Positions 1 to 64,000 of a stretch of 64,000 bases of DNA are shown one piece after another. Every line of letters begins with the position of its first letter. The stretch's first letter is position 1. Below the pieces are notes generated by a model. The model searched no databases and was not told the DNA's origin. It saw only the letters and a program-made list of their open reading frames with translations. Made by a program: the position numbers and the translations under genes. The DNA comes from Hymenobacter ruricola (lineage in GTDB: Bacteria > Bacteroidota > Bacteroidia > Cytophagales > Hymenobacteraceae). Location of the stretch: the NCBI RefSeq assembly GCF_015694525.1, contig NZ_JADQDM010000010.1, forward strand, positions 62,001 through 126,000, in the 5' to 3' direction.

Positions 1-906
1 CGCCGTGGGCAGCGTGGGCAGCAGCACGGCCGTGAGCAGCCCGGTGGCCGTGAGCAGGCCGCACAGCTGAATGACGCGGCGCGGCCCCAGGCGGGCGGCC
101 AGCCAGTCGGCCCCGAAGCGGCCCAGCGCCATGGTGCTCATGAAGGCCGTGTAGCCCACGCCTACCCAGTCCTTATCGGCCCGAATAACCTTTTTGAAAT
201 ACACCCCGCTCCAGTCGAACATGGCCCCCTCGCACACGAGCGCGCAGAAGGCGATGGCGCCCAGGCCCAGCAGTTCCTTGTCGGGCTTCACAAAAATGGG
301 CTGGTCGGGGTCCACGCCGGCGTCCTGCCGCACGGTGTAGCCCGCGCTCACCGCCAAGCCCGCCAGAATGAACAGCGCGATGAAGATAAAATGCACGCCG
401 GGCGCGATGGCCTGCCCCATCATAAACGAGCCAATGGCCGCCCCCGCGAAACCCGCCAGGCTCCACAGCCCGTGGAAGGAGCCCATGATGGGCTTGTGCT
501 TATACAGCCGCTCCACGCCCACGGCCTGGGTGTTCACGGAGATGTTGGTGAGGTTGCCGCCCACGCCGAACAGCACCAGGCAAGGCACCAGTTGGTAGAG
601 GCTGGTGGCCCAGCCCAGCCCCAGCAGCGCCGTGGCGTAGAGCACCACGCCCCACAGCACCACTTTGCGGCTGCCTTCCTTGGCCACCAGCCAGCCGGTG
701 AGCGGCAGCGACACCAGCTGCCCCAGCGGAATGGCCAGCAGCACGCCGCCCAGCGCTGCCTCCGAAATGCCCATGCGCTGCTGCACGCTCGGGATGCGCG
801 AGGCCCAGGTAGCAAAGCACAAGCCCAACAGGAAAAACAACGCCCCCACGGCCACGCGGTGGGCCTTGCGGGAAATCGGCCGGGCCGATGCAGTCAACGA
901 AATCAT
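1..906 (-). CDS. MFS transporter, YbjJ/FucP-like (C-terminus cut by window edge)
   Basis: The reading frame stays open from an ATG at 906 to the left edge, giving 302 codons and no stop, so the C-terminus lies outside the window. The protein has many hydrophobic helices separated by short basic loops, and the early segment LLGLCFATWASRIPSVQ is typical of the YbjJ-like branch of the major facilitator superfamily. A loop with GSFHGLWSLAGF in the middle also fits. Members are inner-membrane transporters; the substrate cannot be told. It is transcribed away from the hybrid kinase upstream, across a 381-base gap that contains a palindrome. The family call is good, the function is open. Confidence 0.85.
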   Translation of the reverse strand, partial: MISLTASARPISRKAHRVAVGALFFLLGLCFATWASRIPSVQQRMGISEAALGGVLLAIPLGQLVSLPLTGWLVAKEGSRKVVLWGVVLYATALLGLGWATSLYQLVPCLVLFGVGGNLTNISVNTQAVGVERLYKHKPIMGSFHGLWSLAGFAGAAIGSFMMGQAIAPGVHFIFIALFILAGLAVSAGYTVRQDAGVDPDQPIFVKPDKELLGLGAIAFCALVCEGAMFDWSGVYFKKVIRADKDWVGVGYTAFMSTMALGRFGADWLAARLGPRRVIQLCGLLTATGLLTAVLLPTLPTA

Positions 907-1287
907 ACAGTATTCCTTCTTCTCAGCCCGGCGCACCCGCCCAAAAGCTGCAAATTACAAGCTTCCCCAACGCCCCGCAGCCGCTAGTAGTTGCCTGATT
1001 TGCAAATGCGTCGCGCCTCTTCCAACAAACGTTTCCGCCCTGCGAGCCGCAGATTGCGCAGCCGTAACCAGCAGTTTGTTAGCTGTTTCCTGCCCAGTGG
1101 CCAATCCCGCCATTGCTTCACCAAATCCATTTACTATCCCGTCATGCAGAGCGCCAGCGAAACATCCCTACCGCGAAGAGTAAATGAATACTTGCGCGGT
1201 AAAGATGCTTCGCTGGCGCTCGGCATGACGTTTTAGTTGGCTCCAATAGGTCCACTGGGTTCCAAGCGGCCCCAGGCTCCGGCCCTA
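907..1287. other. Intergenic region between MFS gene and hybrid kinase
   Basis: Both flanking genes run on the minus strand, so this is the 3' side of the kinase and the 5' side of the transporter. It contains a GTCATG...CATGAC palindrome (1141-1230). On the minus strand at about 945-955 there is TAATTTG, one base short of the usual -7 element, as a weak promoter candidate for the transporter. I see no gene in it. Confidence 0.6.
1141..1230. repeat. Palindromic repeat, family A
   Basis: An imperfect inverted repeat with arms that begin GTCATGCAGAGCGCCAGCG and end CGCTGGCGCTCGGCATGAC. The inner arm (CATCCCTACCGCG against GCGGTAAAGATG) is partly decayed. Related copies lie at 16611-16701, 23064-23158 and 57510-57617. 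Confidence 0.9.
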
Positions 1288-3801
1288 TCAGGCGGCGGTG
1301 TCGAGGGTAATCTGCGTCACCACTTCGCGCAATAGCAGCGCAATGGAATCTACCAGCGGCTGCAGCTCCGCGGCCCGGAAGCCGCCTTCCCACTTGTCCA
1401 GCGCTTCCACGGGCGGCAGCAGGTGCTGGGCCCGCAGGTGCACCAGGTTAGGTTTCAGGGTGTGGGCGGTGGTTTTCAGCAGGGTCAGGTCGGCGTTTTC
1501 CATGCCTTGGCTCAGGCCCTGCATGGCCTCCTCGCAGCTTTCCACGAAGGTGGCCAGCATAAAGGCCACGAATTCCGGGTCGCCCTGGCCCACGGCCAGC
1601 AGCTCGTCCACGGCGTAGAGTTTGCCGGGGGCGTTTTCCACCGGCGCGGCCGGGGCCGGCAGGAAGGTAGGCTCGGCGTCGGGCTCCGGCTCTTCTTCCA
1701 GCGGAATGGAGCCCGGCGGCAGGGCCCACTCGGTCACCACTTTCAGCAACTCTTCCTCCTTGAAGGGCTTGGCCAGGTAGCTGTCCATGCCCGCGCCGAG
1801 GCATTTTTCGCGCTCGCCCTTCACGGCGTTGGCCGTGAGGGCGATGATGGGCGTGGTGAGGCCCAGTTGGTGGCGCAGCAGCGCGGTGGCCGCGTAGCCG
1901 TCCATCACCGGCATCTGAATGTCCATCAGAATCAGGTCGAAGCGCGTGTGCTGGGCCAGCTCCACGGCCATGGCGCCGTGCTCGGCTTCGGTCACCTGCA
2001 CGTGGGCGTGGGTGAGAAAAGTCTTGGCAATCTGGCGGTTGAAGCGATTGTCTTCCACCAGCAGCACCTGCTTGTTGCGCAGGTGGCGGCGCACGGAGTT
2101 GTCGGGCGGCAGCACGGTTTTGGGCGCCAGGTCTTCGGCCGAGCCCACGGGCAGGCGCAGCGGAAACTGCATCACTGTGCCCTTGTTCTTCTCGCTCTCC
2201 AGCTGCACGTCGCTGCCCATGAGCTTGAGCAGGTTGCGGCAGATGCTCAGGCCCAGCCCGGTGCCGCCAAACTTGCGCGTCACCGACGAATCGGCCTGGC
2301 TGAACTCGTTGAAGATGTTTTGCACGTACTCCGGCTCGATGCCGATGCCGGTGTCGGCCACCCGGAACACCACTTCGCCGCCCTCGCCGCCCTTGTCGGG
2401 CACGTACTTGCAGGTGATGGACACGTACCCGTGCTCGGTGAACTTGATGGCGTTGCCGGCCAGGTTCAGCAGCACCTGCCGGATGCGGTAGGGGTCGCCG
2501 AGCAGCACGCGCGGCACGGCGTCATCCACGCGCGTGAGCAGGCGCAGGCCTTTCTCCTCGGCCTTGTAGTGCAGGGTCTGCTCTATTTCGGCCAGCAAGT
2601 GCACCGGCGTGAAGCCCACCTGTTCCAGCGTCATCTTGCCGGCTTCCAGCTTCGACAAGTCCAGAATGTCGTTGATAATCACCAGCAAGTGCTCGGCCGA
2701 GGTGGTGATGGCCTGGCGGTAGCTGTCCTGGTCGGGCGCCAGCGGAGTTTTTGCCAGCAGCTGGCTCATGCCCAGGATGGCGTTCATCGGCGTGCGGATT
2801 TCGTGGCTCATGTTGGCCAGAAACAACTCGCGGGCCCGCACCGCCGACTCGGCGGCCAGCTTGGCGTGGCGCAGGGCGCGCTCGGTGGTCACCCGCTCGG
2901 TGATGTCGATGCCGTAGGCCACTATCATGCGCGGCGAGCCATCGGCGTGGAATACCGGCTGCAGGCAGCGCATCTGGTGCCGAATGCCCTCGGGCCGGTC
3001 AAACGCCTCCTCGAACGTCACCATCTGGCGCGTCTCGAAGGCTTCCCGCAGGCGCTGCTGGCGCTCCTCGGCCAGCGACATGGGGTAGCCGTACTGGGCG
3101 CAGTACGCAAAATTGTCCTTGCCCAGCACCCAGGCCCGCTTGGCGGGGTCCTTGATGCCGCTGGCGTTCACAAACATATAGCGGCCATCGGGGTCGAACA
3201 GGCCGATGTCACTGGGGATGTTGTTCAGGGCAAATTCGTAGAATTCGCGCTGCTTCACTAGTTCTGCTTCAGCGTTGCGGCGCCGGGTCACGTTGGCGCC
3301 CGTGCCCACCATCATGCGGAGCGAGCCGTCGGGGGCAAACACCGGAATGAAATGGCGGCGCAGCACCTGCTGCCCGTCGGGCGAATCCATGGTTTCTTCC
3401 CAAGCCACTTCGGTGCGCTGGGCCACGGCTTCTTTAAACTTCTGTCGCCGGGTCAGGGCCAGGTCGAGGGGCCGGCCTCGCTGCTCGCAGAAGGCAAAAT
3501 CGTCCTTGCCAATCATCCACGTGCGCATTTCGTCGTTTTGGAAACAGCGGGCGTTGATGAACTGGTAGCGATGCTCGGCGTCGAAGGCCACGACTTCCAC
3601 CTTCAACTGGTCGAGCATCGAAGTGAACATTTCGCGCTGGTCGGCGAGCGCCTGTTCGGCTGCGCGCCGCCCCGCCTGGGCCTCGGCTAACTCTTGCCGT
3701 AGCTGCGCTATCTGCTCAATTGTCGTAAGCGTTTCGGCCGTTGATTGTGGCTGAGTGGCAATCGAAGAAGAAGAGATTTCAAAATTGTACAATTCGGCCA
3801 T
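1288..3801 (-). CDS. Hybrid sensor histidine kinase (PAS-PAS-HisKA-HATPase-REC-HPt)
   Basis: An 837-residue cytoplasmic protein with no membrane segment. A short coiled coil is followed by two PAS-like domains of similar sequence (about 60-180 and 190-305), each with a CxQxG or CEQRGRP-like stretch. Then come HisKA with SHEIRTPMN (phospho-acceptor His333), a HATPase_c domain with NAIKFT, DTGIGI and GTGLGL boxes, a receiver domain with Asp627 in LMDIQMPVMDG, and a C-terminal histidine phosphotransfer domain with His780 in TAHTLKP. All phosphorelay residues are present, so an active multistep relay is expected. The output regulator is not in the window. Signal unknown. The start is supported by a TATATTTG -7 element about 32 bases upstream. 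Confidence 0.95.
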   Translation of the reverse strand: MAELYNFEISSSSIATQPQSTAETLTTIEQIAQLRQELAEAQAGRRAAEQALADQREMFTSMLDQLKVEVVAFDAEHRYQFINARCFQNDEMRTWMIGKDDFAFCEQRGRPLDLALTRRQKFKEAVAQRTEVAWEETMDSPDGQQVLRRHFIPVFAPDGSLRMMVGTGANVTRRRNAEAELVKQREFYEFALNNIPSDIGLFDPDGRYMFVNASGIKDPAKRAWVLGKDNFAYCAQYGYPMSLAEERQQRLREAFETRQMVTFEEAFDRPEGIRHQMRCLQPVFHADGSPRMIVAYGIDITERVTTERALRHAKLAAESAVRARELFLANMSHEIRTPMNAILGMSQLLAKTPLAPDQDSYRQAITTSAEHLLVIINDILDLSKLEAGKMTLEQVGFTPVHLLAEIEQTLHYKAEEKGLRLLTRVDDAVPRVLLGDPYRIRQVLLNLAGNAIKFTEHGYVSITCKYVPDKGGEGGEVVFRVADTGIGIEPEYVQNIFNEFSQADSSVTRKFGGTGLGLSICRNLLKLMGSDVQLESEKNKGTVMQFPLRLPVGSAEDLAPKTVLPPDNSVRRHLRNKQVLLVEDNRFNRQIAKTFLTHAHVQVTEAEHGAMAVELAQHTRFDLILMDIQMPVMDGYAATALLRHQLGLTTPIIALTANAVKGEREKCLGAGMDSYLAKPFKEEELLKVVTEWALPPGSIPLEEEPEPDAEPTFLPAPAAPVENAPGKLYAVDELLAVGQGDPEFVAFMLATFVESCEEAMQGLSQGMENADLTLLKTTAHTLKPNLVHLRAQHLLPPVEALDKWEGGFRAAELQPLVDSIALLLREVVTQITLDTAA

Positions 3802-3832
3802 ATAGTATAATCACTAACACGCTAATAATTAG

Positions 3833-3840
3833 CAAATATA
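3833..3840 (-). promoter_or_regulatory. Candidate -7 element (TATATTTG) for hybrid kinase
   Basis: TATATTTG on the minus strand matches the Bacteroidota -7 consensus TANNTTTG. It lies in an AT-rich stretch and would give a leader of about 26 bases before the kinase ATG at 3801. A TTA about 19 bases upstream could be the -33 part. Confidence 0.5.
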
Positions 3841-3915
3841 AGGCGTCAGTGCAGTTTAACACTCTTATTCTCTTATAATTGGAATTTTATTATTTTTAAC
3901 TTTTCTAATAAAAAT

Positions 3916-3996
3916 TTAACATAAATACTTTGCTGGCAATAGCAGTACGCCAATAAAGCCAATGGTAACTGCAACCGCGCTGAACAAGATGTTCAT
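3916..3996 (-). CDS. Possible 26-residue hydrophobic small protein
   Basis: A short frame begins with ATG at 3996, 29 bases downstream of the hydrolase stop and on the same strand. It encodes 26 residues, mostly hydrophobic (ILFSAVAVTIGFIGVLLLP), enough for one membrane helix with a short KYLC tail. The upstream sequence AGGGAAAAGG could serve ribosome binding. The frame is followed by AT-rich sequence. It could equally be chance in a low-GC gap; there is no homology evidence. Confidence 0.3.
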   Translation of the reverse strand: MNILFSAVAVTIGFIGVLLLPAKYLC

Positions 3997-4025
3997 TATT
4001 AACCTTTTCCCTGAACCGGCAAAAA

Positions 4026-4820
4026 TCACTGCAACACGCGGCCCAGTTCCCGCTGGTACTCCAAGTTGTCGGTCATGCCGTTGTGGCCCGCGCCCGGCAG
4101 CAGCACGAGCCGGTCCGTAGGCTTCAGCAAGGCCTTCAACCGCAGCGAGGACTGGTAATAAATCACCTCGTCGCGGTCGCCGTGAAACAGCACCACGGGC
4201 GCCGGCACCCGGGCAATGAGCTCGTTGGTGGGCAGCGGGTAGCGCACCAGAAACCCCGGCACGACAGGATAATGATGCGTGGCCAAATCGCGCATGCTGA
4301 AGTAGGGCGCCTGCAGAATCAGCAGTTTCGGGTGCTGCTGCGCGGCCAGCCAGGTGGCCGGCCCCGTGCCCAGGGAGTAGCCCAGAATCACAATGTCGGC
4401 TTCGTCGTACTCGGCCAGGAGCTGGCGGTAGGCCGTTTGCACGTCGCTCAGCAGCTGGTTTTGGCTGCTGATGCGGCCGCCGCTTTTGCCGTAGCCGCGG
4501 TAGTCGAGGAAAAAGACGTCGTAGCCGAGGCGGGTGTAAGTGGGCGCGGCTTCGCCCCAGCTGCTCAGGTCGCCGCCGTTGCCGTGCAGGTAGAAAACGA
4601 GGCCTTTCGGATGGGGGGCGTGGAACAGCAGGCCGTGCAGTCGCGTGCCGTCGGCCGCGGCAATCCAGCGCTCCTCAAAGCGGCCGGGGAAGCGGAATCG
4701 GTAGTCGGCCCGCAGCCGGCTGGGGAAGAACAGCAGGCTTTCCTGCTTGACATATAGCACGGCGCACAGCAGCACGTACAGCGCCGCCAGCACTCCCACC
4801 ACGATAAGCACAACTTTCAT
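4026..4820 (-). CDS. Membrane-anchored alpha/beta hydrolase
   Basis: 264 residues. The first 25 form one hydrophobic helix (VVLIVVGVLAALYVLLCAVLY), placing the enzyme in the membrane with its catalytic domain outside the helix. The rest is a serine hydrolase: HGNGGD oxyanion loop, DYRGYGKSGG strand-loop, nucleophile elbow GYSLGTG, an acidic residue in FHGDRDEV and the catalytic His in PGAGHNGM. This pattern matches the BAAT/BEM46-like (YfhR) hydrolases. Esterase or thioesterase activity is likely; substrate unknown. It is a single gene, possibly followed by a tiny ORF, with a palindromic region between it and moaA. Confidence 0.88.
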   Translation of the reverse strand: MKVVLIVVGVLAALYVLLCAVLYVKQESLLFFPSRLRADYRFRFPGRFEERWIAAADGTRLHGLLFHAPHPKGLVFYLHGNGGDLSSWGEAAPTYTRLGYDVFFLDYRGYGKSGGRISSQNQLLSDVQTAYRQLLAEYDEADIVILGYSLGTGPATWLAAQQHPKLLILQAPYFSMRDLATHHYPVVPGFLVRYPLPTNELIARVPAPVVLFHGDRDEVIYYQSSLRLKALLKPTDRLVLLPGAGHNGMTDNLEYQRELGRVLQ

Positions 4821-4921
4821 ATCAGGAGAACTTGGATTTCAGAACTCAGAGCTTAGAACAAATAAATCTCAACTTCTGAGTTCTAAGCTCTAAGTTCTAG
4901 GTTCTGAGCTTTACTCCTGAA
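4821..4921. repeat. Palindromic region built from GTTCTAAGCT-like octamers
   Basis: The left arm has AGAACTCAGAGCTTAGAAC (4841-4859). The right side has several overlapping complements such as GAGTTCTAAGCTCTAAG and GTTCTGAGCT. The outermost bases TCAGGAG and CTCCTGA also pair. It fills the gap between the hydrolase start and the moaA stop. No gene seen. Confidence 0.75.
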
Positions 4922-5971
4922 CTACCCGCCGATGGTGGCCATGCTCTCGAAGCTGAGCTGGTGCAGGGGCCGCTGCCGCTCGGCCTCGAAGCCGTTGGCG
5001 GCGCGGTGGCGGAAGGCGGCGGAGAGGGCGGCCACGATTTCCTCGTCGGATTTGCCGCCGCGCAGCAGGGCGCGGGTGTCGAGCACGCCCTGGTCGTAGA
5101 GGCAGGTTTTGATGCCGCCCTCGGCCGTGAGGCGCAGGCGGTTGCAAGTGCCGCAGAAGGTGCGCGAATACGCCGCGATGATGCCCACGCGGCCTTGGTG
5201 GCCGGCAATGGTGTATTCGGAAGCCGTGGCGCCGGCCGGCATGGGCACGGGCGTGAGCTCGCCAAAACGGGCTTCCAGGTGCTGGCGGATGCGCAGGTGG
5301 TTCCAGGGCAGGGAGGCGGGGCCGGCTTCGTGGCTGCCGCCGTTGAAGGGCATTTCTTCGATGAAGCGCACTTCCACAGGCAAGTCGCGGCTGAGGCCGG
5401 CGAGGGGCGCCAGGTCTTCGATGTTTTGCCCGTCCATCACCACGGCGTTGATTTTTACCTGAATGCCGGCTTCCAGCAGCGCGTGGAAGGTTTCCAGCAC
5501 CTTAGGCAGCTCGTCGCGGCGCGTGATTTGAAAGAACCGCTCGCGGTCCAGCGTGTCGAGGCTGAGGTTGACGGCGCGCACGCCCAGGCGGGCCAGGGCG
5601 GGCACGTGCGGCGCCGTGAGCACGCCGTTGGTGGTCAGGCTAATGTCATCGATGCCAGGCAGCGCGGCCAGGCGCTCCATGAACGGCACCAGGTCGCGCC
5701 GCACGAAGGGCTCGCCGCCGGTGAGGCGCACTTTGCGCACGCCCAGGGTGGCCAGCAGGCCGGTGAGGCGCAGCATTTCCTCGTAGCTCAGCAGCTCGTG
5801 CTTGGGCAAATACTTGATGCCTTCTTCGGGCATGCAGTAGAAGCAGCGCAGGTTGCAGCGGTCCGTCACGGCCAGGCGCAGGTACTCCAGCGGCCGGCCG
5901 TGCTGGTCGTAGAGGGGCGAGACGGCCGGCGGGGCCACGGAAACAGAAGATGGAAGCACGTTTATCACCAA
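4922..5971 (-). CDS. moaA: GTP 3',8-cyclase MoaA
   Basis: Radical SAM enzyme that starts molybdenum cofactor synthesis, converting GTP to 3',8-cyclo-7,8-dihydro-GTP, the substrate of MoaC. 349 residues, normal for the family. The N-terminal [4Fe-4S] motif is C39-x3-C43-x2-C46 (CNLRCFYC). The C-terminal cluster motif is FCGTCNRLRLT with a later KTCLYDQG cysteine. The chain ends in Gly-Gly (MATIGG), as active MoaA proteins do. It is divergent from moaD across 135 bases and close to moaE, moaC, mobA and moeA. A confident call. Confidence 0.97.
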   Translation of the reverse strand: MVINVLPSSVSVAPPAVSPLYDQHGRPLEYLRLAVTDRCNLRCFYCMPEEGIKYLPKHELLSYEEMLRLTGLLATLGVRKVRLTGGEPFVRRDLVPFMERLAALPGIDDISLTTNGVLTAPHVPALARLGVRAVNLSLDTLDRERFFQITRRDELPKVLETFHALLEAGIQVKINAVVMDGQNIEDLAPLAGLSRDLPVEVRFIEEMPFNGGSHEAGPASLPWNHLRIRQHLEARFGELTPVPMPAGATASEYTIAGHQGRVGIIAAYSRTFCGTCNRLRLTAEGGIKTCLYDQGVLDTRALLRGGKSDEEIVAALSAAFRHRAANGFEAERQRPLHQLSFESMATIGG

Positions 5972-6106
5972 TTTTGCCCGGCTGTACGTAAGACTGCCGG
6001 CTTGCGCTAAACCCCCAACGCGGGAAAGGTGTTCAGGCCCCGGCGGCCGAAGCGGCTTGGCTAGCGGCGGCGCCCCGGTTTTACGCCCAAAAGATACGTC
6101 GAAGAT

Positions 6107-6349
6107 ATGTCCTTAAAAGTCGCCCTGTTCGGCATCACCCGCGACATCGTGGGCACGTCCGTCATTGAGCTGCCGGCGCCGGCCCCCGCCACCGTGGGCG
6201 AGCTGCTGGCCGAAATGCGCCGCCAATACCCGGCGCTGGGCGAGCTGCGCAGCTGCGCCGTGGCCGTGAACAACGAGTACGCCGCCCTGGACCAGTCCCT
6301 GCACACGGTGGATGAAATTGCCCTGATTCCGCCAGTGGCCGGCGGCTGA
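6107..6349 (+). CDS. moaD: Molybdopterin synthase sulfur carrier subunit MoaD
   Basis: An 80-residue ubiquitin-fold protein ending in the obligatory Gly-Gly (IPPVAGG), which is adenylated by a MoeB-type enzyme and then thiocarboxylated. It donates sulfur to cyclic pyranopterin phosphate within the MoaD-MoaE synthase. Divergent from moaA and followed by moaE after a gap filled by a palindrome. The only E1-like enzyme in the window that could activate it is the ThiF/MoeB-rhodanese gene at 56390-57493. Confidence 0.95.
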   Translation: MSLKVALFGITRDIVGTSVIELPAPAPATVGELLAEMRRQYPALGELRSCAVAVNNEYAALDQSLHTVDEIALIPPVAGG

Positions 6350-6356
6350 TTTTTTT

Positions 6357-6437
6357 AGTAGCGCGAACTTTGCAGTTCGCGTGCCAGAATGATACCCGAA
6401 CAGCGCGGGGCACGCGAACTACAAAGTTCGCGCTACT
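6357..6437. repeat. Palindromic repeat, family D (GCGAACT type)
   Basis: A paired repeat whose two ends are each a small hairpin (GCGAACTTTGCAGTTCGC and GCGAACTACAAAGTTCGC), flanked outside by AGTAGC and GCTACT. It sits between moaD and moaE. Reading through the right arm would extend the moaE frame, so moaE is started downstream of it. Related copies are at 10539-10563 and 14233-14335. Confidence 0.9.
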
Positions 6438-6454
6438 GCCGCGCTACTGCCTGC

Positions 6455-6877
6455 ATGACGCCAACCCTTTCCATCACCGACCAGCCCATTGACGTGGCCG
6501 CCGCGCTGGCCGCCGTGCAAACCGACGCCGCCGGGGCCGTCAATGCCTTCATCGGCACGGTGCGCAACCAGTCGGGCGGGCGGCCGGTGCGCCGGCTGCA
6601 CTACGAGTCCTACGACAGCATGGCCCTCACGCAGCTGGGCCACGTGGTAGCGCAGGCCGTCGAAAAGTGGCCCATGCTGCAGGAAGTGGCCGTGGTGCAC
6701 CGCAAAGGCACCCTGGAGCTGGGCGACGTGGCCGTGGTGGTGGCCGTGGCCACGCCGCACCGCGCCGAAAGCTTTGCCGCCTGCCAGTTCATCATCGACA
6801 CGCTCAAGCAAGTCGTCACCATCTGGAAGCGCGAGGAATACGAGGACGGCACGGAGTGGGTGGCTGCGCATCCGTAG
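6455..6877 (+). CDS. moaE: Molybdopterin synthase catalytic subunit MoaE
   Basis: 140 residues from the ATG at 6455. It transfers sulfur from MoaD thiocarboxylate to precursor Z, making molybdopterin. Family signatures are FIGTVRNQS near the start, LHYESYDSMA, the HRKGTLELGD strand and the active-site lysines in DTLKQVVTIWKREEY. An upstream ATG at 6389 is in frame, but its 22 extra residues are only a translation of the family D palindrome, so the downstream start is chosen. Pairs with moaD just upstream. Confidence 0.94.
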   Translation: MTPTLSITDQPIDVAAALAAVQTDAAGAVNAFIGTVRNQSGGRPVRRLHYESYDSMALTQLGHVVAQAVEKWPMLQEVAVVHRKGTLELGDVAVVVAVATPHRAESFAACQFIIDTLKQVVTIWKREEYEDGTEWVAAHP

Positions 6878-6908
6878 GCGTCGGACCGGGGTGGGCATTC
6901 TTGCTGAA

Positions 6909-8105
6909 TCAGCGTGTCAGCTCCTGCTCGGCAGCGGCGCGCTCCTCGGGCGTGTTCACGTTGCGTAGCTCCTTGGGCTCGGGCGGGCTCAGCAGTTCGA
7001 TGTCGGAGTTGATGAGCGCCTTGCGGGGACAGGAATAGCCCAGGCTCAGCAAACGCAACAGTTGCCCGTAGCTGCGCGGCTCCCAGATGGTGACCAGCGG
7101 CTCGGGAAACTCGTCCCAGGGGCTGCGGAAGGTGGTGGCCATGCGGGCCGGCTGCCGGTTCGTCACCAGGTGTTCCAGCGTGTCGCGGGTGAGGAAGGGC
7201 AGGTCGCAGGCCAGCACCAGCCAGGCGGCGTTGGGGTCGGCCTGGAAGGCGGAAAGCACGCCGCCCAGCGGGCCCAGGCCCAGAAATGTATCGGGCAGCC
7301 CGGTGAGGCCGGCGGGCAGGTCAGCGGCTTGGTCGGGGCGCACAGACACGCGCACGTCGGGGCAAAACTCGGCCAGCAGTGCGGCCGTGTGCTGGCGCTG
7401 GTCGAGGCCGTGGTAGTGCAGCTTGCCTTTGTCGGTGAGCATGCGCTCGCTGCGGCCGCCGGCCAGCACCAGGCCGCGCAGCACGGGCACGGCCATCTGG
7501 TACCACTGCCGAACGAAAGCCGCGATTTTGGCGGTGTCGGCCAACCGCAGCACCGGCGGCAAAGGCGCGGCGCTGAGGTGCTCGGTGAGGACGGCCGGCA
7601 ACTCGGTTTGGCCGTCGGCGAGCAGGATGAGGCGGACGTCGGTGAGGCGGTCGAGCTTTTTGTCGAGCGGCTTGCGCGGGTCAACGATGACGACTTGCTG
7701 GCGGGCCCGGAAGTGGTTGCCGTTCACGAGCACCACGCTTTCGTGGGCCAGCAGCTCGGGCTGCGAGAACTTGTCGAGGGCCCGCGTGAGGTTGAGCTGG
7801 CGGTGGGTGATTTTATCAACCAGCTCAGCGGAGAGGCTGTTTTCAGCCACGTAGGGCACAGGCCTGGCAGCAGCATCTAACGCTTCTTCCGCAGCCGCGG
7901 CGTCGCCGGCGGCGTGGTCGGCATCCACGTAGGCCACGCGCAATTGCGGGCTAAGCAGCGGCAGCAGCCGGGCCACCAGGGCCTGAATGTCGGAGCAGGG
8001 CGCGCCGAGAATGGCCAGTTCGTGGCGGCCAAACTCGCCCACGTCGGGGCGGGCGAGGGCGGCGTGCTTGGGGCGCTTTGTAGTTGAATTGGGGAGACTG
8101 TCCAT
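6909..8105 (-). CDS. mobA: MobB-like/MobA fusion: molybdenum cofactor guanylyltransferase
   Basis: 398 residues in two parts. The C-terminal half (about 205-398) is MobA: LAGGRSERM with TDKGKL (the usual Gly after RM is Leu here), a FLGLGPLGG loop, ACDLPFL metal-binding motif and NVNTPEE near the end. It attaches GMP to molybdopterin. The first 200 residues resemble MobB in layout (YVDADH, LVNGNHF, VVIVDPRKP), but the nucleotide-binding P-loop is lost: LGAPCSDIQ stands where GxxxSGKT is expected. So the N-terminal half is probably a non-hydrolysing partner domain. Its start is 8 bases after the moaC stop, so moaC and this gene form one operon. Confidence 0.88.
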   Translation of the reverse strand: MDSLPNSTTKRPKHAALARPDVGEFGRHELAILGAPCSDIQALVARLLPLLSPQLRVAYVDADHAAGDAAAAEEALDAAARPVPYVAENSLSAELVDKITHRQLNLTRALDKFSQPELLAHESVVLVNGNHFRARQQVVIVDPRKPLDKKLDRLTDVRLILLADGQTELPAVLTEHLSAAPLPPVLRLADTAKIAAFVRQWYQMAVPVLRGLVLAGGRSERMLTDKGKLHYHGLDQRQHTAALLAEFCPDVRVSVRPDQAADLPAGLTGLPDTFLGLGPLGGVLSAFQADPNAAWLVLACDLPFLTRDTLEHLVTNRQPARMATTFRSPWDEFPEPLVTIWEPRSYGQLLRLLSLGYSCPRKALINSDIELLSPPEPKELRNVNTPEERAAAEQELTR

Positions 8106-8113
8106 GTGGAAAT

Positions 8114-8605
<492 letters not shown>

Positions 8606-8611
8606 AGGAGT

Positions 8612-8792
8612 AGAGACGCATATTTGCGTCTAATCGTTGAATCGTTAAGAGGAAGCTCAGCCGCGAAAGCACGGAAGCGAAGCCGGCTGGTAACAGCCCG
8701 TCCCGGCCCCGGATTGTTTGACTGCCCCGCGCGGATGCCGGCTAAATGCGCGGCTGCCCCGTTCAACACCGAGACGCAAATATGCGTCTCTG
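8612..8792. repeat. MITE-like inverted repeat, family E
   Basis: The termini are each palindromic and complement one another: AGAGACGCATATTTGCGTCT at the left and GAGACGCAAATATGCGTCTC at the right, with about 140 bases between. It fills the moaC-moeA divergent promoter region. A second copy with the same layout and a shared inner CGTTGAA is at 61112-61226. No ORF inside. Confidence 0.8.
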
Positions 8793-8806
8793 CCCCAAGC
8801 CTGCCT

Positions 8807-10027
8807 ATGCTCTCCGTTGCCGAAGCCTTTGCCCGCGTGCTGGCCACCGCCCGCCCGCTGCCCCTCGAAACCGTGCCCCTGCCCCAGGCGGCGAGCCGGA
8901 TGCTGGCCGAAACCCTCACGGCCGACCGCGACTTTCCGCCCTTCAACCGGGTGGCCATGGACGGCATTGCCGTGCGCTTCGCCACCTGGGCCGGGGGCCA
9001 AACCGCCTTCGACATCGAGCACACCCAGTACGCCGGCGCCCCGCCCCGGCCGCTGCTCAACCCGCAAAACGCCGTGGAAGTGATGACCGGCGCGGTGCTG
9101 CCCGCCGGCACTGATACGGTGGTGCGCTACGAGGATATTTTGCTGGCCGACAACCGCGCCACCGTCCAGATTCCGCCGCCCGAGGCGCCCGGCGTCAACA
9201 TTCACCACCAAGCCGCCGACCGCCGCGCCGGCGATGCGCTGCTGCGGCCCGGCACCCGCCTGGGCCCCGCCGAGCTGGCCGTGGCCGCCACCGTGGGCGC
9301 CGCCGAAGTGCGCGTGACGCGCGCCGCCCGCGTGGCCGTGGTGAGCACCGGCGACGAGCTGGTGAGCATCCGGGAAACGCCCCTGCCGCACCAGATTCGG
9401 CGGTCCAACGTGTATGCCTTGCAGGCGCTGTTTGCCCAGGCCGGGGCCGAGGTGTCGCAGTTTCACCTACCCGATTCGCTGGACGAGCTGCGCGCCGGTC
9501 TTACTGAAATTCTGGGCGCCGGCTTCGACGCCGTGGTGCTGAGCGGGGCCGTGAGCAAGGGCCGCGCCGACCACCTGCCGGGTTTGCTGCGCGAGCTGCA
9601 CGTGGCCGAAATTTTTCATGAAGTGAACCAGCGGCCGGGCAAGCCGCTGTGGTTTGGGGCGCGGGCGGGCGGGCCGGTGGTGTTTGGCCTGCCCGGCAAC
9701 CCGGTTTCTACCTTCATCACGGCCTGCCGCTACGTGCGGCCCTGGCTGAGTGCCGTGCAACGGCCCGTGGGCGCGGCCGACGCTCCCGCTGCTTTTGAGG
9801 CACCGCTGCCGGCCGTGCTCACCGTCGACATTTATTTCAAGCCGCAGCTCGCCCACTTCGTGCCCGTGCGCCTGGCCGTGGACGCCGAGGGCCGCCGGGC
9901 CACGCCCCTGCGGGTGGGCGGCTCCGGCGATTTGGCCGGGCTGCTGGGTGCCACCGCGTTTCTGGAGCTGCCGCCGGAGCCGGCCGTGTTTGCGGCCGGC
10001 AGCGTGTGGCCGGCCTGGGCGCTGTAG
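8807..10027 (+). CDS. moeA: Molybdopterin molybdenumtransferase MoeA
   Basis: 406 residues from the ATG at 8807; a longer in-frame start at 8624 would translate the palindrome and is rejected. MoeA inserts molybdate into adenylated molybdopterin. Seen are FNRVAMDGIAVR (the catalytic MDG segment), MTGAVLPAGTDTVV, STGDEL, the MoCF/MoeA motif SGAVSKGRADHLPG and FGLPGNPVS. The second residue of SGGVSxG is Ala here, a mild change. No mogA-like partner, which adenylates molybdopterin, is visible in the window, so it must be elsewhere. Confidence 0.95.
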   Translation: MLSVAEAFARVLATARPLPLETVPLPQAASRMLAETLTADRDFPPFNRVAMDGIAVRFATWAGGQTAFDIEHTQYAGAPPRPLLNPQNAVEVMTGAVLPAGTDTVVRYEDILLADNRATVQIPPPEAPGVNIHHQAADRRAGDALLRPGTRLGPAELAVAATVGAAEVRVTRAARVAVVSTGDELVSIRETPLPHQIRRSNVYALQALFAQAGAEVSQFHLPDSLDELRAGLTEILGAGFDAVVLSGAVSKGRADHLPGLLRELHVAEIFHEVNQRPGKPLWFGARAGGPVVFGLPGNPVSTFITACRYVRPWLSAVQRPVGAADAPAAFEAPLPAVLTVDIYFKPQLAHFVPVRLAVDAEGRRATPLRVGGSGDLAGLLGATAFLELPPEPAVFAAGSVWPAWAL

Positions 10028-10045
10028 GGCAGGGCCGTTGCATCA

Positions 10046-10268
10046 GAGCTTGCTCCCGTTCACTTCCGGAGTTGGCGGAAGCCCACCGGAGCTTGCTCCC
10101 ATCCACTTCCGGTCTTCCGAAAGTGAATGGGAGCGAGGTACGATGCCTTTCGGTACTGCCGGAAATGGACCAGAGCGAGGTGCAATGCCCTTCCGGAACC
10201 GCCAGAAGCCCACCGTACCGAGGCACGATGCGCTTTCGGAACTCCAAAAGCCGACTGTGCTTCGGTAC
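10046..10268. repeat. Degenerate tandem array, about five 42-43 base units
   Basis: Unit starts of the form GAGCTTGCTCC or GAGCGAGGT fall at 10046, 10089, 10131, 10173, 10216 and (partial) about 10258, spacing 42-43. Each unit also holds CTTTCGG/CTTCCGG and several hold GAAGCCCACCG. It lies between moeA and the promoter of metH. It is not CRISPR: there are no distinct spacers. No gene seen. Confidence 0.65.
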
Positions 10269-10299
10269 AGTCTACTTCTTCATTAAGCCACCGGCGTTG

Positions 10300-10307
10300 T
10301 ATCTTCG
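10300..10307 (+). promoter_or_regulatory. Candidate -7 element (TATCTTCG) for metH
   Basis: TATCTTCG resembles TANNTTTG with one change. It lies 12 bases before the first base of the SAM riboswitch, so transcription would start just at the aptamer. Confidence 0.45.
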
Positions 10308-10318
10308 CCTTGCGCTGC

Positions 10319-10462
10319 TATCCAGAAAGACCGAGGGACCGGGCCCGATGACGTCTTGGCAACCTACCGCGAGTAGGTGCCAACTCCCGTTTCACCGCGT
10401 TGTTGGGTGAGAGAAGATGACAGCCGGAACCGAACCTAGCCGTTCGGGTTTCTTTCTGGATA
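10319..10462 (+). promoter_or_regulatory. SAM-I (S-box) riboswitch upstream of metH
   Basis: The conserved S-box core is plain: GAGGGACCGGGCCCGATGA, then TTGGCAACC, then GGTGCCAACTCC and a later GAGAGAAGATGAC segment. Helix P1 is closed by TATCCAGAAAG (10319-10329) with CTTTCTGGATA (10452-10462), 11 perfect pairs. It precedes metH by 34 bases and should respond to S-adenosylmethionine. No intrinsic terminator is seen between P1 and the ATG, so control is probably at translation. The bases CCAGAAAG recur at 10487-10494, right before the start codon. Confidence 0.93.
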
Positions 10463-10496
10463 CGCGCTTGTACGCCGCTATACCGACCAGAAAGCA

Positions 10497-14231
<3,735 letters not shown>

Positions 14232-14232
14232 C

Positions 14233-14335
14233 GTAGCGCGGACTTTGTAGTCCGCGTCACCGCGCCACTTCCTCGTTGTGGCAATTTACCGCCTTACCCC
14301 TATTCCGGACGCGGACTACAAAGTCCGCGCTACTA
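14233..14335. repeat. Palindromic repeat, family D (GCGGACT variant)
   Basis: Two hairpin ends, GCGGACTTTGTAGTCCGC at the left and GCGGACTACAAAGTCCGC at the right, again with flanking GTAGC/GCTAC, in the metH-metF gap. Compared with the copy at 6357 the stem has G:C where that one has A:T, changed on both strands. Confidence 0.9.
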
Positions 14336-14336
14336 T

Positions 14337-15293
14337 ATGAAAGTTACCGACCACCTGGCCCGCGCCAACGGCAAAACCTTGTTTTCCTTCGAGGTATTGC
14401 CGCCCAAGAAGGGCGAAAACATCCACACGCTGTTCTCGAACATTGAGCCGCTGATGGAATTCAAGCCACCCTTTATCGACGTGACCTACCACCGCGAGGA
14501 GTACGTGTACCGCCACCACCCCAACGGCCTGCTGGAAAAGAAAACCGTGCGCCGCCGCCCCGGCACCGTGGGCATTTGCGCGGCCATCAAAAACCGGTTC
14601 GATGTGGACACCGTGCCCCACCTCATCTGCGGGGGCTTCACGAAGGAAGAAACCGAGAATGCGTTGATTGACCTGCATTTTCTGGGCATCGACTCCATCC
14701 TGGCCCTGCGCGGCGACCCTATCAAGAGCGAAGGCGTGTTCAAGCCCGAGCCCGACGGGCACGCCTACGCCTGCGACCTCATCGGGCAGGTGGCCAACCT
14801 AAACAAGGGCGAATACCTCGACCAGGAGCAGGACGAGGCCTGGGCCACCAACTTCTGCATCGGCACGGCCGGCTACCCCGAAAAGCACTTCGAAGCGCCC
14901 AACTACAACGCCGACATCCGCTACCTCAAGCACAAGGTGGACCGCGGCGCCGAGTACATCGTGACCCAGATGTTTTTCGACAACGAGGAGTTTTTCCGCT
15001 TCGAGAAGTTGTGCCGGGCGGCCGGCATCCACGTGCCCATCATCCCCGGCCTGAAGCCGCTCACCACCAAAGCGCAGCTCTCGATGCTGCCCCGCTCCTT
15101 CTACCTCAACCTGCCCGAGCCGCTGGTGGAAGCCGTGAGCCAGTGCCGCGACAACGAGGCCGCCCGCGCCATCGGCATCGAGTGGTGCCTCAACCAAAGC
15201 CGCGAGCTGATGGCCCACGGCGTGCCCTGCCTGCACTACTACAGCATGGGCAAGGCCGAGAGCATTCGGCGCGTGGCCAAGGAACTGTTTTGA
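14337..15293 (+). CDS. metF: Methylenetetrahydrofolate reductase MetF
   Basis: 318 residues. FAD enzyme that makes 5-methyl-tetrahydrofolate, the methyl donor used by MetH. Signatures: FEVLPPKKGEN at the N-terminus (catalytic Glu), FIDVTYH, NRFDVDTVPHLIC, LALRGDP, GTAGYPEKHFEAPN and QMFFDNEEFFRF. It directly follows metH on the same strand, with only a palindrome between them, and the palindrome ends 2 bases before the ATG. The two genes probably share the SAM riboswitch transcript. Confidence 0.96.
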   Translation: MKVTDHLARANGKTLFSFEVLPPKKGENIHTLFSNIEPLMEFKPPFIDVTYHREEYVYRHHPNGLLEKKTVRRRPGTVGICAAIKNRFDVDTVPHLICGGFTKEETENALIDLHFLGIDSILALRGDPIKSEGVFKPEPDGHAYACDLIGQVANLNKGEYLDQEQDEAWATNFCIGTAGYPEKHFEAPNYNADIRYLKHKVDRGAEYIVTQMFFDNEEFFRFEKLCRAAGIHVPIIPGLKPLTTKAQLSMLPRSFYLNLPEPLVEAVSQCRDNEAARAIGIEWCLNQSRELMAHGVPCLHYYSMGKAESIRRVAKELF

Positions 15294-15295
15294 TA

Positions 15296-15442
15296 TGCTG
15301 ATTAATGAATGTACTGATGTGCTGGCCGCCGCACCAGAACAATGGCTGAGGTGGAGTGGCATTCCATGCGAACTACTACCGAAAAACCGTTGCCACGTAT
15401 GTAATCCGGTTTCCGCAGCACATCAGCACATTCATTAATCGG
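15296..15442. repeat. Inverted repeat after metF (TGCTGATTAATGAATGTAC type)
   Basis: TGATTAATGAATGTACTGATGTGCTG (from 15296) is complemented by CAGCACATCAGCACATTCATTAATC (to about 15442), except for a few bases. About 90 bases lie between. It fills the metF-to-TPR gap. A single copy in this window. Confidence 0.8.
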
Positions 15443-15453
15443 TCCATCATCCC

Positions 15454-15933
15454 ATGCTCGACGACCTGTTTGCCCAGTTGCGCACGGCCACCGCGCCGGC
15501 CGAGATTGAGGCCCTGCAAAACGGCATCTGGCAGCAGTGGCTGAGCAGCGGCGACGCGACCCTGGACAAGGACATGGAATTCAGCATGCGCGTGATGCAC
15601 GCCGAGGAGTACACCCAGGCTATCAGTCTCTTCACGCGCCTCATCCTACTCAAACCGGACTTCACCGAAGCCTGGAACAAGCGCGCCACGGCCTACTACC
15701 TGCGCGGTGATTTCAAGGCCTCGCTGGCCGACATTGCCGAAACCCTGCGCCGGGAGCCGCGGCATTTTGGGGCGCTGTGGGGCAAGGTGGGCATCCTGCG
15801 GCAGCTGGGCGAATACCGCCGGGCCCTGCGCGTGCTGGGGCGGCTGGCCGCCATTTGCCCTCACCTGCCTGGCTTGCAGGAGCAGGAATTCAGCTTACGC
15901 GAGCGGCTGGAAGACGGCGGCGCGCTGGAATAG
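15454..15933 (+). CDS. Small tetratricopeptide-repeat protein
   Basis: 159 residues, no signal peptide. Helical pairs with TPR spacing can be read between about 40 and 140: EYTQAISLFTRLILLKPDFTEAWNKRATAYY, then DFKASLADIAETLRREPRHFGALWGK, then GEYRRALRVLGRLAAICP (each quoted in part by its core: AISLF, ASLAD, ALRVL). It is likely a cytoplasmic protein-interaction module. No enzyme domain is present and its partner is unknown. It lies after metF but beyond a long inverted repeat, so a shared transcript is uncertain. Confidence 0.75.
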   Translation: MLDDLFAQLRTATAPAEIEALQNGIWQQWLSSGDATLDKDMEFSMRVMHAEEYTQAISLFTRLILLKPDFTEAWNKRATAYYLRGDFKASLADIAETLRREPRHFGALWGKVGILRQLGEYRRALRVLGRLAAICPHLPGLQEQEFSLRERLEDGGALE

Positions 15934-15964
15934 CGGCCCGGGCCGCCACGCGAACCGTTGCCCT

Positions 15965-15972
15965 TACTTTCG
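15965..15972 (+). promoter_or_regulatory. Candidate -7 element (TACTTTCG)
   Basis: One change from TANNTTTG. It would start transcription near 15979, upstream of the lipoprotein gene at 16031. Confidence 0.35.
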
Positions 15973-16030
15973 CCGGGCCCAGCCGTAGAAGGCGAGAAAA
16001 CAAATGCCTCCCACCTTACTTCGGTGCCCG

Positions 16031-16597
16031 ATGAACAATCTAGTTGAAGGTTTCAAAACCACTGCCTGCCGGCCCGTCTGGGCCCTGGCAACCCTGACGG
16101 CCCTGGCCCTAACCGGCTGCGACTCCACGCCGCGCGAACGCCAGGAAGCCGCCCGCACCGCCGGCCACGAGCTGGACACGCTGGCCCGCAAAGCCACCAA
16201 AAAGATTGCCAACGTGGGTAAGGCCACCGCCACCTACCACGAGGCCAACCGCGCCCGCCGCGCCCGCCCGCTGGACCCGCGCGAGCAGATTGCGATGGAA
16301 ACCAAGCTGCTGGGCCCCTACTCCGGCCAAGTAAACGCCCTCACGCCCGCTGACCTGCCCAACGCCTACACCCAGTTTGTGCGGGCGGTGAAAGCCGAGC
16401 GCGCCACCTTCACCGACCGCGACTGGGACTACGCCCGCGCCGTGTACCAGCGCCTGAACGACCAGCTCAAACAGATTCGGATGGACATGCCCACCCGCTA
16501 CGAGGTGCCCATCCGGGCCCGGCAGGCGGAGTTTGTGGCGCTGCAGGCCGGCCACGCGGCCAAAGGCATTAACGAAACCGCCAAGCAGAGAAAATAA
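16031..16597 (+). CDS. Hypothetical lipoprotein
   Basis: 188 residues from the ATG at 16031; a start at 16004 would add nine residues. The N-terminus carries a lipoprotein signal: positive start, hydrophobic run ALATLTALAL and lipobox LTGC, so Cys is lipidated. The mature part is charged and helical (ATKKIANVGKATATYHEANRARRAR), with many Arg, Lys and Glu and no recognised domain. It probably faces the periplasm or cell surface. Function unknown. Confidence 0.7.
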   Translation: MNNLVEGFKTTACRPVWALATLTALALTGCDSTPRERQEAARTAGHELDTLARKATKKIANVGKATATYHEANRARRARPLDPREQIAMETKLLGPYSGQVNALTPADLPNAYTQFVRAVKAERATFTDRDWDYARAVYQRLNDQLKQIRMDMPTRYEVPIRARQAEFVALQAGHAAKGINETAKQRK

Positions 16598-16610
16598 AAC
16601 CAAAAAGAAC

Positions 16611-16701
16611 GTCATGCCGAGCGCCAGCGAAGCATCTTTACTGCGATAGTAAATCTGATTACTGTTGCGGTAAAGATGCTTCGCTGGCGCTCGGCATGAC
16701 G
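16611..16701. repeat. Palindromic repeat, family A
   Basis: GTCATGCCGAGCGCCAGCGAAGCATCTTTAC at the left (quoted in part: GCGCCAGCGAAGCATC) pairs with GATGCTTCGCTGGCGC and ends CGGCATGAC. Nearly perfect arms of about 35 bases with a short central loop. Confidence 0.92.
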
Positions 16702-16744
16702 GGCCGCTACGCCTCCCAAATTCACCCAACCCTCGCCCTGTTCC

Positions 16745-17185
16745 GTGGCCAACCCCGATTCCGTCGTTTTCCTCGAATCGTTCTACGAGCCGATGGCGGC
16801 CAACCTGGCCCGCACGCGGCTGGAAGCGGCGGGCATTCCGTGCTTTCTCAGCAACGAAAACCTGGTGGGGCTGCTGCCGCTCTACAGCCCCACCACGGGC
16901 GGCGTGCGGCTGCACGTGCGCCAGCGCGACGCGGAAGCGGCCCTGGAGCTGCTGCATTCGGTGCCCGTGCCACTGGCTACCACGCCCGATGTGGCGTCTT
17001 TCGCGGCCGAAGCGCCCGACCCGGTGACGCCCCGCTGCCCGCGCTGCGGGTCGTCGAACGTGGCCTGGGGGCCGGCCACGCGCAACACCTACGGGTTCTG
17101 GTCAGGGCTGCTGTCGGTGCTGCTGCGCTACCCGGTGCGCGACAAGCGGTTTCACTGCTTCCACTGCGGCAATGAGTTTAAGTAG
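16745..17185 (+). CDS. DUF2007-type protein with C-terminal zinc ribbon
   Basis: 146 residues, started at GTG 16745. The first 75 residues match the DUF2007 signal-transduction-like fold: FLESFYEPMAANLARTRLE, GIPCFLSNE and a VRLHVRQRDAEAALELL helix. Residues about 98-145 form a zinc ribbon with CPRCGSSNV and CFHCGNEF, with a hydrophobic stretch between the two pairs (FWSGLLSVLLRYPV). The family has no proven activity. It lies just upstream of the PA14-OmpA gene on the same strand. Confidence 0.75.
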   Translation: MANPDSVVFLESFYEPMAANLARTRLEAAGIPCFLSNENLVGLLPLYSPTTGGVRLHVRQRDAEAALELLHSVPVPLATTPDVASFAAEAPDPVTPRCPRCGSSNVAWGPATRNTYGFWSGLLSVLLRYPVRDKRFHCFHCGNEFK

Positions 17186-17249
17186 CCAGCGGCAGCTGGT
17201 TTGCCCGGGAAACGGATACTACATTTCCCGAATGAAGCGTTGTGGGGGT

Positions 17250-18419
17250 ATGGCCCGGCTGAATTTCCTGAACTACTGCAAGCAACTGCTGTTCCCGCTA
17301 CTGTTGCTGCTGGCAACGGGCCCGGCCCGCGCCCAAACGCAGGCGGGCAACGGCCTGATGGCCGAATACTACCGCGGTACCGATTTCACCCAGTTTATGC
17401 GGAGCCGGGTAGACGCCACCATTTCCTTCGATTGGGCGCACCAGCCGCCCATTGCCGGCATGCCGGCCGAATATTTCTCGGTGCGCTGGACGGGCTGGCT
17501 GCGGGTGCCCACCAGCGGCCGCTACGTCTTTCATGTGACCGTGGACGACGGCATGCGCATCTGGCTCAACGACCGGCTGATTCTGGACGAGTGGCGGCCG
17601 CAGCCCATCAGCCGCTTCACCACCAGCGCCGAGCTGAAGGCCGGCGAGCCCTACAAGCTGCGCGTGGAGTACTTCCAAGACATCCTTGATACCCGCGCCC
17701 AGCTCACCTGGGAGCGGCCCGACGTGCCACTGGCCCCGCCGCCCTCGTCGTGGCGCAACCTATGGGGCCTGAATGCGGACGACCCCAAGCCCGAGCCGAT
17801 TCCGACGCAGTTTTTGTTTGTGAACAACCCGCGGCCCGCGGCCGCCCGGCCGGTGCCGGCGGTGCCCAAGCCACCAACCGTAGCCAAAACCCCAGCCTCC
17901 GCAAAGCCCCCGGTGCCCGCGCCGGCCAAGGCCACCCCGCGCCCACAGCCGCCGCGCCGGGTGACTCCGGCGACTCCAATTCTGGCAAAGCCAGCGGTGG
18001 TTTCGGCGGCGCCCATTGCCCCACCAGCCCTGGTGCTGGCCGACTCCGACCGCACGGCGCGCCTGGCCACCCTGGCCGTGGGCGAGGCCGTGACCCTGCC
18101 AGACTTGTACTTCGACCAGGGCCAGGCCCGCCTGCTGCCCGCCGTGCGCACTGCCCTCGACGGGCTGGCCGCCATCCTGCACGCCCAACCCACGCTACGC
18201 TTCGAAGTACAGGGCCACACCGACAACGTGGGCAACGCCGAACTCAACCGCCAGCTTTCGCAGCAGCGCGCCGAGGCCGTGTGCCTCTACCTCACCGCCC
18301 ACGGCGCGGCCGAGGGGCAACTGCGCCCCGTGGGCTACGGCGGCACCCAGCCCGTGGCCGACAATGCCGACCCCGCCCAACGCCCGCGCAACCGCCGGGT
18401 GGCACTGCGCCGGCTGTAA
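17250..18419 (+). CDS. Secreted PA14 - OmpA-domain protein
   Basis: 389 residues with a signal peptide (LLFPLLLLLATGPARAQ). Residues about 35-165 form a PA14 beta-sandwich (GLMAEYYRGTDF, VRWTGWL, FHVTVDDGMRIWLNDRL), a fold often used for carbohydrate binding. A Pro/Ala-rich linker follows (about 180-270), then an OmpA/MotB peptidoglycan-binding domain with FDQGQA, EVQGHTDNVG, NRQLSQQRAEAV and NRRVALR. So the protein likely tethers a glycan-binding head to the cell wall. An ATG at 17232 is possible, but a TACATTTC element at 17220-17227 would start transcription near it, favouring 17250. Confidence 0.82.
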   Translation: MARLNFLNYCKQLLFPLLLLLATGPARAQTQAGNGLMAEYYRGTDFTQFMRSRVDATISFDWAHQPPIAGMPAEYFSVRWTGWLRVPTSGRYVFHVTVDDGMRIWLNDRLILDEWRPQPISRFTTSAELKAGEPYKLRVEYFQDILDTRAQLTWERPDVPLAPPPSSWRNLWGLNADDPKPEPIPTQFLFVNNPRPAAARPVPAVPKPPTVAKTPASAKPPVPAPAKATPRPQPPRRVTPATPILAKPAVVSAAPIAPPALVLADSDRTARLATLAVGEAVTLPDLYFDQGQARLLPAVRTALDGLAAILHAQPTLRFEVQGHTDNVGNAELNRQLSQQRAEAVCLYLTAHGAAEGQLRPVGYGGTQPVADNADPAQRPRNRRVALRRL

Positions 18420-18430
18420 ATCAGTAGGGA

Positions 18431-18473
18431 AGCCCGGCAAAGGCGGCTAAATGGCCAACTTGTCGGGCTTTTC
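18431..18473 (+). terminator. Intrinsic terminator after PA14-OmpA gene
   Basis: AGCCCGGCAA (18431-18440) pairs with TTGTCGGGCT (18460-18469), one G:U, followed by TTTTC. It lies 12 bases after the stop. It also covers an upstream in-frame start (18451) of the aquaporin ORF, which argues for a later start there. Confidence 0.75.
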
Positions 18474-18507
18474 TGCGTTGCAGAAGCCCACCCTTTCCCG
18501 TTTCGCT

Positions 18508-19290
18508 ATGGCGTTTGCCACCCGCATGGCCCAGGCGCTGCGCCAGCACTGGCGCCACTATTTGGTTGAGGCCGGCGGCATCATGGCGTTTCTGGCGGTA
18601 TCGAGCACGGCGGCGGTCGTCTTTCATCACCCGGCTTCGGCCGTGGCGCGGGCACTGGGGCCGCACGAGTGGGTGCAGCGCACGGGGGTGGGGCTGGTGG
18701 TGGGCGGGCTGATAGTGGCCATGGCCTATTCGCCCTGGGGCCGGCGCTCGGGTGCGCACTTCAACCCGGCCGTGACCCTGGGTTTCTGGCAGCTTGGCCA
18801 CATCCGCACCCCCGACGCGGTGTGGTATGTGCTGGCGCAGTTTGCAGGGGCTTTGGGGGCGGGCCTCGGCATGTACTGGCTGCTGGCGCCGTGGTTTGGC
18901 CACCACCTCATTCACTACAACACCACCCGGCCCATTGAGGCACCCCACGGCTGGGCGCTGGCGCTGGGGGCCGAAATGCTGATTTCGGCCGGGCTGATGC
19001 TGGGGCTGCTGTGGGCGCTGCACTCGGCCCGGCGCAAAAAGTGGGCGGGCGCGCTGGCCGGGCTGCTGCTGGCGCTCTTTGTGAGCGTGGAGTCGCCGCT
19101 TTCGGGCATGAGCCTGAACCCGGCCCGCACGCTGGGCGCGGCCGTCGCGGCGGGCCAGTGGCAAGGCCTTTGGCTGTACTTTCTGGGCCCGCTGGCCGCC
19201 ATGTGGGCCACCGCCGAAGCCTACCGCCGCCACCGCCGGGCCGGGGCCGGCGCCGAGCGCCCGCCGATGTATCCCGACCCGGCCGCGTAG
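18508..19290 (+). CDS. Aquaporin-like MIP family channel
   Basis: 260 residues from the ATG at 18508; the frame is open from 18451, but that start lies inside a terminator hairpin. Six hydrophobic helices and two half-helix motifs, HFNPAVTLG in the first half and SLNPARTLG in the second, define a major intrinsic protein. The Arg after the second NPA is present, as in water and glycerol pores. It is a plasma-membrane channel for water or small neutral solutes; specificity is not clear. The C-terminal tail is short and basic then proline-rich. Neighbours are unrelated. Confidence 0.85.
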   Translation: MAFATRMAQALRQHWRHYLVEAGGIMAFLAVSSTAAVVFHHPASAVARALGPHEWVQRTGVGLVVGGLIVAMAYSPWGRRSGAHFNPAVTLGFWQLGHIRTPDAVWYVLAQFAGALGAGLGMYWLLAPWFGHHLIHYNTTRPIEAPHGWALALGAEMLISAGLMLGLLWALHSARRKKWAGALAGLLLALFVSVESPLSGMSLNPARTLGAAVAAGQWQGLWLYFLGPLAAMWATAEAYRRHRRAGAGAERPPMYPDPAA

Positions 19291-19362
19291 TCCGACAGAA
19301 ATGCTGCGGGTAGCCTTTCCGTCAATTTACGCGTAAGCGGAACAGTCCATTTCCTTCTGCTC

Positions 19363-20313
19363 ATGCCCACCAAAAAACCCGCAGCCGCCAAGCCCGCCGC
19401 TAAAAAAGCCCCCGCTGCCGCCAAGACCGCCCCCGCCAAACCCGAGCGCCGCCCCACGGCCCAGGACATGAAAGCCGGCGCCCAGAAGCTGCCCTACCCG
19501 GCCAGGCAGGCCGACATGAAGCTGCAGCCCGACTCGGACCTGGCCAACTACCGCGCCGCCGGCAAGCTCCAGGACAAAATTGCCCTCATCACCGGGGCCG
19601 ACTCGGGCATTGGCCGGGCCGTGGCCATTGCCTTCGCCAAAGAAGGTGCCCACGTGGCCGTGGTCTTCAACGAAAACGTGGAGGATGCCGAGAAAACCCG
19701 GCAACTGGTGGAGCGCGAAAAGCGCAAGTGCCTGCTGCTGCAGCTCGACGTGCGCGACTCGGAGCAGTGCAAGCAGGCCGTGCGCCGCACCGTGGCCGAG
19801 CTGGGCGGGCTGAACATTCTGGTGAACAACGCCGCCTTTCAGAACAGCCAGGAGAAGTTTGAGGACATTCCCGAAGAGCAAATCCGCCGCACGTTCGACA
19901 CCAACATTCTCGGCTACATCTGGATGGCCCAGGCGGCCATTCCGCACCTGCAAAAGGACGACTGCATCATCAATACGGGCAGCATCGTGGGCATCACGGG
20001 CATTCCCATTCTGGTCGATTACGCGGCTTCCAAGGCCGGCATTCACGCCCTTACCAAGTCGCTGGCCTTGTATCTGGGCGAGAAGGGCATCCGGGTGAAC
20101 TGCGTGGTGCCGGGCCCGGTCTGGACGCCCAACATCCCCGGCACCATGCCCATTGAGGAAATCGAGAAGTTCGGCCACGAAGTCGCGCTCAAGCGGCCCG
20201 GGCAGCCCGAAGAGCTCGCGCCCGCCTACGTGCTGCTGGCCTCGCAGGACGGCTCCTTTATGACCGGCAGCCTCGTGCACGTGACCGGCGGCAAGCTCAG
20301 CAGCGACGAATAA
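19363..20313 (+). CDS. SDR-family oxidoreductase with histone-H1-like N-terminal tail
   Basis: 316 residues. After the first 30 residues comes a classical short-chain dehydrogenase: NAD(P) motif TGADSGIGRAVA, NNAA, catalytic Ser in NTGSIVGITG, YAASKAG (Tyr and Lys) and PGPVWTP. The closest type is the YhdF/general-stress SDR group (AYVLLASQDGSFMTG near the end). The first 30 residues, PTKKPAAAKPAAKKAPAA and so on, are a Lys/Ala/Pro tail like the eukaryotic H1 tail, not part of the fold; it may bind nucleic acid or be a disordered linker. No membrane segment. Confidence 0.9.
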   Translation: MPTKKPAAAKPAAKKAPAAAKTAPAKPERRPTAQDMKAGAQKLPYPARQADMKLQPDSDLANYRAAGKLQDKIALITGADSGIGRAVAIAFAKEGAHVAVVFNENVEDAEKTRQLVEREKRKCLLLQLDVRDSEQCKQAVRRTVAELGGLNILVNNAAFQNSQEKFEDIPEEQIRRTFDTNILGYIWMAQAAIPHLQKDDCIINTGSIVGITGIPILVDYAASKAGIHALTKSLALYLGEKGIRVNCVVPGPVWTPNIPGTMPIEEIEKFGHEVALKRPGQPEELAPAYVLLASQDGSFMTGSLVHVTGGKLSSDE

Positions 20314-20343
20314 GAGACGGGGCGCCCTGGAATAAATGAGAAC

Positions 20344-20441
20344 GTCATGTCGAGCTGGTCGAGACATCTCGCCTGGGGCAGTAATTCAACCAACAGGGTT
20401 AGTGGTGGCACGCGAGATGTCTCGACCAGCTCGACATGACG
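20344..20441. repeat. Palindromic repeat, family B
   Basis: GTCATGTCGAGCTGGTCGAG pairs with CTCGACCAGCTCGACATGAC, with ACATCTCG/CGCGAGATGT inside and a loop of about 40 bases. Copies at 43631, 47167 and 48383 have other arms, each matched on both sides. Confidence 0.93.
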
Positions 20442-20570
20442 TTCTCAATTTGTTCCGGGGCGTTCTTTTCCCCACGGCGTTCTTTTTCTCAGTCCGCGGG
20501 AAGATTTTGCTCGTAAGGAGTTATTAGCTGAGCCGTTCGATGCGGCACCGCGTCAGCTAAAGCTTTTTCT

Positions 20571-21194
20571 ATGCCCGTCCCCACCTACCCGAGCGGCACC
20601 GTGCGCGCTTTGCTCGGCACCGAGCACGTTTCCGAGGCCACCCGCGCCGCCTTGCAGGAGCGCCTCGCTGCCCCGGCCACTTACGAGCCCCAGTTTCTGA
20701 GTGCCGAAGCATACGCGCTGCTGGAAGCGGTGGCGAGCCGGCTGTTTCCGCAGCCCGACCGGCCGGAGCAGCCCATTGCCCTGGCCCCGGCCCTGGACGA
20801 CCGCCTCGCCAAGGGCCTGGCCGACGGCTGGCGCTACGACGCGCTGCCGCCCGACCGCGAAGCCATGCGCCTGGGCCTGGGCGGCATTCAGGAAATTGCG
20901 CAGAGCCTGTTTCAGGCTGATTTCCTGGCGTTAGCGCCCGAGCAGCAAGACGCCGTGCTGCACGCCCTGGCCGACGGCCGCCCGCCCGGCGCCGCCTGGC
21001 AAACCCTGGACGCCGGCCGCTTTTTTGAAGAGCTGCTGGCCGGCCTCACCGAAACCTACTACGCCCACCCGCTAGCCCAGGAGGAAATCGGCTACGTGGG
21101 CATGGCCGACCTGCCCGCCTGGACGAAAATTGGGCTGAACGAGCGCGAAGACCGGGAACCTGACGAGGCAAACGAGCAGCGGCTGTCATCCTGA
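20571..21194 (+). CDS. Gluconate 2-dehydrogenase subunit 3 family protein
   Basis: 207 residues of the small-subunit family that accompanies GMC-type dehydrogenases: LSAEAYALLEAVASRLFPQPDRP, then DDRLAKGLADGWRYDALPPDR and GRFFEELLAGLTETYYAHP (cores: ALLEAVASRLFP, FFEELLAGLTETYY). No Tat or Sec signal is visible, so it should stay in the cytoplasm or need its partner. The partner GMC gene follows, with a palindrome between. The stop codon at 21192-21194 is part of that palindrome (TCATCCTGA), so the repeat defines the C-terminus. Confidence 0.85.
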   Translation: MPVPTYPSGTVRALLGTEHVSEATRAALQERLAAPATYEPQFLSAEAYALLEAVASRLFPQPDRPEQPIALAPALDDRLAKGLADGWRYDALPPDREAMRLGLGGIQEIAQSLFQADFLALAPEQQDAVLHALADGRPPGAAWQTLDAGRFFEELLAGLTETYYAHPLAQEEIGYVGMADLPAWTKIGLNEREDREPDEANEQRLSS

Positions 21195-21313
21195 ACATTC
21201 TGCGAAAGCAGAGACGAAGCACCTTCTCACGGCTGCTGGTTTTGATTACTGCAAGTCGTTCAGCGGCGATAAGGTCCTTCGTCTCTGCTTTCGCAGAATG
21301 CTCAGGATGACAG
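21183..21313. repeat. Palindromic repeat, family C
   Basis: CTGTCATCCTGAACATTCTG pairs with CAGAATGCTCAGGATGACAG, and inner CGAAAGCAGAGACGAAG with CTTCGTCTCTGCTTTCG. It overlaps the end of the subunit 3 gene and stops 39 bases before the GMC start. A second copy, with different inner arms, is at 63150-63251. Confidence 0.92.
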
Positions 21314-21351
21314 ATGTTTTCTATCACCACTCACCCATCACCACCCACCGC

Positions 21352-23046
21352 ATGCCCGACGAAGAAACCCTGGAAGAAAGTGTCCTTAATCCCGTGAAAC
21401 CTGAAATCCAGGACCCGCTGCTGCGCGCGCTGCTGGCCGACGAACCCGCGGCTGCTGCCGCGCCCGTGGATACGCCTTTGGAACAGCCGCAGGCCCTGCC
21501 CGCCGAGGCCAATGAAGTGGACTGCGTGGTGATTGGGCTGGGCGCGGGCGGGGCGCCGCTACTGGCCCGCCTGGCCATGGCCGGCCTGAAGGTGGTGGCG
21601 CTGGAAGCCGGCCCCTGGCACAACCCCGGGAAGGACTTCGCCACCGACGAGCAGGCCCAGAACTTCCTGTTTTGGAACGACGAGCGGCTGGCCGCCGGGC
21701 GCGACCCGCTGGCCATGGGCAAAAACAACTCCGGCACCGGCGTGGGCGGCTCCACGCTGCACTACACGGCCTACACGCCGCGCCCATTGCCCGATGACTT
21801 GCACCTAAAGCGCGACTTTGGGAAGGGCGAGGACTGGCCATTTGGCTACGAGGAGCTGGAGCCGTATTACGAAGAGTTGGAGCAGTTTCTGGGCATCTCG
21901 GGGCCCACGCCCTACCCCTGGGGGCCGGGCCGGCGCAAGGGCTACCCGCTGGCGCCCCTGCCGCTGAATGGCGCCGCCCAGCTCATGGTGCGCGGCGCCG
22001 GGAAACTGGGCATCCGCACCTCGCCAGCGGCCAATGCGGCGCTGTCGGCGCGCTACTACCAGGAAGGCATTGGCTGGCGCGAGGCCTGCACCAACCGCGG
22101 GTTTTGCCAAGCCGGCTGCTCCAACGGCGCCAAGGCCAGCATGGACGTCACGTTCATTCCCTTGGCCGTGAAGCACGGAGCCGACATCCGGCCCAGCAGC
22201 TTCGTGACCGAGATTGAGCGCGATGCACAGGGCCGCATCACCGGCGTGGTGTACACGCAGAATGGGGAGCAGCAGCGGCAACGTTGCCGCCACCTGTTTC
22301 TTTGCGCCGGTTCGGTGGAAACGCCTCGCTTGCTGCTGCTGAATGAGCTGGCTTTGACCAGCGGGCAAGTGGGCAAAAACCTCATGGCGCATCCCGGCGT
22401 GCAGGTTTTCGGCACGTTTGCCGAAAGCGTGCGGCCAAACAAAGGCATCCCGGGCGCGTTGATTTCGCAGGACACGCACCGGCCGCAGGACGCCGACTTT
22501 GTGGGCGGCTACCTGTTGCAAAGCATTGGCATTATGCCCGTCACCTTTGCCGGACAGGTGGCACGGGGGCGCAAATTCTGGGGCCAGCGGCTGCGCGACT
22601 ACATGAAAAGCTACAACCACGTGGCCGGCATCAACATCCTCGGCGACTGCCTGCCTCACGCCGACAACTACTTGGAGCTGGCCGAGGAAAAAGACGCCCG
22701 CGGCCTGCCCAAGCCGCGCCTGCACTTCACCGCCCAGGAAAACGAGGTGCGCATGAACCAGCACGCCGAAGCCCTGATGCGCCGCATCTGGGAAGCCGCC
22801 GGCGCCACCGACATCTGGGCGTTTCCGCGCTACGCGCACGTCATCGGCACGGCCCGCATGGGCCTGAGCGGCGACGACGCCGTGGTGGACGCCAATGGCC
22901 GCGCCTTCGACGTACCCAACCTGTACATCTGCGACAACTCCGTTTTTCCCAGCGCGCTGAGCGTGAACCCGGCCCTGACCATTATGGCGCTGAGCCTGCG
23001 CACGGCGGACAAGTTTCTGAAAAGCCAGCAGCGGCGCGACGCATGA
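21352..23046 (+). CDS. GMC-family oxidoreductase
   Basis: 564 residues from the ATG at 21352; upstream in-frame starts fall in the palindrome. The FAD motif is VIGLGAGGAPLLARLAMAG, followed by EAGPW. GTGVGGSTLHYT is the GMC flavin-binding region, and CTNRGFCQAGCSNGAKAS is a Cys-rich loop seen in gluconate/glucose-fructose dehydrogenase types. The C-terminal GMC domain has HVIGTARMG (active-site His) and NPALTIMALSLRTA. It likely oxidises a sugar or polyol with the subunit 3 protein upstream. No signal peptide. The next gene encodes a GH1 enzyme, so a sugar role fits. Confidence 0.92.
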   Translation: MPDEETLEESVLNPVKPEIQDPLLRALLADEPAAAAAPVDTPLEQPQALPAEANEVDCVVIGLGAGGAPLLARLAMAGLKVVALEAGPWHNPGKDFATDEQAQNFLFWNDERLAAGRDPLAMGKNNSGTGVGGSTLHYTAYTPRPLPDDLHLKRDFGKGEDWPFGYEELEPYYEELEQFLGISGPTPYPWGPGRRKGYPLAPLPLNGAAQLMVRGAGKLGIRTSPAANAALSARYYQEGIGWREACTNRGFCQAGCSNGAKASMDVTFIPLAVKHGADIRPSSFVTEIERDAQGRITGVVYTQNGEQQRQRCRHLFLCAGSVETPRLLLLNELALTSGQVGKNLMAHPGVQVFGTFAESVRPNKGIPGALISQDTHRPQDADFVGGYLLQSIGIMPVTFAGQVARGRKFWGQRLRDYMKSYNHVAGINILGDCLPHADNYLELAEEKDARGLPKPRLHFTAQENEVRMNQHAEALMRRIWEAAGATDIWAFPRYAHVIGTARMGLSGDDAVVDANGRAFDVPNLYICDNSVFPSALSVNPALTIMALSLRTADKFLKSQQRRDA

Positions 23047-23063
23047 ACGAGTACAAAAAGACC

Positions 23064-23158
23064 GTCATGCAGAGCGTAGCGAAGCATCTTTACCGCAGCA
23101 GTAACTCATTGTTTGTATTAGTGTTGCGGTAAAGATGCTTCGCTACGCTCTGCATGAC
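23064..23158. repeat. Palindromic repeat, family A (GTAGC variant)
   Basis: GTCATGCAGAGCGTAGCGAA pairs with TTCGCTACGCTCTGCATGAC, inner GCATCTTTACCGCA with TGCGGTAAAGATGC. Where other A copies have GCGCCAGCG it has GCGTAGCG, changed on both arms. Confidence 0.93.
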
Positions 23159-23181
23159 ATTCTCAGTCATAATCAAGCATA

Positions 23182-24516
23182 ATGAAAGCTTTCCTCACCC
23201 ACATCAAGGAAAAATACGGCGACGGCAACTACGCCGGCGACGAGTTTGGCGGCGCGCGCGGGCACGACGGCCGTGGCCTGCCCACCGGCCTGCCCAACAA
23301 CTTCATGTTTGCCACCGGCATCGAATGCTCGAACCCGACCATTGACCACGGCCGCACGCGGCGCGACCTGCTGCAGGAGTGCGGCCACTACGAACGGTGG
23401 CGCGAAGACCTGGCGTTGGTGAAAAACCTGGGGCTGAAAGTGCTACGCTACGGGCTGCCGTATTATAAGACGCACCTCGGGCCAGGGAAATACAACTGGG
23501 AATTTGCCGACCAGGTGATGGCCGAGATGCAGCGCCTAGAAATCACGCCCATTCTGGATTTGCTGCACTTCGGCGTGCCCGACTGGCTGGGTAACTTCCA
23601 GAACCCTGAGTTACCCATTCATTTTGCCGAGTACGCGGGGGCCGTGGCCCGGCGCTACCCCTGGGTGCGCTACTACACGCCCATCAACGAAATCTACGTG
23701 ACGGCGCGCATGAGCGCCAAAGACGGCGTCTGGAACGAGCAGCTGAAGTCCGACCGCGGTTTTGTGACGGCCATGAAGCACCTGGTGGCGGCCAGCATCC
23801 TGGCCACCCAGCAGATTGCCGTGCACCGGCCCGACTGCATCATCGTGCAGAGCGAGTCGGCCGAATACATCCACGAACTGCGCGCCAACCCCTCGCCGCA
23901 GGTCACGCTGGAAAACAAGCTGCGCTTTGTCTCGCTGGACTTGCTCTACGCCCACCACCCGGACGGCGACGTGCTCAACTACCTCTTCGACAACGGCCTG
24001 ACCCGGCGCGAGTACGACTGGTTCATGGCCGGCGAGCCGCCCGGCTACCAGATTATGGGCAACGACTACTACGGCCGCAACGAGCGCATCATCCTGCCCG
24101 ACGGCACGCTGTGCACCAGCATGGACGTGCTGGGCTGGTACAACATCACCCTCGAATACTACCGCCGCTACCGCAAGCCCGTGATGCACACCGAAACCAA
24201 CGTGCTGGAAGCCCACAACGCCCCGACCTGGCTCTGGAAGCAGTGGGTGAATATCCTGCGCATGCGCGACGAGGGCGTGCCCGTGCTCGGCTTCACCTGG
24301 TACTCGCTCATCGACCAGCTGGATTGGGACATCGGCCTGGCCCGCAAAGTGGGCAAAGTGAACCCCTGCGGCCTCTTCGACCTCGACCGCAAGCCCCGCC
24401 CCGTGGCCGAATGCTACAAGATGCTGCTGCAGGAATACGGCCAAATCACCATCGTGCCCCACGGCGAGCTGTTTGAAGTAACCAAAGAGCCAGCCACGCT
24501 GAAAGTGGAGGTGTAG
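23182..24516 (+). CDS. Glycoside hydrolase family 1-like enzyme
   Basis: 444 residues, TIM-barrel. The acid/base Glu170 is in TPINEIYV and the nucleophile Glu338 in MHTETNV, the two positions of GH1. Other features are FATGIECSNP near the start, LRYGLPYYKTHLGPGKYNWE and YPWVRYYTP. GH1 enzymes are beta-glucosidases, galactosidases or related retaining glycosidases acting on oligosaccharides. No signal peptide, so it is intracellular. It follows the GMC oxidoreductase and may supply or use the same sugar. Both motifs differ a little from the usual TFNEP and TENG, so the exact activity is open. Confidence 0.85.
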   Translation: MKAFLTHIKEKYGDGNYAGDEFGGARGHDGRGLPTGLPNNFMFATGIECSNPTIDHGRTRRDLLQECGHYERWREDLALVKNLGLKVLRYGLPYYKTHLGPGKYNWEFADQVMAEMQRLEITPILDLLHFGVPDWLGNFQNPELPIHFAEYAGAVARRYPWVRYYTPINEIYVTARMSAKDGVWNEQLKSDRGFVTAMKHLVAASILATQQIAVHRPDCIIVQSESAEYIHELRANPSPQVTLENKLRFVSLDLLYAHHPDGDVLNYLFDNGLTRREYDWFMAGEPPGYQIMGNDYYGRNERIILPDGTLCTSMDVLGWYNITLEYYRRYRKPVMHTETNVLEAHNAPTWLWKQWVNILRMRDEGVPVLGFTWYSLIDQLDWDIGLARKVGKVNPCGLFDLDRKPRPVAECYKMLLQEYGQITIVPHGELFEVTKEPATLKVEV

Positions 24517-24584
24517 GCAAAAAGCCGGAAATTCCCGTTGTTCTTTTGCCCCGCGTGCGCCTCGCCCGCTTTTTCTTTGGCATT

Positions 24585-25145
24585 ATGAGTCGCCCGCGGC
24601 CCCAAAACCAGTTGCATCAGCTGCTTTGGCAGCACGGCCTGCTGTTGCTGCTGGGCCTGGGGTTGTATTTGGTTGACAAGTATGAGGGCCTGTCGCCCAA
24701 CGTCATCACGGCCGTGCTGCTGGTAGGTGCGGCGGGCAAAACCGGCTATTTCCTGCTGCACAATTTCCGGGCCCTGGCCGCGCTGCGCCAGGCATTCCGG
24801 CAGTTTGTGCTGTTGGTCTCGCTCAATCTTTTCATGATTGTGCTGTCCTTCGCGCTCGACTTCTATTGCCTCTACCGCGTGAACGACCACGCCTTCAACA
24901 GCTTGCGTCCGGGCAGTGAATTGGCGGTGTTCGGACAGTTGTTCTATTTCAGCGTGGGCACGCTCATCAGCAACTCCGAAGGCGGCGCGGTGCCCGCGGC
25001 GGGCTCCACCGAAGTCCTGTTGCTGCTGGAAAAAATAGCCGGCTTCGTGTCCACGGTTTTCGTTATCTCGAATGCCGCTAACTTCCTGCGGCCCGGGCCG
25101 CGCCGCAAAAAGGCGGCCCCGCCCGAAAACCCAGCCCAGCCCTGA
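24585..25145 (+). CDS. Four-helix membrane protein with pore-loop-like C-terminus
   Basis: 186 residues from the ATG at 24585 (the longer frame starts with TTG). Hydrophobic helices: about 15-33 (LLLLLGLGLYLV), 40-58, 76-97 and the C-terminal one (EKIAGFVSTVFVISNA). Between the last two helices is LFYFSVGTLISNSEGG followed by AVPAAGS, which has the layout of a potassium-channel pore loop (WxSxxTxTTxGYGDxxP), but the selectivity filter is not there. It resembles Ion_trans_2 folds in order and length only. Function unknown. Its TGA overlaps the next ATG (TGATG), so the two genes are translated together. Confidence 0.65.
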   Translation: MSRPRPQNQLHQLLWQHGLLLLLGLGLYLVDKYEGLSPNVITAVLLVGAAGKTGYFLLHNFRALAALRQAFRQFVLLVSLNLFMIVLSFALDFYCLYRVNDHAFNSLRPGSELAVFGQLFYFSVGTLISNSEGGAVPAAGSTEVLLLLEKIAGFVSTVFVISNAANFLRPGPRRKKAAPPENPAQP

Positions 25146-25474
25146 TGCCACCCACCCCCAACACGCCCGCTCCCCGGCTGCTACACGTGGCCGCCGCCTG
25201 GCCCCTGCCCGGCCTCGGCCTGCTGGTGCTGCCCGCCGGGCCGGCGCCCGCGCTGGCGGCCTATGCCCTGCACACCGCGCTGGCCGTGGAGGTGGTGCTG
25301 CCCGACGGCACGCGCCACCCGGCCGTGGCCACGGTGGAAGAAATAACCCGCCCGGAAACACCTGCGACTGCGGAGCAAGGCTTGCTCCTGGATATTGATG
25401 CGGCCGTGGCGGCAGGGGCCGGCGCCGAAATCTGGCTCACCGGGCTACCTGATAATTTTTGCCTTGCCGACTAG
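25145..25474 (+). CDS. Hypothetical protein coupled to the membrane protein
   Basis: 109 residues. Its ATG overlaps the TGA of the previous gene by one base, good evidence that it is translated. Contents are beta-rich: LAVEVVLPDGTRHPAVATVEEI, then LLLDIDAAVAAGAGAEIWLTG (cores: VEVVLPDGT, AEIWLTG). No signal or membrane helix is certain; the N-terminus is proline-rich with a mildly hydrophobic stretch (GLGLLVLPAG). I do not recognise a family. Confidence 0.6.
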   Translation: MPPTPNTPAPRLLHVAAAWPLPGLGLLVLPAGPAPALAAYALHTALAVEVVLPDGTRHPAVATVEEITRPETPATAEQGLLLDIDAAVAAGAGAEIWLTGLPDNFCLAD

Positions 25475-25798
25475 GGCACGCTTCCGTGCGGTTTTGGTCG
25501 ATGAATTGGTTTTGGCATAGCTGGCCGTGCAGTCGCGGGTGGTTTGGAGGCCGCAAACGTTTTGGGTTCGCCCAGTGACTCCGGGTACCCTGAAAATGAA
25601 GATGACAGCGGGCAAAATCGGATTTGGCGACGCACCGGCGCGCCCTTGGCCGGGCCCGGACAGCAGTTGAGCCGCCAGGTTTAACAGTTGGCCCGAAATT
25701 TTCATACTTTCGGCCTGGAACTAGTTGGGAGCCATGCACGCTTTGCGTAAATTGCGAGACTACAACAGTTCCTTGCATTTGGCCCGACACTACTCCGT
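25475..25798. other. Intergenic region before DUF5686 gene
   Basis: 324 bases without a gene. Composition is less GC-rich than neighbours. At 25705-25712 there is TACTTTCG, a -7-like element, with TTG at 25688-25690. A start there would give an untranslated leader of about 80 bases. Nothing else recognised. Confidence 0.55.
25705..25712 (+). promoter_or_regulatory. Candidate -7 element (TACTTTCG)
   Basis: One change from TANNTTTG; upstream TTG at 25688. It would serve the DUF5686 gene. Confidence 0.35.
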
Positions 25799-28375
25799 AT
25801 GAAATTTTTTGCTCCGCTGCTCCTGGCACTCCTCTTGGTATTGCCAGCCGCCGCCCAGCGTATCGTAATCAGCGGCCAAGTGGTGGAGGCCACCAACGGC
25901 GAGCCGGTGCCGTTTGCGTCCATCTTCGTACCCAAGACCAATTTCGGCGTCACGGCCGACGCCGACGGCAAGTTCAAGCTGGCCATCACGGGCTCGCCCG
26001 ATTCCATTGCGGCCTCGGCCATGGGCTTTGCCACGCTGCGGCGCAAGCTCAGCGACGCCGCCACGCAAACCGTGCTGTTCCGGCTGAAAACCGGCGGCGT
26101 GGCCCTGGGCGAAGTGGTGGTGTCGTCGCGCCAGCCCGAAAACCCGGCCTTCCGCATCCTGCGCGAAGTGCAGCGCCACAAGCCCGAAAACGAGCGTTCG
26201 GCCCTGCAGGCAGCCGAGTACGACTCCTACAACCGCATCGAAACCAGCCTGATTGACGTGCCCGCCAACCTGGCCAAGCGCAAGGTCATCAAAGACATTC
26301 GGGCGCTGGCCGTGCGCCAGGGCGCCGCCGCCGCTGCCGATGCCGACGCCCCGCTGCCCATTTTCGCGTCCGAAGTGGGCTCGCGGGTGTACCAGCGCAA
26401 CGCGCCGCTGCGCCGCCGCGAGGACCTGCTGCACAAGCAGATGCGCGGCGCCGGCCCGCGCGAGGGCTCCATCCTCTCGCAGATGCTGGGTTCCAACTTC
26501 CAGAACTTCGACTTCTACCCCAACTGGCAGAACGTGCTGGGCAAGGACTTCATCTCCCCCATCGCCGAAGGTGGCCGCCTGACCTACGACTACGAGCTGC
26601 AGGATTCCGTGTTTGTGGGCAAGGACTGGTGCTACAAAATCGCCGTCACGCCCAAGCGCAGCCACGACCTGGCCTTCAAAGGCACCATCTGGATTACGCA
26701 GGAAGGCTACGCGCTGCGCCGCATCGACGTGGTGGCCAGCCCCGACGCCAACATCAACTTCGTGAGCGACCTGCGCATTTACCAAGACTTCACCTCGCCC
26801 GGCGACGGGCCGGGCCTGCCCATCCGCACCAAGCTGGTGCTCAGCGTGCGGCCTTACGAAAAGCAGGCCGCCATGCTGGTGCGCTTTACCACGGTGAGCA
26901 GCAACTTCGTGCGGAACCAGTTGCACACCGAGCCTGGCTTTTACGACCAGCCCATCGTGTCGTCGCTGATGGAGCCCGCCGAGCAGCAGGGCGGTGGCTT
27001 GCTCGCCAGCGTGCCGCAGGGCGGCGCCCGCGGCTACTTCGACGAGCACCGCCCCGACACGCTCAGCCTCTCGGAGCGCCAGACGTTTGCCGTGCTCGAC
27101 TCGGCCAAGCAGCTGCCTTCGGTGCGCAACCTGCTGGACTGGGTCGACTTGTTTGTGAACGGCTACAAGCGCGTGGGCCGCTGGGACGTGGGCCCCATCC
27201 TCACCTCGTATGCGCACAACGACTACGAAGGCAGCCGCATCCGGCTGGGTTTCCGCACCACGCCCGACATCAGCCGCGACTGGGTGACGCAGGGCTACGT
27301 GGCCTACGGCACCAAGGACACCCGCATCAAGTACGGCATCCGAACCTACTACATTGCCGAGCGCCGGCACTGGACGGTGTTCACCGGCGAGTTCAAGCAC
27401 GACGTGGAGCAGGTGGCCCTGCTCGACAACGACTTTACTTCTGATAATAATTTGTTTGCGGCCGCCTCCCGCTGGGGCCGCTTCATTCAGGGCCGGCCCA
27501 TCCTGCGCGATTTGTACTCGCTGAGCGTACAGCGCGACCTGTTTCACGGCTTCACCCAGACCCTGACGGCGCGCCACCAGGACATTTCGCCGCTGCACGA
27601 CTTCGCTTACTACTCCACTTCCGACCGTGGCCCGACGGCGCCCATCGGCCACGACCTAACGCTGTCGGAAGTGGTGCTGGAATCGCGCTACGCCCCCGAC
27701 GAAAACCTGGTGCAAAGCGAAAACCGGCGCCGCGCGGTGGGCCTCAAGCGCCTGCCCGTGTTCACGTTCCGCTACACGTTCGGCTACCGCAACCTGTTCG
27801 AGAAGAACACCCCGCCGCCCTACCAGAAGTTCAACCTGCTCATCACGCACAGCGCCTCGGTGGGCCAGCTGGGCCGCCTGAACTACCGCGTGGAAGGCAG
27901 CTACATTCCGGATGCCGTGCCCTACCTCATCCTCAAAACGCCGCTCGGCAACCAAACGCCGTTCTATAACGCCAACTCCTTCAACCTGATGAACTACTTC
28001 GAGTTCGTGACGGACCACTCGGTGTCGCTGCGCCTCGACCATCATTTTGAAGGGCTCTTTCTAAACGGCATCCCCGGCATTCGTTCGCTCAACTGGCGCC
28101 TGGTGGGCACGGCCAACCTGCTCTACGGCAGCCTGTCGAACGCCAACACCACGCAGCCTCGGCGCGACATGGGCGGCCACGAGCTGGCCCCCATCCCCAC
28201 CCTCGACAAGCAGCCCTACGTGGAAGTGGGCTACGGCATCGAGAACATTTTCAAGTTTATCCGGGTCGATTTCATCCACCGCCTCACCTACCGCGACCAG
28301 CCTGCGCAGGACACGCCCATCACGCCCAAACACCAGAATTTCGGCGTCAAAGTAGGCGCGCAGTTCCGCTTGTAG
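25799..28375 (+). CDS. DUF5686 / carboxypeptidase-regulatory-like outer-membrane protein
   Basis: 858 residues with a signal peptide (FFAPLLLALLLVLPAAAQ). Residues about 22-105 form a CarboxypepD_reg-like beta-sandwich (ISGQVVEATNGEPVPFASI, TADADGKFKL) typical of Bacteroidota outer-membrane proteins. The rest is the DUF5686 region: a mixed domain to about 450, then many amphipathic strands with aromatic ends (RLGFRTTPDISRDW, FRYTFGYRNLF) and a C-terminal strand ending in FGVKVGAQFRL, as in a beta-barrel. It should sit in the outer membrane. The role of the family is not established. A strong terminator follows. Confidence 0.88.
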   Translation: MKFFAPLLLALLLVLPAAAQRIVISGQVVEATNGEPVPFASIFVPKTNFGVTADADGKFKLAITGSPDSIAASAMGFATLRRKLSDAATQTVLFRLKTGGVALGEVVVSSRQPENPAFRILREVQRHKPENERSALQAAEYDSYNRIETSLIDVPANLAKRKVIKDIRALAVRQGAAAAADADAPLPIFASEVGSRVYQRNAPLRRREDLLHKQMRGAGPREGSILSQMLGSNFQNFDFYPNWQNVLGKDFISPIAEGGRLTYDYELQDSVFVGKDWCYKIAVTPKRSHDLAFKGTIWITQEGYALRRIDVVASPDANINFVSDLRIYQDFTSPGDGPGLPIRTKLVLSVRPYEKQAAMLVRFTTVSSNFVRNQLHTEPGFYDQPIVSSLMEPAEQQGGGLLASVPQGGARGYFDEHRPDTLSLSERQTFAVLDSAKQLPSVRNLLDWVDLFVNGYKRVGRWDVGPILTSYAHNDYEGSRIRLGFRTTPDISRDWVTQGYVAYGTKDTRIKYGIRTYYIAERRHWTVFTGEFKHDVEQVALLDNDFTSDNNLFAAASRWGRFIQGRPILRDLYSLSVQRDLFHGFTQTLTARHQDISPLHDFAYYSTSDRGPTAPIGHDLTLSEVVLESRYAPDENLVQSENRRRAVGLKRLPVFTFRYTFGYRNLFEKNTPPPYQKFNLLITHSASVGQLGRLNYRVEGSYIPDAVPYLILKTPLGNQTPFYNANSFNLMNYFEFVTDHSVSLRLDHHFEGLFLNGIPGIRSLNWRLVGTANLLYGSLSNANTTQPRRDMGGHELAPIPTLDKQPYVEVGYGIENIFKFIRVDFIHRLTYRDQPAQDTPITPKHQNFGVKVGAQFRL

Positions 28376-28398
28376 CGCCCGCCGCCTTTGGTTTGCGA

Positions 28399-28429
28399 AG
28401 CCCGCCGGCCCAAAGCCGGTGGGCTTTTT
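28399..28429 (+). terminator. Intrinsic terminator after DUF5686 gene
   Basis: AGCCCGCCGGC pairs with GCCGGTGGGCT around a 5-base loop, followed by a run of T. It separates the DUF5686 gene from the receptor fusion. The ORF of the latter is open from 28419, inside this hairpin, so a later start is used. Confidence 0.88.
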
Positions 28430-28445
28430 GTATTTTAGGCGTCTT

Positions 28446-30488
28446 ATGCAACAATCACGCACTACCCATTCGCTTTCGGGCCAATGCGGCGAGGTTGGGA
28501 AAGGGTGGCGGCGGCTCTTGGCGGGCTTCGGCTTCCTGTTGATGGCATTCGTGGGAAGCAGTTTTCCGGCGCACGCCGCCCCCGAAGACACCCTCGTCGT
28601 CAACCCCGCCCAGTCGGCCATCTACCTCGACGAAAATTATTACAGCTTGCTGGAAGACCCCACGGGCCGGCTCAGCTTCGCCGAAGTGCACAGCCCGGCC
28701 TGGAGCCGGCGCTTCGAGCGGCTGCGCGGCTCGGGGCACCCGTCCAACATCAACCGCACCCAAAGCGCCTACTGGCTGCGCATCACCGTGCGCCACGCAC
28801 TCAACGAGACGGCCGCTTGGTACCTGGAGCTTTACGACTCGCACATTGGCCAGGCCGTGTTTTTCCGCCCCCGCCCTGGCGCCGCCGCAGGCTACGACAG
28901 CGTGGTGACGGGGGCCAGCCTCTCGTTTGCCACGCGCCCGCACCCTTATAAAAACTTCCTGTTTGACCTGCCGCCCCGACCGGGCCAGACGGCCACCTAC
29001 TACCTGCGCCTGCACTCCGACACCCGCACCAGCTTCCGGGCCATGCTGCACAGCGGGCCGGGACTGATTCCGGAGCTGTCGGTGCAGTACTGGTTGCTGG
29101 GCGTGTTCTATGGCGTGCTGGCCATCATGCTGCTTTACAACCTGATACTGTTCTTTTTTCTAAAAGAACAGACCTATTTATTCTACGTGCTCTACGTGCT
29201 GAGCGGCACGCTGCTGTTTCTGACGGAAGACGGGCTGGGGTTTCAGTACCTGTGGCCCGGTGGGCCGGGGCTCAACCATTTCATCGGCGCGGCGGCTCCG
29301 GTGCTGCTGCTCATCACGTTTGCAGTGTACGCCAGCGGCTTTCTCGACATGGCCTCTCGCCTGCCCACCTTGTACCGCGTGGGGCGCTGGGTGGTGGGCC
29401 TGAGCACCACGCTGCTGGTGCTCGACGCGGCCCTGATTCATTCGGGGTTTAGCTTCTGGCTGTACCTGCTGCCGTATGGGCTGCTGTATTACTCGGCTTT
29501 CCGGGCGTACCGGAGCGGGCTGCGGCCGGCCCGCTACCTGCTGCTGGCCCAGGCGCTGGTGGCCACCAGCCTGGTTTTCCTCATCATGCGCAAGCTGGGC
29601 ATTAATTTCTACAACAATGCCTACACCGTTTATAGCCTCTATGCTGCCTTCGTGGCCGAGGTGGTCATCCTGAGCTACGCGCTGGGCGAAAAGCTCAAAG
29701 GCCTGATGGACACCACCCTGCTCACCCAGCACCGCCTGCTGAAGCAGCTCCGCAAAAAGCACCAGGCCCAGGACCGCCTGGTGGAGCAAATGCGTGAAAA
29801 CCAGGAGCTAAAGGACCGCCTCAACTCCGAGCTGGAAGCCCTCGTGACCCAGCGCACCGCCGAGCTGCGCCGCCAAAACGACACCGTGGCCGCCCAAAAC
29901 CGTGAGTTGCTGGAAGCCAACGGCCTGCTGGCCCTGCAATCGGCGGCCATCGAGAACCTGAACGCCGAGCTTAGCCGCGACCTGCACGCCGAAAAGGCTG
30001 CCCGCATCGAAGCCCGCGAGGTAGACTTCGGCGAGTTCAGCCAGATTTACCCGGACAAGGATGCCTGCCTGCGCTACCTCGCCGACCTGAAATGGGGCCA
30101 CAGCAGCTACCGCTGCCGCAAATGCGGCCACGAGAAAAGCTGCGAAGCCCGCGAACCCCACGCCCGCCGCTGTACCCGCTGCCGCTACGTGGAGTCGGCC
30201 ACAGCCGGTACGCTGCTGCAGAAGTGCAAGTTTTCTATTGTGAAGGCCTTGTATGCCGTGTTTCTGCTGCACGCGCACAGAGGCAATTACTCGGCTTCGG
30301 AACTGGCCCGAGTGCTGGAGTTGCGCCAAGCCACCAGTTGGGCATTTGCGCAAAAGGTGCTGGCGGCCTTGCAGCGCCGCCGCCAGGCCGCCGACTACGA
30401 AGACGGCGAACCGTGGACGCACGTGCTGCTGGACGCTACCACCGAACCGGAACTGGCCGAAGAAGCCTCGGTGGATAGCGAGAAATAG
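28446..30488 (+). CDS. 7TMR-DISM receptor fused to IS1595-type transposase DNA-binding region
   Basis: 680 residues from the ATG at 28446. A signal sequence ends in FPAHA (about 44). Residues about 50-200 match the 7TMR-DISMED2 ectodomain (a jelly-roll thought to bind carbohydrate), with TQSAYWLRITVRHAL and YYLRLHS. Residues about 208-415 are seven membrane helices (7TMR-DISM), then a long coiled coil (about 425-530). Instead of a kinase comes the N-terminal part of an IS1595 transposase: FSQIYPDKDACLRYLADLKWG, a zinc ribbon with C557-x2-C560 and C576-x2-C579, then SATAGTLLQ and a helical segment with SASELARVLELRQATSWAF (about 585-650). The DDE catalytic domain is absent; an acidic tail ends the chain. 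The frame is continuous. Expected role: membrane-held, ligand-sensing DNA-binding regulator (inference). A glucan locus lies directly downstream. Confidence 0.9.
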   Translation: MQQSRTTHSLSGQCGEVGKGWRRLLAGFGFLLMAFVGSSFPAHAAPEDTLVVNPAQSAIYLDENYYSLLEDPTGRLSFAEVHSPAWSRRFERLRGSGHPSNINRTQSAYWLRITVRHALNETAAWYLELYDSHIGQAVFFRPRPGAAAGYDSVVTGASLSFATRPHPYKNFLFDLPPRPGQTATYYLRLHSDTRTSFRAMLHSGPGLIPELSVQYWLLGVFYGVLAIMLLYNLILFFFLKEQTYLFYVLYVLSGTLLFLTEDGLGFQYLWPGGPGLNHFIGAAAPVLLLITFAVYASGFLDMASRLPTLYRVGRWVVGLSTTLLVLDAALIHSGFSFWLYLLPYGLLYYSAFRAYRSGLRPARYLLLAQALVATSLVFLIMRKLGINFYNNAYTVYSLYAAFVAEVVILSYALGEKLKGLMDTTLLTQHRLLKQLRKKHQAQDRLVEQMRENQELKDRLNSELEALVTQRTAELRRQNDTVAAQNRELLEANGLLALQSAAIENLNAELSRDLHAEKAARIEAREVDFGEFSQIYPDKDACLRYLADLKWGHSSYRCRKCGHEKSCEAREPHARRCTRCRYVESATAGTLLQKCKFSIVKALYAVFLLHAHRGNYSASELARVLELRQATSWAFAQKVLAALQRRRQAADYEDGEPWTHVLLDATTEPELAEEASVDSEK

Positions 30489-30903
30489 CCAGGCATTTGC
30501 CCGGCAACGATTGCGACGAGGCGGTTTACCCTGATTGGGCACTGGCAACTCGTGCAGACAAATAATCTGTCGGAGTACGGGCGCAGGTAGCTGAAGAGTA
30601 ATTTTTTTCTGATTGCAAGCGTTTTTTTTCGTTGTTTTTTAGACCAAGAACCAATTCCACGAAAAGGCGCTGCCCGATGCGGCAAGCCCTAAAGCCTGTT
30701 GTGTGTGTGTGCAGCAAGCGTATAAGCATTAGGTGGGGCAAACGCAAAAACAGCCAAAACAGCCAATAGACGCAGTTTTCGTTCTTGCATTTGCCAAACA
30801 CGCCCTTATACATTTGAGCGTCCTATCCCACCTGACGCTCGTGTTTTTTACCGCTGCCACCTTCTTTTTGAAAGTGCCTGCCCGTGCCCCACTGCCGGCG
30901 TTT
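30489..30903. other. Control region between receptor fusion and GH3 gene
   Basis: 415 bases, AT-rich for this genome, with T-runs at about 30600-30640 and a (GT)n stretch near 30700. It holds a clear -7 element TACATTTG at 30809-30816. The GH3 frame is open from 30733 but has no protein-like features before the ATG at 30904. No other gene seen. It is the natural place for the operator of the glucan locus. Confidence 0.6.
30809..30816 (+). promoter_or_regulatory. Candidate -7 element (TACATTTG) of the glucan locus
   Basis: Exact match to TANNTTTG, with TTG at 30785-30787, 21 bases upstream. It would start transcription near 30822 and leave a leader of about 80 bases before the GH3 ATG at 30904. 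Confidence 0.6.
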
Positions 30904-33300
30904 ATGCGCCGTCACCGCTGGCCCGCGCACCTGCTGACCATGGCGCTGTGCCTCGGGTGTCAGCGGGCGGCGGTGCCTACCGTTGCAGTGGCTCCAGCAG
31001 TCTCAGCGAGCGCGCCGGTGGCAGCCAACCGGCCCGAAACTACTTTCAGCCCGCGGGTGCAGCAACTGCTGGCTCAGATGACGCTGGAGGAGAAAATCGG
31101 GCAGATGACCCAGCTCAACATTTCGGCCATCAACACCACGGGCGAAGACAAGGACGTGGTGTTGGACTCAGCCAAGGCAACTGCTTTGGTACGGGACTTT
31201 CACGTCGGCTCGTTCATCAACGGTCAGGCAGTGCCGGCCGCGCAGTGGCTGCGCTACGTGGCCGCGCTCCAGCGCATTGCCCTGCGCGAGTCGCGGCTGC
31301 ACGTGCCCATCATCTACGGCATCGACCACATGCATGGGGCCAGCTACGTAAGTGGCACCACCATTTTCCCGCACAATCTCAACCTGGGTGCCACCTTCAA
31401 CCCCGAGCTGGCCCGCCAAACCGCCCGCGCCACCGTGCTGGAATCGGCGGACTTGGGCCACCGCTGGCAGTTCTCGCCGGTGCTGGACCTGGGCGTGAAC
31501 ACCTACTGGCCGCGGCTCTACGAAACCTACGGCGAAGACCCGCTGGTAGCGGCTACGCTGGGCGCGGCTTACGTGCGGGAGCTGCAGTCTAATAACGACA
31601 TAGCCCCTTACAAAGTAGCGGCTTGCGCCAAGCACTTTCTTGGGTACTCAGACCCGCGCAACGGGTGGGACCGCACCAACGCCCTCATTCCCGACCAGCG
31701 CTTGCAGGAGTTCTTTCGTCCTTCGTTCCAAGCCGCAATCGATTCCGGGGTGAAGAGCGTGATGGTAAATTCCGGCGAAATTAACGGGGAAGCCGTGCAC
31801 GCGTCGAAGGCCATTCTCACCGACTTGCTGCGCCGCCAGATGGGCTTCCGGGGTGTGGTGGTGACGGATTGGGAGGACATCAACCGCATGGCGCGTGTGC
31901 AGAAAGTGGCCGCCAACGAAAAGGAAGCCACCTGGATGGCCATCGACGCCGGCATCGACGTGGCCATGACGCCCTACAACACCAACTTCTGCCGCTACGC
32001 CAAAGAGCTGGTGCAGGAGGGCCGCCTAAGCGAGGAGCGCATCACGCTTTCGGCGGGCCGGATGTTGCAGATGAAGGATGAAATTGGCCTCTTTGAAACC
32101 CCGCTGCCGCGCGCCGACCGGCTGGCCCGCGTGGGCGACCCGGCCCTGCGCGCCCAGGCCGTGGCGGCGGCTCGCGAGTCGCTGGTGTTGCTGAAAAACG
32201 AGAAGAACGTGCTGCCGCTGGCTCCGGCCCTCGTGAAGCGCCTGTTGGTACTCGGGCCCTCGGCCGAGTCGCGGGCCAACCTGTGTGGCGGCTGGACGCT
32301 GGCCTGGCAGGGCCGCGCTGAAGAAGCGTACCCTAAAGACGTGCCCACGCTGGTGGAAGCCCTGCGGAAGGAGTACCCCCACGCCATTATTGAAACGCTG
32401 CCCGGCCGCGACTCTAAAGGCAAGTCCTTGCTGGCCAGCGCGGGAGCCGCCGCGAAGCGGGCCGATGCCGTGGTGCTGGCCCTGGGCGAGCGGCCGTATA
32501 CCGAAGTGCTGGGTAATACCTCGGACCTGACCCTGCCCGACGACCAGCAGCAGCTGGCGCGCGCGGCGCAGGCCAGCGGCAAGCCCACGGTGCTGGTCGT
32601 CATCGGCGGCCGGCCGAGCATTGTGCGGGCGGTGGCGGGCGCCAGTTCGGCCGTTATCTGGGCGGGACTGCCGGGCTACGGCGGGGGCACGGCGCTGGCC
32701 GAAGTCATCAGCGGCAAAACCAATCCGAGCGGCAAGCTGCCGTTTACTTACCCGCAATTTGCCGGCCACGTCACCAACTACCACCACGACGCCAACGAGA
32801 ACAGCGCCGACCTGCGCGACTTCGCGGCCGGCTTTGCCCCGGCTGGGGCCAAGTATACAAGCAACATGCTCACCGAGTTTGGCGAAGGCCTGAGCTACAC
32901 TTCCTACCGCTACTCGGGGCTGACGTTGAGCGACTCGGTACTCACTGGAACCGGCGCCAAGCTGCGCGCCACCGTGCAGGTGGCCAACACCGGCGCCCGC
33001 GCCGGGCAGGAAGCGGCCCTGTGGTTTCTGACCGACGAGGTGGGTCGGATTGCGCGGCCGGTGCGCCTGCTCAAGCACTTCGAGAAGCAGCCCTACGCCG
33101 CCGGGCAAAGCCGGAAACTGACCTTCGACATCGACCCGCTGCGCGACCTGAGCTACCCCGACGGCCAGGGCCGGCCGCAGCTCGAAGACGGCTGGTACAC
33201 GCTGCGGGTGGGTACGGAGCAGGCGCGGTTCCGCTACGCGGGCGGCGCCAGTGCCCACAGTGTTCCCGCTCCGGCCAAAACTACTGGCTCAACGAACTAA
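30904..33300 (+). CDS. GH3 beta-glucosidase, lipoprotein
   Basis: 798 residues from the ATG at 30904, which gives a lipoprotein signal (LLTMALCLGC). A GH3 N-terminal barrel runs from about 40, with MTLEEKIGQMTQ, IIYGIDHMHGA, KHFLGYSDP and the nucleophile Asp322 in VVTDWEDI. The C-terminal alpha/beta sandwich has PLAPALVKRLLVLGP and WAGLPGYGGG; a fibronectin-III-like domain closes the chain. It would be anchored outside the inner membrane and cut glucose from beta-gluco-oligosaccharides. First gene of the locus, followed by susC after 83 bases. Upstream frame to 30733 is rejected on the promoter position. Confidence 0.93.
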   Translation: MRRHRWPAHLLTMALCLGCQRAAVPTVAVAPAVSASAPVAANRPETTFSPRVQQLLAQMTLEEKIGQMTQLNISAINTTGEDKDVVLDSAKATALVRDFHVGSFINGQAVPAAQWLRYVAALQRIALRESRLHVPIIYGIDHMHGASYVSGTTIFPHNLNLGATFNPELARQTARATVLESADLGHRWQFSPVLDLGVNTYWPRLYETYGEDPLVAATLGAAYVRELQSNNDIAPYKVAACAKHFLGYSDPRNGWDRTNALIPDQRLQEFFRPSFQAAIDSGVKSVMVNSGEINGEAVHASKAILTDLLRRQMGFRGVVVTDWEDINRMARVQKVAANEKEATWMAIDAGIDVAMTPYNTNFCRYAKELVQEGRLSEERITLSAGRMLQMKDEIGLFETPLPRADRLARVGDPALRAQAVAAARESLVLLKNEKNVLPLAPALVKRLLVLGPSAESRANLCGGWTLAWQGRAEEAYPKDVPTLVEALRKEYPHAIIETLPGRDSKGKSLLASAGAAAKRADAVVLALGERPYTEVLGNTSDLTLPDDQQQLARAAQASGKPTVLVVIGGRPSIVRAVAGASSAVIWAGLPGYGGGTALAEVISGKTNPSGKLPFTYPQFAGHVTNYHHDANENSADLRDFAAGFAPAGAKYTSNMLTEFGEGLSYTSYRYSGLTLSDSVLTGTGAKLRATVQVANTGARAGQEAALWFLTDEVGRIARPVRLLKHFEKQPYAAGQSRKLTFDIDPLRDLSYPDGQGRPQLEDGWYTLRVGTEQARFRYAGGASAHSVPAPAKTTGSTN

Positions 33301-33383
33301 TTTAATTAATCTGATTTGCGGTGCCTTGCTGGTACCGGTGCTACAGCTTTTCATTTTTTCCCACCCACTTCACAATTCTCATT

Positions 33384-36300
33384 ATGAAGCGACTTGTTTA
33401 CTTAAATACGCTGCTCCACCGTTCGGCGGTGGTGTTGGCATGCGGGCTTCCGGTGCTGGCGCACAGTGCGCCGGTGGCGGCAGCGCACCCGCTGGTTCGG
33501 CCGGCGGCCGAGGTGCCCGTGAGCGGGCGCGTGACCGGGCCCGACGGGACTGGCCTGCCCGGCGTGACGGTGCTCGTGCGGGGCACCTCCGTGGGCACCA
33601 GCACCAACGCCGATGGTGCCTTCAGCCTGACAGCACCCGAGGGTAGCACGCTGGTGTTCAGCTTTATAGGCTACACCACCCAAACCGTGGTGGTGACGGC
33701 TGCCAACGCCAGCGCCGTGAGCGTGAGCCTGAAAGAAGATGCCCAGAAGCTGAATGAAGTGGTGGTGGTGGGGTACGGCACCCAGGAGCGGGGCAGTGTG
33801 ACGGGCGCCATTTCGTCGGTGGGCTCGGCCGACATCGTGCGCCAGCCCGTGCCCGACGTGACCCAGGCCATTCAGGGCAAGGTTTCCGGCGTCACCATCA
33901 CCTCCAACGGCGGGGCGCCCGGCGGGGCGGCGGGCACGGCCATTCGGGTGCGCGGCATCACGTCGGCCGGCAATAACAACCCGCTCTTCGTGGTCGACGG
34001 CTTTCCGCTGCCCGACAATGGCGACAGCCAGCTGAACGCCATCAGTCCCAACGACATCGAAACGATTGACATCCTGAAAGACGCTTCGGCCACCGCCATC
34101 TACGGCGTGCGCGCGGCCAACGGGGTGGTTATCATCACGACCAAGCGGGGCAAAGCCGGCAAAACCAACGTCAACGTCGATGCTTACCGGGGCGTGCAGA
34201 TTCTGGCGCGCAAGCTGGACTTGCTCAACGCCAAAGAGTACGCCACCATCAACAACGAGTCGCTCATTGCCGCCGGCAAGCCCATTGCGCTCGACAAGCT
34301 GCGCGACCCAAATTCGCTGGGTGAAGGCACCGACTGGCAGGACCTGCTGTTCCGCCAGGCCAAGATTCAGAACTACTCGCTCTCGACCACGGGCGGCAGC
34401 GAGAAGGCCCGCTACGCGCTGTCGGGCACCTACTTCCAGCAGGACGGCATCATCGTAGGCACCAATTTCGAGCGCTTTACGCTGCGGGCCAACGGCGACG
34501 TGCAGATTGGCAAAATGCTAAAAATCGGCAATAGCATCTCGCTCACGCACCTGGGCGACCGGCAGGTGTCGAGCAACGGCGGCGGCAACGGCGGCAACAA
34601 CGAATACGGCGCCGTGCAGCAGCTGCTGCGCATTCCACCCACGGTGCAGGCCTACCGCCCCGACGGCTACTGGTACCAGCCCAACGGCGCGGCCGACAAC
34701 TTCACGGAAGAAAACCCGCTGGCCACTTCGCTGCGCACCAACCAGAAGTTCACCCGCAACCGCGCCATCACCACGTTCTACGCCGAGCTGGAGCCGCTGA
34801 AAGGCTTGCGCTTCCGCACCAACGTGGGCGTTGACATGATTTACGACAACTTCAACAGCTTCTCGCCCAAGGGCCCCGAACTGGCCGGCTACACGCAACG
34901 CTACACCACGGCCGGCGCCTCAGCCACGTCGAGCTACGCGCCGACTTACCTGATTGAGAACACGGCCACCTACGACCGCACGTTCGGCGGCGACAAGCAC
35001 CACGTCACGTTCCTGGTGGGCCAGTCGGCGCAGGAGTTTAACTTCAGCAACATCTCGGCCAACCGGACGCAGTACCTGCGCAACGACCTGCAGACCATCA
35101 ACTCGGGCCCCATCAACCCGCTGCTCAGCAACGGGGGGACCGTGGACCCGCCCCGGCGCCTGGCCAGCTACTTCAGCCGCCTGAACTACGAGTTTGCCGG
35201 CAAGTACATCGTCCAGGCCACGTTGCGCTACGACGGGTCGTCGCGCTTCCAGCCGGGCAACAAGTTCGGCTTCTTCCCCGGCGGCTCGGTGGGCTGGCGC
35301 ATTTCGGAGGAGGAATTCCTGAAAGGCAACCGCACCGTCAGCAACCTGAAGCTGCGCGCCGGCTACGGTCGGGTGGGCAACGAGTTGAACGCCGGTCGCT
35401 TCGCCTATTTGTATTCCATCAACTTTGGCATCAACTACCCGTTTGGCTCAGACGGGGCCCTCAACACGGGCGGGGCACCCACGCGCCTGCCCAACCCCAA
35501 CCTGCGCTGGGAATACAACGACCAGGCCAACATCGGGCTGGACATGGGCTTTATGGACAACCGGTTTGAAGCCAGCATCGACCTCTACAACCGCAACTCG
35601 CCCAACCTGATTGCGGGCGTGCCGCCGTCCTTGGTGTCGGGCACTTACGAGTCGGTGAACGCCAACGCCGCTTCGGCTTACAACCGCGGCATCGACCTCT
35701 CGCTGACCTCGCACAACTTCACCGGGGGGGCCGATGGCGCGCTGAACTGGTCGACCACGCTGAACTTCTCGGCCTTCAAAACCCGCCTGGAGTCGCTGGG
35801 CGCCGGCATCCCCTACAACGGCCTGACGTCGCTGAGCGGCACCATTGTGCGCTACGACGTCAACCAGGCCTTTGGCTCCTTCTACGGTTACGTGGCCGAC
35901 GGCCTGATTCAAAGCCAGGAAGAGCTGAACGGCCTGAACGCGGCAGCCAAAGCCGGCTCGGCCAAGGCCGACTTTTACCAGCTCAGCGGCACCGGCCCCG
36001 GCGACATCAAGTTCAAGGACCTGAACGGCGACGGCACCATCACCGACAAGGACCGCACGTTCATCGGCAATCCGAACCCCGACTTTTCGTTCGGCATGAC
36101 CAACACGGCCAGCTACAAAAACTTTGACCTGAGCTTCTTCATCCAGGGCGTGCGCGGCAACGACGTGTACAACCTCAACCGCTACATCACGGAAAGCGCG
36201 CTGTATAGCACCACCAACGGCACTACCCGCATCCTGGGCCGCTGGACCGGCCCGGGCACGAGCAACGACATTCCGCGCGCCATCAACGGCGACCCGAACA

Positions 36301-36560
36301 GCAACCTGCGCGTGTCGACCCACTACATCGAGGACGGCTCCTACGTGCGCCTCAAGAACCTGACGCTGGGCTACTCGCTGCCCCGCGCCGTGCTGAGCCG
36401 CATTTCGGCCGCTCAGATTCGCGTGTACTTCACGGCCCAAAACCTGATAACGCTCACCAAGTACACCGGCTTCGACCCGGAGGTGAGCGCCAGCGGCGTC
36501 GACCTGGGCATTTACCCCCAAACCCGCGTTTTCCTCGGCGGCTTGAACATCGGGTTCTAA
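33384..36560 (+). CDS. SusC-like TonB-dependent outer-membrane transporter
   Basis: 1058 residues from the ATG at 33384 with a signal region ending near AHS/AAA. Residues about 45-125: carboxypeptidase-regulatory-like domain (SGRVTGPDGTGLPGVTVL, FIGYTTQTV). Then the TonB box region and plug (LNEVVVVGYGTQERGSVTGA, VRGITSAGNNNPLFVVDG, DASATAIYGVRAANGV), then a 22-strand barrel to the end (RVFLGGLNIGF). It imports oligosaccharides captured by the SusD partner, encoded next. The SusC-SusD-PKD-GH16 order points to a beta-glucan such as laminarin. Confidence 0.95.
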   Translation: MKRLVYLNTLLHRSAVVLACGLPVLAHSAPVAAAHPLVRPAAEVPVSGRVTGPDGTGLPGVTVLVRGTSVGTSTNADGAFSLTAPEGSTLVFSFIGYTTQTVVVTAANASAVSVSLKEDAQKLNEVVVVGYGTQERGSVTGAISSVGSADIVRQPVPDVTQAIQGKVSGVTITSNGGAPGGAAGTAIRVRGITSAGNNNPLFVVDGFPLPDNGDSQLNAISPNDIETIDILKDASATAIYGVRAANGVVIITTKRGKAGKTNVNVDAYRGVQILARKLDLLNAKEYATINNESLIAAGKPIALDKLRDPNSLGEGTDWQDLLFRQAKIQNYSLSTTGGSEKARYALSGTYFQQDGIIVGTNFERFTLRANGDVQIGKMLKIGNSISLTHLGDRQVSSNGGGNGGNNEYGAVQQLLRIPPTVQAYRPDGYWYQPNGAADNFTEENPLATSLRTNQKFTRNRAITTFYAELEPLKGLRFRTNVGVDMIYDNFNSFSPKGPELAGYTQRYTTAGASATSSYAPTYLIENTATYDRTFGGDKHHVTFLVGQSAQEFNFSNISANRTQYLRNDLQTINSGPINPLLSNGGTVDPPRRLASYFSRLNYEFAGKYIVQATLRYDGSSRFQPGNKFGFFPGGSVGWRISEEEFLKGNRTVSNLKLRAGYGRVGNELNAGRFAYLYSINFGINYPFGSDGALNTGGAPTRLPNPNLRWEYNDQANIGLDMGFMDNRFEASIDLYNRNSPNLIAGVPPSLVSGTYESVNANAASAYNRGIDLSLTSHNFTGGADGALNWSTTLNFSAFKTRLESLGAGIPYNGLTSLSGTIVRYDVNQAFGSFYGYVADGLIQSQEELNGLNAAAKAGSAKADFYQLSGTGPGDIKFKDLNGDGTITDKDRTFIGNPNPDFSFGMTNTASYKNFDLSFFIQGVRGNDVYNLNRYITESALYSTTNGTTRILGRWTGPGTSNDIPRAINGDPNSNLRVSTHYIEDGSYVRLKNLTLGYSLPRAVLSRISAAQIRVYFTAQNLITLTKYTGFDPEVSASGVDLGIYPQTRVFLGGLNIGF

Positions 36561-36587
36561 TCCTTTTACATTCCCACCACCACTGTC

Positions 36588-38123
36588 ATGACCATCTCAA
36601 AATTTACCTGCGGCACTTTCCTGCTTTCCCTGGGCCTGCTGCTGGGCGGCTGCGGCGAGAAGTTTCTGGAAGAAGCCCCCGTTGACCAGATTACGGACGC
36701 CAACTTTTATCAAAGCCAGCAAGACGCCATCCAGGCCACCAACGCCGCCTACAGCGAGTTGACCAAGGAAGGCCAGTACAACCTATCCATGTGGGCCTTC
36801 GACATCTGGGCCGACAACTCCGTGTCGGGTGGCGACGACGGCAACGACGCCGTGGAGTACAAGCAGCTGGAATCCTTCAGCATTCCGAGCACCAACATCG
36901 TGGCCACCCGCCTCTGGGGCGGCTGCTTCGTGGGTCTGCAGCGGGCCAACTTGGTGCTGCAGAAAGTGCCCGGCATTGCCAACATGGACCCCGCCATCAA
37001 GAACCGCTGCCTGGGCGAAGCCCAGTTCCTGCGGGCCAAGTTCTACTTCGACCTGGTGCGGGCCTACGGCGACGTGCCCCTGTTCACGGCCCCGCCGGCC
37101 AGCCCGGAAGCGGTGAACATTCCGCGTACCCCCGCCGCGCAGGTGTACGCCCAAATCGAAAAAGACCTGGCCGACGCCTACAACAACCTGCCGCCTTCCT
37201 ACTCGGGCGCCGACCTGGGCCGCGCCACCAAGTGGGCCGCCGCTGGCCTGCTGGCCAAAGTGTACATCACCGAAGGCAAGAAAGCCGACGCCGCCACCTG
37301 GGCCCGCCGGGTCATCACGAGCTCGGGCAAGACGATGTGGGACAACTACGCCGACAACTTCAAGCCAGCCAACGAGAATCGCAACGACAAAGAGTCGCTG
37401 TTTGAGGTGCAGTATGTGAACGGCCACAACGAGTACGACCGCAACAACGTGGGCTCGGCCATGAACGAGTTCTTCGCCCCCCGCGGCTCGAACCAAACGG
37501 CCGGCAGCGGCTACGGCTTCAATGTGCCGGAGCCCGACTTCGTGAACGGCTACGAGGCCGGCGACACGCGCAAGGCGGCCACCATCTGGGTGCCCGGCGA
37601 CGTGTACCCCGACGGCAACCGGCAGTCGGCGCGGGCCACGGGCTCGCCCTTCGGCTACAACGTGAAGAAGTGGTTTACGGGCAAGGTGAACACCAACATC
37701 TGGGACTCGCCGCTGAACGTGCCCGTGCTGCGCCTGGCCGAGATGTACCTGATTGTGGCCGAGGCCGTGGGCCCGACCGCCGAAGGCCTGGAAGCCATCA
37801 ACAAAGTGCGGCGCCGCGCCTTTGGCCTGCCCATCGACGTGGCTTCCCCCGCGCACGATTTGACGGCCGCCACAACCGACTTCACGGGCGCTGTGCTGCG
37901 CGAACGCAAGTACGAGCTGGCGTTTGAGTTCGACCGCTGGTTTGACCTGAAGCGCTACAACGGCACGCCTTACGGCCTCATTCCGGTGATGACGGCCCAG
38001 GCCGCCTACCTGCGCACGCTGGGCATTCAGCGTGCCGTGCCCACGGCCACCAACCTGGTGCTGCCCATTCCGCAGTCGGAACTGGACGCCAACCCCGGCC
38101 TGGTACAGAACCCCGGCTACTAA
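36588..38123 (+). CDS. SusD/RagB-like glycan-binding lipoprotein
   Basis: 511 residues. Lipobox in LGLLLGGC, then FLEEAPVDQITDANFYQS, the classic SusD N-terminus. TPR-like helices follow (FLRAKFYFDLVRAYGDVPLF, AQVYAQIEKDLADAYNNLP; cores FYFDLVRAYGDVPL and DLADAYNNLP), and near the end RERKYELAFEFDRWFDLKRY and LPIPQSELDANPGLVQNPGY, as usual. It sits on the cell surface over the SusC barrel and binds the glycan. 27 bases after susC. Confidence 0.95.
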   Translation: MTISKFTCGTFLLSLGLLLGGCGEKFLEEAPVDQITDANFYQSQQDAIQATNAAYSELTKEGQYNLSMWAFDIWADNSVSGGDDGNDAVEYKQLESFSIPSTNIVATRLWGGCFVGLQRANLVLQKVPGIANMDPAIKNRCLGEAQFLRAKFYFDLVRAYGDVPLFTAPPASPEAVNIPRTPAAQVYAQIEKDLADAYNNLPPSYSGADLGRATKWAAAGLLAKVYITEGKKADAATWARRVITSSGKTMWDNYADNFKPANENRNDKESLFEVQYVNGHNEYDRNNVGSAMNEFFAPRGSNQTAGSGYGFNVPEPDFVNGYEAGDTRKAATIWVPGDVYPDGNRQSARATGSPFGYNVKKWFTGKVNTNIWDSPLNVPVLRLAEMYLIVAEAVGPTAEGLEAINKVRRRAFGLPIDVASPAHDLTAATTDFTGAVLRERKYELAFEFDRWFDLKRYNGTPYGLIPVMTAQAAYLRTLGIQRAVPTATNLVLPIPQSELDANPGLVQNPGY

Positions 38124-38159
38124 GCCGCCTTCGCTCACATTTTCAGCTTTACACCGCTC

Positions 38160-38990
38160 ATGAATACTATCTGGAACAAGGCCGGGATGCTGCTGCTCGG
38201 CGGCACGCTGCTGCTAAGCGCCTGCAAAAAGGGCGACGAAGGCGCCCTGGATGGCCCCGTGCCCACCACCACCTTCACCACCACCTCCCGCACGGTGGGC
38301 TTTACCACCGAAGTCACCTTCACGGCCGTGCCCAACCCCGACGCTTTCCTGTACGAATGGGAGTTTGGCGACGGCGGCGGCACCGACGGCCGCGGCTCGG
38401 TGGCCTCGGGCCAAACCGTGACGCACGTCTACACCAAAGGCGGCACCTTCAAGGCGCAGCTGATTACGGCCGGCCGCGGCGGCCAGGGCTTCTCCGCCAC
38501 CAAGGACATCGTGATTCCCTCGTCGCTCAACCTGGTGAAGCAGTACCTCACCGGCGGCTCGTCGCGCACCTGGAAGCTGGACAACGGCGTGGTGGCTCCC
38601 ATCACGGTGGGCCCCTCCGACGCCGACCCCACCAGCTACTACGCCGGCAACCCCACGCCCGGTGCCCTGCCGGCCTGCCAGGCCGACGACGAGTACACTT
38701 TCAGCACCAACGACGTGTTTACCTACGACGCCAAAGGGCAGACTTTCGTGGCGGGCGGCGCCTGCGATGCCCCCCGCAACGTGACCACGCCGTTCACCTT
38801 TGCCGCGGCCACAGGCCAGGGCCTGGCCCAATTCACGTTGGCCAGCGCCACGCCCTCGCCGTTCATTGGTGTCACCGACGCGCCGGGCTTGCGCTACCGC
38901 ATCCTATCCATCACCAACACCAACATGGTGCTCCGGGCCGGTAGCACGGCCGATAACTTGGTGTTCGACCTGAAACTGGTGGTGAAGTAG
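38160..38990 (+). CDS. PKD-domain lipoprotein (surface glycan-binding candidate)
   Basis: 276 residues. A lipobox is in LLLSAC. Residues about 35-115 form a PKD domain: VTFTAVPNPDAFLYEWEFGDGG, then GQTVTHVYTKGGTFKAQLI (cores YEWEFGDGG and VTHVYTKGGT). The second half is a beta-rich domain with SSRTWKLDN. Position after susD and before GH16 genes is where SusE/F-type or other surface glycan-binding proteins lie, and laminarin loci of other Bacteroidota often encode a PKD protein here. Function in binding is inferred. Confidence 0.85.
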   Translation: MNTIWNKAGMLLLGGTLLLSACKKGDEGALDGPVPTTTFTTTSRTVGFTTEVTFTAVPNPDAFLYEWEFGDGGGTDGRGSVASGQTVTHVYTKGGTFKAQLITAGRGGQGFSATKDIVIPSSLNLVKQYLTGGSSRTWKLDNGVVAPITVGPSDADPTSYYAGNPTPGALPACQADDEYTFSTNDVFTYDAKGQTFVAGGACDAPRNVTTPFTFAAATGQGLAQFTLASATPSPFIGVTDAPGLRYRILSITNTNMVLRAGSTADNLVFDLKLVVK

Positions 38991-39036
38991 CGCGGCGCGC
39001 TGTTTTCCTGCCACCCCTTCCTTTCCCTTCGTCCTT

Positions 39037-39909
39037 ATGTCTTTTTCCCAACGTCCTTCTTTTTTCAGGCCGTGGGCCGGGGCCAGCTTGCTGCTGGCCC
39101 TGAGCCTGGGCGGCTGCACCAAAGAATCTCCCAAAGTGCTTCCGCCCGCTGACCCGGTGGTGCCCGTGGCCAACGAAGAACAGCGCGACTACAGCCAGTA
39201 CACCGACCTGGTGTGGAGCGACGAGTTCGACGGCGCTACCCTGGACCCCGCCAAGTGGACCTACGACCTGGGCGGCGGCGGCTGGGGCAACAACGAGCTC
39301 GAAACCTACACCAACTCGCCCGACAACGTGTTCCTCAGCGGGGGCAACCTCGTCATCAAGGCCATTCGCACGCAGGCGGGCAGCAACACCAGCTACACCT
39401 CGGGCCGCATCCTGACCAAAGGGCGCCAGAGCTTCACGTTTGGGCGTTTCGACGTGCGGGCCAAGCCCCCCAAGGGCAAGGGCATCTGGCCGGCCATCTG
39501 GATGCTGGGCGCCGACATTGACCAGAACAACTGGCCGGTGTGCGGCGAAATCGACATCATGGAGGAGCGCGGCAGCCGGCCCCGCGAGCTGCTCTCGACC
39601 ATGCACTTCGGCAGCAGCGGTGCCGACCACCGCTACAAAGGCACTACGGAAAACCTGCCCGCCGACCTTTCCGACGACTTCCACCTGTTTTCGGTGGTGC
39701 GCAGCCGCAACCTGATGCGCTTCTACATCGACGGCCGCCAGTACTACTCGTTCACGAGCAGCGACGCCAACCCCTACCCTTTCAACAACCCGTTTTTCGG
39801 CATCCTCAACGTGGCCGTGGGCGGCAACTTCGACGGCAACCCCGACGCCACCACCACCTTCCCGCAGCAAATGCAAGTGGATTACGTGCGGTTTTACCAG
39901 TACAAATAA
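39037..39909 (+). CDS. GH16 endo-beta-glucanase, lipoprotein
   Basis: 290 residues with lipobox LSLGGC. Jelly-roll GH16: LVWSDEFDGATLDPAKW at the start of the domain, WGNNELETYT, GRFDVRAKPPKGKGIWPAIW. The catalytic motif is GEIDIMEERG with Glu171 (nucleophile), Asp173 and Glu176 (acid/base). The missing loop residue pattern (EIDIME, with Met) is the laminarinase/lichenase type. It would cut beta-1,3 or mixed-linkage glucan on the cell surface. A GC-rich hairpin (39908-39929) starts at its stop codon. Confidence 0.93.
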   Translation: MSFSQRPSFFRPWAGASLLLALSLGGCTKESPKVLPPADPVVPVANEEQRDYSQYTDLVWSDEFDGATLDPAKWTYDLGGGGWGNNELETYTNSPDNVFLSGGNLVIKAIRTQAGSNTSYTSGRILTKGRQSFTFGRFDVRAKPPKGKGIWPAIWMLGADIDQNNWPVCGEIDIMEERGSRPRELLSTMHFGSSGADHRYKGTTENLPADLSDDFHLFSVVRSRNLMRFYIDGRQYYSFTSSDANPYPFNNPFFGILNVAVGGNFDGNPDATTTFPQQMQVDYVRFYQYK

Positions 39910-40018
39910 GCGGGCCGCCCGGCCCGCTTGCTGCCACTCCGGCCGGGACTTGGTGGGATATGAGCCCGCCGGATAGGGCGGCAGCCGCTTCTGGCCCGGA
40001 CAAGCCGGGGCGGCTGCC
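39908..40018 (+). promoter_or_regulatory. Hairpins between the two GH16 genes
   Basis: AAGCGGGCC pairs with GGCCCGCTT (39908-39929), loop GCCC, without a T-run, directly at the stop codon of the first GH16. A second stem GGCAGCCGC (39980-39988) pairs with GCGGCTGCC (40010-40018). TGCTGCCACTCCGGCCG at 39929 recurs as TGCTGCCACTGCGGCCG near 40043. They may stabilise or stop the transcript; not decided. Confidence 0.55.
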
Positions 40019-40084
40019 CCCGATGGTATTTTCGGCCCGATTTGCTGCCACTGCGGCCGCTTCGGGCCCCAATTCTGACTCCCA

Positions 40085-40903
40085 ATGATTTCCTTTCTCT
40101 TTGCCGGGCTCCTGCTGCTGCATTCGAGCGGCACGCCCCCGACCTCGCCCCCGTCCAAGCCGCGCTACACCTTCAGCAAGCTGACGTGGAGCGACGAGTT
40201 CAACTACACCGGCCTGCCCGACTCCACGAAGTGGAAATACGACGTGGGCGGCAGCGGCTGGGGCAATAAGGAGGAACAATACTACACCAAAGCCCGCCGC
40301 GAAAACGCCCGCGTGGAAGGCGGTAACCTCGTAGTGGAGGCCCGCAAGGAAGCCCTGATGCCCGCCAACCCCTACACCTCGGCGCGGCTGCTCTCGCGCG
40401 GCAGCCAAGCCTACGGCCGCTTCGAGATACGGGCCAAAATCCCGGCCGGGCGCGGCACCTGGCCCGCCATCTGGATGCTGCCCGACGTGAACGGCTACGG
40501 CAACCACAGCTGGCCCGACAACGGCGAAATCGACATCATGGAGCACGTGGGCTACGACCCCAACGTGATACACGCCACCACGCACTGCAAGGCCTACTAC
40601 TTCCGCATCAACAACCAAAAAAGCGGCACCACCAAATTGCCCGACGCCACTACGGCCTTCCACGTCTACGCCATTGAGTGGACGCCGGAAACCATTACGG
40701 CCGACATCGATGGCGAACTATACTTCGCGGCCCGCAACGAGCGCACCGGCTGGGAAGCCTGGCCCTGGGACAAGCCCTTCCACCTGCTGCTGAACGTGGC
40801 CGTGGGCGGCGAGTGGGGCGGCCAGAAAGGCATCGACGAAGCCGCGTTTCCGCAGCAGATGCTGGTGGACTACGTGCGGTTTTACGCCATGAAAAAAGGC
40901 TGA
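40085..40903 (+). CDS. GH16 endo-beta-glucanase, second paralog
   Basis: 272 residues. The N-terminus is short and hydrophobic (MISFLFAGLLLLHSSG), a Sec signal without a lipobox, so it may be periplasmic or secreted rather than lipid-anchored as its paralog. GH16 features: LTWSDEFNYTGLPDSTKW, YGRFEIRAKIPAGRGTWPAIW, then GEIDIMEHVG with Glu148, Asp150, Glu153. The C-terminus QQMLVDYVRFY is shared with the first GH16. A second endo-enzyme with a different location is common in laminarin loci. Confidence 0.93.
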   Translation: MISFLFAGLLLLHSSGTPPTSPPSKPRYTFSKLTWSDEFNYTGLPDSTKWKYDVGGSGWGNKEEQYYTKARRENARVEGGNLVVEARKEALMPANPYTSARLLSRGSQAYGRFEIRAKIPAGRGTWPAIWMLPDVNGYGNHSWPDNGEIDIMEHVGYDPNVIHATTHCKAYYFRINNQKSGTTKLPDATTAFHVYAIEWTPETITADIDGELYFAARNERTGWEAWPWDKPFHLLLNVAVGGEWGGQKGIDEAAFPQQMLVDYVRFYAMKKG

Positions 40904-40933
40904 TTTATTGACATGGGACAATAAATCAAGAAA

Positions 40934-40961
40934 GTCATGCTGAGCTTGTCGAAGCATGACG
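40934..40961. repeat. Short GTCATG/CATGAC palindrome
   Basis: GTCATGCTGAGCTTGTCGAAGCATGACG (28 bases): outer GTCATGCT pairs with AGCATGAC. It has the ends of families A and B but only a short centre, like a deleted copy. Confidence 0.75.
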
Positions 40962-41060
40962 GGCTACTAAATTTTCCACCCCCCCCTTACACCGCCCGGA
41001 ATGGTGAGACTCCGGCCGGTGCTGCCGATGCCGGCGCCAGTGGCTGCCGGCGTCATCTTG

Positions 41061-41119
41061 AAGGAACGGGCCCCGGAGTGCCAGTTGGTGAGCCGGCCCG
41101 CGGCGGGCCCGTTCCTTTT
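41061..41119 (+). terminator. Terminator-like hairpin ahead of the second GH3 gene
   Basis: AAGGAACGGGCCC (41061-41073) pairs without mismatch with GGGCCCGTTCCTT (41105-41117), followed by TT then TGCGG. It ends 44 bases before the GH3 start and 158 after the GH16 stop. It could end the upstream transcript or act as an attenuator for the GH3 gene. Confidence 0.65.
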
Positions 41120-41162
41120 GCGGCATTGCGCCGCTTCCTTCCCTCCGACTTTCCGTTTTACT

Positions 41163-43583
41163 ATGAAAAAACCCGTTTCCCTTTTCCGGCGCCTGGCCCT
41201 GGGGGCCGCTTTCGCGGTGGCCGCCAGCCCGGCCGCCACCGCCCAGCGCCTGGGCCTGGAGCCCCGCGTCGACTCGCTGCTCAAAGCCATGAGCACCGAG
41301 GAAAAGCTGGCCCAGCTGACCAAAAACAGCTTCATGACCACGCCCGACAATGCCCGGCTCAAGATTCCGGGCTTCGTGATGGACGACGGCCCCCACGGCG
41401 TGCGCTTCCAGAAAGCCACGGCCTGGCCCACCGGCATGGGCATGGTCTCGACCTGGCACCGCGGGCTGGCCGAGCAGGTGGGCCAGGCCATGGGCGAGGA
41501 ATTCTGGGCCTTTGGCAAGCAGCAGCAGTTGGGGCCGTGCATCGATTTGGCGCAGGACCCGCGCGGCGGCCGCAGTGCCGAAAGCGGCGGCGAAGACCCC
41601 TACCTGATTGGCCAGCTGCAGTCGCGCGTGGCCAAGGGCATCCAAAAAACGCCCGTGATGGCCACCGTGAAGCACTTCATGATTGAAGGCAAGCAGTCCA
41701 CGCGCCACTCGCGCAACGAGCTGTTCACCGACCGCGGCGTGATGGAGCACTACGGCTACAACTTCCGCACGGTGGTGCAGGAGGGCGCCGTGCTCAGCGT
41801 GATGTCGGCCTACAACCTCATCAACGGCGAGCACGCGGCCGAAAGCCCGTACCTGCTGAACACGGTGCTGCGCGAGCGCTGGGGCTTCCCGTTCTACGTG
41901 GTGTCGGACTGGGACGCGGTGCACGACACGAAAAAGGCCATCCTGGCCGGCAACGACGTGTGCATGGGCTCCGACGACTACCTCAAGGACCTACCCGGAC
42001 TGGTGGCCAGCGGCGCCGTGCCGATGACGGCCATCGACGCGGCCGTGCGCAACGTGCTGCGCACGAAAATCATGGCCGGCCTGCTCGATTATTACCCCAA
42101 AGGCAGCAAGGCCGACGCCAACACGCCCGCCCACACCCAGCTCAACCAGCAGGCGGCCCGCGAGTCCATCATTCTGCTCAAGAACTCCGGCAATATTTTG
42201 CCGCTGAAAAAGGCCTCGCTGAAGCGCATTGCCCTCATCGGCCCCAACGCCGACAAGGGCAACTTGAACTGCTACGGCAGCTCCGAAACCAGCCCTCCCT
42301 ACGCCGTGAGCCTGAAACAAGGCCTGGAAACCAAGCTGGGCGTGGCCAAAATTTCCTTCGCCAAAGGCTGCGACATGAACAGCGCCGACACCACCGGCTT
42401 CCGGCTGGCCCGCGAGCTGGCCCGCGGCGCCGATGTGGTGATTTTCGCCGCCGGCCTCGACAGCACCCAGGAAGGCGAAGGCTACAACTCCGGCCACGAC
42501 CGCGCCAATAACTCGGCCACCCTGCCCGGCCAGCAACAGGCCCTCATCAACGCTTTGGCCAAAGCCAACCCCAACCTGGTGGTGGTGGTGCAAAGCGGCG
42601 GCGTGTGCGCCATGCACGAAAGCCTGCCCCGCATGAAAGGCCTCATCTACAGCTTCTACGCGGGCCAGGAAGCCGGCACGGCCCTGGCTGATGTGCTGCT
42701 GGGCGACTACAACCCCGCCGGCCGCATGCCCGTGAGCATGCCCACCGGCGACAGCCAGCTCACCGCCTGGAGCGACGACCTGCGCGATGCCAACGGCGTA
42801 GGCTACCGCATGTATGATAAGAAAGGCACGAAACCGGAGTTTGCCTTTGGCGCGGGCCTGAGCTACACCACTTTCCAATACGGCAACCTGCAGGTGCCCA
42901 AAGCCCCGGTATCGGCCGGCGCCCCCGTCACCATCAGCGTGGACGTAACCAACACCGGCGCCGTGGCCGGCGACGAAGTAGTGCAGCTCTACCTCAGCGA
43001 CAAATCCTCGAAGCTGGACATGCCCGTGAAGCAGCTCAAAGGTTTCGAGCGCATTAACCTGGCGCCGAAGCAGAAGAAAACCGTCACCTTCACGCTCTCG
43101 GCCGAGGACTTTTACTTCTGGAACGAGCAAACCAAGGCCTACGAAGTGCACCCCGGCGCCTACAGTTTCAACGTGGGCAGTGCCTCCGACAAGCTGCCGC
43201 TGGGCGGCGCCTTCACGCTGCAAGCCGCCACGGCCAAGCCCGATTTGAAGGTGACGCAGGTGTTCACGGTGCCGCGCTTCCCCAAGCCCGGCCAGCCCGT
43301 GACCTTTTATGCGATGGTGAAAAACATGGGCACCGCCCCGGTGCCCACCGGCAGCAAGCTCGGCGTCAATTTCACCATCGATAAGGCCGCCGTGGGCAGC
43401 CTGCAGGGCCTGCAGCAGCCGCTGCTGCCCGGCCAGGCCCGCCTGCTGCCCGCCACCACGAACAACTGGAAGCCCACCGCCAGCGGCAACTTCACCGTGG
43501 GCGCCGTGGTGGACGGCAGCAACGCCATCAGCGAGTGGCTGGAAAGCAACAACAGCTTCAGCCGGCCCATTCGGGTGTATTAA
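41163..43583 (+). CDS. GH3 beta-glucosidase with C-terminal CARDB domain
   Basis: 806 residues from the ATG at 41163 (KKPVSLFRRLALGAAF signal, cleavage near ATA). GH3 domain: MSTEEKLAQLTKNS, VMDDGPHGVRF, GGRSAESGGEDPYL, VKHFMIEG and nucleophile Asp249 in VVSDWDAV. The second sandwich has SIILLKNSGNILPLKK and a fibronectin-III-like part (VTISVDVTNTGAVAGDEVVQLYLSD in part: VTNTGAVAGDEVV). The last 110 residues form a CARDB adhesion domain (VFTVPRFPKPGQPVTF, VVDGSNAISEW). It finishes the breakdown of beta-glucan oligomers. The frame is open from 41001, but that start is in front of a terminator hairpin. Confidence 0.92.
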   Translation: MKKPVSLFRRLALGAAFAVAASPAATAQRLGLEPRVDSLLKAMSTEEKLAQLTKNSFMTTPDNARLKIPGFVMDDGPHGVRFQKATAWPTGMGMVSTWHRGLAEQVGQAMGEEFWAFGKQQQLGPCIDLAQDPRGGRSAESGGEDPYLIGQLQSRVAKGIQKTPVMATVKHFMIEGKQSTRHSRNELFTDRGVMEHYGYNFRTVVQEGAVLSVMSAYNLINGEHAAESPYLLNTVLRERWGFPFYVVSDWDAVHDTKKAILAGNDVCMGSDDYLKDLPGLVASGAVPMTAIDAAVRNVLRTKIMAGLLDYYPKGSKADANTPAHTQLNQQAARESIILLKNSGNILPLKKASLKRIALIGPNADKGNLNCYGSSETSPPYAVSLKQGLETKLGVAKISFAKGCDMNSADTTGFRLARELARGADVVIFAAGLDSTQEGEGYNSGHDRANNSATLPGQQQALINALAKANPNLVVVVQSGGVCAMHESLPRMKGLIYSFYAGQEAGTALADVLLGDYNPAGRMPVSMPTGDSQLTAWSDDLRDANGVGYRMYDKKGTKPEFAFGAGLSYTTFQYGNLQVPKAPVSAGAPVTISVDVTNTGAVAGDEVVQLYLSDKSSKLDMPVKQLKGFERINLAPKQKKTVTFTLSAEDFYFWNEQTKAYEVHPGAYSFNVGSASDKLPLGGAFTLQAATAKPDLKVTQVFTVPRFPKPGQPVTFYAMVKNMGTAPVPTGSKLGVNFTIDKAAVGSLQGLQQPLLPGQARLLPATTNNWKPTASGNFTVGAVVDGSNAISEWLESNNSFSRPIRVY

Positions 43584-43630
43584 CAGCTGGACATCGGGCT
43601 TCTCGGTCCAGTAATGGTTTTGGGCAGAAC

Positions 43631-43728
43631 GTCATGTCGAGCCTGTCGAGACATCTCGTGTGCAGTAGTAATCCAATCATCAGGAATTACTGCTGCACGC
43701 GAGATGTCTCGACAGGCTCGACATGACG
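43631..43728. repeat. Palindromic repeat, family B (CCTG variant)
   Basis: GTCATGTCGAGCCTGTCGAG pairs with CTCGACAGGCTCGACATGAC. The variable bases (CCTG/CAGG) differ from the CTGG/CCAG copy at 20344 on both arms. Confidence 0.93.
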
Positions 43729-43790
43729 TTCTTTTGCTTTCCCTTAGGGTTGCTCTACCTAACAATCCCCGCATAGCTTCTCCCGGCCCG

Positions 43791-43798
43791 TATCTTTG
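43791..43798 (+). promoter_or_regulatory. Candidate -7 element (TATCTTTG)
   Basis: Exact match to TANNTTTG, about 40 bases before the ATG at 43838. It shows that the TTG at 43796 in the same frame is not a start. Confidence 0.5.
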
Positions 43799-43837
43799 GC
43801 AACGGCCGTGCCCGGTGGTGCCGGCCGCCCTTTCTGC

Positions 43838-46800
43838 ATGCTCTCGGCCACCTCTCTCCAACGCCTGTTCGGCATCAAAGCCGGCGAAACCCGCACCGTG
43901 GGGCTGTTTTCGCTGCACAACTTCCTGCTCGGCATCGGCTCGGTGCTGGTGTACGTGGCGGCCAACGTGCTGCTGCTGGAGCACAACCCCGCCGAAAGCC
44001 TGCCCCTGGGCTACGTGGCCGGCGCCCTGGCCATGATGGCGGTGGGAAAAATATACACCTACTTCGAGCACCATTTATTGCTGCGCAAGCTGGCCGTGCG
44101 CGTGCTGCTGGCGGCAGTGGCGCTGGTAGGCGTGCTGGGCGTGCTGGTGGCCGTGGGCCATTCGGTGGCCGCGGCGGTGGCCATCATGGCGGGCTACCGG
44201 GTTATCTATCTGCTGACCAATCTGGAGTTCTGGGGCGTTTCGGCGGTGGTGTTTGACGTGCGGCAGAGCAAGCGCCTGTTCAGCGTCATCAGCTCTGGCG
44301 ACATGCCGGCCAAGGCGCTGGGCGCTATTCTGGCGGCCCTCATCCACGGCGATGCGCAGCTGCCGGTGCTGCTGGGGCTGTCGTTTGTGGCCTACCTGGG
44401 GGCGCTGTTCACGCTGCGGGCCACGCTCAGCTCGCACGTGGTGGAGGCCACGGCGCGGGCGGTGCGCCGGGTGCGGCGGCCGCCGGGCCGGCTGGTGCAG
44501 CAGCTCTTTGGCGGCAGCGAGCTGGTGCTGGCCATGTGCCTGAGCCTGGTGGCCATTGCGGGCGTCATCACGGGGGTCGAGTACATGTTTTTCCTCAACG
44601 TGAAGCACAAGTTCCACGCGTCGGCCGACGTGATGCAGTCAGTGGGCTGGGTGCTGGCAGCTACCTACGTGGCGGCCACGTTTTTCAAGCTGCTGGTGAG
44701 CCGGCAGGCGCTGGAACGCTACGGAGTGCAGTGGTCGCTGCGGCTGCTGCCGGCAGTGGCGCTGGTGGCGCTGGCCGTTTTCGGGGGCCTGCAGGTGGCC
44801 GGTGGCTACAGCCAAACCGGGCAGCTGGCCTTCTTCTGCGGGTTGTACTTGCTGCTGGAAGTGCTGCGCCGCACCGTGTTCGACCCCGTTTTTCTCGTGC
44901 TCTTTCAGCCGCTGGCGCCCACGCAGCGCCTGGCCGCGCACACGCTGGCCAAGGGCTTTTACGAGCCGCTGGGCATGGGGCTTACGGGCCTGTTGTTCTT
45001 CGTGCTGGGCTACGTGGGCCGGCTGGGCGGCGGCTGGCCCTTCGCGTGGATGGGGGCGCTGCTGCTGCTGGCGCTTCTGTTTCTGGCCCGCACCTACCGC
45101 AGCTACCTCGCCGAGCTGAAAGAAGGCCTGGGCCGCCGCTTCGCCGAAACCGCCGAGCTGGCCCTGCCCGATGCTGCCCGCCACGTGGTGCTGGCCCAGT
45201 TGCAAAGCCCGCAGCCCACGGAAGTGCTCAATGCCGTGGCCTGGCTGCGCCAACGCGAGCCCGGCACCCTCGCCAGCCACGCCCCCGCCCTGCTCGAACA
45301 CCCCGATGAGCGCGTGCGCCTGGCGCTGCTGGCCCCTTCCGGCGGCGCGGCCCTGCCCGCGGAGGCGTTGCAGGCGCTGGCGCTGCGCGACCCCGCCCCC
45401 GCCGTGCGCGCCGCCGCCGCCCAGCAGCTGGCCGCCACCGCCCCCGACGCCCCGGTGGTGCGGCAGCTGCTCACCGGCCAGGATTTGGACGCGCGCCAGG
45501 GCGCCATTCGGGGCAGCCTGGACGTGGCGCCGCAGCACGAGGCGGCCCGGCACAGCCTGCTTCAGCTGCTGCCGGGCACCCACGGCAGCGCTCCGGCCAC
45601 CACCTACGACGTGGCGCTGCGCCTGCTGGCCTTCTTTCCGCCCGACATTCAGGCGCAGCTGGTGGAGCGCGGCCTGGCCAGCCCCGAGCCCGACGTGGTG
45701 CGCGCCACCCTCACGGCCCTGGGCGCGGTGGGGCATTTGCAGCTGGTGCCGCCGCTGCTGGCGGCCCTCAACGACAAGCACCTGTGGCAGCCCGCCGCCG
45801 ACAGCCTTGTGGCGCTGGGCCCGGCCGTGGTGCCGCTGCTGCAAGCCGCCCTGCGCCGCGAGCCCGAACCGCTGCACCCGCAACGCGCGGCCCTGGTGCT
45901 GGAACGGCTGAACACCGGCACCAGCCGCGCCGCCCTGGTCGAGCTGGCCCGGCACCCGCACCTGTTCACCCGGAGCGTGGCGCTGCGGAGTTTGCGCCGC
46001 TTCCCAGCCCGGCCCGCCGACCGCCCCGTGTTTGAGCACCTGCTGCGCGAGGAATTCGACCTTGCCACGCAATTGCTGCAAGGCCTGGTGGCCGATGGAC
46101 GCCCCGAGTTTGAGCCCGCCATTGAGTACGAGCTGAGCCTGCTGCACCAGCGCGTGTTCGGCTTGCTGGCACAGCTCTACGACGCCGAATCGGTGGCCAC
46201 GGCGCAGCGCAACGTGGCCCACGCCGCCCGCGAGCGCCAGGCCAACGCCCTCGAAATCCTCGACAACCTCATTCCGCGGCCCGTGTACCAGGGACTGCAA
46301 GCCCTGCTCGATGACTCGCCGCTGGCTGAGAAAGCGGCGCTATTTGCCCGCCTCACCGCGCCCCAGCGGCCAGCCGCCGGAGCCGGCAATTCCCCAGCGC
46401 CCTTCCCTACCGCCGCAACGCTGCCCGCCGAGCCGCTGCCCGCGCTGCTGCTGCGCCGCGGCCACATGGCCTTCACCTCCTGGACGCTGGCCCTGGCCCT
46501 GCGCCGCTGGCAGCCCACCGAGCCCGACGCGGCCGGGCTGCTGCGCCCCTACCTCGTTTCTCCCTACCAGCTGCTGCGCGAGGCCGCCCAGGTGGCGGCC
46601 GCCTCGTTGGCCGCCGCGCTGGGCCAGCCTCTTTCCACGCTTCACCTCCCCGACATGAGCCATCATTCCTCCGACACCGCCGAAGCCCGCATCTCCTCGC
46701 TGGAGCGGGTGGTGATACTCAAAAGCACCGCCCTGTTTGCCCAAACGCCCGAAAACGTGTTGAGCAGCATCGTGCCCATTATGAAGGAAGTGACGTTTCA

Positions 46801-47122
46801 CGAGGGCGAGGAGATTTTCGCGCAGGGCGACATTGGCACTTCGCTGTTCATTCTGCACGACGGGCAAGTGGGAATTTTCACCGGCGCGCAGCAGTTGGCC
46901 ACCTTCGGGCCGGGCGACTTCTTCGGCGAACTGGCCCTGCTCGACGCCGAACCCCGCTCGGCCACGGCCGTGGCCCTGAGCGAAGTCCTGGCCTTCCGCA
47001 TCGACCAGGAAGATTTCTACGATGTGATGGAAGAGCGCGCCGAAGTGCTGCGCAACATCCTGCGGATGCTGTGCCAGCGCATCCGGCTGCAGAACGAGAA
47101 GATGCGTGAGCTGGCTCGCTAA
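43838..47122 (+). CDS. Nucleotide-transporter-like / HEAT-repeat / cNMP-binding protein
   Basis: 1094 residues from the ATG at 43838. The first 420 or so are twelve hydrophobic helices resembling the NTT/TLC ATP/ADP carrier fold (LFGIKAGETRTVGLFSLHNFLLG, then EFWGVSAVVFDVRQSKRLFSVISSGDMPAKALG; cores FGIKAGET and RLFSVISSGDMPAK). A long helical region of HEAT-type repeats follows (about 440-850: ALRDPAPAVRAAAAQQL, LARHPHLFTRSVALRSLRRF). The last 130 residues are a cyclic-nucleotide-binding domain with FGELALLDAEPRSATAVA, the phosphate-binding cassette. So transport or membrane output could be gated by cAMP. Convergent with a cyclase gene 165 bases away. Confidence 0.85.
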   Translation: MLSATSLQRLFGIKAGETRTVGLFSLHNFLLGIGSVLVYVAANVLLLEHNPAESLPLGYVAGALAMMAVGKIYTYFEHHLLLRKLAVRVLLAAVALVGVLGVLVAVGHSVAAAVAIMAGYRVIYLLTNLEFWGVSAVVFDVRQSKRLFSVISSGDMPAKALGAILAALIHGDAQLPVLLGLSFVAYLGALFTLRATLSSHVVEATARAVRRVRRPPGRLVQQLFGGSELVLAMCLSLVAIAGVITGVEYMFFLNVKHKFHASADVMQSVGWVLAATYVAATFFKLLVSRQALERYGVQWSLRLLPAVALVALAVFGGLQVAGGYSQTGQLAFFCGLYLLLEVLRRTVFDPVFLVLFQPLAPTQRLAAHTLAKGFYEPLGMGLTGLLFFVLGYVGRLGGGWPFAWMGALLLLALLFLARTYRSYLAELKEGLGRRFAETAELALPDAARHVVLAQLQSPQPTEVLNAVAWLRQREPGTLASHAPALLEHPDERVRLALLAPSGGAALPAEALQALALRDPAPAVRAAAAQQLAATAPDAPVVRQLLTGQDLDARQGAIRGSLDVAPQHEAARHSLLQLLPGTHGSAPATTYDVALRLLAFFPPDIQAQLVERGLASPEPDVVRATLTALGAVGHLQLVPPLLAALNDKHLWQPAADSLVALGPAVVPLLQAALRREPEPLHPQRAALVLERLNTGTSRAALVELARHPHLFTRSVALRSLRRFPARPADRPVFEHLLREEFDLATQLLQGLVADGRPEFEPAIEYELSLLHQRVFGLLAQLYDAESVATAQRNVAHAARERQANALEILDNLIPRPVYQGLQALLDDSPLAEKAALFARLTAPQRPAAGAGNSPAPFPTAATLPAEPLPALLLRRGHMAFTSWTLALALRRWQPTEPDAAGLLRPYLVSPYQLLREAAQVAAASLAAALGQPLSTLHLPDMSHHSSDTAEARISSLERVVILKSTALFAQTPENVLSSIVPIMKEVTFHEGEEIFAQGDIGTSLFILHDGQVGIFTGAQQLATFGPGDFFGELALLDAEPRSATAVALSEVLAFRIDQEDFYDVMEERAEVLRNILRMLCQRIRLQNEKMRELAR

Positions 47123-47166
47123 ACCGGTTGCATGAGAAGATTCAGACAGCCATGCCTAGAAAGACG

Positions 47167-47263
47167 GTCATGTCGAGCTTGTCGAGACATCTCGCATGGG
47201 GGAGTAACTCATCCGATTGAATTGCTGCTGCACGCGAGATGTCTCGACAAGCTCGACATGACG
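47167..47263. repeat. Palindromic repeat, family B (CTTG variant)
   Basis: GTCATGTCGAGCTTGTCGAG pairs with CTCGACAAGCTCGACATGAC, inner ACATCTCG with CGAGATGT. It lies between the convergent cNMP-binding and cyclase genes. Confidence 0.93.
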
Positions 47264-47287
47264 GGCTTCTTTGCTTTCTGGCGCTAA

Positions 47288-48334
47288 CTACTCCACCACC
47301 TCGTAAATCTTCACTGGCAGCGCCTTGTTCTTCAGCGTCACTTCGCTCACGAACTGGCACTGAAACGACTCCTTCACCTTCAGGTACACGGCTTCGCTGA
47401 TGATAATCTGGTCGGCTTTGGCGGCTGACTGCAGGCGTTGCGACATGTTCACCACGTCGCCGATAACGGTGTAGTCCAGGCGTTTGAGGGAGGCCGAACC
47501 GATGTTGCCCGACACCACTTCGCCGGTGTTCACGCCGATGCTTACCTGCGGGCGGTAGTCGAAGCCGGCGGGCAGCGGGGCGTCGCTCTGCTGCAGGGCC
47601 TGGCGGGCCGAAAGCGCCGCGTCGATGGCGCGGTCGAGGTGGTGTTCGCCGCGGAAAACGACCATCACGGCGTCGCCCATGAACTTGTCGACGTGGCCGC
47701 CGTGGGCGATGAACTCCTTCACCACCAGGTCAAAATAGGTATTGAGCAAAGTCACCACGTCGGCGGGCGCGAGCTTTTCGGCCAGCGAGGTAAAGCCGCA
47801 GATGTCGAGGAAAACCACGGTGGCTTCCACGGTTTCGGAGGCCGTGAGGCGGTTTTCGAAGTCGGGCCGGGTCATGAAGTTGAGCACCGTTTCGTCGACG
47901 TACATCTTCAGAATGTTGTTTTCTTGGATGGCCTTGAGCGTGTCGCGTAACTGGCGCACCTGGTCGGCGGTTTTCTCGATGGTCACTTCCAGGTCGGTGA
48001 AATCGACGGGCTTCACCACGAAGTCGAACGCGCCGCGGTTCATGGCGGTGCGCAGGTTGCCGAGGTCGCCGTAGGCCGAGACGATGACCGTTTTCATGGC
48101 CGGGTGCTGGGCGTGGGTGTGGGTGAGCAGCGTGAGGCCGTCCATCACCGGCATGTTGATGTCGGAGAGGATGACGTCGGTATCGGGGTGCTCGGTGATG
48201 CGCGTGAGGGCCTCCTCGCCGTTGGTGGCGAACACAAACTCGTAAACAGCCTCGCGGATTTTGCGCCGAAACTTCTGCTTGATGAGCAGTTCCAGGTCGG
48301 TTTCGTCGTCGACCACCAGGATTTTCGTTTTCAT
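47288..48334 (-). CDS. Receiver - class III nucleotide cyclase
   Basis: 348 residues from the ATG at 48334 (frame open from 48373). The N-terminal receiver has VDDETDLE, DVILSDINMPVMDG (phospho-Asp), VSAYGD and KPVDF. A helical linker (IEKTADQVRQLRDTLK) leads to a class III cyclase domain: metal Asp in VVFLDICGFTSL, second Asp in HVDKFMGDAVMVVF, and RLDYTVIGDVVNMSQRL. The Lys in VDKFMGD and the Thr in DYTVIGD are the substrate-choosing pair of class IIIb enzymes, which favours ATP over GTP. So phosphorylation by a kinase would set cAMP output. The neighbours are three kinases and a cNMP-binding protein. Confidence 0.92.
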   Translation of the reverse strand: MKTKILVVDDETDLELLIKQKFRRKIREAVYEFVFATNGEEALTRITEHPDTDVILSDINMPVMDGLTLLTHTHAQHPAMKTVIVSAYGDLGNLRTAMNRGAFDFVVKPVDFTDLEVTIEKTADQVRQLRDTLKAIQENNILKMYVDETVLNFMTRPDFENRLTASETVEATVVFLDICGFTSLAEKLAPADVVTLLNTYFDLVVKEFIAHGGHVDKFMGDAVMVVFRGEHHLDRAIDAALSARQALQQSDAPLPAGFDYRPQVSIGVNTGEVVSGNIGSASLKRLDYTVIGDVVNMSQRLQSAAKADQIIISEAVYLKVKESFQCQFVSEVTLKNKALPVKIYEVVE

Positions 48335-48382
48335 AGAACGGGTTGTAGTCGGTAGAGTCCATGCGGCGGACACCAGCTAAAC

Positions 48383-48474
48383 GTCATGTCGAGCTTGTCG
48401 AGACATCTCGCTCGGAGCAATAATCATTCGTGGGAACGAAGCACGCGAGATGTCTCGACAAGCTCGACATAACG
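48383..48474. repeat. Palindromic repeat, family B (CTTG variant)
   Basis: GTCATGTCGAGCTTGTCGAG pairs with CTCGACAAGCTCGACATAAC; the last ATGAC is changed to ATAAC. It lies between the cyclase and the receiver gene. Confidence 0.93.
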
Positions 48475-48490
48475 GTCTTTATGCAAATGC

Positions 48491-48871
48491 TTAAGACGGC
48501 AGCAAATGTGCTAATTTATCCTTGAGCACGGCAAAATCCACGGGCTTGGTGAGGAAATCGTGGGCGCCCAGCTCTAGCGCCTTGCGGTGGCTTTCCTCGT
48601 CGCCGTAGGCCGTTATCATCATCATGGTGGTGGGCGGCATCTCGAACTCTTCCTTCACGTGGCCCAGCAAATCGAGCCCACTCATGCCGGGCATGTTAAT
48701 GTCGGAAAGAATGATGAGGACTTCGGAATGGTGCGCGCGCAGGTATTCCAGCGCTTCCTCGCCCGAAAACGCGAAATTGAAGCTCCACTGCCCGCTGCGG
48801 ATTTCGCGGCGGAAGCGCTGCTGAAACAAGTCGCGCACGTCGGTTTCGTCGTCAACTACCAGAATTTGCAT
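48491..48871 (-). CDS. Single-domain response regulator (receiver only)
   Basis: 126 residues, one receiver domain: VDDETDVRDLFQQRFRREI, Asp57 in IILSDINMPGMSGLDLL, ITAYGDEESHRKALELG and KPVDFAVLKDKL. It closely resembles the receiver part of the cyclase upstream (both have ETD-L, a FRR-I run and KPVDF), which suggests a duplication. No output domain, so it likely works as a phosphate shuttle or by binding a partner. A TACCTTTG element lies about 32 bases upstream. The kinase genes follow in the same direction. Confidence 0.92.
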   Translation of the reverse strand: MQILVVDDETDVRDLFQQRFRREIRSGQWSFNFAFSGEEALEYLRAHHSEVLIILSDINMPGMSGLDLLGHVKEEFEMPPTTMMMITAYGDEESHRKALELGAHDFLTKPVDFAVLKDKLAHLLPS

Positions 48872-48902
48872 GGGGCGGAATCGGCAATGAAAAAGTCTTC
48901 CC

Positions 48903-48910
48903 CAAAGGTA
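48903..48910 (-). promoter_or_regulatory. Candidate -7 element (TACCTTTG) for receiver gene
   Basis: Exact match to TANNTTTG on the minus strand; leader of about 26 bases to the ATG at 48871. It lies in the gap after the kinase stop, so the receiver gene can be expressed on its own. Confidence 0.45.
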
Positions 48911-48924
48911 GAGCCGGGCCCGCG

Positions 48925-51078
48925 TTAGGCGGGCAGCCGCACCACAAATTCGGTGCCCTGGCCTTCCTGGCTTTCCACCGTGAGGGTGCCGCCGTGGCCG
49001 GTGGTCACGATGTCGTGGCTCAGCGAGAGGCCCAGGCCGGTGCCTTCGCCCACCGGCTTGGTGGTGAAGAAGGGCTGGAAAATGTGGGCCTGCACGCTCT
49101 CGCTCATGCCCGTGCCGTTGTCCCGCACCCAGATTTCGACGCCGTTGGGCACCACTTGGGTGCTCACCGTCACGGCGGGGTGGTAGGTGGAGTCGTCGCC
49201 CTGCCGCTGACGCTGCTGCACGGCGTAAAACGCGTTGGTAAACAGATTGATGAGCACTCGGCCCAAATCCTGCGGCACGGCCGGCACCAGCGGCAGCGCG
49301 TCGTCGAACTTGGTAATCAGCTCGGCGTTGAACTCCTTGTCTTTGGTGCGCAGGCCCTGGTAGGCCAGGCGAAGGCTTTCGTCCACGAGCTGGTTCAGGT
49401 CGGTGGGCACGCGCTGGCTGGTGCCGGTGCGCGAGTGCTCCAGCATGCCCTTGATGATGGACGTGGCGCGCTGGCCGTGCTGGCTGATTTGCTGCAGGTT
49501 TTGCTTCAGGCCGGCCAGGATTTCCTGCTCCAGGCCGTTGTTGCGCACCGGGTCGCGGTGCTCGCCCGTGATTTCGTCCACCAGGTCGGTGCTGACTTCG
49601 GCAAAGTTCTTCACGAAGTTGAGCGGGTTTTGCAACTCGTGGGCAATGCCGGCCGTGAGCTCGCCCAGAAATGCCATCTTCTCGCGCTGCACCAGCTGGT
49701 CCTGCGCCGTTTTCAGCTCAGCCAATGACTGCTCCAGGGCTTCGCGGGCCCGCTGCTGCTGGCGGGCGTGGCGGGCCAGCAGCAGGGCCAGGGCCAGCAG
49801 GCCCACCACGCCCGCCAGCAGCGCATAGGTGCGGTAGCGGGCCTTGAGGCGGGCCTGGCCGGCGGCCACGTCCTGGGCGCGCTGCTGCTCGCGGTAGTTG
49901 AGGGTTTGCAGGCGCATCACCTTTTCCTGGCCAAAGAGCGTGTCCTGCATCACCAGCATCAGGCTCTGGTACTTGAGGGCGCTGTCGGCGTTGCCGCGGG
50001 CCTTGAAGTCCTTGGTCAGCAGCGTACTGGCGTTGAGCACGCCCCGCAGAAAACCGTTGGCCTGGGCCGCCTGGCAACCCAGCCGGGCGTAGTAAATGCT
50101 GGAATCGAGCCGGCCCTGCTCCTGGTAGAGCGTGGCCAGGCCCACGTACGAAAAGTTGAGGCTGCGCAGGTGCTGCACCTGCTTCGACTCGGCGATGCTG
50201 GCCCGGTAGAAGGCTTTGGCCTGCGCCGTGCGCCCCTGTTTGCGGGCCACGTTGCCGAGGCCGTACAAAATGTAGTTGGTGGGCGTGTGCAGGCGGCGGG
50301 CCAGGGCGTAGGCCCGCTCCTGAAAAATGCGCGACGAATCGAGCTGGTCGAACACGTCGTAGGCCAGCCCGATGTTGCTGAGCTCAATCACCACGCGGCG
50401 CTCGTCCTTCAGCTCCTCCCCTATTTTCAGGGCCCGGAAGTAGTAGGCCAGCCCCTGCCGCTGGTCGCGCAGGTACACGTAAATGATGCCGATGCTGCGC
50501 AGGTTTTGGGCGGCCAGGGCGCGGTCGTGGGTGGCTTCGGCAATGCGCAGCGACTTCTGGAACACCTCCAGCGCCCGGGCCAGGTTGCTTTCGCGCAGGG
50601 CGGCGCCCAGGCGGTTCAGGGCCTCGCCCTCGCCGTGCCGGTAATGAATGCGGCGGGCCAGCGCCAGGCCTTTGTAAGCGTACACGGCGGCCGAGTCGGT
50701 GCTTTGGGTCCAAAGCTGGTCGCTGAGCTGGCACAGCAGCATCACGCGGCTGCTGTCGGGCAGCGGGCGGGCCAGCCGGCGGCGCAGGCTGTCCACGGCG
50801 CGGCTTTGGGCGGGCGCGGGCAGCGGGGCGCGGCCGTGCGCCGCCCCGGGCCGGGCCAGCAGCCCCAGCAGCACGGCCAGCTGCGCCAGCGGCCGGGCAA
50901 CGCGAGAAAAAAGAAATAAAAACGACGGGCGCAATGGTCGGGGCACGAGGCCTGGAAAAAGTCGGCGTATTCCGAATCTGAGACGCGTTTGGGCTTTTGC
51001 TGGCTGGCGTTTCTTCGCCACCATTACCCGAACGCGCCGAAGCAAACGAACTAGCAGGCTGGCCATTAACCGGCCCAC
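48925..51078 (-). CDS. TPR sensor histidine kinase
   Basis: 717 residues by the longest frame, but the true start is unsure: ATGs at 51078, 51066 and 51024 precede a signal-like stretch (about 58-80, LAQLAVLLGLLARPGAAHG). TPR helices span about 100-390 (AVYAYKGLALARRIHYRHGE, ALAAQNLRSIGIIYVYLRDQ cores AYKGLAL, NLRSIGIIY), so the sensor is periplasmic. A membrane helix (YALLAGVVGLLALALLLA) and a coiled coil lead to HisKA with GIAHELQNPLNFV (His480), then HATPase_c with DNGTGM and GEGTGLGLSLSHDI. No receiver. It shares the kinase core with the next two genes and ends VVRLPA. Confidence 0.88.
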   Translation of the reverse strand: MGRLMASLLVRLLRRVRVMVAKKRQPAKAQTRLRFGIRRLFPGLVPRPLRPSFLFLFSRVARPLAQLAVLLGLLARPGAAHGRAPLPAPAQSRAVDSLRRRLARPLPDSSRVMLLCQLSDQLWTQSTDSAAVYAYKGLALARRIHYRHGEGEALNRLGAALRESNLARALEVFQKSLRIAEATHDRALAAQNLRSIGIIYVYLRDQRQGLAYYFRALKIGEELKDERRVVIELSNIGLAYDVFDQLDSSRIFQERAYALARRLHTPTNYILYGLGNVARKQGRTAQAKAFYRASIAESKQVQHLRSLNFSYVGLATLYQEQGRLDSSIYYARLGCQAAQANGFLRGVLNASTLLTKDFKARGNADSALKYQSLMLVMQDTLFGQEKVMRLQTLNYREQQRAQDVAAGQARLKARYRTYALLAGVVGLLALALLLARHARQQQRAREALEQSLAELKTAQDQLVQREKMAFLGELTAGIAHELQNPLNFVKNFAEVSTDLVDEITGEHRDPVRNNGLEQEILAGLKQNLQQISQHGQRATSIIKGMLEHSRTGTSQRVPTDLNQLVDESLRLAYQGLRTKDKEFNAELITKFDDALPLVPAVPQDLGRVLINLFTNAFYAVQQRQRQGDDSTYHPAVTVSTQVVPNGVEIWVRDNGTGMSESVQAHIFQPFFTTKPVGEGTGLGLSLSHDIVTTGHGGTLTVESQEGQGTEFVVRLPA

Positions 51079-51202
51079 TCAATTAAGCGGCAAGCTACTC
51101 AGAAACTTCGTGAAATTCCCTTGCTGAGACTCGACCGTAGGCGGGCCAGCCACCCGGACGTGCTACATCCGGGGGCGGGTTCGGCCTGGCAAAAAGCGGC
51201 GG

Positions 51203-52585
51203 TCAGGCCGGCAGGCTGATGACGAACTCGGTGCCTTCGCCCTCGCGGCTTTCCACCACCAGCGTGCCGCCGTGGCCCTGGGTCACGATGTCGTAGCTCA
51301 GCGACAGGCCCAGGCCGGTGCCCTCGCCGGTGGGCTTGGTGGTGAAAAAAGGCTGGAAGATTTTGGCCTTCACGCTCTCGGGCATGCCCGTGCCGTTGTC
51401 CTGCACGCGCAGCTCCACGGCGTCGCCCACGCGGCGGGTGCTCACGCTCACGGTGGGCGCGTAGCCGGGCTCGCCGCGCTGCTGGCGCTGCTTCACGGCA
51501 TAGAAGGCGTTGGTGAGCAGGTTGAGCAGCACCCGGCCCAGGTCCTGGGCAATGACCTCGACCGGCGGCAGGTTGGGGTCGAAATCGGGCTTGAGCGTGG
51601 CGTTGAAGCTTTTGTCTTTGGCCCGCAGGCCGTGGTAGGCCAGGCGCAGGTACTCGTCGGCCAGGGCGTTGAGGTCGGTGGGCGTGCGCTCGCCGGAGCT
51701 CTGGCGCGAGTGCTCCAGCATGCCCCGCACGATGCTGGCCGCGCGCCCGCCGTGCTGGTGGATTTTCTGCAGATTTTGCTTGAGGTCGGCCAGTAGGTCG
51801 GCTTCCAGTTCCAGGTCGCGGTCGGGCTTGTCGCGCTCCTCCTCCAGCTCGGTCACCAGCTCGGTCGAAACTTCGGCGAAGTTGTTGACGAAGTTCAGCG
51901 GGTTCTGAATCTCGTGGGCAATGCCGGCGGTAAGCTCGCCCAGGCTGGCCATCTTCTCGCTCTGAATGAGCTGGGCCTGCGTGGTTTTGAGCTCGGTGAG
52001 GGCCGCGCGCAGCTCCTCGGCCTGGTGGGTGAGGGCGGCGGTGCGCTCGTTCACCAGGTGTTCGAGCTGGGCGTTCTGGGCTTCGATGAGGCGCTTGGCT
52101 TTTTCCTCTTCTTCGCGCAGCACACGCTCTTTTTCCAGGGTTTTCTTCTGGCTGCGCGCAATGATGATGAAGGTGATTAGCCAGATGCTGACGAAGACCT
52201 GCGTGGTATCGAGGGCGCTGTCGTACTGCTTGGGTACTTTGCCGGTGGGGAGTTCCAGCAGGTATTCGATGAGCCAGTAAAGGGCCAGGGGCCCCATGGC
52301 CAGCAGCAGCGAGCGGGCGGGCCGGTAGTCGCGCACGGCCACCAGCACGGCCATCACCCCGGCCAGCACCAGCAGCCAGTACGCTTCGTCCAGGGTAGAG
52401 CTCTGAATATTGAGCACGCGGGCGCCGAGGTAGAGCAGCCCCCCCGGCACCCAAATCCAGGTCAGCCAGCGGTTCCAGCGCGGCAGGCGATGGGGCAAAT
52501 CCAGAAATTTGCGCAAAGCGCTAACCACCCCGAAGGCCACCGGGGCAACGAGAAAAATATCGCCTAAATCCGAATAGTTCGCCAT
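51203..52585 (-). CDS. Membrane histidine kinase
   Basis: 460 residues. Five or six membrane helices in the first 145 (FLVAPVAFGVVSAL, LTWIWVPGGLLYLG, AYWLLVLAGVMAVLVA, SLLLAMGPLALYWLIEYLL, VFVSIWLITFIII), no large periplasmic domain. A coiled coil (about 150-215), HisKA with GIAHEIQNPLNFVNNF (His224), then HATPase_c with NAFYAV, QDNGTGM and GEGTGLGLSLSYDI. The core is close to its two neighbours, so the group arose by duplication. The membrane part may detect a hydrophobic ligand or membrane state. The partner regulator is likely the receiver or the cyclase nearby (inference). Confidence 0.9.
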   Translation of the reverse strand: MANYSDLGDIFLVAPVAFGVVSALRKFLDLPHRLPRWNRWLTWIWVPGGLLYLGARVLNIQSSTLDEAYWLLVLAGVMAVLVAVRDYRPARSLLLAMGPLALYWLIEYLLELPTGKVPKQYDSALDTTQVFVSIWLITFIIIARSQKKTLEKERVLREEEEKAKRLIEAQNAQLEHLVNERTAALTHQAEELRAALTELKTTQAQLIQSEKMASLGELTAGIAHEIQNPLNFVNNFAEVSTELVTELEEERDKPDRDLELEADLLADLKQNLQKIHQHGGRAASIVRGMLEHSRQSSGERTPTDLNALADEYLRLAYHGLRAKDKSFNATLKPDFDPNLPPVEVIAQDLGRVLLNLLTNAFYAVKQRQQRGEPGYAPTVSVSTRRVGDAVELRVQDNGTGMPESVKAKIFQPFFTTKPTGEGTGLGLSLSYDIVTQGHGGTLVVESREGEGTEFVISLPA

Positions 52586-52711
52586 GAAAGAAGATGCGGC
52601 CAGCGGCCGGAGCCCGCCCCGGCCATGTTCCCGGCAATGTTACTCAGCAATGGCCGAACCTTGGGCGCCGGCCGGTGCCAAACGCCGCCCGGCCGGGCCC
52701 AGCCGGGCACC

Positions 52712-54919
52712 CTAAGCGGGCAGGGTGATGACGAATTCGGTGCCCACGCCCACCCGACTTTCGACGGTGAGGGTGCCGCCGTGGCCTTTGGTCACGATGT
52801 CGTGCGAGAGCGAGAGGCCCAGGCCCGTGCCCTCGTCGGCGGCCTTGGTGGTGAAGAAGGGCTCGAACACCCGGGCCTTCACGCTCTCGGGCATGCCCGT
52901 GCCGTTGTCCCGCACCCGGATTTCGACGCCGTTGGGCACGGCCCGGGTGCTCACCGTCACGGCGGGCTCGTAGGGGCCGGGGGCGGCGCGCTGGCGCTCG
53001 CGCACGGCGTGGAAAGCGTTGGTGCACAGGTTGAGCAGCACGCGGCTCAGGTCGGGCCCCACCACGGCCACCGGGGCCAGGGCGGCGGCAAAGTCCTGGC
53101 CGAGCGTGGCCCGGAAGGTTTTGTCTTGGGCGCGCAGGCCCTCGTAGGCCAGTGTCAGGGCCTCCTGAGTCAGGGCGTTGAGGTCGCAGAGGCCGCGCGG
53201 GCCGGTGCCGGCGCGGGAGTGGGCCAGCATGTCTTTGATGATGGACGAGGCCCGCTGCCCGTGCTGGCTGATTTGCTGCAGGTTTTGCTTGAGACCGGCC
53301 AGGATTTCCTGCTCCAGGCCGGTGGCGCGGGCCGGCCCGGCGCCGTGCATGTCCTCCACGAGGTCAGTGCTGACTTCGGCAAAGTTTTTCATGAAGTTGA
53401 GCGGGTTTTGCAGCTCGTGGGCGATGCCGGCCGTGAGCTCGCCCAGAAACGCCATTTTCTCGGCCTGCACCAGCTGCGACTGCGTTTGGCGCAGCTGGTC
53501 GAGCGTGCGGCGGTTCACGCGCAGCTGGCGGTAGCTGAACGCGCCCAGCCCCGACACCAGCGCCACCGCCAGCAGGGCGCCCAGCAGCAGCCAGCCGCCG
53601 AGGCGCAGGCGTTCGGCCTGCACGGCCTGGGCCTGGCGCAGGTCGTTTATCTGGGCGTTTTTGGCTTGCTCCACCCGCTCGTTTTCGTACTGCGCCACCC
53701 GAAACGCCGCCTGCGCCGCGTCGAGGGTATCGACCAGGGCAATGTAGGCGCGGGAATAGCGCTGGGCTTCCACCAACTGGCCGCGCGCGTCGTAAAAAGC
53801 GGCCAGCTCCTGCAGGTAGCGGGGGCGTAGCTTGTCGAGCTTGGCGGCGGTGGCTTTCTGGTAGGCTCGCCGCCAATGGTGCTCGGCCTGCTGGTGGTGG
53901 CCCAGAGCGGCGTGGTAGCGGGCCCAAGTGGCATCCAGCTCAAACTCGCCCGGGCCGCCCGAAGCCGGCAAATCCAATGAGTCGTCGAGCTGCTGGGCCC
54001 GCCGGAGCAGGGGCCCGGCCGGGGCCGGCGTGCGCATCTGGAGCAGCACGGCCGCTTTTTGCACCAGGGCACAGGCGCGGTCCAACTGCCGCTCGTAGGG
54101 CTCCGCCACGTGCGCGGCCAGGGCCGAATCGGCCGAGCGCAGCGCCTCCGGGTACTGCCCCTGCTGCGCCCGCAGCCGCGACAGCGCCAGAAACGTGAAC
54201 ACCCGGTTGGTGCCCTGCACCCGCCGAAACTCGGGCAGGGCCTGGGCCTGGCTCAGGTACTGCACGGCCTTGGCGTGGTTGCCCCAGTCGGCGTACAGGC
54301 CGCCGGTCACTATCAGTTCGTTGATGTGCAGCTTGCGGCTGAAGCCCAGCGCCACGTCGGCCGCCCGCAGCGTGTGGTTGATGGCCCGGTTGTAGTCGCC
54401 CACGCGGCGGTAGTACGCGCCCTGCGACACGTAGCAGGCGGCCATGTTTTCGGCCGCGCCGCGCAGCTGGTAGTAGGTCAGCTTCTGGTCGTAGTAGCGC
54501 CGGCGCTCGGCCATTTGGTTGAGGCGGTTGTAAAACGTCACCGCATCCATCAGCAGCCACGGCACGGGCCGGTCGAGGCGGTCGAACCCGCTGATGGCGG
54601 CTTTGACGCTGTCGAGCGCGGCGGCGTCATCGCCGCGCTGCCGCAGCAGCAGGCCGGCGCGCAGCTGGCGGTAGGGGCCAGCCTGCAGGGCGGGTCGGCG
54701 CTGGTTGAGGGCCAGCAGCTGGTCGAGCAAGGGCAGGGCGGCGGCGTTGGTGGGGTGCAGGTCGAGCAGGTGCACCAGCGTGCGCAGCCGGGCCGAGTCG
54801 GCCGGCTGCCGGGACAGGGCGCGGGCCAGCGAGTCATAATCGGCGTCCCAGTAGCGCTGCTGCGCCTGCACGGCCCCGCTCAGCACCCACGCCGCCAGCA
54901 CCGTAAAAATCCATTTCAT
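52712..54919 (-). CDS. TPR sensor histidine kinase, paralog
   Basis: 735 residues from the ATG at 54919, with a Sec signal (IFTVLAAWVLSGAVQAQ). The frame is open to 54997, but a -7 element at 55002-55009 would start transcription there. A large periplasmic TPR/alpha-solenoid region (about 30-440), a membrane helix (GGWLLLGALLAVALVSGLGAF), a coiled coil, HisKA with GIAHELQNPLNFM (His501) and HATPase_c with DNGTGMPESV and GLGLSLSHDI. No receiver. The same plan as the kinase at 48925-51078 though the TPR parts differ much, so they may read different signals. Confidence 0.9.
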   Translation of the reverse strand: MKWIFTVLAAWVLSGAVQAQQRYWDADYDSLARALSRQPADSARLRTLVHLLDLHPTNAAALPLLDQLLALNQRRPALQAGPYRQLRAGLLLRQRGDDAAALDSVKAAISGFDRLDRPVPWLLMDAVTFYNRLNQMAERRRYYDQKLTYYQLRGAAENMAACYVSQGAYYRRVGDYNRAINHTLRAADVALGFSRKLHINELIVTGGLYADWGNHAKAVQYLSQAQALPEFRRVQGTNRVFTFLALSRLRAQQGQYPEALRSADSALAAHVAEPYERQLDRACALVQKAAVLLQMRTPAPAGPLLRRAQQLDDSLDLPASGGPGEFELDATWARYHAALGHHQQAEHHWRRAYQKATAAKLDKLRPRYLQELAAFYDARGQLVEAQRYSRAYIALVDTLDAAQAAFRVAQYENERVEQAKNAQINDLRQAQAVQAERLRLGGWLLLGALLAVALVSGLGAFSYRQLRVNRRTLDQLRQTQSQLVQAEKMAFLGELTAGIAHELQNPLNFMKNFAEVSTDLVEDMHGAGPARATGLEQEILAGLKQNLQQISQHGQRASSIIKDMLAHSRAGTGPRGLCDLNALTQEALTLAYEGLRAQDKTFRATLGQDFAAALAPVAVVGPDLSRVLLNLCTNAFHAVRERQRAAPGPYEPAVTVSTRAVPNGVEIRVRDNGTGMPESVKARVFEPFFTTKAADEGTGLGLSLSHDIVTKGHGGTLTVESRVGVGTEFVITLPA

Positions 54920-55001
54920 GAGCAGCAACCAGCATAAAGGCCGAGAGGAAAATGACGGGCAAAACCGGCCGCCGTTGCCCCGATGCCAACGGCTCAAACC
55001 C

Positions 55002-55009
55002 CAAAGCTA
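55002..55009 (-). promoter_or_regulatory. Candidate -7 element (TAGCTTTG) for kinase gene
   Basis: Exact match to TANNTTTG on the minus strand, about 80 bases before the kinase ATG at 54919. The kinase and the HD gene (55188) are divergent, sharing this 268-base region. Confidence 0.45.
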
Positions 55010-55187
55010 CACCCAGCGGCGCCAAGCCGTGAAGGGGCCGCAAAGATGAAGAAATTCCGCGCATCCGCCCAAGCCTGGCGCCGGATTTTCAGACGCCTTC
55101 AGGGGTTGCCAGGCAATTGATTTCCGGGTCCGGCTTTTACGTAGTTGCTTTGCTTTCCCGCGGGCTACCCGGCCCCGGCCCTGCCGC

Positions 55188-55772
55188 ATGAACACCCAGG
55201 CCGCCGAAGAATTTATCGTGAACGAGCTGCGGCGCGGCCTCTCGCCCACGCTCTACTACCACGGCCTGCACCACACCCTCGACGTGGCTCAGGTAACCCA
55301 GGAGCTAGCCGCTGCCGAGGGCGTGACCGACCCCGAGGCGCTGGCCCTGCTGCACACCGCCGCCCTCTACCACGACGCCGGCTTTCTGACCACCTACCAG
55401 GGGCACGAGGCGCAGGGCAGCGAGCTGGCCCGGGCCACGCTGCCCGGCTTCGGCTACACCACCGGGCAAATTGAGCAGATTTGCGCCCTGATACTGGCCA
55501 CCAAATACCCGCAGGAGCCCCACGGCCACCTGGCCGAAATTATTTGCGACGCCGACCTCGACTACCTGGGCCGCGACGACTTTGAGCCTATTTCCACCAG
55601 CCTTTTTCACGAGCTCACCGCCCGCCAGCTCATCGCCGATGAGCACGCTTGGTTTCAACTGCAGGCCGGCTTTTTGAGCAGTCACCATTTCTGGACGCCC
55701 ACCGCCATTGGCCGGCGCGCGGCGCCCAAACAGGCCCGGCTCGACCACATCCGGCACCTGCTGGCCCACTAG
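55188..55772 (+). CDS. HD-domain phosphohydrolase
   Basis: 194 residues. HD motif: HHTLDVAQVTQEL (first His pair), LLHTAALYHDAGF (His-Asp), then HGHLAEIICDADLDYLGR with the later Asp. It is a metal-dependent phosphohydrolase or phosphodiesterase fold; the substrate may be a nucleotide or cyclic nucleotide. The short helical rest has no sensor. It is divergent from the kinase gene, and a cyclase lies 7 kb away, so a link to second messengers is possible but not shown. The thiamine-like gene follows after 26 bases. Confidence 0.82.
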   Translation: MNTQAAEEFIVNELRRGLSPTLYYHGLHHTLDVAQVTQELAAAEGVTDPEALALLHTAALYHDAGFLTTYQGHEAQGSELARATLPGFGYTTGQIEQICALILATKYPQEPHGHLAEIICDADLDYLGRDDFEPISTSLFHELTARQLIADEHAWFQLQAGFLSSHHFWTPTAIGRRAAPKQARLDHIRHLLAH

Positions 55773-55798
55773 CCCGGCGCCGCCCGGTAGCGCCCTCC

Positions 55799-56404
55799 GT
55801 GCAGCTCGTCGTCATTTCCCCGCCCCATTCGGTTGCGTTCGAAACGCAGCTGGCCACCAAAATGCTGGCCGCCGGCCTGGCCCGATTTCACGTGCGCAAG
55901 CCCGGGTGGGGCGCCGCCGAAACCGCGGCGTACGTGGCCGAAATCCCCGGCCAGTATCGTGCGCGGCTGGTGCTGCACGGGCATCATGCGCTGGTGAAAG
56001 AGTTGGCTCTGGGCGGGGCGCACCTCACGGCGGCCAGCCGGTCGGCGCACAGCTTGCCCAGGCTGCGCGCCGGCCAAACCATTTCCACCTCTTTCCACAG
56101 TCTGGCCGAAATTAAACAGCACCGGCGGCGGTACGACTACGTGTTCCTGAGCCCGATTTTCGATAGCATTAGCAAAAAAAGTTACGGGGCCGCTTTTGAC
56201 TTAGGCGAGGTAGCCGCCACGCTGCAGAAGCTGCGGCAGCGCCCCGGCTACCGGCCGCAGGTGCTGGCTCTGGGCGGCATCGAATCGACCAATCTGGCCG
56301 CCGCGCAGCAGGCCGGTTTTGCGGGCGCTGCCGTGCTGGGCGCCGTGTGGCAAAGCCCCGACCCCGTGGCGGCCTTCCGGACCCTGCAATCAGTAATCGG
56401 CTAA
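55799..56404 (+). CDS. ThiE/TenI-like protein (second copy)
   Basis: 201 residues from a GTG at 55799. A TIM-barrel: QLVVISPP, AGLARFHVRKP, RLVLHGHH, AGQTISTSFHSL, YDYVFLSPIFDSISKKSYG and VLALGGI. It resembles thiamine phosphate synthase, but in place of the usual GPFRFTSTK-type phosphate loop it has SPIFDSISK, which is nearer to the TenI/ThiE-like branch of Bacteroidota. So it may be a true ThiE variant or TenI (thiazole tautomerase). It is convergent with the ThiF/MoeB gene: the 3' ends overlap by 15 bases. Canonical thiE is at 59621-60244. Confidence 0.8.
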   Translation: MQLVVISPPHSVAFETQLATKMLAAGLARFHVRKPGWGAAETAAYVAEIPGQYRARLVLHGHHALVKELALGGAHLTAASRSAHSLPRLRAGQTISTSFHSLAEIKQHRRRYDYVFLSPIFDSISKKSYGAAFDLGEVAATLQKLRQRPGYRPQVLALGGIESTNLAAAQQAGFAGAAVLGAVWQSPDPVAAFRTLQSVIG

Positions 56405-57493
56405 GCCGTTGCGCAAGGAATACACTTCGCCAAAACCCCGCGCCAGTAGCTTCTGTGCGGCTTTTTGGCTGCGCACGCCGCTGGCGCAATGCACCACCAC
56501 CGGCACCCCGGGCGTCAGTTCCGCCAGCTTCTCGCCCAGCTGCCCCAGCGGCATCAGCCGCCCACCGATGCTGCGCCGGGCGGCCTCGCGGGGCTCGCGC
56601 ACGTCCAGCAATTGCAGCGGCCGGCCGCTTTGCTGCCAGGCTTTCAGCTCGTCGGCGCTGATTTCGGGGGCCCGCTGCGGGGCGGCTTCCAGGGGCAATT
56701 CCCCGCAAAATGCGGCGTAGTCGCGAGCCAGCCCGGTGAGCTGCTGATTGGCCGCCACGGCCCGGAAACGAATGGTTTGGAAGCGCATGCCCAGCGCGTC
56801 CACCATCAGCAGGCGGCCGCTCAGCACCTCGCCCAGCTCCAGGATGATTTTCAGCGCCTCGGTGGCCTGCATGGTGCCTACCAGGCCCGGCAGCACGCCC
56901 AACACGCCGATTTCGGCGCAGCTGGGCGCCTCGCCGGGGGCGGGCGGCTCGGGGTAGAGGCAGCGGTAGGTGGGGCCGTTCTGGTAGTTGAACACCGACA
57001 CCTGCCCTTCAAACTTAAAGATGGCACCGAACACCAGCGGCTTGCCCGTGATAACGCAGGCATCGTTCACGAGGTAGCGCGTAGCGAAATTGTCGGAGCA
57101 GTCCACCACGATATCGTAAGCCGCAAACAACTGCAGCGCATTCGCGGCGGAGAGGTGCATTTGGTGCGTGCGCAGCTCAATGAACGGGTTCTGGGCGCGC
57201 AGCTTTTCGGCGGCCGCCACGGCTTTGGGCCGGCCCACGTCGGCGGTGGCGTACAGCACCTGGCGCTGCAGGTTGGAGTCGTCCACCGTATCAAAATCCA
57301 GCAGGCCCAGCGTGCCCACGCCGGCGGCGGCCAGGTATTGCAGCACGGGGCAGCCCAGGCCGCCGCAGCCCACCACCAGCACCCGGGCGGCCTTCATGCG
57401 CTGCTGGCCGGCCGCGCCGATTTCGGGCAGCAGCAGGTGGCGGCTGTAGCGATTGGTTTCGGCGGGGGAAAGGGCGAGGTCGGCGGGGTACAT
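56390..57493 (-). CDS. thiF: ThiF/MoeB-type adenylyltransferase with C-terminal rhodanese
   Basis: 367 residues from the ATG at 57493. E1-like domain: NRYSRHLLLPEIGAAGQQ, nucleotide motif VVGCGGLGCPVLQYLAAAG, RQVLYATADVGRPKA, DCSDNFATRYLVND, then YRCLYPEPP and a Cys in APSCAEIGVLG. Residues about 270-367 form a rhodanese with active-site Cys in VVHCASGVRS. It adenylates the Gly-Gly end of a sulfur carrier and passes sulfur. The layout is like MOCS3/MoeBR. It is the last gene of the thiamine run, so ThiS is one substrate, and as the only E1 seen, MoaD may be another. The start at 57514 falls in a palindrome. Confidence 0.88.
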   Translation of the reverse strand: MYPADLALSPAETNRYSRHLLLPEIGAAGQQRMKAARVLVVGCGGLGCPVLQYLAAAGVGTLGLLDFDTVDDSNLQRQVLYATADVGRPKAVAAAEKLRAQNPFIELRTHQMHLSAANALQLFAAYDIVVDCSDNFATRYLVNDACVITGKPLVFGAIFKFEGQVSVFNYQNGPTYRCLYPEPPAPGEAPSCAEIGVLGVLPGLVGTMQATEALKIILELGEVLSGRLLMVDALGMRFQTIRFRAVAANQQLTGLARDYAAFCGELPLEAAPQRAPEISADELKAWQQSGRPLQLLDVREPREAARRSIGGRLMPLGQLGEKLAELTPGVPVVVHCASGVRSQKAAQKLLARGFGEVYSLRNGLADY

Positions 57494-57509
57494 AGTGTTA
57501 AGAATTGAC

Positions 57510-57617
57510 GTCATGCAGAGCGCTGCGAAGCATCTTTACCGCCACAGGTAAACCAACCGTCAAACGAAAAGGATTAGTGGCTGCGGCAAAGATGCTTCGC
57601 TGGCGCTCTGCATAACG
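57510..57617. repeat. Palindromic repeat, family A, in thiH-thiF gap
   Basis: GTCATGCAGAGCGCTGCGAAGCATCTTTACC pairs with AAAGATGCTTCGCTGGCGCTCTGCATAAC; inner GCGAAGCATCTTT with AAAGATGCTTCGC. One arm lacks the CCA/TGG part, so pairing is slightly broken. Confidence 0.88.
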
Positions 57618-57630
57618 AGCTCCTGATTCA

Positions 57631-58752
57631 TTACCGCGCCAGCCCCACCAGCGTAGCGTCCCAGTCTTTCCATACGGGCTCGTAGCCCTGCCGGCGCAGC
57701 ATGGCCGCTATTTCGGCGGGGCTGCGCTCGTCCGAAATCTCGAACTGCTCCAGCGACTCCGGCGCCACCGCGTAGCCGCCCGGGTTGGTCTTCGAGCCCG
57801 CGCTGATGCTGGTGATGCCCAGCTTCACCACGTGGTCGCGGAAAACCGGGCTTTCGCGGGTCGAAATCGACAGCTCCACTTCCTCGTTCAGCAAACGGTA
57901 GGCGCAAATGAGCTGCACCAGTTCCCGGTCGCTCATTTCCACCTTGGGCTGCAACAGCCCTTCCGCCGGCCGCAGGCGCGGGAAAGACAGGCTGTACTTG
58001 GTCTGCCAGTACGTTTTTTCCAGGTAATCGAGGTGCAACGCGGTGTAGAAGCAGTCCGTGCGCCAGTCTTCCAGCCCAATGAGCACGCCCAGCCCCATTT
58101 TGTGGATGCCGGCCCGGCCCAGCCGGTCGGGCGTGTCGAGGCGGTAGTTGAAGTTCGACTTCTTGCCTTTGGGATGGTGCTTTTTGTAGTCGTCGCGGTG
58201 GTAAGTTTCCTGGTACACCAGCACCGTGTTCAGGCCTTCCGGAATGAGGCGCTCGTAGTCTTCCTGGTCCAGCGGCTGCACTTCCATGGACAGGTGTGCA
58301 AAGTGCGGCCGCAGCGTGCGCAGGGCCTTTTCCAGGTAATCCACGCCCACGGTTTGGTTGGCTTCGCCCGTCACCAGCAGCACGTGCTCATAGCCCCAAT
58401 CGTTGAGCACAGCGGCCTCCTGCAGCATTTCCACGCTGCTCAGCGTGCGCCGCGCAATTTTGTTATCGAGGCTAAAGCCACAGTAAGTGCAGATGTTCTG
58501 GCACTCGTTGCTCAGGTACAGCGGCGCGTACAGCTGCACCGTGTTGCCAAAGCGCTTGCGCGTGAGCTGCTGGCTAAGCTGCGCCATCTGCTCCAGATAG
58601 GGCCCGGCGGCCGGCGAAATCAGCGCCTTGAAGTCTTCCAGCGTGCGGCGCGGCGCGGCCAGGGCACGCTCCACATCGGCCGCCGTTTTGGCGTAGATGC
58701 TGGCTTTTACCTCGCCCCAGGGGTGGGCCTCGAATATCGGACGGAAGCTCAT
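57631..58752 (-). CDS. thiH: 2-iminoacetate synthase ThiH
   Basis: 373 residues, radical SAM. Splits tyrosine to give dehydroglycine (2-iminoacetate) for thiazole formation. The SAM [4Fe-4S] motif is C84-x3-C88-x2-C91 (CQNICTYC). Further ThiH signs: VLLVTGEANQTVGVDYLEKAL, VYQETYHRDDYK, GVLIGLEDWR, SLSFPRLRPAEG and GSKTNPGGYA. The use of ThiH rather than ThiO fits facultative or low-oxygen operation but is normal in Bacteroidota. Between thiG and the ThiF gene on the same strand. Confidence 0.96.
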   Translation of the reverse strand: MSFRPIFEAHPWGEVKASIYAKTAADVERALAAPRRTLEDFKALISPAAGPYLEQMAQLSQQLTRKRFGNTVQLYAPLYLSNECQNICTYCGFSLDNKIARRTLSSVEMLQEAAVLNDWGYEHVLLVTGEANQTVGVDYLEKALRTLRPHFAHLSMEVQPLDQEDYERLIPEGLNTVLVYQETYHRDDYKKHHPKGKKSNFNYRLDTPDRLGRAGIHKMGLGVLIGLEDWRTDCFYTALHLDYLEKTYWQTKYSLSFPRLRPAEGLLQPKVEMSDRELVQLICAYRLLNEEVELSISTRESPVFRDHVVKLGITSISAGSKTNPGGYAVAPESLEQFEISDERSPAEIAAMLRRQGYEPVWKDWDATLVGLAR

Positions 58753-58775
58753 TCTGATAACTTTTCAAATTAAAA

Positions 58776-58804
58776 CGTCATGCTTCGCTGCGCTCGGCAT
58801 GACG
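58776..58804. repeat. Short GTCATG/CATGAC palindrome in thiG-thiH gap
   Basis: CGTCATGCTTCGCTGCGCTCGGCATGACG: outer CGTCATGC pairs with GCATGACG. It seems a reduced copy of family A, as GCTTCGCTGCGCTCGGCATGAC is the right arm of that family. Confidence 0.75.
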
Positions 58805-58832
58805 TTCTTTATAAGCACATTCACTCTGACCA

Positions 58833-59615
58833 TCACATATCCAGAAACGCCGTGAGCGGCGAGCTGGCCACCGCCTCAGCGTGCGCCACCGGCGCGGCCA
58901 GCCGCGCTTCATAGGCCATACGCCCCGCCTCCACCGCCATTTTGAAAGCCGTGGCCATGGCCACCGGGTTGCCGGCCACGGCAATGGCCGTGTTCACCAG
59001 CACCGCGTCGGCGCCCATTTCCAGGGCCGCCGCCGCGTGCGAGGGCGCGCCAATGCCGGCATCCACCACCACTGGCACCTTGCTCTGGCCGATGATGATT
59101 TCCAGGAATTCGCGCGTCAGCAGGCCTTTGTTCGAGCCGATGGGCGAGCCCAGGGGCATCACCGACGCCACGCCCACTTCCTCCAGGCGCTTGCACAGCA
59201 CCGGGTCGGCGTGGATGTAGGGCAGCACCACGAAACCCAGCTTCACCAGTTCCTCGGCGGCTTTCAGGGTTTCGATGGGGTCGGGCAGCAGGTACTTGGG
59301 GTCGGGGTGAATTTCGAGCTTGAGCCAGTTCGTTTCCAGCGCCTCGCGGGCCAGCTGGGCGGCAAAAACCGCTTCCCTGGCCGTGCGCACGCCGGAGGTA
59401 TTGGGCAGCAAGCTGAACTGCGGGTGCGACAGGTGCCGCAAAATGTCGTCCTCGGCATCGGCCACGTCCACCCTTTTCAGCGCCACCGTCACCAACTCGG
59501 AGCCCGACGCCAAAAGCGCTTTTTCCATTAGTACCGACGAGCTAAATTTGCCCGTGCCGGTGAACAGTCGGGAGCTAAAGGTGCGGTCAGCAATAACCAG
59601 ATTTTTATTTAACAT
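58833..59615 (-). CDS. thiG: Thiazole synthase ThiG
   Basis: 260 residues from the ATG at 59615; the frame is open to 59807, but those residues are Arg-rich shadow of thiE. ThiG joins 1-deoxyxylulose phosphate, dehydroglycine and ThiS thiocarboxylate to the thiazole. Signatures: [80 protein letters not shown] and [11 protein letters not shown]. The Lys in TVALKRVD forms the Schiff base. 5 bases after thiE. Confidence 0.96.
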
Positions 59616-59620
59616 AATAA

Positions 59621-60244
59621 TTAAATAGGATTTACGGTTGATAACTCTTTGACAAACAGCTGGGCTTCTCCGGTTGGGTCGGCAACGTTGCCGATAGCGC
59701 CCGACACGGCCACTCCGTGCAGCCCCGTTGCCAGCAAGCTTTCCACGTCGCCGAGCGTGATGCCGCCGATGCCGATGACCGGCACCGTAATGCCCACCGC
59801 CCGGCACTGCCGCATGATTTCGGCGTAGCCCGCCAGGCCCAGAATCGGGCTCAGGTTTTCCTTGGTGCTGGTGAAGCGAAACGGCCCCAGGCCCACGTAG
59901 TCGACGCCGGCCGCGGCCAAGCGCTGCACATCGGCAAACGTGTTGGCCGTGCCGCCGATGACGAAATTCGGGCCCAGCATCTCGCGGGCTTCGGCGGGCG
60001 GCATATCGTTGGCGCCCACGTGCACGCCATCGGCCCCGATTTCCTGCGCCAGGCGTGGGTTATCGTTGATGAGCAGCGTGGCGCCGTAGCGGCGACACAC
60101 CGCCTGCGTGTCCAGCGCCAACTGCTTCCAGATGGCATCAGGCTGGTTTTTCACCCGTAGCTGCACCCAGCGCACCCCGCCCTGGCAGGCCAGCTCGGCC
60201 GCTTCGGGAGTGGACGCGATGTAATGTAGCGCGTTGATATGCAT
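59621..60244 (-). CDS. thiE: Thiamine phosphate synthase ThiE
   Basis: 207 residues. Couples thiazole phosphate and HMP diphosphate to thiamine phosphate. TIM-barrel motifs: [60 protein letters not shown] (diphosphate-binding loop) and [16 protein letters not shown]. Usual length. Its stop is 5 bases before thiG, so the two are closely linked; the second ThiE-like gene is at 55799. Confidence 0.95.
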
Positions 60245-60255
60245 GGTGTTTAAGG

Positions 60256-60350
60256 ATTGGAGAAATGAGATAGTGAGAAGTGAGACAGACGCCTTTAATC
60301 TTGGCTTATTGTCTCATGTCTCACGTCTCACGTCTCACGTCTCACATTTA
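60256..60350. repeat. Inverted repeat with GTCTCAC heptamers in thiD-thiE gap
   Basis: The right half reads TGTCTCATGTCTCACGTCTCACGTCTCACGTCTCAC, five nearly identical 7-base units; the left half has GAGATAGTGAGAAGTGAGAC, which pairs with them. Loop of about 20 bases. Confidence 0.75.
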
Positions 60351-61100
60351 AGAATGGTACCCCAGCAGCGTGTCGTTGCTGGCCAAAAAGGCCGTGGTGT
60401 AGTCCTTGGCGGCCCGGCAGGCATCCACCAGCGTTTTGCCTTTGGCCAGGTTGGCCAGCAACGCGGCCGAGAGCACGCAGCCGCTGCCGTGCTTCTCGCC
60501 GTGCGGCAGCCGCGGCGACGTAAAGGAATGCCATTGGCCGTTGGCAAACAGCACGTCGATGGCCTGCGCGCCTTCGTCGTGCCCGCCTTTCAGCAGCACC
60601 GGGCAGAAGGAGCTCACCACCTGCGCCGCGATGTCGGCGGCGGCTTCGTCGGGCCACATGCGCAGCATTTCGGGCTTGTTGGGCGTCACGAGGGCCATTT
60701 CGGCGCACAAGGCCTGCAGCAGGTTGCGGTCGGTTTTGCGGTGGAACTCGTAGCCGGCCGAGGCTTTCAGCACCGGGTCCCACACAATTTGCAGCTTGGG
60801 GTTTTGCACCTTCAGCCAGCCCACCAGCTCCAGCAGTTGCGGCAGGCTTTCCACCAGGCCGATTTTGATGAAGTCGACTTTGAAGCGGGCAAACAGAATG
60901 CGAATCTGCTCCCGGATTTCGGCCGCCGGCACCCAGTTCACCCGCTCAAACGAGACGTCGTTTTGCAGCGTGAGCGCCGTGCACACTCCCAAGCCGTACA
61001 CGCCGTTCATTTCCAGCGTTTTCACATCGGCCAGCAGGCCGGCCCCGGCGCTGGGGTCGAAACCGGCAATGCTAAGGGCGAGAGGGCGCTTAGTGGGCAT
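60348..61100 (-). CDS. thiD: Hydroxymethylpyrimidine (phosphate) kinase ThiD
   Basis: 250 residues. Phosphorylates HMP and HMP phosphate. Ribokinase-like: LSIAGFDPSAGAGLLADVKTLE, GVCTALTLQND, KIGLVESLPQLLEL, WDPVLKASAG, LVTPNKPEMLRMW, VLLKGGHDEGAQAIDVLF and KHGSGCVLSAALLANLAKG (catalytic GSGC loop). The second gene after thiC; gap filled with a palindrome on each side. Confidence 0.95.
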   Translation of the reverse strand: MPTKRPLALSIAGFDPSAGAGLLADVKTLEMNGVYGLGVCTALTLQNDVSFERVNWVPAAEIREQIRILFARFKVDFIKIGLVESLPQLLELVGWLKVQNPKLQIVWDPVLKASAGYEFHRKTDRNLLQALCAEMALVTPNKPEMLRMWPDEAAADIAAQVVSSFCPVLLKGGHDEGAQAIDVLFANGQWHSFTSPRLPHGEKHGSGCVLSAALLANLAKGKTLVDACRAAKDYTTAFLASNDTLLGYHS

Positions 61101-61111
61101 GGGTTTGAGCG

Positions 61112-63097
<1,986 letters not shown>

Positions 63098-63149
63098 CTA
63101 TTATCGAAAGTGTGGCGGTGAGATGATGCTGGTTTGGCTTTTAAATTGT

Positions 63150-63251
63150 CTGTCATCCTGAGCGCAGCGAAGGACCTTATCACGTCAGAAATTTTGGGGA
63201 TGCCCAACGGCGCAGTGGTGAAAAGTTCCTTCGCTACGCTCAGGATGACAG
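63150..63251. repeat. Palindromic repeat, family C, in thiS-thiC gap
   Basis: CTGTCATCCTGAGCGCAGCGAAGGA pairs with TCCTTCGCTACGCTCAGGATGACAG (cores GTCATCCTGAGCG and CGCTCAGGATGAC). Inner parts differ from the family C copy at 21183. Confidence 0.92.
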
Positions 63252-63270
63252 CCCCAATATCAACGATGTC

Positions 63271-63474
63271 TCACCCGCCCTGCGTGGCGCGAATAATCGT
63301 GACCCGGTCATGCTCGTGCAGCTCATGCGCGGCCCAGGCGGCGCGGGGCACCACTTCGTCATTCACGGCCACGGCCAGGCCGCGCTGCCCGGCTAACGCC
63401 AGGTCGGCGAGGAGCTGGGTAAGCGTCTGGGTATCGGCCGTTTCCTGGGGCGAATTGTTTACGTAGCAGACCAT
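63271..63474 (-). CDS. thiS: Sulfur carrier protein ThiS
   Basis: 67 residues from the ATG at 63474 (VCYVNNSPQE); an earlier ATG at 63504 would add ten residues that are not family-like. Ubiquitin fold, ending in Gly-Gly (IIRATQGG) for thiocarboxylation. It supplies sulfur to ThiG. First gene of the thiamine operon, 82 bases after the TPP aptamer, so the riboswitch controls its translation or the whole transcript. Confidence 0.93.
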   Translation of the reverse strand: MVCYVNNSPQETADTQTLTQLLADLALAGQRGLAVAVNDEVVPRAAWAAHELHEHDRVTIIRATQGG

Positions 63475-63555
63475 GGCAACCGGGTGAGTTGGCAGTGAAA
63501 TCAATCCATAAACAATAGGGGTGACAACCGCCGAAAAGGCAGCCTGGGCACCGGT

Positions 63556-63637
63556 ACTTTTCCCTTCGCCGGTATTAGCCGGAATCAGGTTCCAAGGGTA
63601 TTATCTCAGCCGCGCCGAAGCGAAGCACCCCTAAAGT
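63556..63637 (-). promoter_or_regulatory. TPP (THI-box) riboswitch
   Basis: On the minus strand: GGGGTGC, then GGCTGAGATAATACCCTTGG (core CTGAGA and ACCCTTGGAACCTGAT), TAATACCGGCGAAGGGAA. Helix P1 is ACTTT (63637-63633) with AAAGT (63560-63556). This is the THI box of bacteria. It lies ahead of thiS and should lower thi gene expression when thiamine diphosphate is high. CACCCCTA at 63523-63516 can pair with the TAGGGGTG of the aptamer and may be part of the switch. No terminator with a T-run is seen before thiS. Confidence 0.93.
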
Positions 63638-63644
63638 TTATGCC

Positions 63645-63652
63645 CAAATCTA
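63645..63652 (-). promoter_or_regulatory. Candidate -7 element (TAGATTTG) for the thi operon
   Basis: Exact match to TANNTTTG on the minus strand; transcription would start at the first aptamer bases, near 63640. The divergent TPR gene starts 170 bases further. Confidence 0.55.
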
Positions 63653-63821
63653 CACACTGCCGGGAAATAACCGGCGGGATGCAGTTGATTAAAATTATTG
63701 GGCCCAGCGGAGCGTGGCCGGCAACACTGGCGGCGCAAATTTTATTATCGCAGATGACGCTGAAAGCAAAAAATCCAATATCTTCGCTATATACGCTTTG
63801 CTTTCGACTTATCTTCTGGCT

Positions 63822-64000
63822 ATGGTACAAAAAGCTCTACTTTTTTTCGTGTTGCTGGCGGCGCCCGTTGCGGCCTGGGCGCAGGTCGATTCCGTGCGGG
63901 CCAGCACGCTGCCCGGCCCGCAGCTGGCTGAGAAAGCTTACAACAGCGGCCTGGCCAGCTTCCAGGCCCAGAGCTACCCGGCGGCGCTGCGCAGCTTCGA
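63822..64000 (+). CDS. Secreted TPR protein (start only)
   Basis: 59 codons before the window ends. The N-terminus is a Sec signal (ALLFFVLLAAPVAAWAQ). The mature part starts a helix pair typical of a TPR repeat (EKAYNSGLASFQAQSYPAALRSF in part: YNSGLASFQAQSYPAA). Divergent from the thi operon. A TATCTTCG at 63774-63781 could be its -7 element. The function cannot be told from this piece. Confidence 0.7.
   Translation, partial: MVQKALLFFVLLAAPVAAWAQVDSVRASTLPGPQLAEKAYNSGLASFQAQSYPAALRSF

Follow-up and report, generated by a model that had tools for sequence, protein, structure and literature searches.

A 7TMR-DISM receptor with an IS1595 transposase-type tail beside a predicted beta-glucan locus of Hymenobacter ruricola: a putative membrane-bound one-component regulator

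The receptor gene and its glycan-locus neighbourhood

The window analysed here, a stretch of 64,000 nucleotides from Hymenobacter ruricola (contig NZ_JADQDM010000010.1, positions 62,001 to 126,000), holds a gene for a seven-transmembrane receptor, which is followed on the same strand by genes of glycan utilization (Table 1). For the receptor a single unbroken reading frame had been claimed in a first-pass annotation and this was confirmed, as the frame runs intact from its ATG to a TAG stop codon. Likewise the DISMED2-type ectodomain and the seven membrane helices proposed there were recovered, with the respective Pfam profiles scoring above their cut-offs (91.9 bits versus 22 for the ectodomain; 126.3 bits versus a curated cut-off of 29 for the membrane domain). 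The full-length structure model (pLDDT 72) comprises a beta-rich ectodomain and seven long membrane helices, the last of which continues towards the tail as a single helix about 100 residues long (model residues 347-447). DISMED2 domains were predicted to be carbohydrate sensors on the basis of their jelly-roll fold (PMC8846402), and the DISMED2 domain of NicD was reported to bind carbohydrates (PMC8544897).

The C-terminal tail had been assigned to the N-terminal region of IS1595-family transposases. The elements underlying this idea, i.e., YPDKDACLRYLADLKWG, SATAGTLLQ, SASELARVLELRQ and the cysteines 557, 560, 576 and 579, locate to the positions first given for them, and the assignment holds by two profiles: the IS1595 zinc ribbon was matched with E 3.9e-5 and 24.0 bits, just below the gathering score of 25.4, and the IS1595 transposase profile transpos_IS1595 was matched with E 1.8e-6 (28 bits versus a cut-off of 75), the match covering only the start of its 215 positions. 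The homologous tail of another fusion, L140, reaches 26.6 bits with the zinc-ribbon profile and hence exceeds its cut-off. The catalytic DDE domain (PF12762), thought from the outset to be missing, gave no Pfam match in the receptor protein, whose frame stops about 100 residues past the zinc ribbon; histidine kinase, receiver and AraC domains were not found in it by Pfam either. Structure prediction, earlier named as a check of the tail, was of help only in part: the long helix leaving TM7 was modelled, whereas the tail itself (AlphaFold, from 49 close orthologues with more distant relatives left out) remained at pLDDT 57, too weak to be informative. With this tail model Foldseek returned no match below E 0.8, and a search by sequence revealed no convincing solved relative. 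Control of the dimer state by the coiled coil, as initially assumed, remains an inference.

Table 1. Features of the receptor gene, the following intergenic region and the adjacent locus (window coordinates)
Feature	Position	Strand	Basis
Receptor (putative regulator) gene, 680 aa	28446..30488	+	Frame reading, Pfam, NCBIfam, 48 orthologues
N-terminal signal segment, residues 1-44	28446..28577	+	Hydropathy peak at residues 23-43; exact end inferred
7TMR-DISMED2 ectodomain, residues 64-201	28635..29048	+	Pfam E 4.5e-26; Foldseek match of the fold to the RetS sensor domain (2xbz/3jyb)
7TMR-DISM_7TM, residues 215-415	29088..29690	+	Pfam E 1.9e-36; model with seven long helices
Long helix / coiled coil joining TM7 to the tail, residues 416-526	29691..30023	+	Structure model; mean column identity 0.81
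IS1595-type zinc ribbon (Zn_ribbon_IS1595), residues 537-581, Cys 557/560/576/579	30054..30188	+	Pfam PF12760; four Cys shared by all of 26 diverse tails
Helical (HTH-like) segment resembling the start of the IS1595 transposase profile, residues 594-648	30225..30389	+	NCBIfam NF033547, positions 2-57
Box A, TTGTTTTTTA	30632..30641	+	Present in 46/50 regulatory regions
Box B, TGTGCAGCAAGCGTATA	30708..30724	+	Alignment; core AAGCGTA, from 30716, 83 bp after box A
Predicted Bacteroidota-type promoter, TTG (-33) and TACATTTG (-7, 30809-30816)	30785..30816	+	Conserved in alignment
GH3 protein, lipoprotein-like signal	30904..33300	+	Pfam; first in-frame ATG past predicted promoter
SusC-type TonB-dependent transporter	33384..36560	+	Pfam
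SusD	36588..38123	+	Pfam SusD_RagB E 4.7e-37
PKD-domain protein, possibly a surface glycan-binding lipoprotein (role inferred)	38160..38990	+	Pfam
GH16	39037..39909	+	Pfam
GH16	40085..40903	+	Pfam
GH3 with CARDB domain	41001..43583	+	Pfam

In the adjacent locus SusC and SusD lie side by side, meeting the criterion for a polysaccharide utilization locus, and the gene order GH3-SusC-SusD-PKD-GH16-GH16-GH3 has the make-up expected for a beta-1,3-glucan (laminarin-type) locus, the substrate being inferred from the protein families. The first GH3 gene was listed among the open reading frames with a GTG start (30733), which sits upstream of the predicted promoter; to judge from the sequence, the ATG given in Table 1, which opens a lipoprotein-like signal, is most likely the true start.

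The linkage to SusC is not restricted to this genome. In all of the 50 Hymenobacteraceae loci compared, the downstream genes on the same strand lead to a SusC homologue, about half of these loci having a GH3 gene between receptor and SusC. A wider set of 71 fusion loci, drawn mostly from other families, includes 22 with a SusC gene that starts on the same strand at most 731 bp away, one of them being L140, where SusC/SusD lie directly downstream of the fusion; about two thirds of the 71 are without an adjacent SusC, some of them having a glycoside hydrolase or sugar kinase gene next to them. The gene immediately upstream of the receptor gene (25799-28375) encodes a DUF5686/CarboxypepD_reg-like protein, as it does in 18 of the 50 orthologous loci.

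Spread, conservation and origin of the tail

The tail was identified in 112 of 200 Hymenobacteraceae genomes and in 101 of the 116 Hymenobacter genomes sampled (counted by hand from the family table of tail matches), within the genus nearly always in frames of about 670-790 residues. A survey for the same fusion elsewhere, suggested at the outset, found the tail in most of the sampled genomes of the genus, and related fusions across the Cytophagales. From other Hymenobacter genomes 48 orthologues (55-91% identity) were aligned end to end. Their best-conserved parts are the coil, the zinc ribbon and the HTH region, with mean column identities of 0.81, 0.89 and 0.84 as compared to 0.67 for the ectodomain and 0.77 for the 7TM domain, and in five pairs the tail yielded dN/dS values of 0.015-0.041, i.e., strong purifying selection. 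As the 48 orthologues carry the same fusion, it is not an assembly join, and the sequencing error joining two genes that had been named as a possible refutation is excluded. More generally, the reading as an artefact of assembly or annotation, or as a dead fusion, can be regarded as refuted already: nothing was found in its favour, whereas the fusion recurs in these 48 loci and in many other families and its tail is constrained (dN/dS at most 0.041).

An order-wide search revealed matches in 45 of 115 Cytophagales genera with up to 14 per genome, a count which takes in transposases, recognisable by their frames of about 300 residues; long-frame fusions were also found beyond the Cytophagales, in some other Bacteroidia families. 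Nearly all of the 71 fusion genes that were read match the 7TM profile. Two of them (L140 and L146) were identified by Pfam as sensors of the Reg_prop/Y_Y_Y type, with which a third fusion of equal length groups in the tree; this sensor type is the usual one in hybrid two-component regulators. In L140 (3006-6209) and L146 (3375-6407) the Reg_prop/Y_Y_Y sensor ends in the IS1595-type tail.

A tree was built from 102 sequences, comprising tails and transposase N-terminal regions (134 columns, midpoint root); in it all 78 fusion tails locate to one side of a branch with support of 99/96, beside IS1595 transposases, and the Reg_prop tails are placed among the 7TM tails. Under the midpoint root, which is not proven to be the true one, the fusion tails are nested among the IS1595 transposases. 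Descent of the tail from an IS1595 transposase is most likely. Since the tails form a single clade in which Reg_prop tails reside among 7TM tails, the tree fits one old domestication with subsequent exchange of the sensor. The initial idea that a transposase DNA-binding part was domesticated as receptor output is supported by this single clade, which represents an old and widespread fusion.

The homology to IS1595 transposases would also be in line with a receptor that controls IS1595 transposition, e.g., as a membrane-held competitor for the transposon ends. However, no IS1595 DDE domain was found in the receptor's own genome, for which reason it cannot well be a transposition regulator there, and its conserved neighbours are glycan genes, so that this function is regarded as very improbable.

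The two-box element and its distal copies

The gap between receptor and GH3 gene contains a conserved element, which consists of box A (TTGTTTTTTA), box B (GTGTGC-N-(G)TAAGYGTA) and a predicted Bacteroidota-type promoter composed of TTG and TAnnTTTG. The motif TGTTTTTTA was present in 18 of 20 diverse intergenic regions, while in shuffled sequences even the most frequent 9-mer did not exceed 3 or 4 of 20. Across the Hymenobacteraceae regions box B follows box A by about 82-87 bp, mostly 83-85 bp, and box A precedes the -7 box by 175-179 bp where the latter was found, whereas the whole gap to the gene ranges from 194 to 1022 bp. Three sites with box spacings of 75, 75 and 95 bp fit one helical turn off the main 82-87 bp, but 75 bp is at the same time the edge of the pattern used for the genome scan, rendering the evidence for phasing weak.

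In the window the boxes lie 93 and 176 bp ahead of the -7 box. As both boxes are upstream of the predicted promoter, activation is likelier than repression. The sign of the regulation is not fixed by sequence, hence it is conceivable that the same protein acts at the same sites as a repressor, its tail occupying the boxes and blocking transcription when substrate is absent. Boxes at these distances are, however, more usual in activation and the targets are degradative genes, which are normally induced; repression is hence rated as decidedly unlikely.

The two-box element was defined in Hymenobacteraceae only. Within the other families, GCGTATCA was found in 6 of 22 SusC-linked downstream regions, whereas the downstream regions without SusC linkage had it once in 49 and the 71 upstream regions lacked it, which is suggestive of a related element outside the Hymenobacteraceae. 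In L114, L120, L155 and L157, boxes of the CGTATCA/CGTATTA type were seen by eye between receptor and SusC, in two copies about 80-100 bp apart; these may be the equivalent of box B in other families.

Inheritance of the target from the transposon was considered as well and rejected: the ends of two sister elements (AGGATTACCCATTTA and TTGAATTAGGCACTT) are unlike the boxes, and since this holds for the terminal repeats of both transposons, the target is not visibly inherited.

A search with the pattern box A-N66-82-box B identified two sites in the receptor's own genome, one being that described above and the other residing before a GH5 gene on another contig (L243; G000:C2, 66417-66508, minus strand), whose product carries a type IX secretion sorting tail. 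Across 101 Hymenobacter genomes more than 130 hits were obtained as compared to a handful in total for a reversed control pattern. Twenty distal sites were first picked by eye; 19 of them lie ahead of GH16, GH5, GH30 or Tat-type sugar-isomerase genes, and one is unclear. The remaining 40 hits were read without selection, and 37 of these immediately precede a GH16, GH5 or sugar-isomerase gene, so that 56 of 60 distal sites precede carbohydrate genes. The other three of the 40 comprise two inside frames and one without a gene, one of the three belonging to a receptor-less genome. Among 49 of the downstream genes classified with Pfam there were 22 GH16, 14 AP_endonuc_2 (sugar isomerase), nine GH5 and two GH30; nine further GH16-like genes were called by eye.

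Of the 85 genomes with the receptor 75 carry the element, versus 1 of the 14 without it (Fisher p 2e-9), and true distal sites occur in 39 of 85 versus none of 14 (p 7e-4). These counts were made by hand and related genomes were treated as independent, which makes the p values optimistic. In 15 receptor-less genomes the isomerase is missing in 12 and the GH16 protein in 13 at the threshold used; no two-box element was found at the isomerase orthologues of the remaining three, nor at the GH16 orthologue of the receptor-less genome G194. Although a correlation only, this co-occurrence is the best evidence for the receptor, and not another protein, being the one that reads the boxes.

The receptor may nevertheless be tied to the beta-glucan locus while another regulator binds the boxes, with the tail acting by protein contacts; an unlinked hybrid two-component, AraC-type or ECF sigma protein which co-varies with the receptor could serve as such. 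This would be compatible with the boxes being tied to the receptor merely by co-occurrence and adjacency, with a tail model that lacks a confident DNA-binding fold and with boxes unlike the sister-transposon ends. However, a Pfam search revealed no regulator domain in any other gene of the region 28446-43583, distal unlinked sites are missing where the receptor is missing, and the tail is homologous to the transposase N-terminal region and under the strongest constraint. A separate box-binding protein is considered unlikely.

Proposed mode of action and relation to known systems

The reading preferred here, with good though not full confidence, takes the receptor for a membrane-bound one-component protein which activates a beta-glucan regulon. 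Contact of its tail with the boxes, activation and the ligand are inferred, as no binding or expression data exist. According to this proposal the DISMED2 ectodomain would sense a breakdown product of beta-glucan, i.e., a gluco-oligosaccharide, in the periplasm, and the 7TM bundle together with the helix continuing TM7 would relay the change to the cytoplasmic tail. The tail, composed of the IS1595 zinc ribbon and the helical region and having lost the DDE nuclease, is then assumed to occupy both boxes in dimeric or higher oligomeric form, whereby it would turn on the adjacent GH3-SusC-SusD-GH16 genes and the scattered GH16, GH5, GH30 and sugar-isomerase genes. What the sequences by themselves show is the anatomy, its conservation, the common origin of the tails, the linkage to SusC, the existence of a two-box regulon and the fact that this regulon and the receptor occur together. 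The transcription-control function suggested at first sight is supported by the neighbourhood and the conserved cis element, DNA binding by the tail still being an inference.

With somewhat less assurance, it is considered probable that the receptor belongs to a class of glycan-locus regulators widespread in Bacteroidota, in which one membrane-bound protein reaches from sensor to promoter. Its output module would have been domesticated once from an IS1595 transposase, later moved between 7TMR-DISM and Reg_prop/Y_Y_Y sensors, and its target would be a pair of boxes with a constant spacing of about 85 bp.

Bacteroidota are main polysaccharide degraders, whose glycan loci are usually described as controlled by hybrid two-component systems, SusR-type proteins or ECF sigma factors. 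For hemicellulase genes, hybrid two-component, ECF sigma and catabolite-repression control were named in a review (PMC10766802). The hybrid two-component and ECF sigma-anti-sigma systems are likewise local regulators of SusC/SusD loci, and the Reg_prop/Y_Y_Y sensor type is shared in so far as it also bears the IS1595 tail (L140, L146). In contrast to them, the receptor possesses no kinase, receiver, AraC domain or sigma factor, a single polypeptide leading from the sensor to the proposed DNA contact. With the 7TMR-DISM receptors RetS, LadS and NicD it shares the DISMED2 ectodomain, of a fold like that of RetS, and the 7TM domain; those receptors, however, end in a kinase, receiver or GGDEF domain, where a transposase-derived putative DNA-binding region is found here. 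A precedent for a 7TM receptor with DNA-binding output is given by the ChiS-family DNA-binding domain, which is reported to occur with several kinds of sensor, 7TMR-DISM among them (PMC8092284), but this domain differs from the IS1595 tail. IS1595 transposases have the zinc ribbon and the following helical region in common with the fusion tails, which branch beside them, the differences being the fusion to a receptor, the absence of the DDE nuclease and boxes that do not look like the ends of either sister transposon. A literature search, which covered few subscription journals and preprints, revealed no account of receptors with an IS1595 tail; new here is the receptor's link to a SusC-type glycan locus and to a two-box element. 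If the proposal holds true, it would add a further regulator class for glycan loci with a predicted site and regulon, provide a clear example from bacteria in which the DNA-binding region of a transposase has become the output of a receptor family, and help in understanding how a protein tethered to the membrane locates promoters not linked to its gene.

Beyond the locus, the window encodes further proteins which were described by eye. A protein of 1108 residues (43796-47122) comprises a transporter-like membrane part, repeats and seemingly a cyclic-nucleotide-binding domain, a combination that appeared unusual. It is followed by a receiver-plus-cyclase-like protein (47288-48373), near which three adjacent histidine-kinase-like genes reside on the minus strand (48925-54997); their kinase ends are very similar and two of them possess TPR-like fronts.
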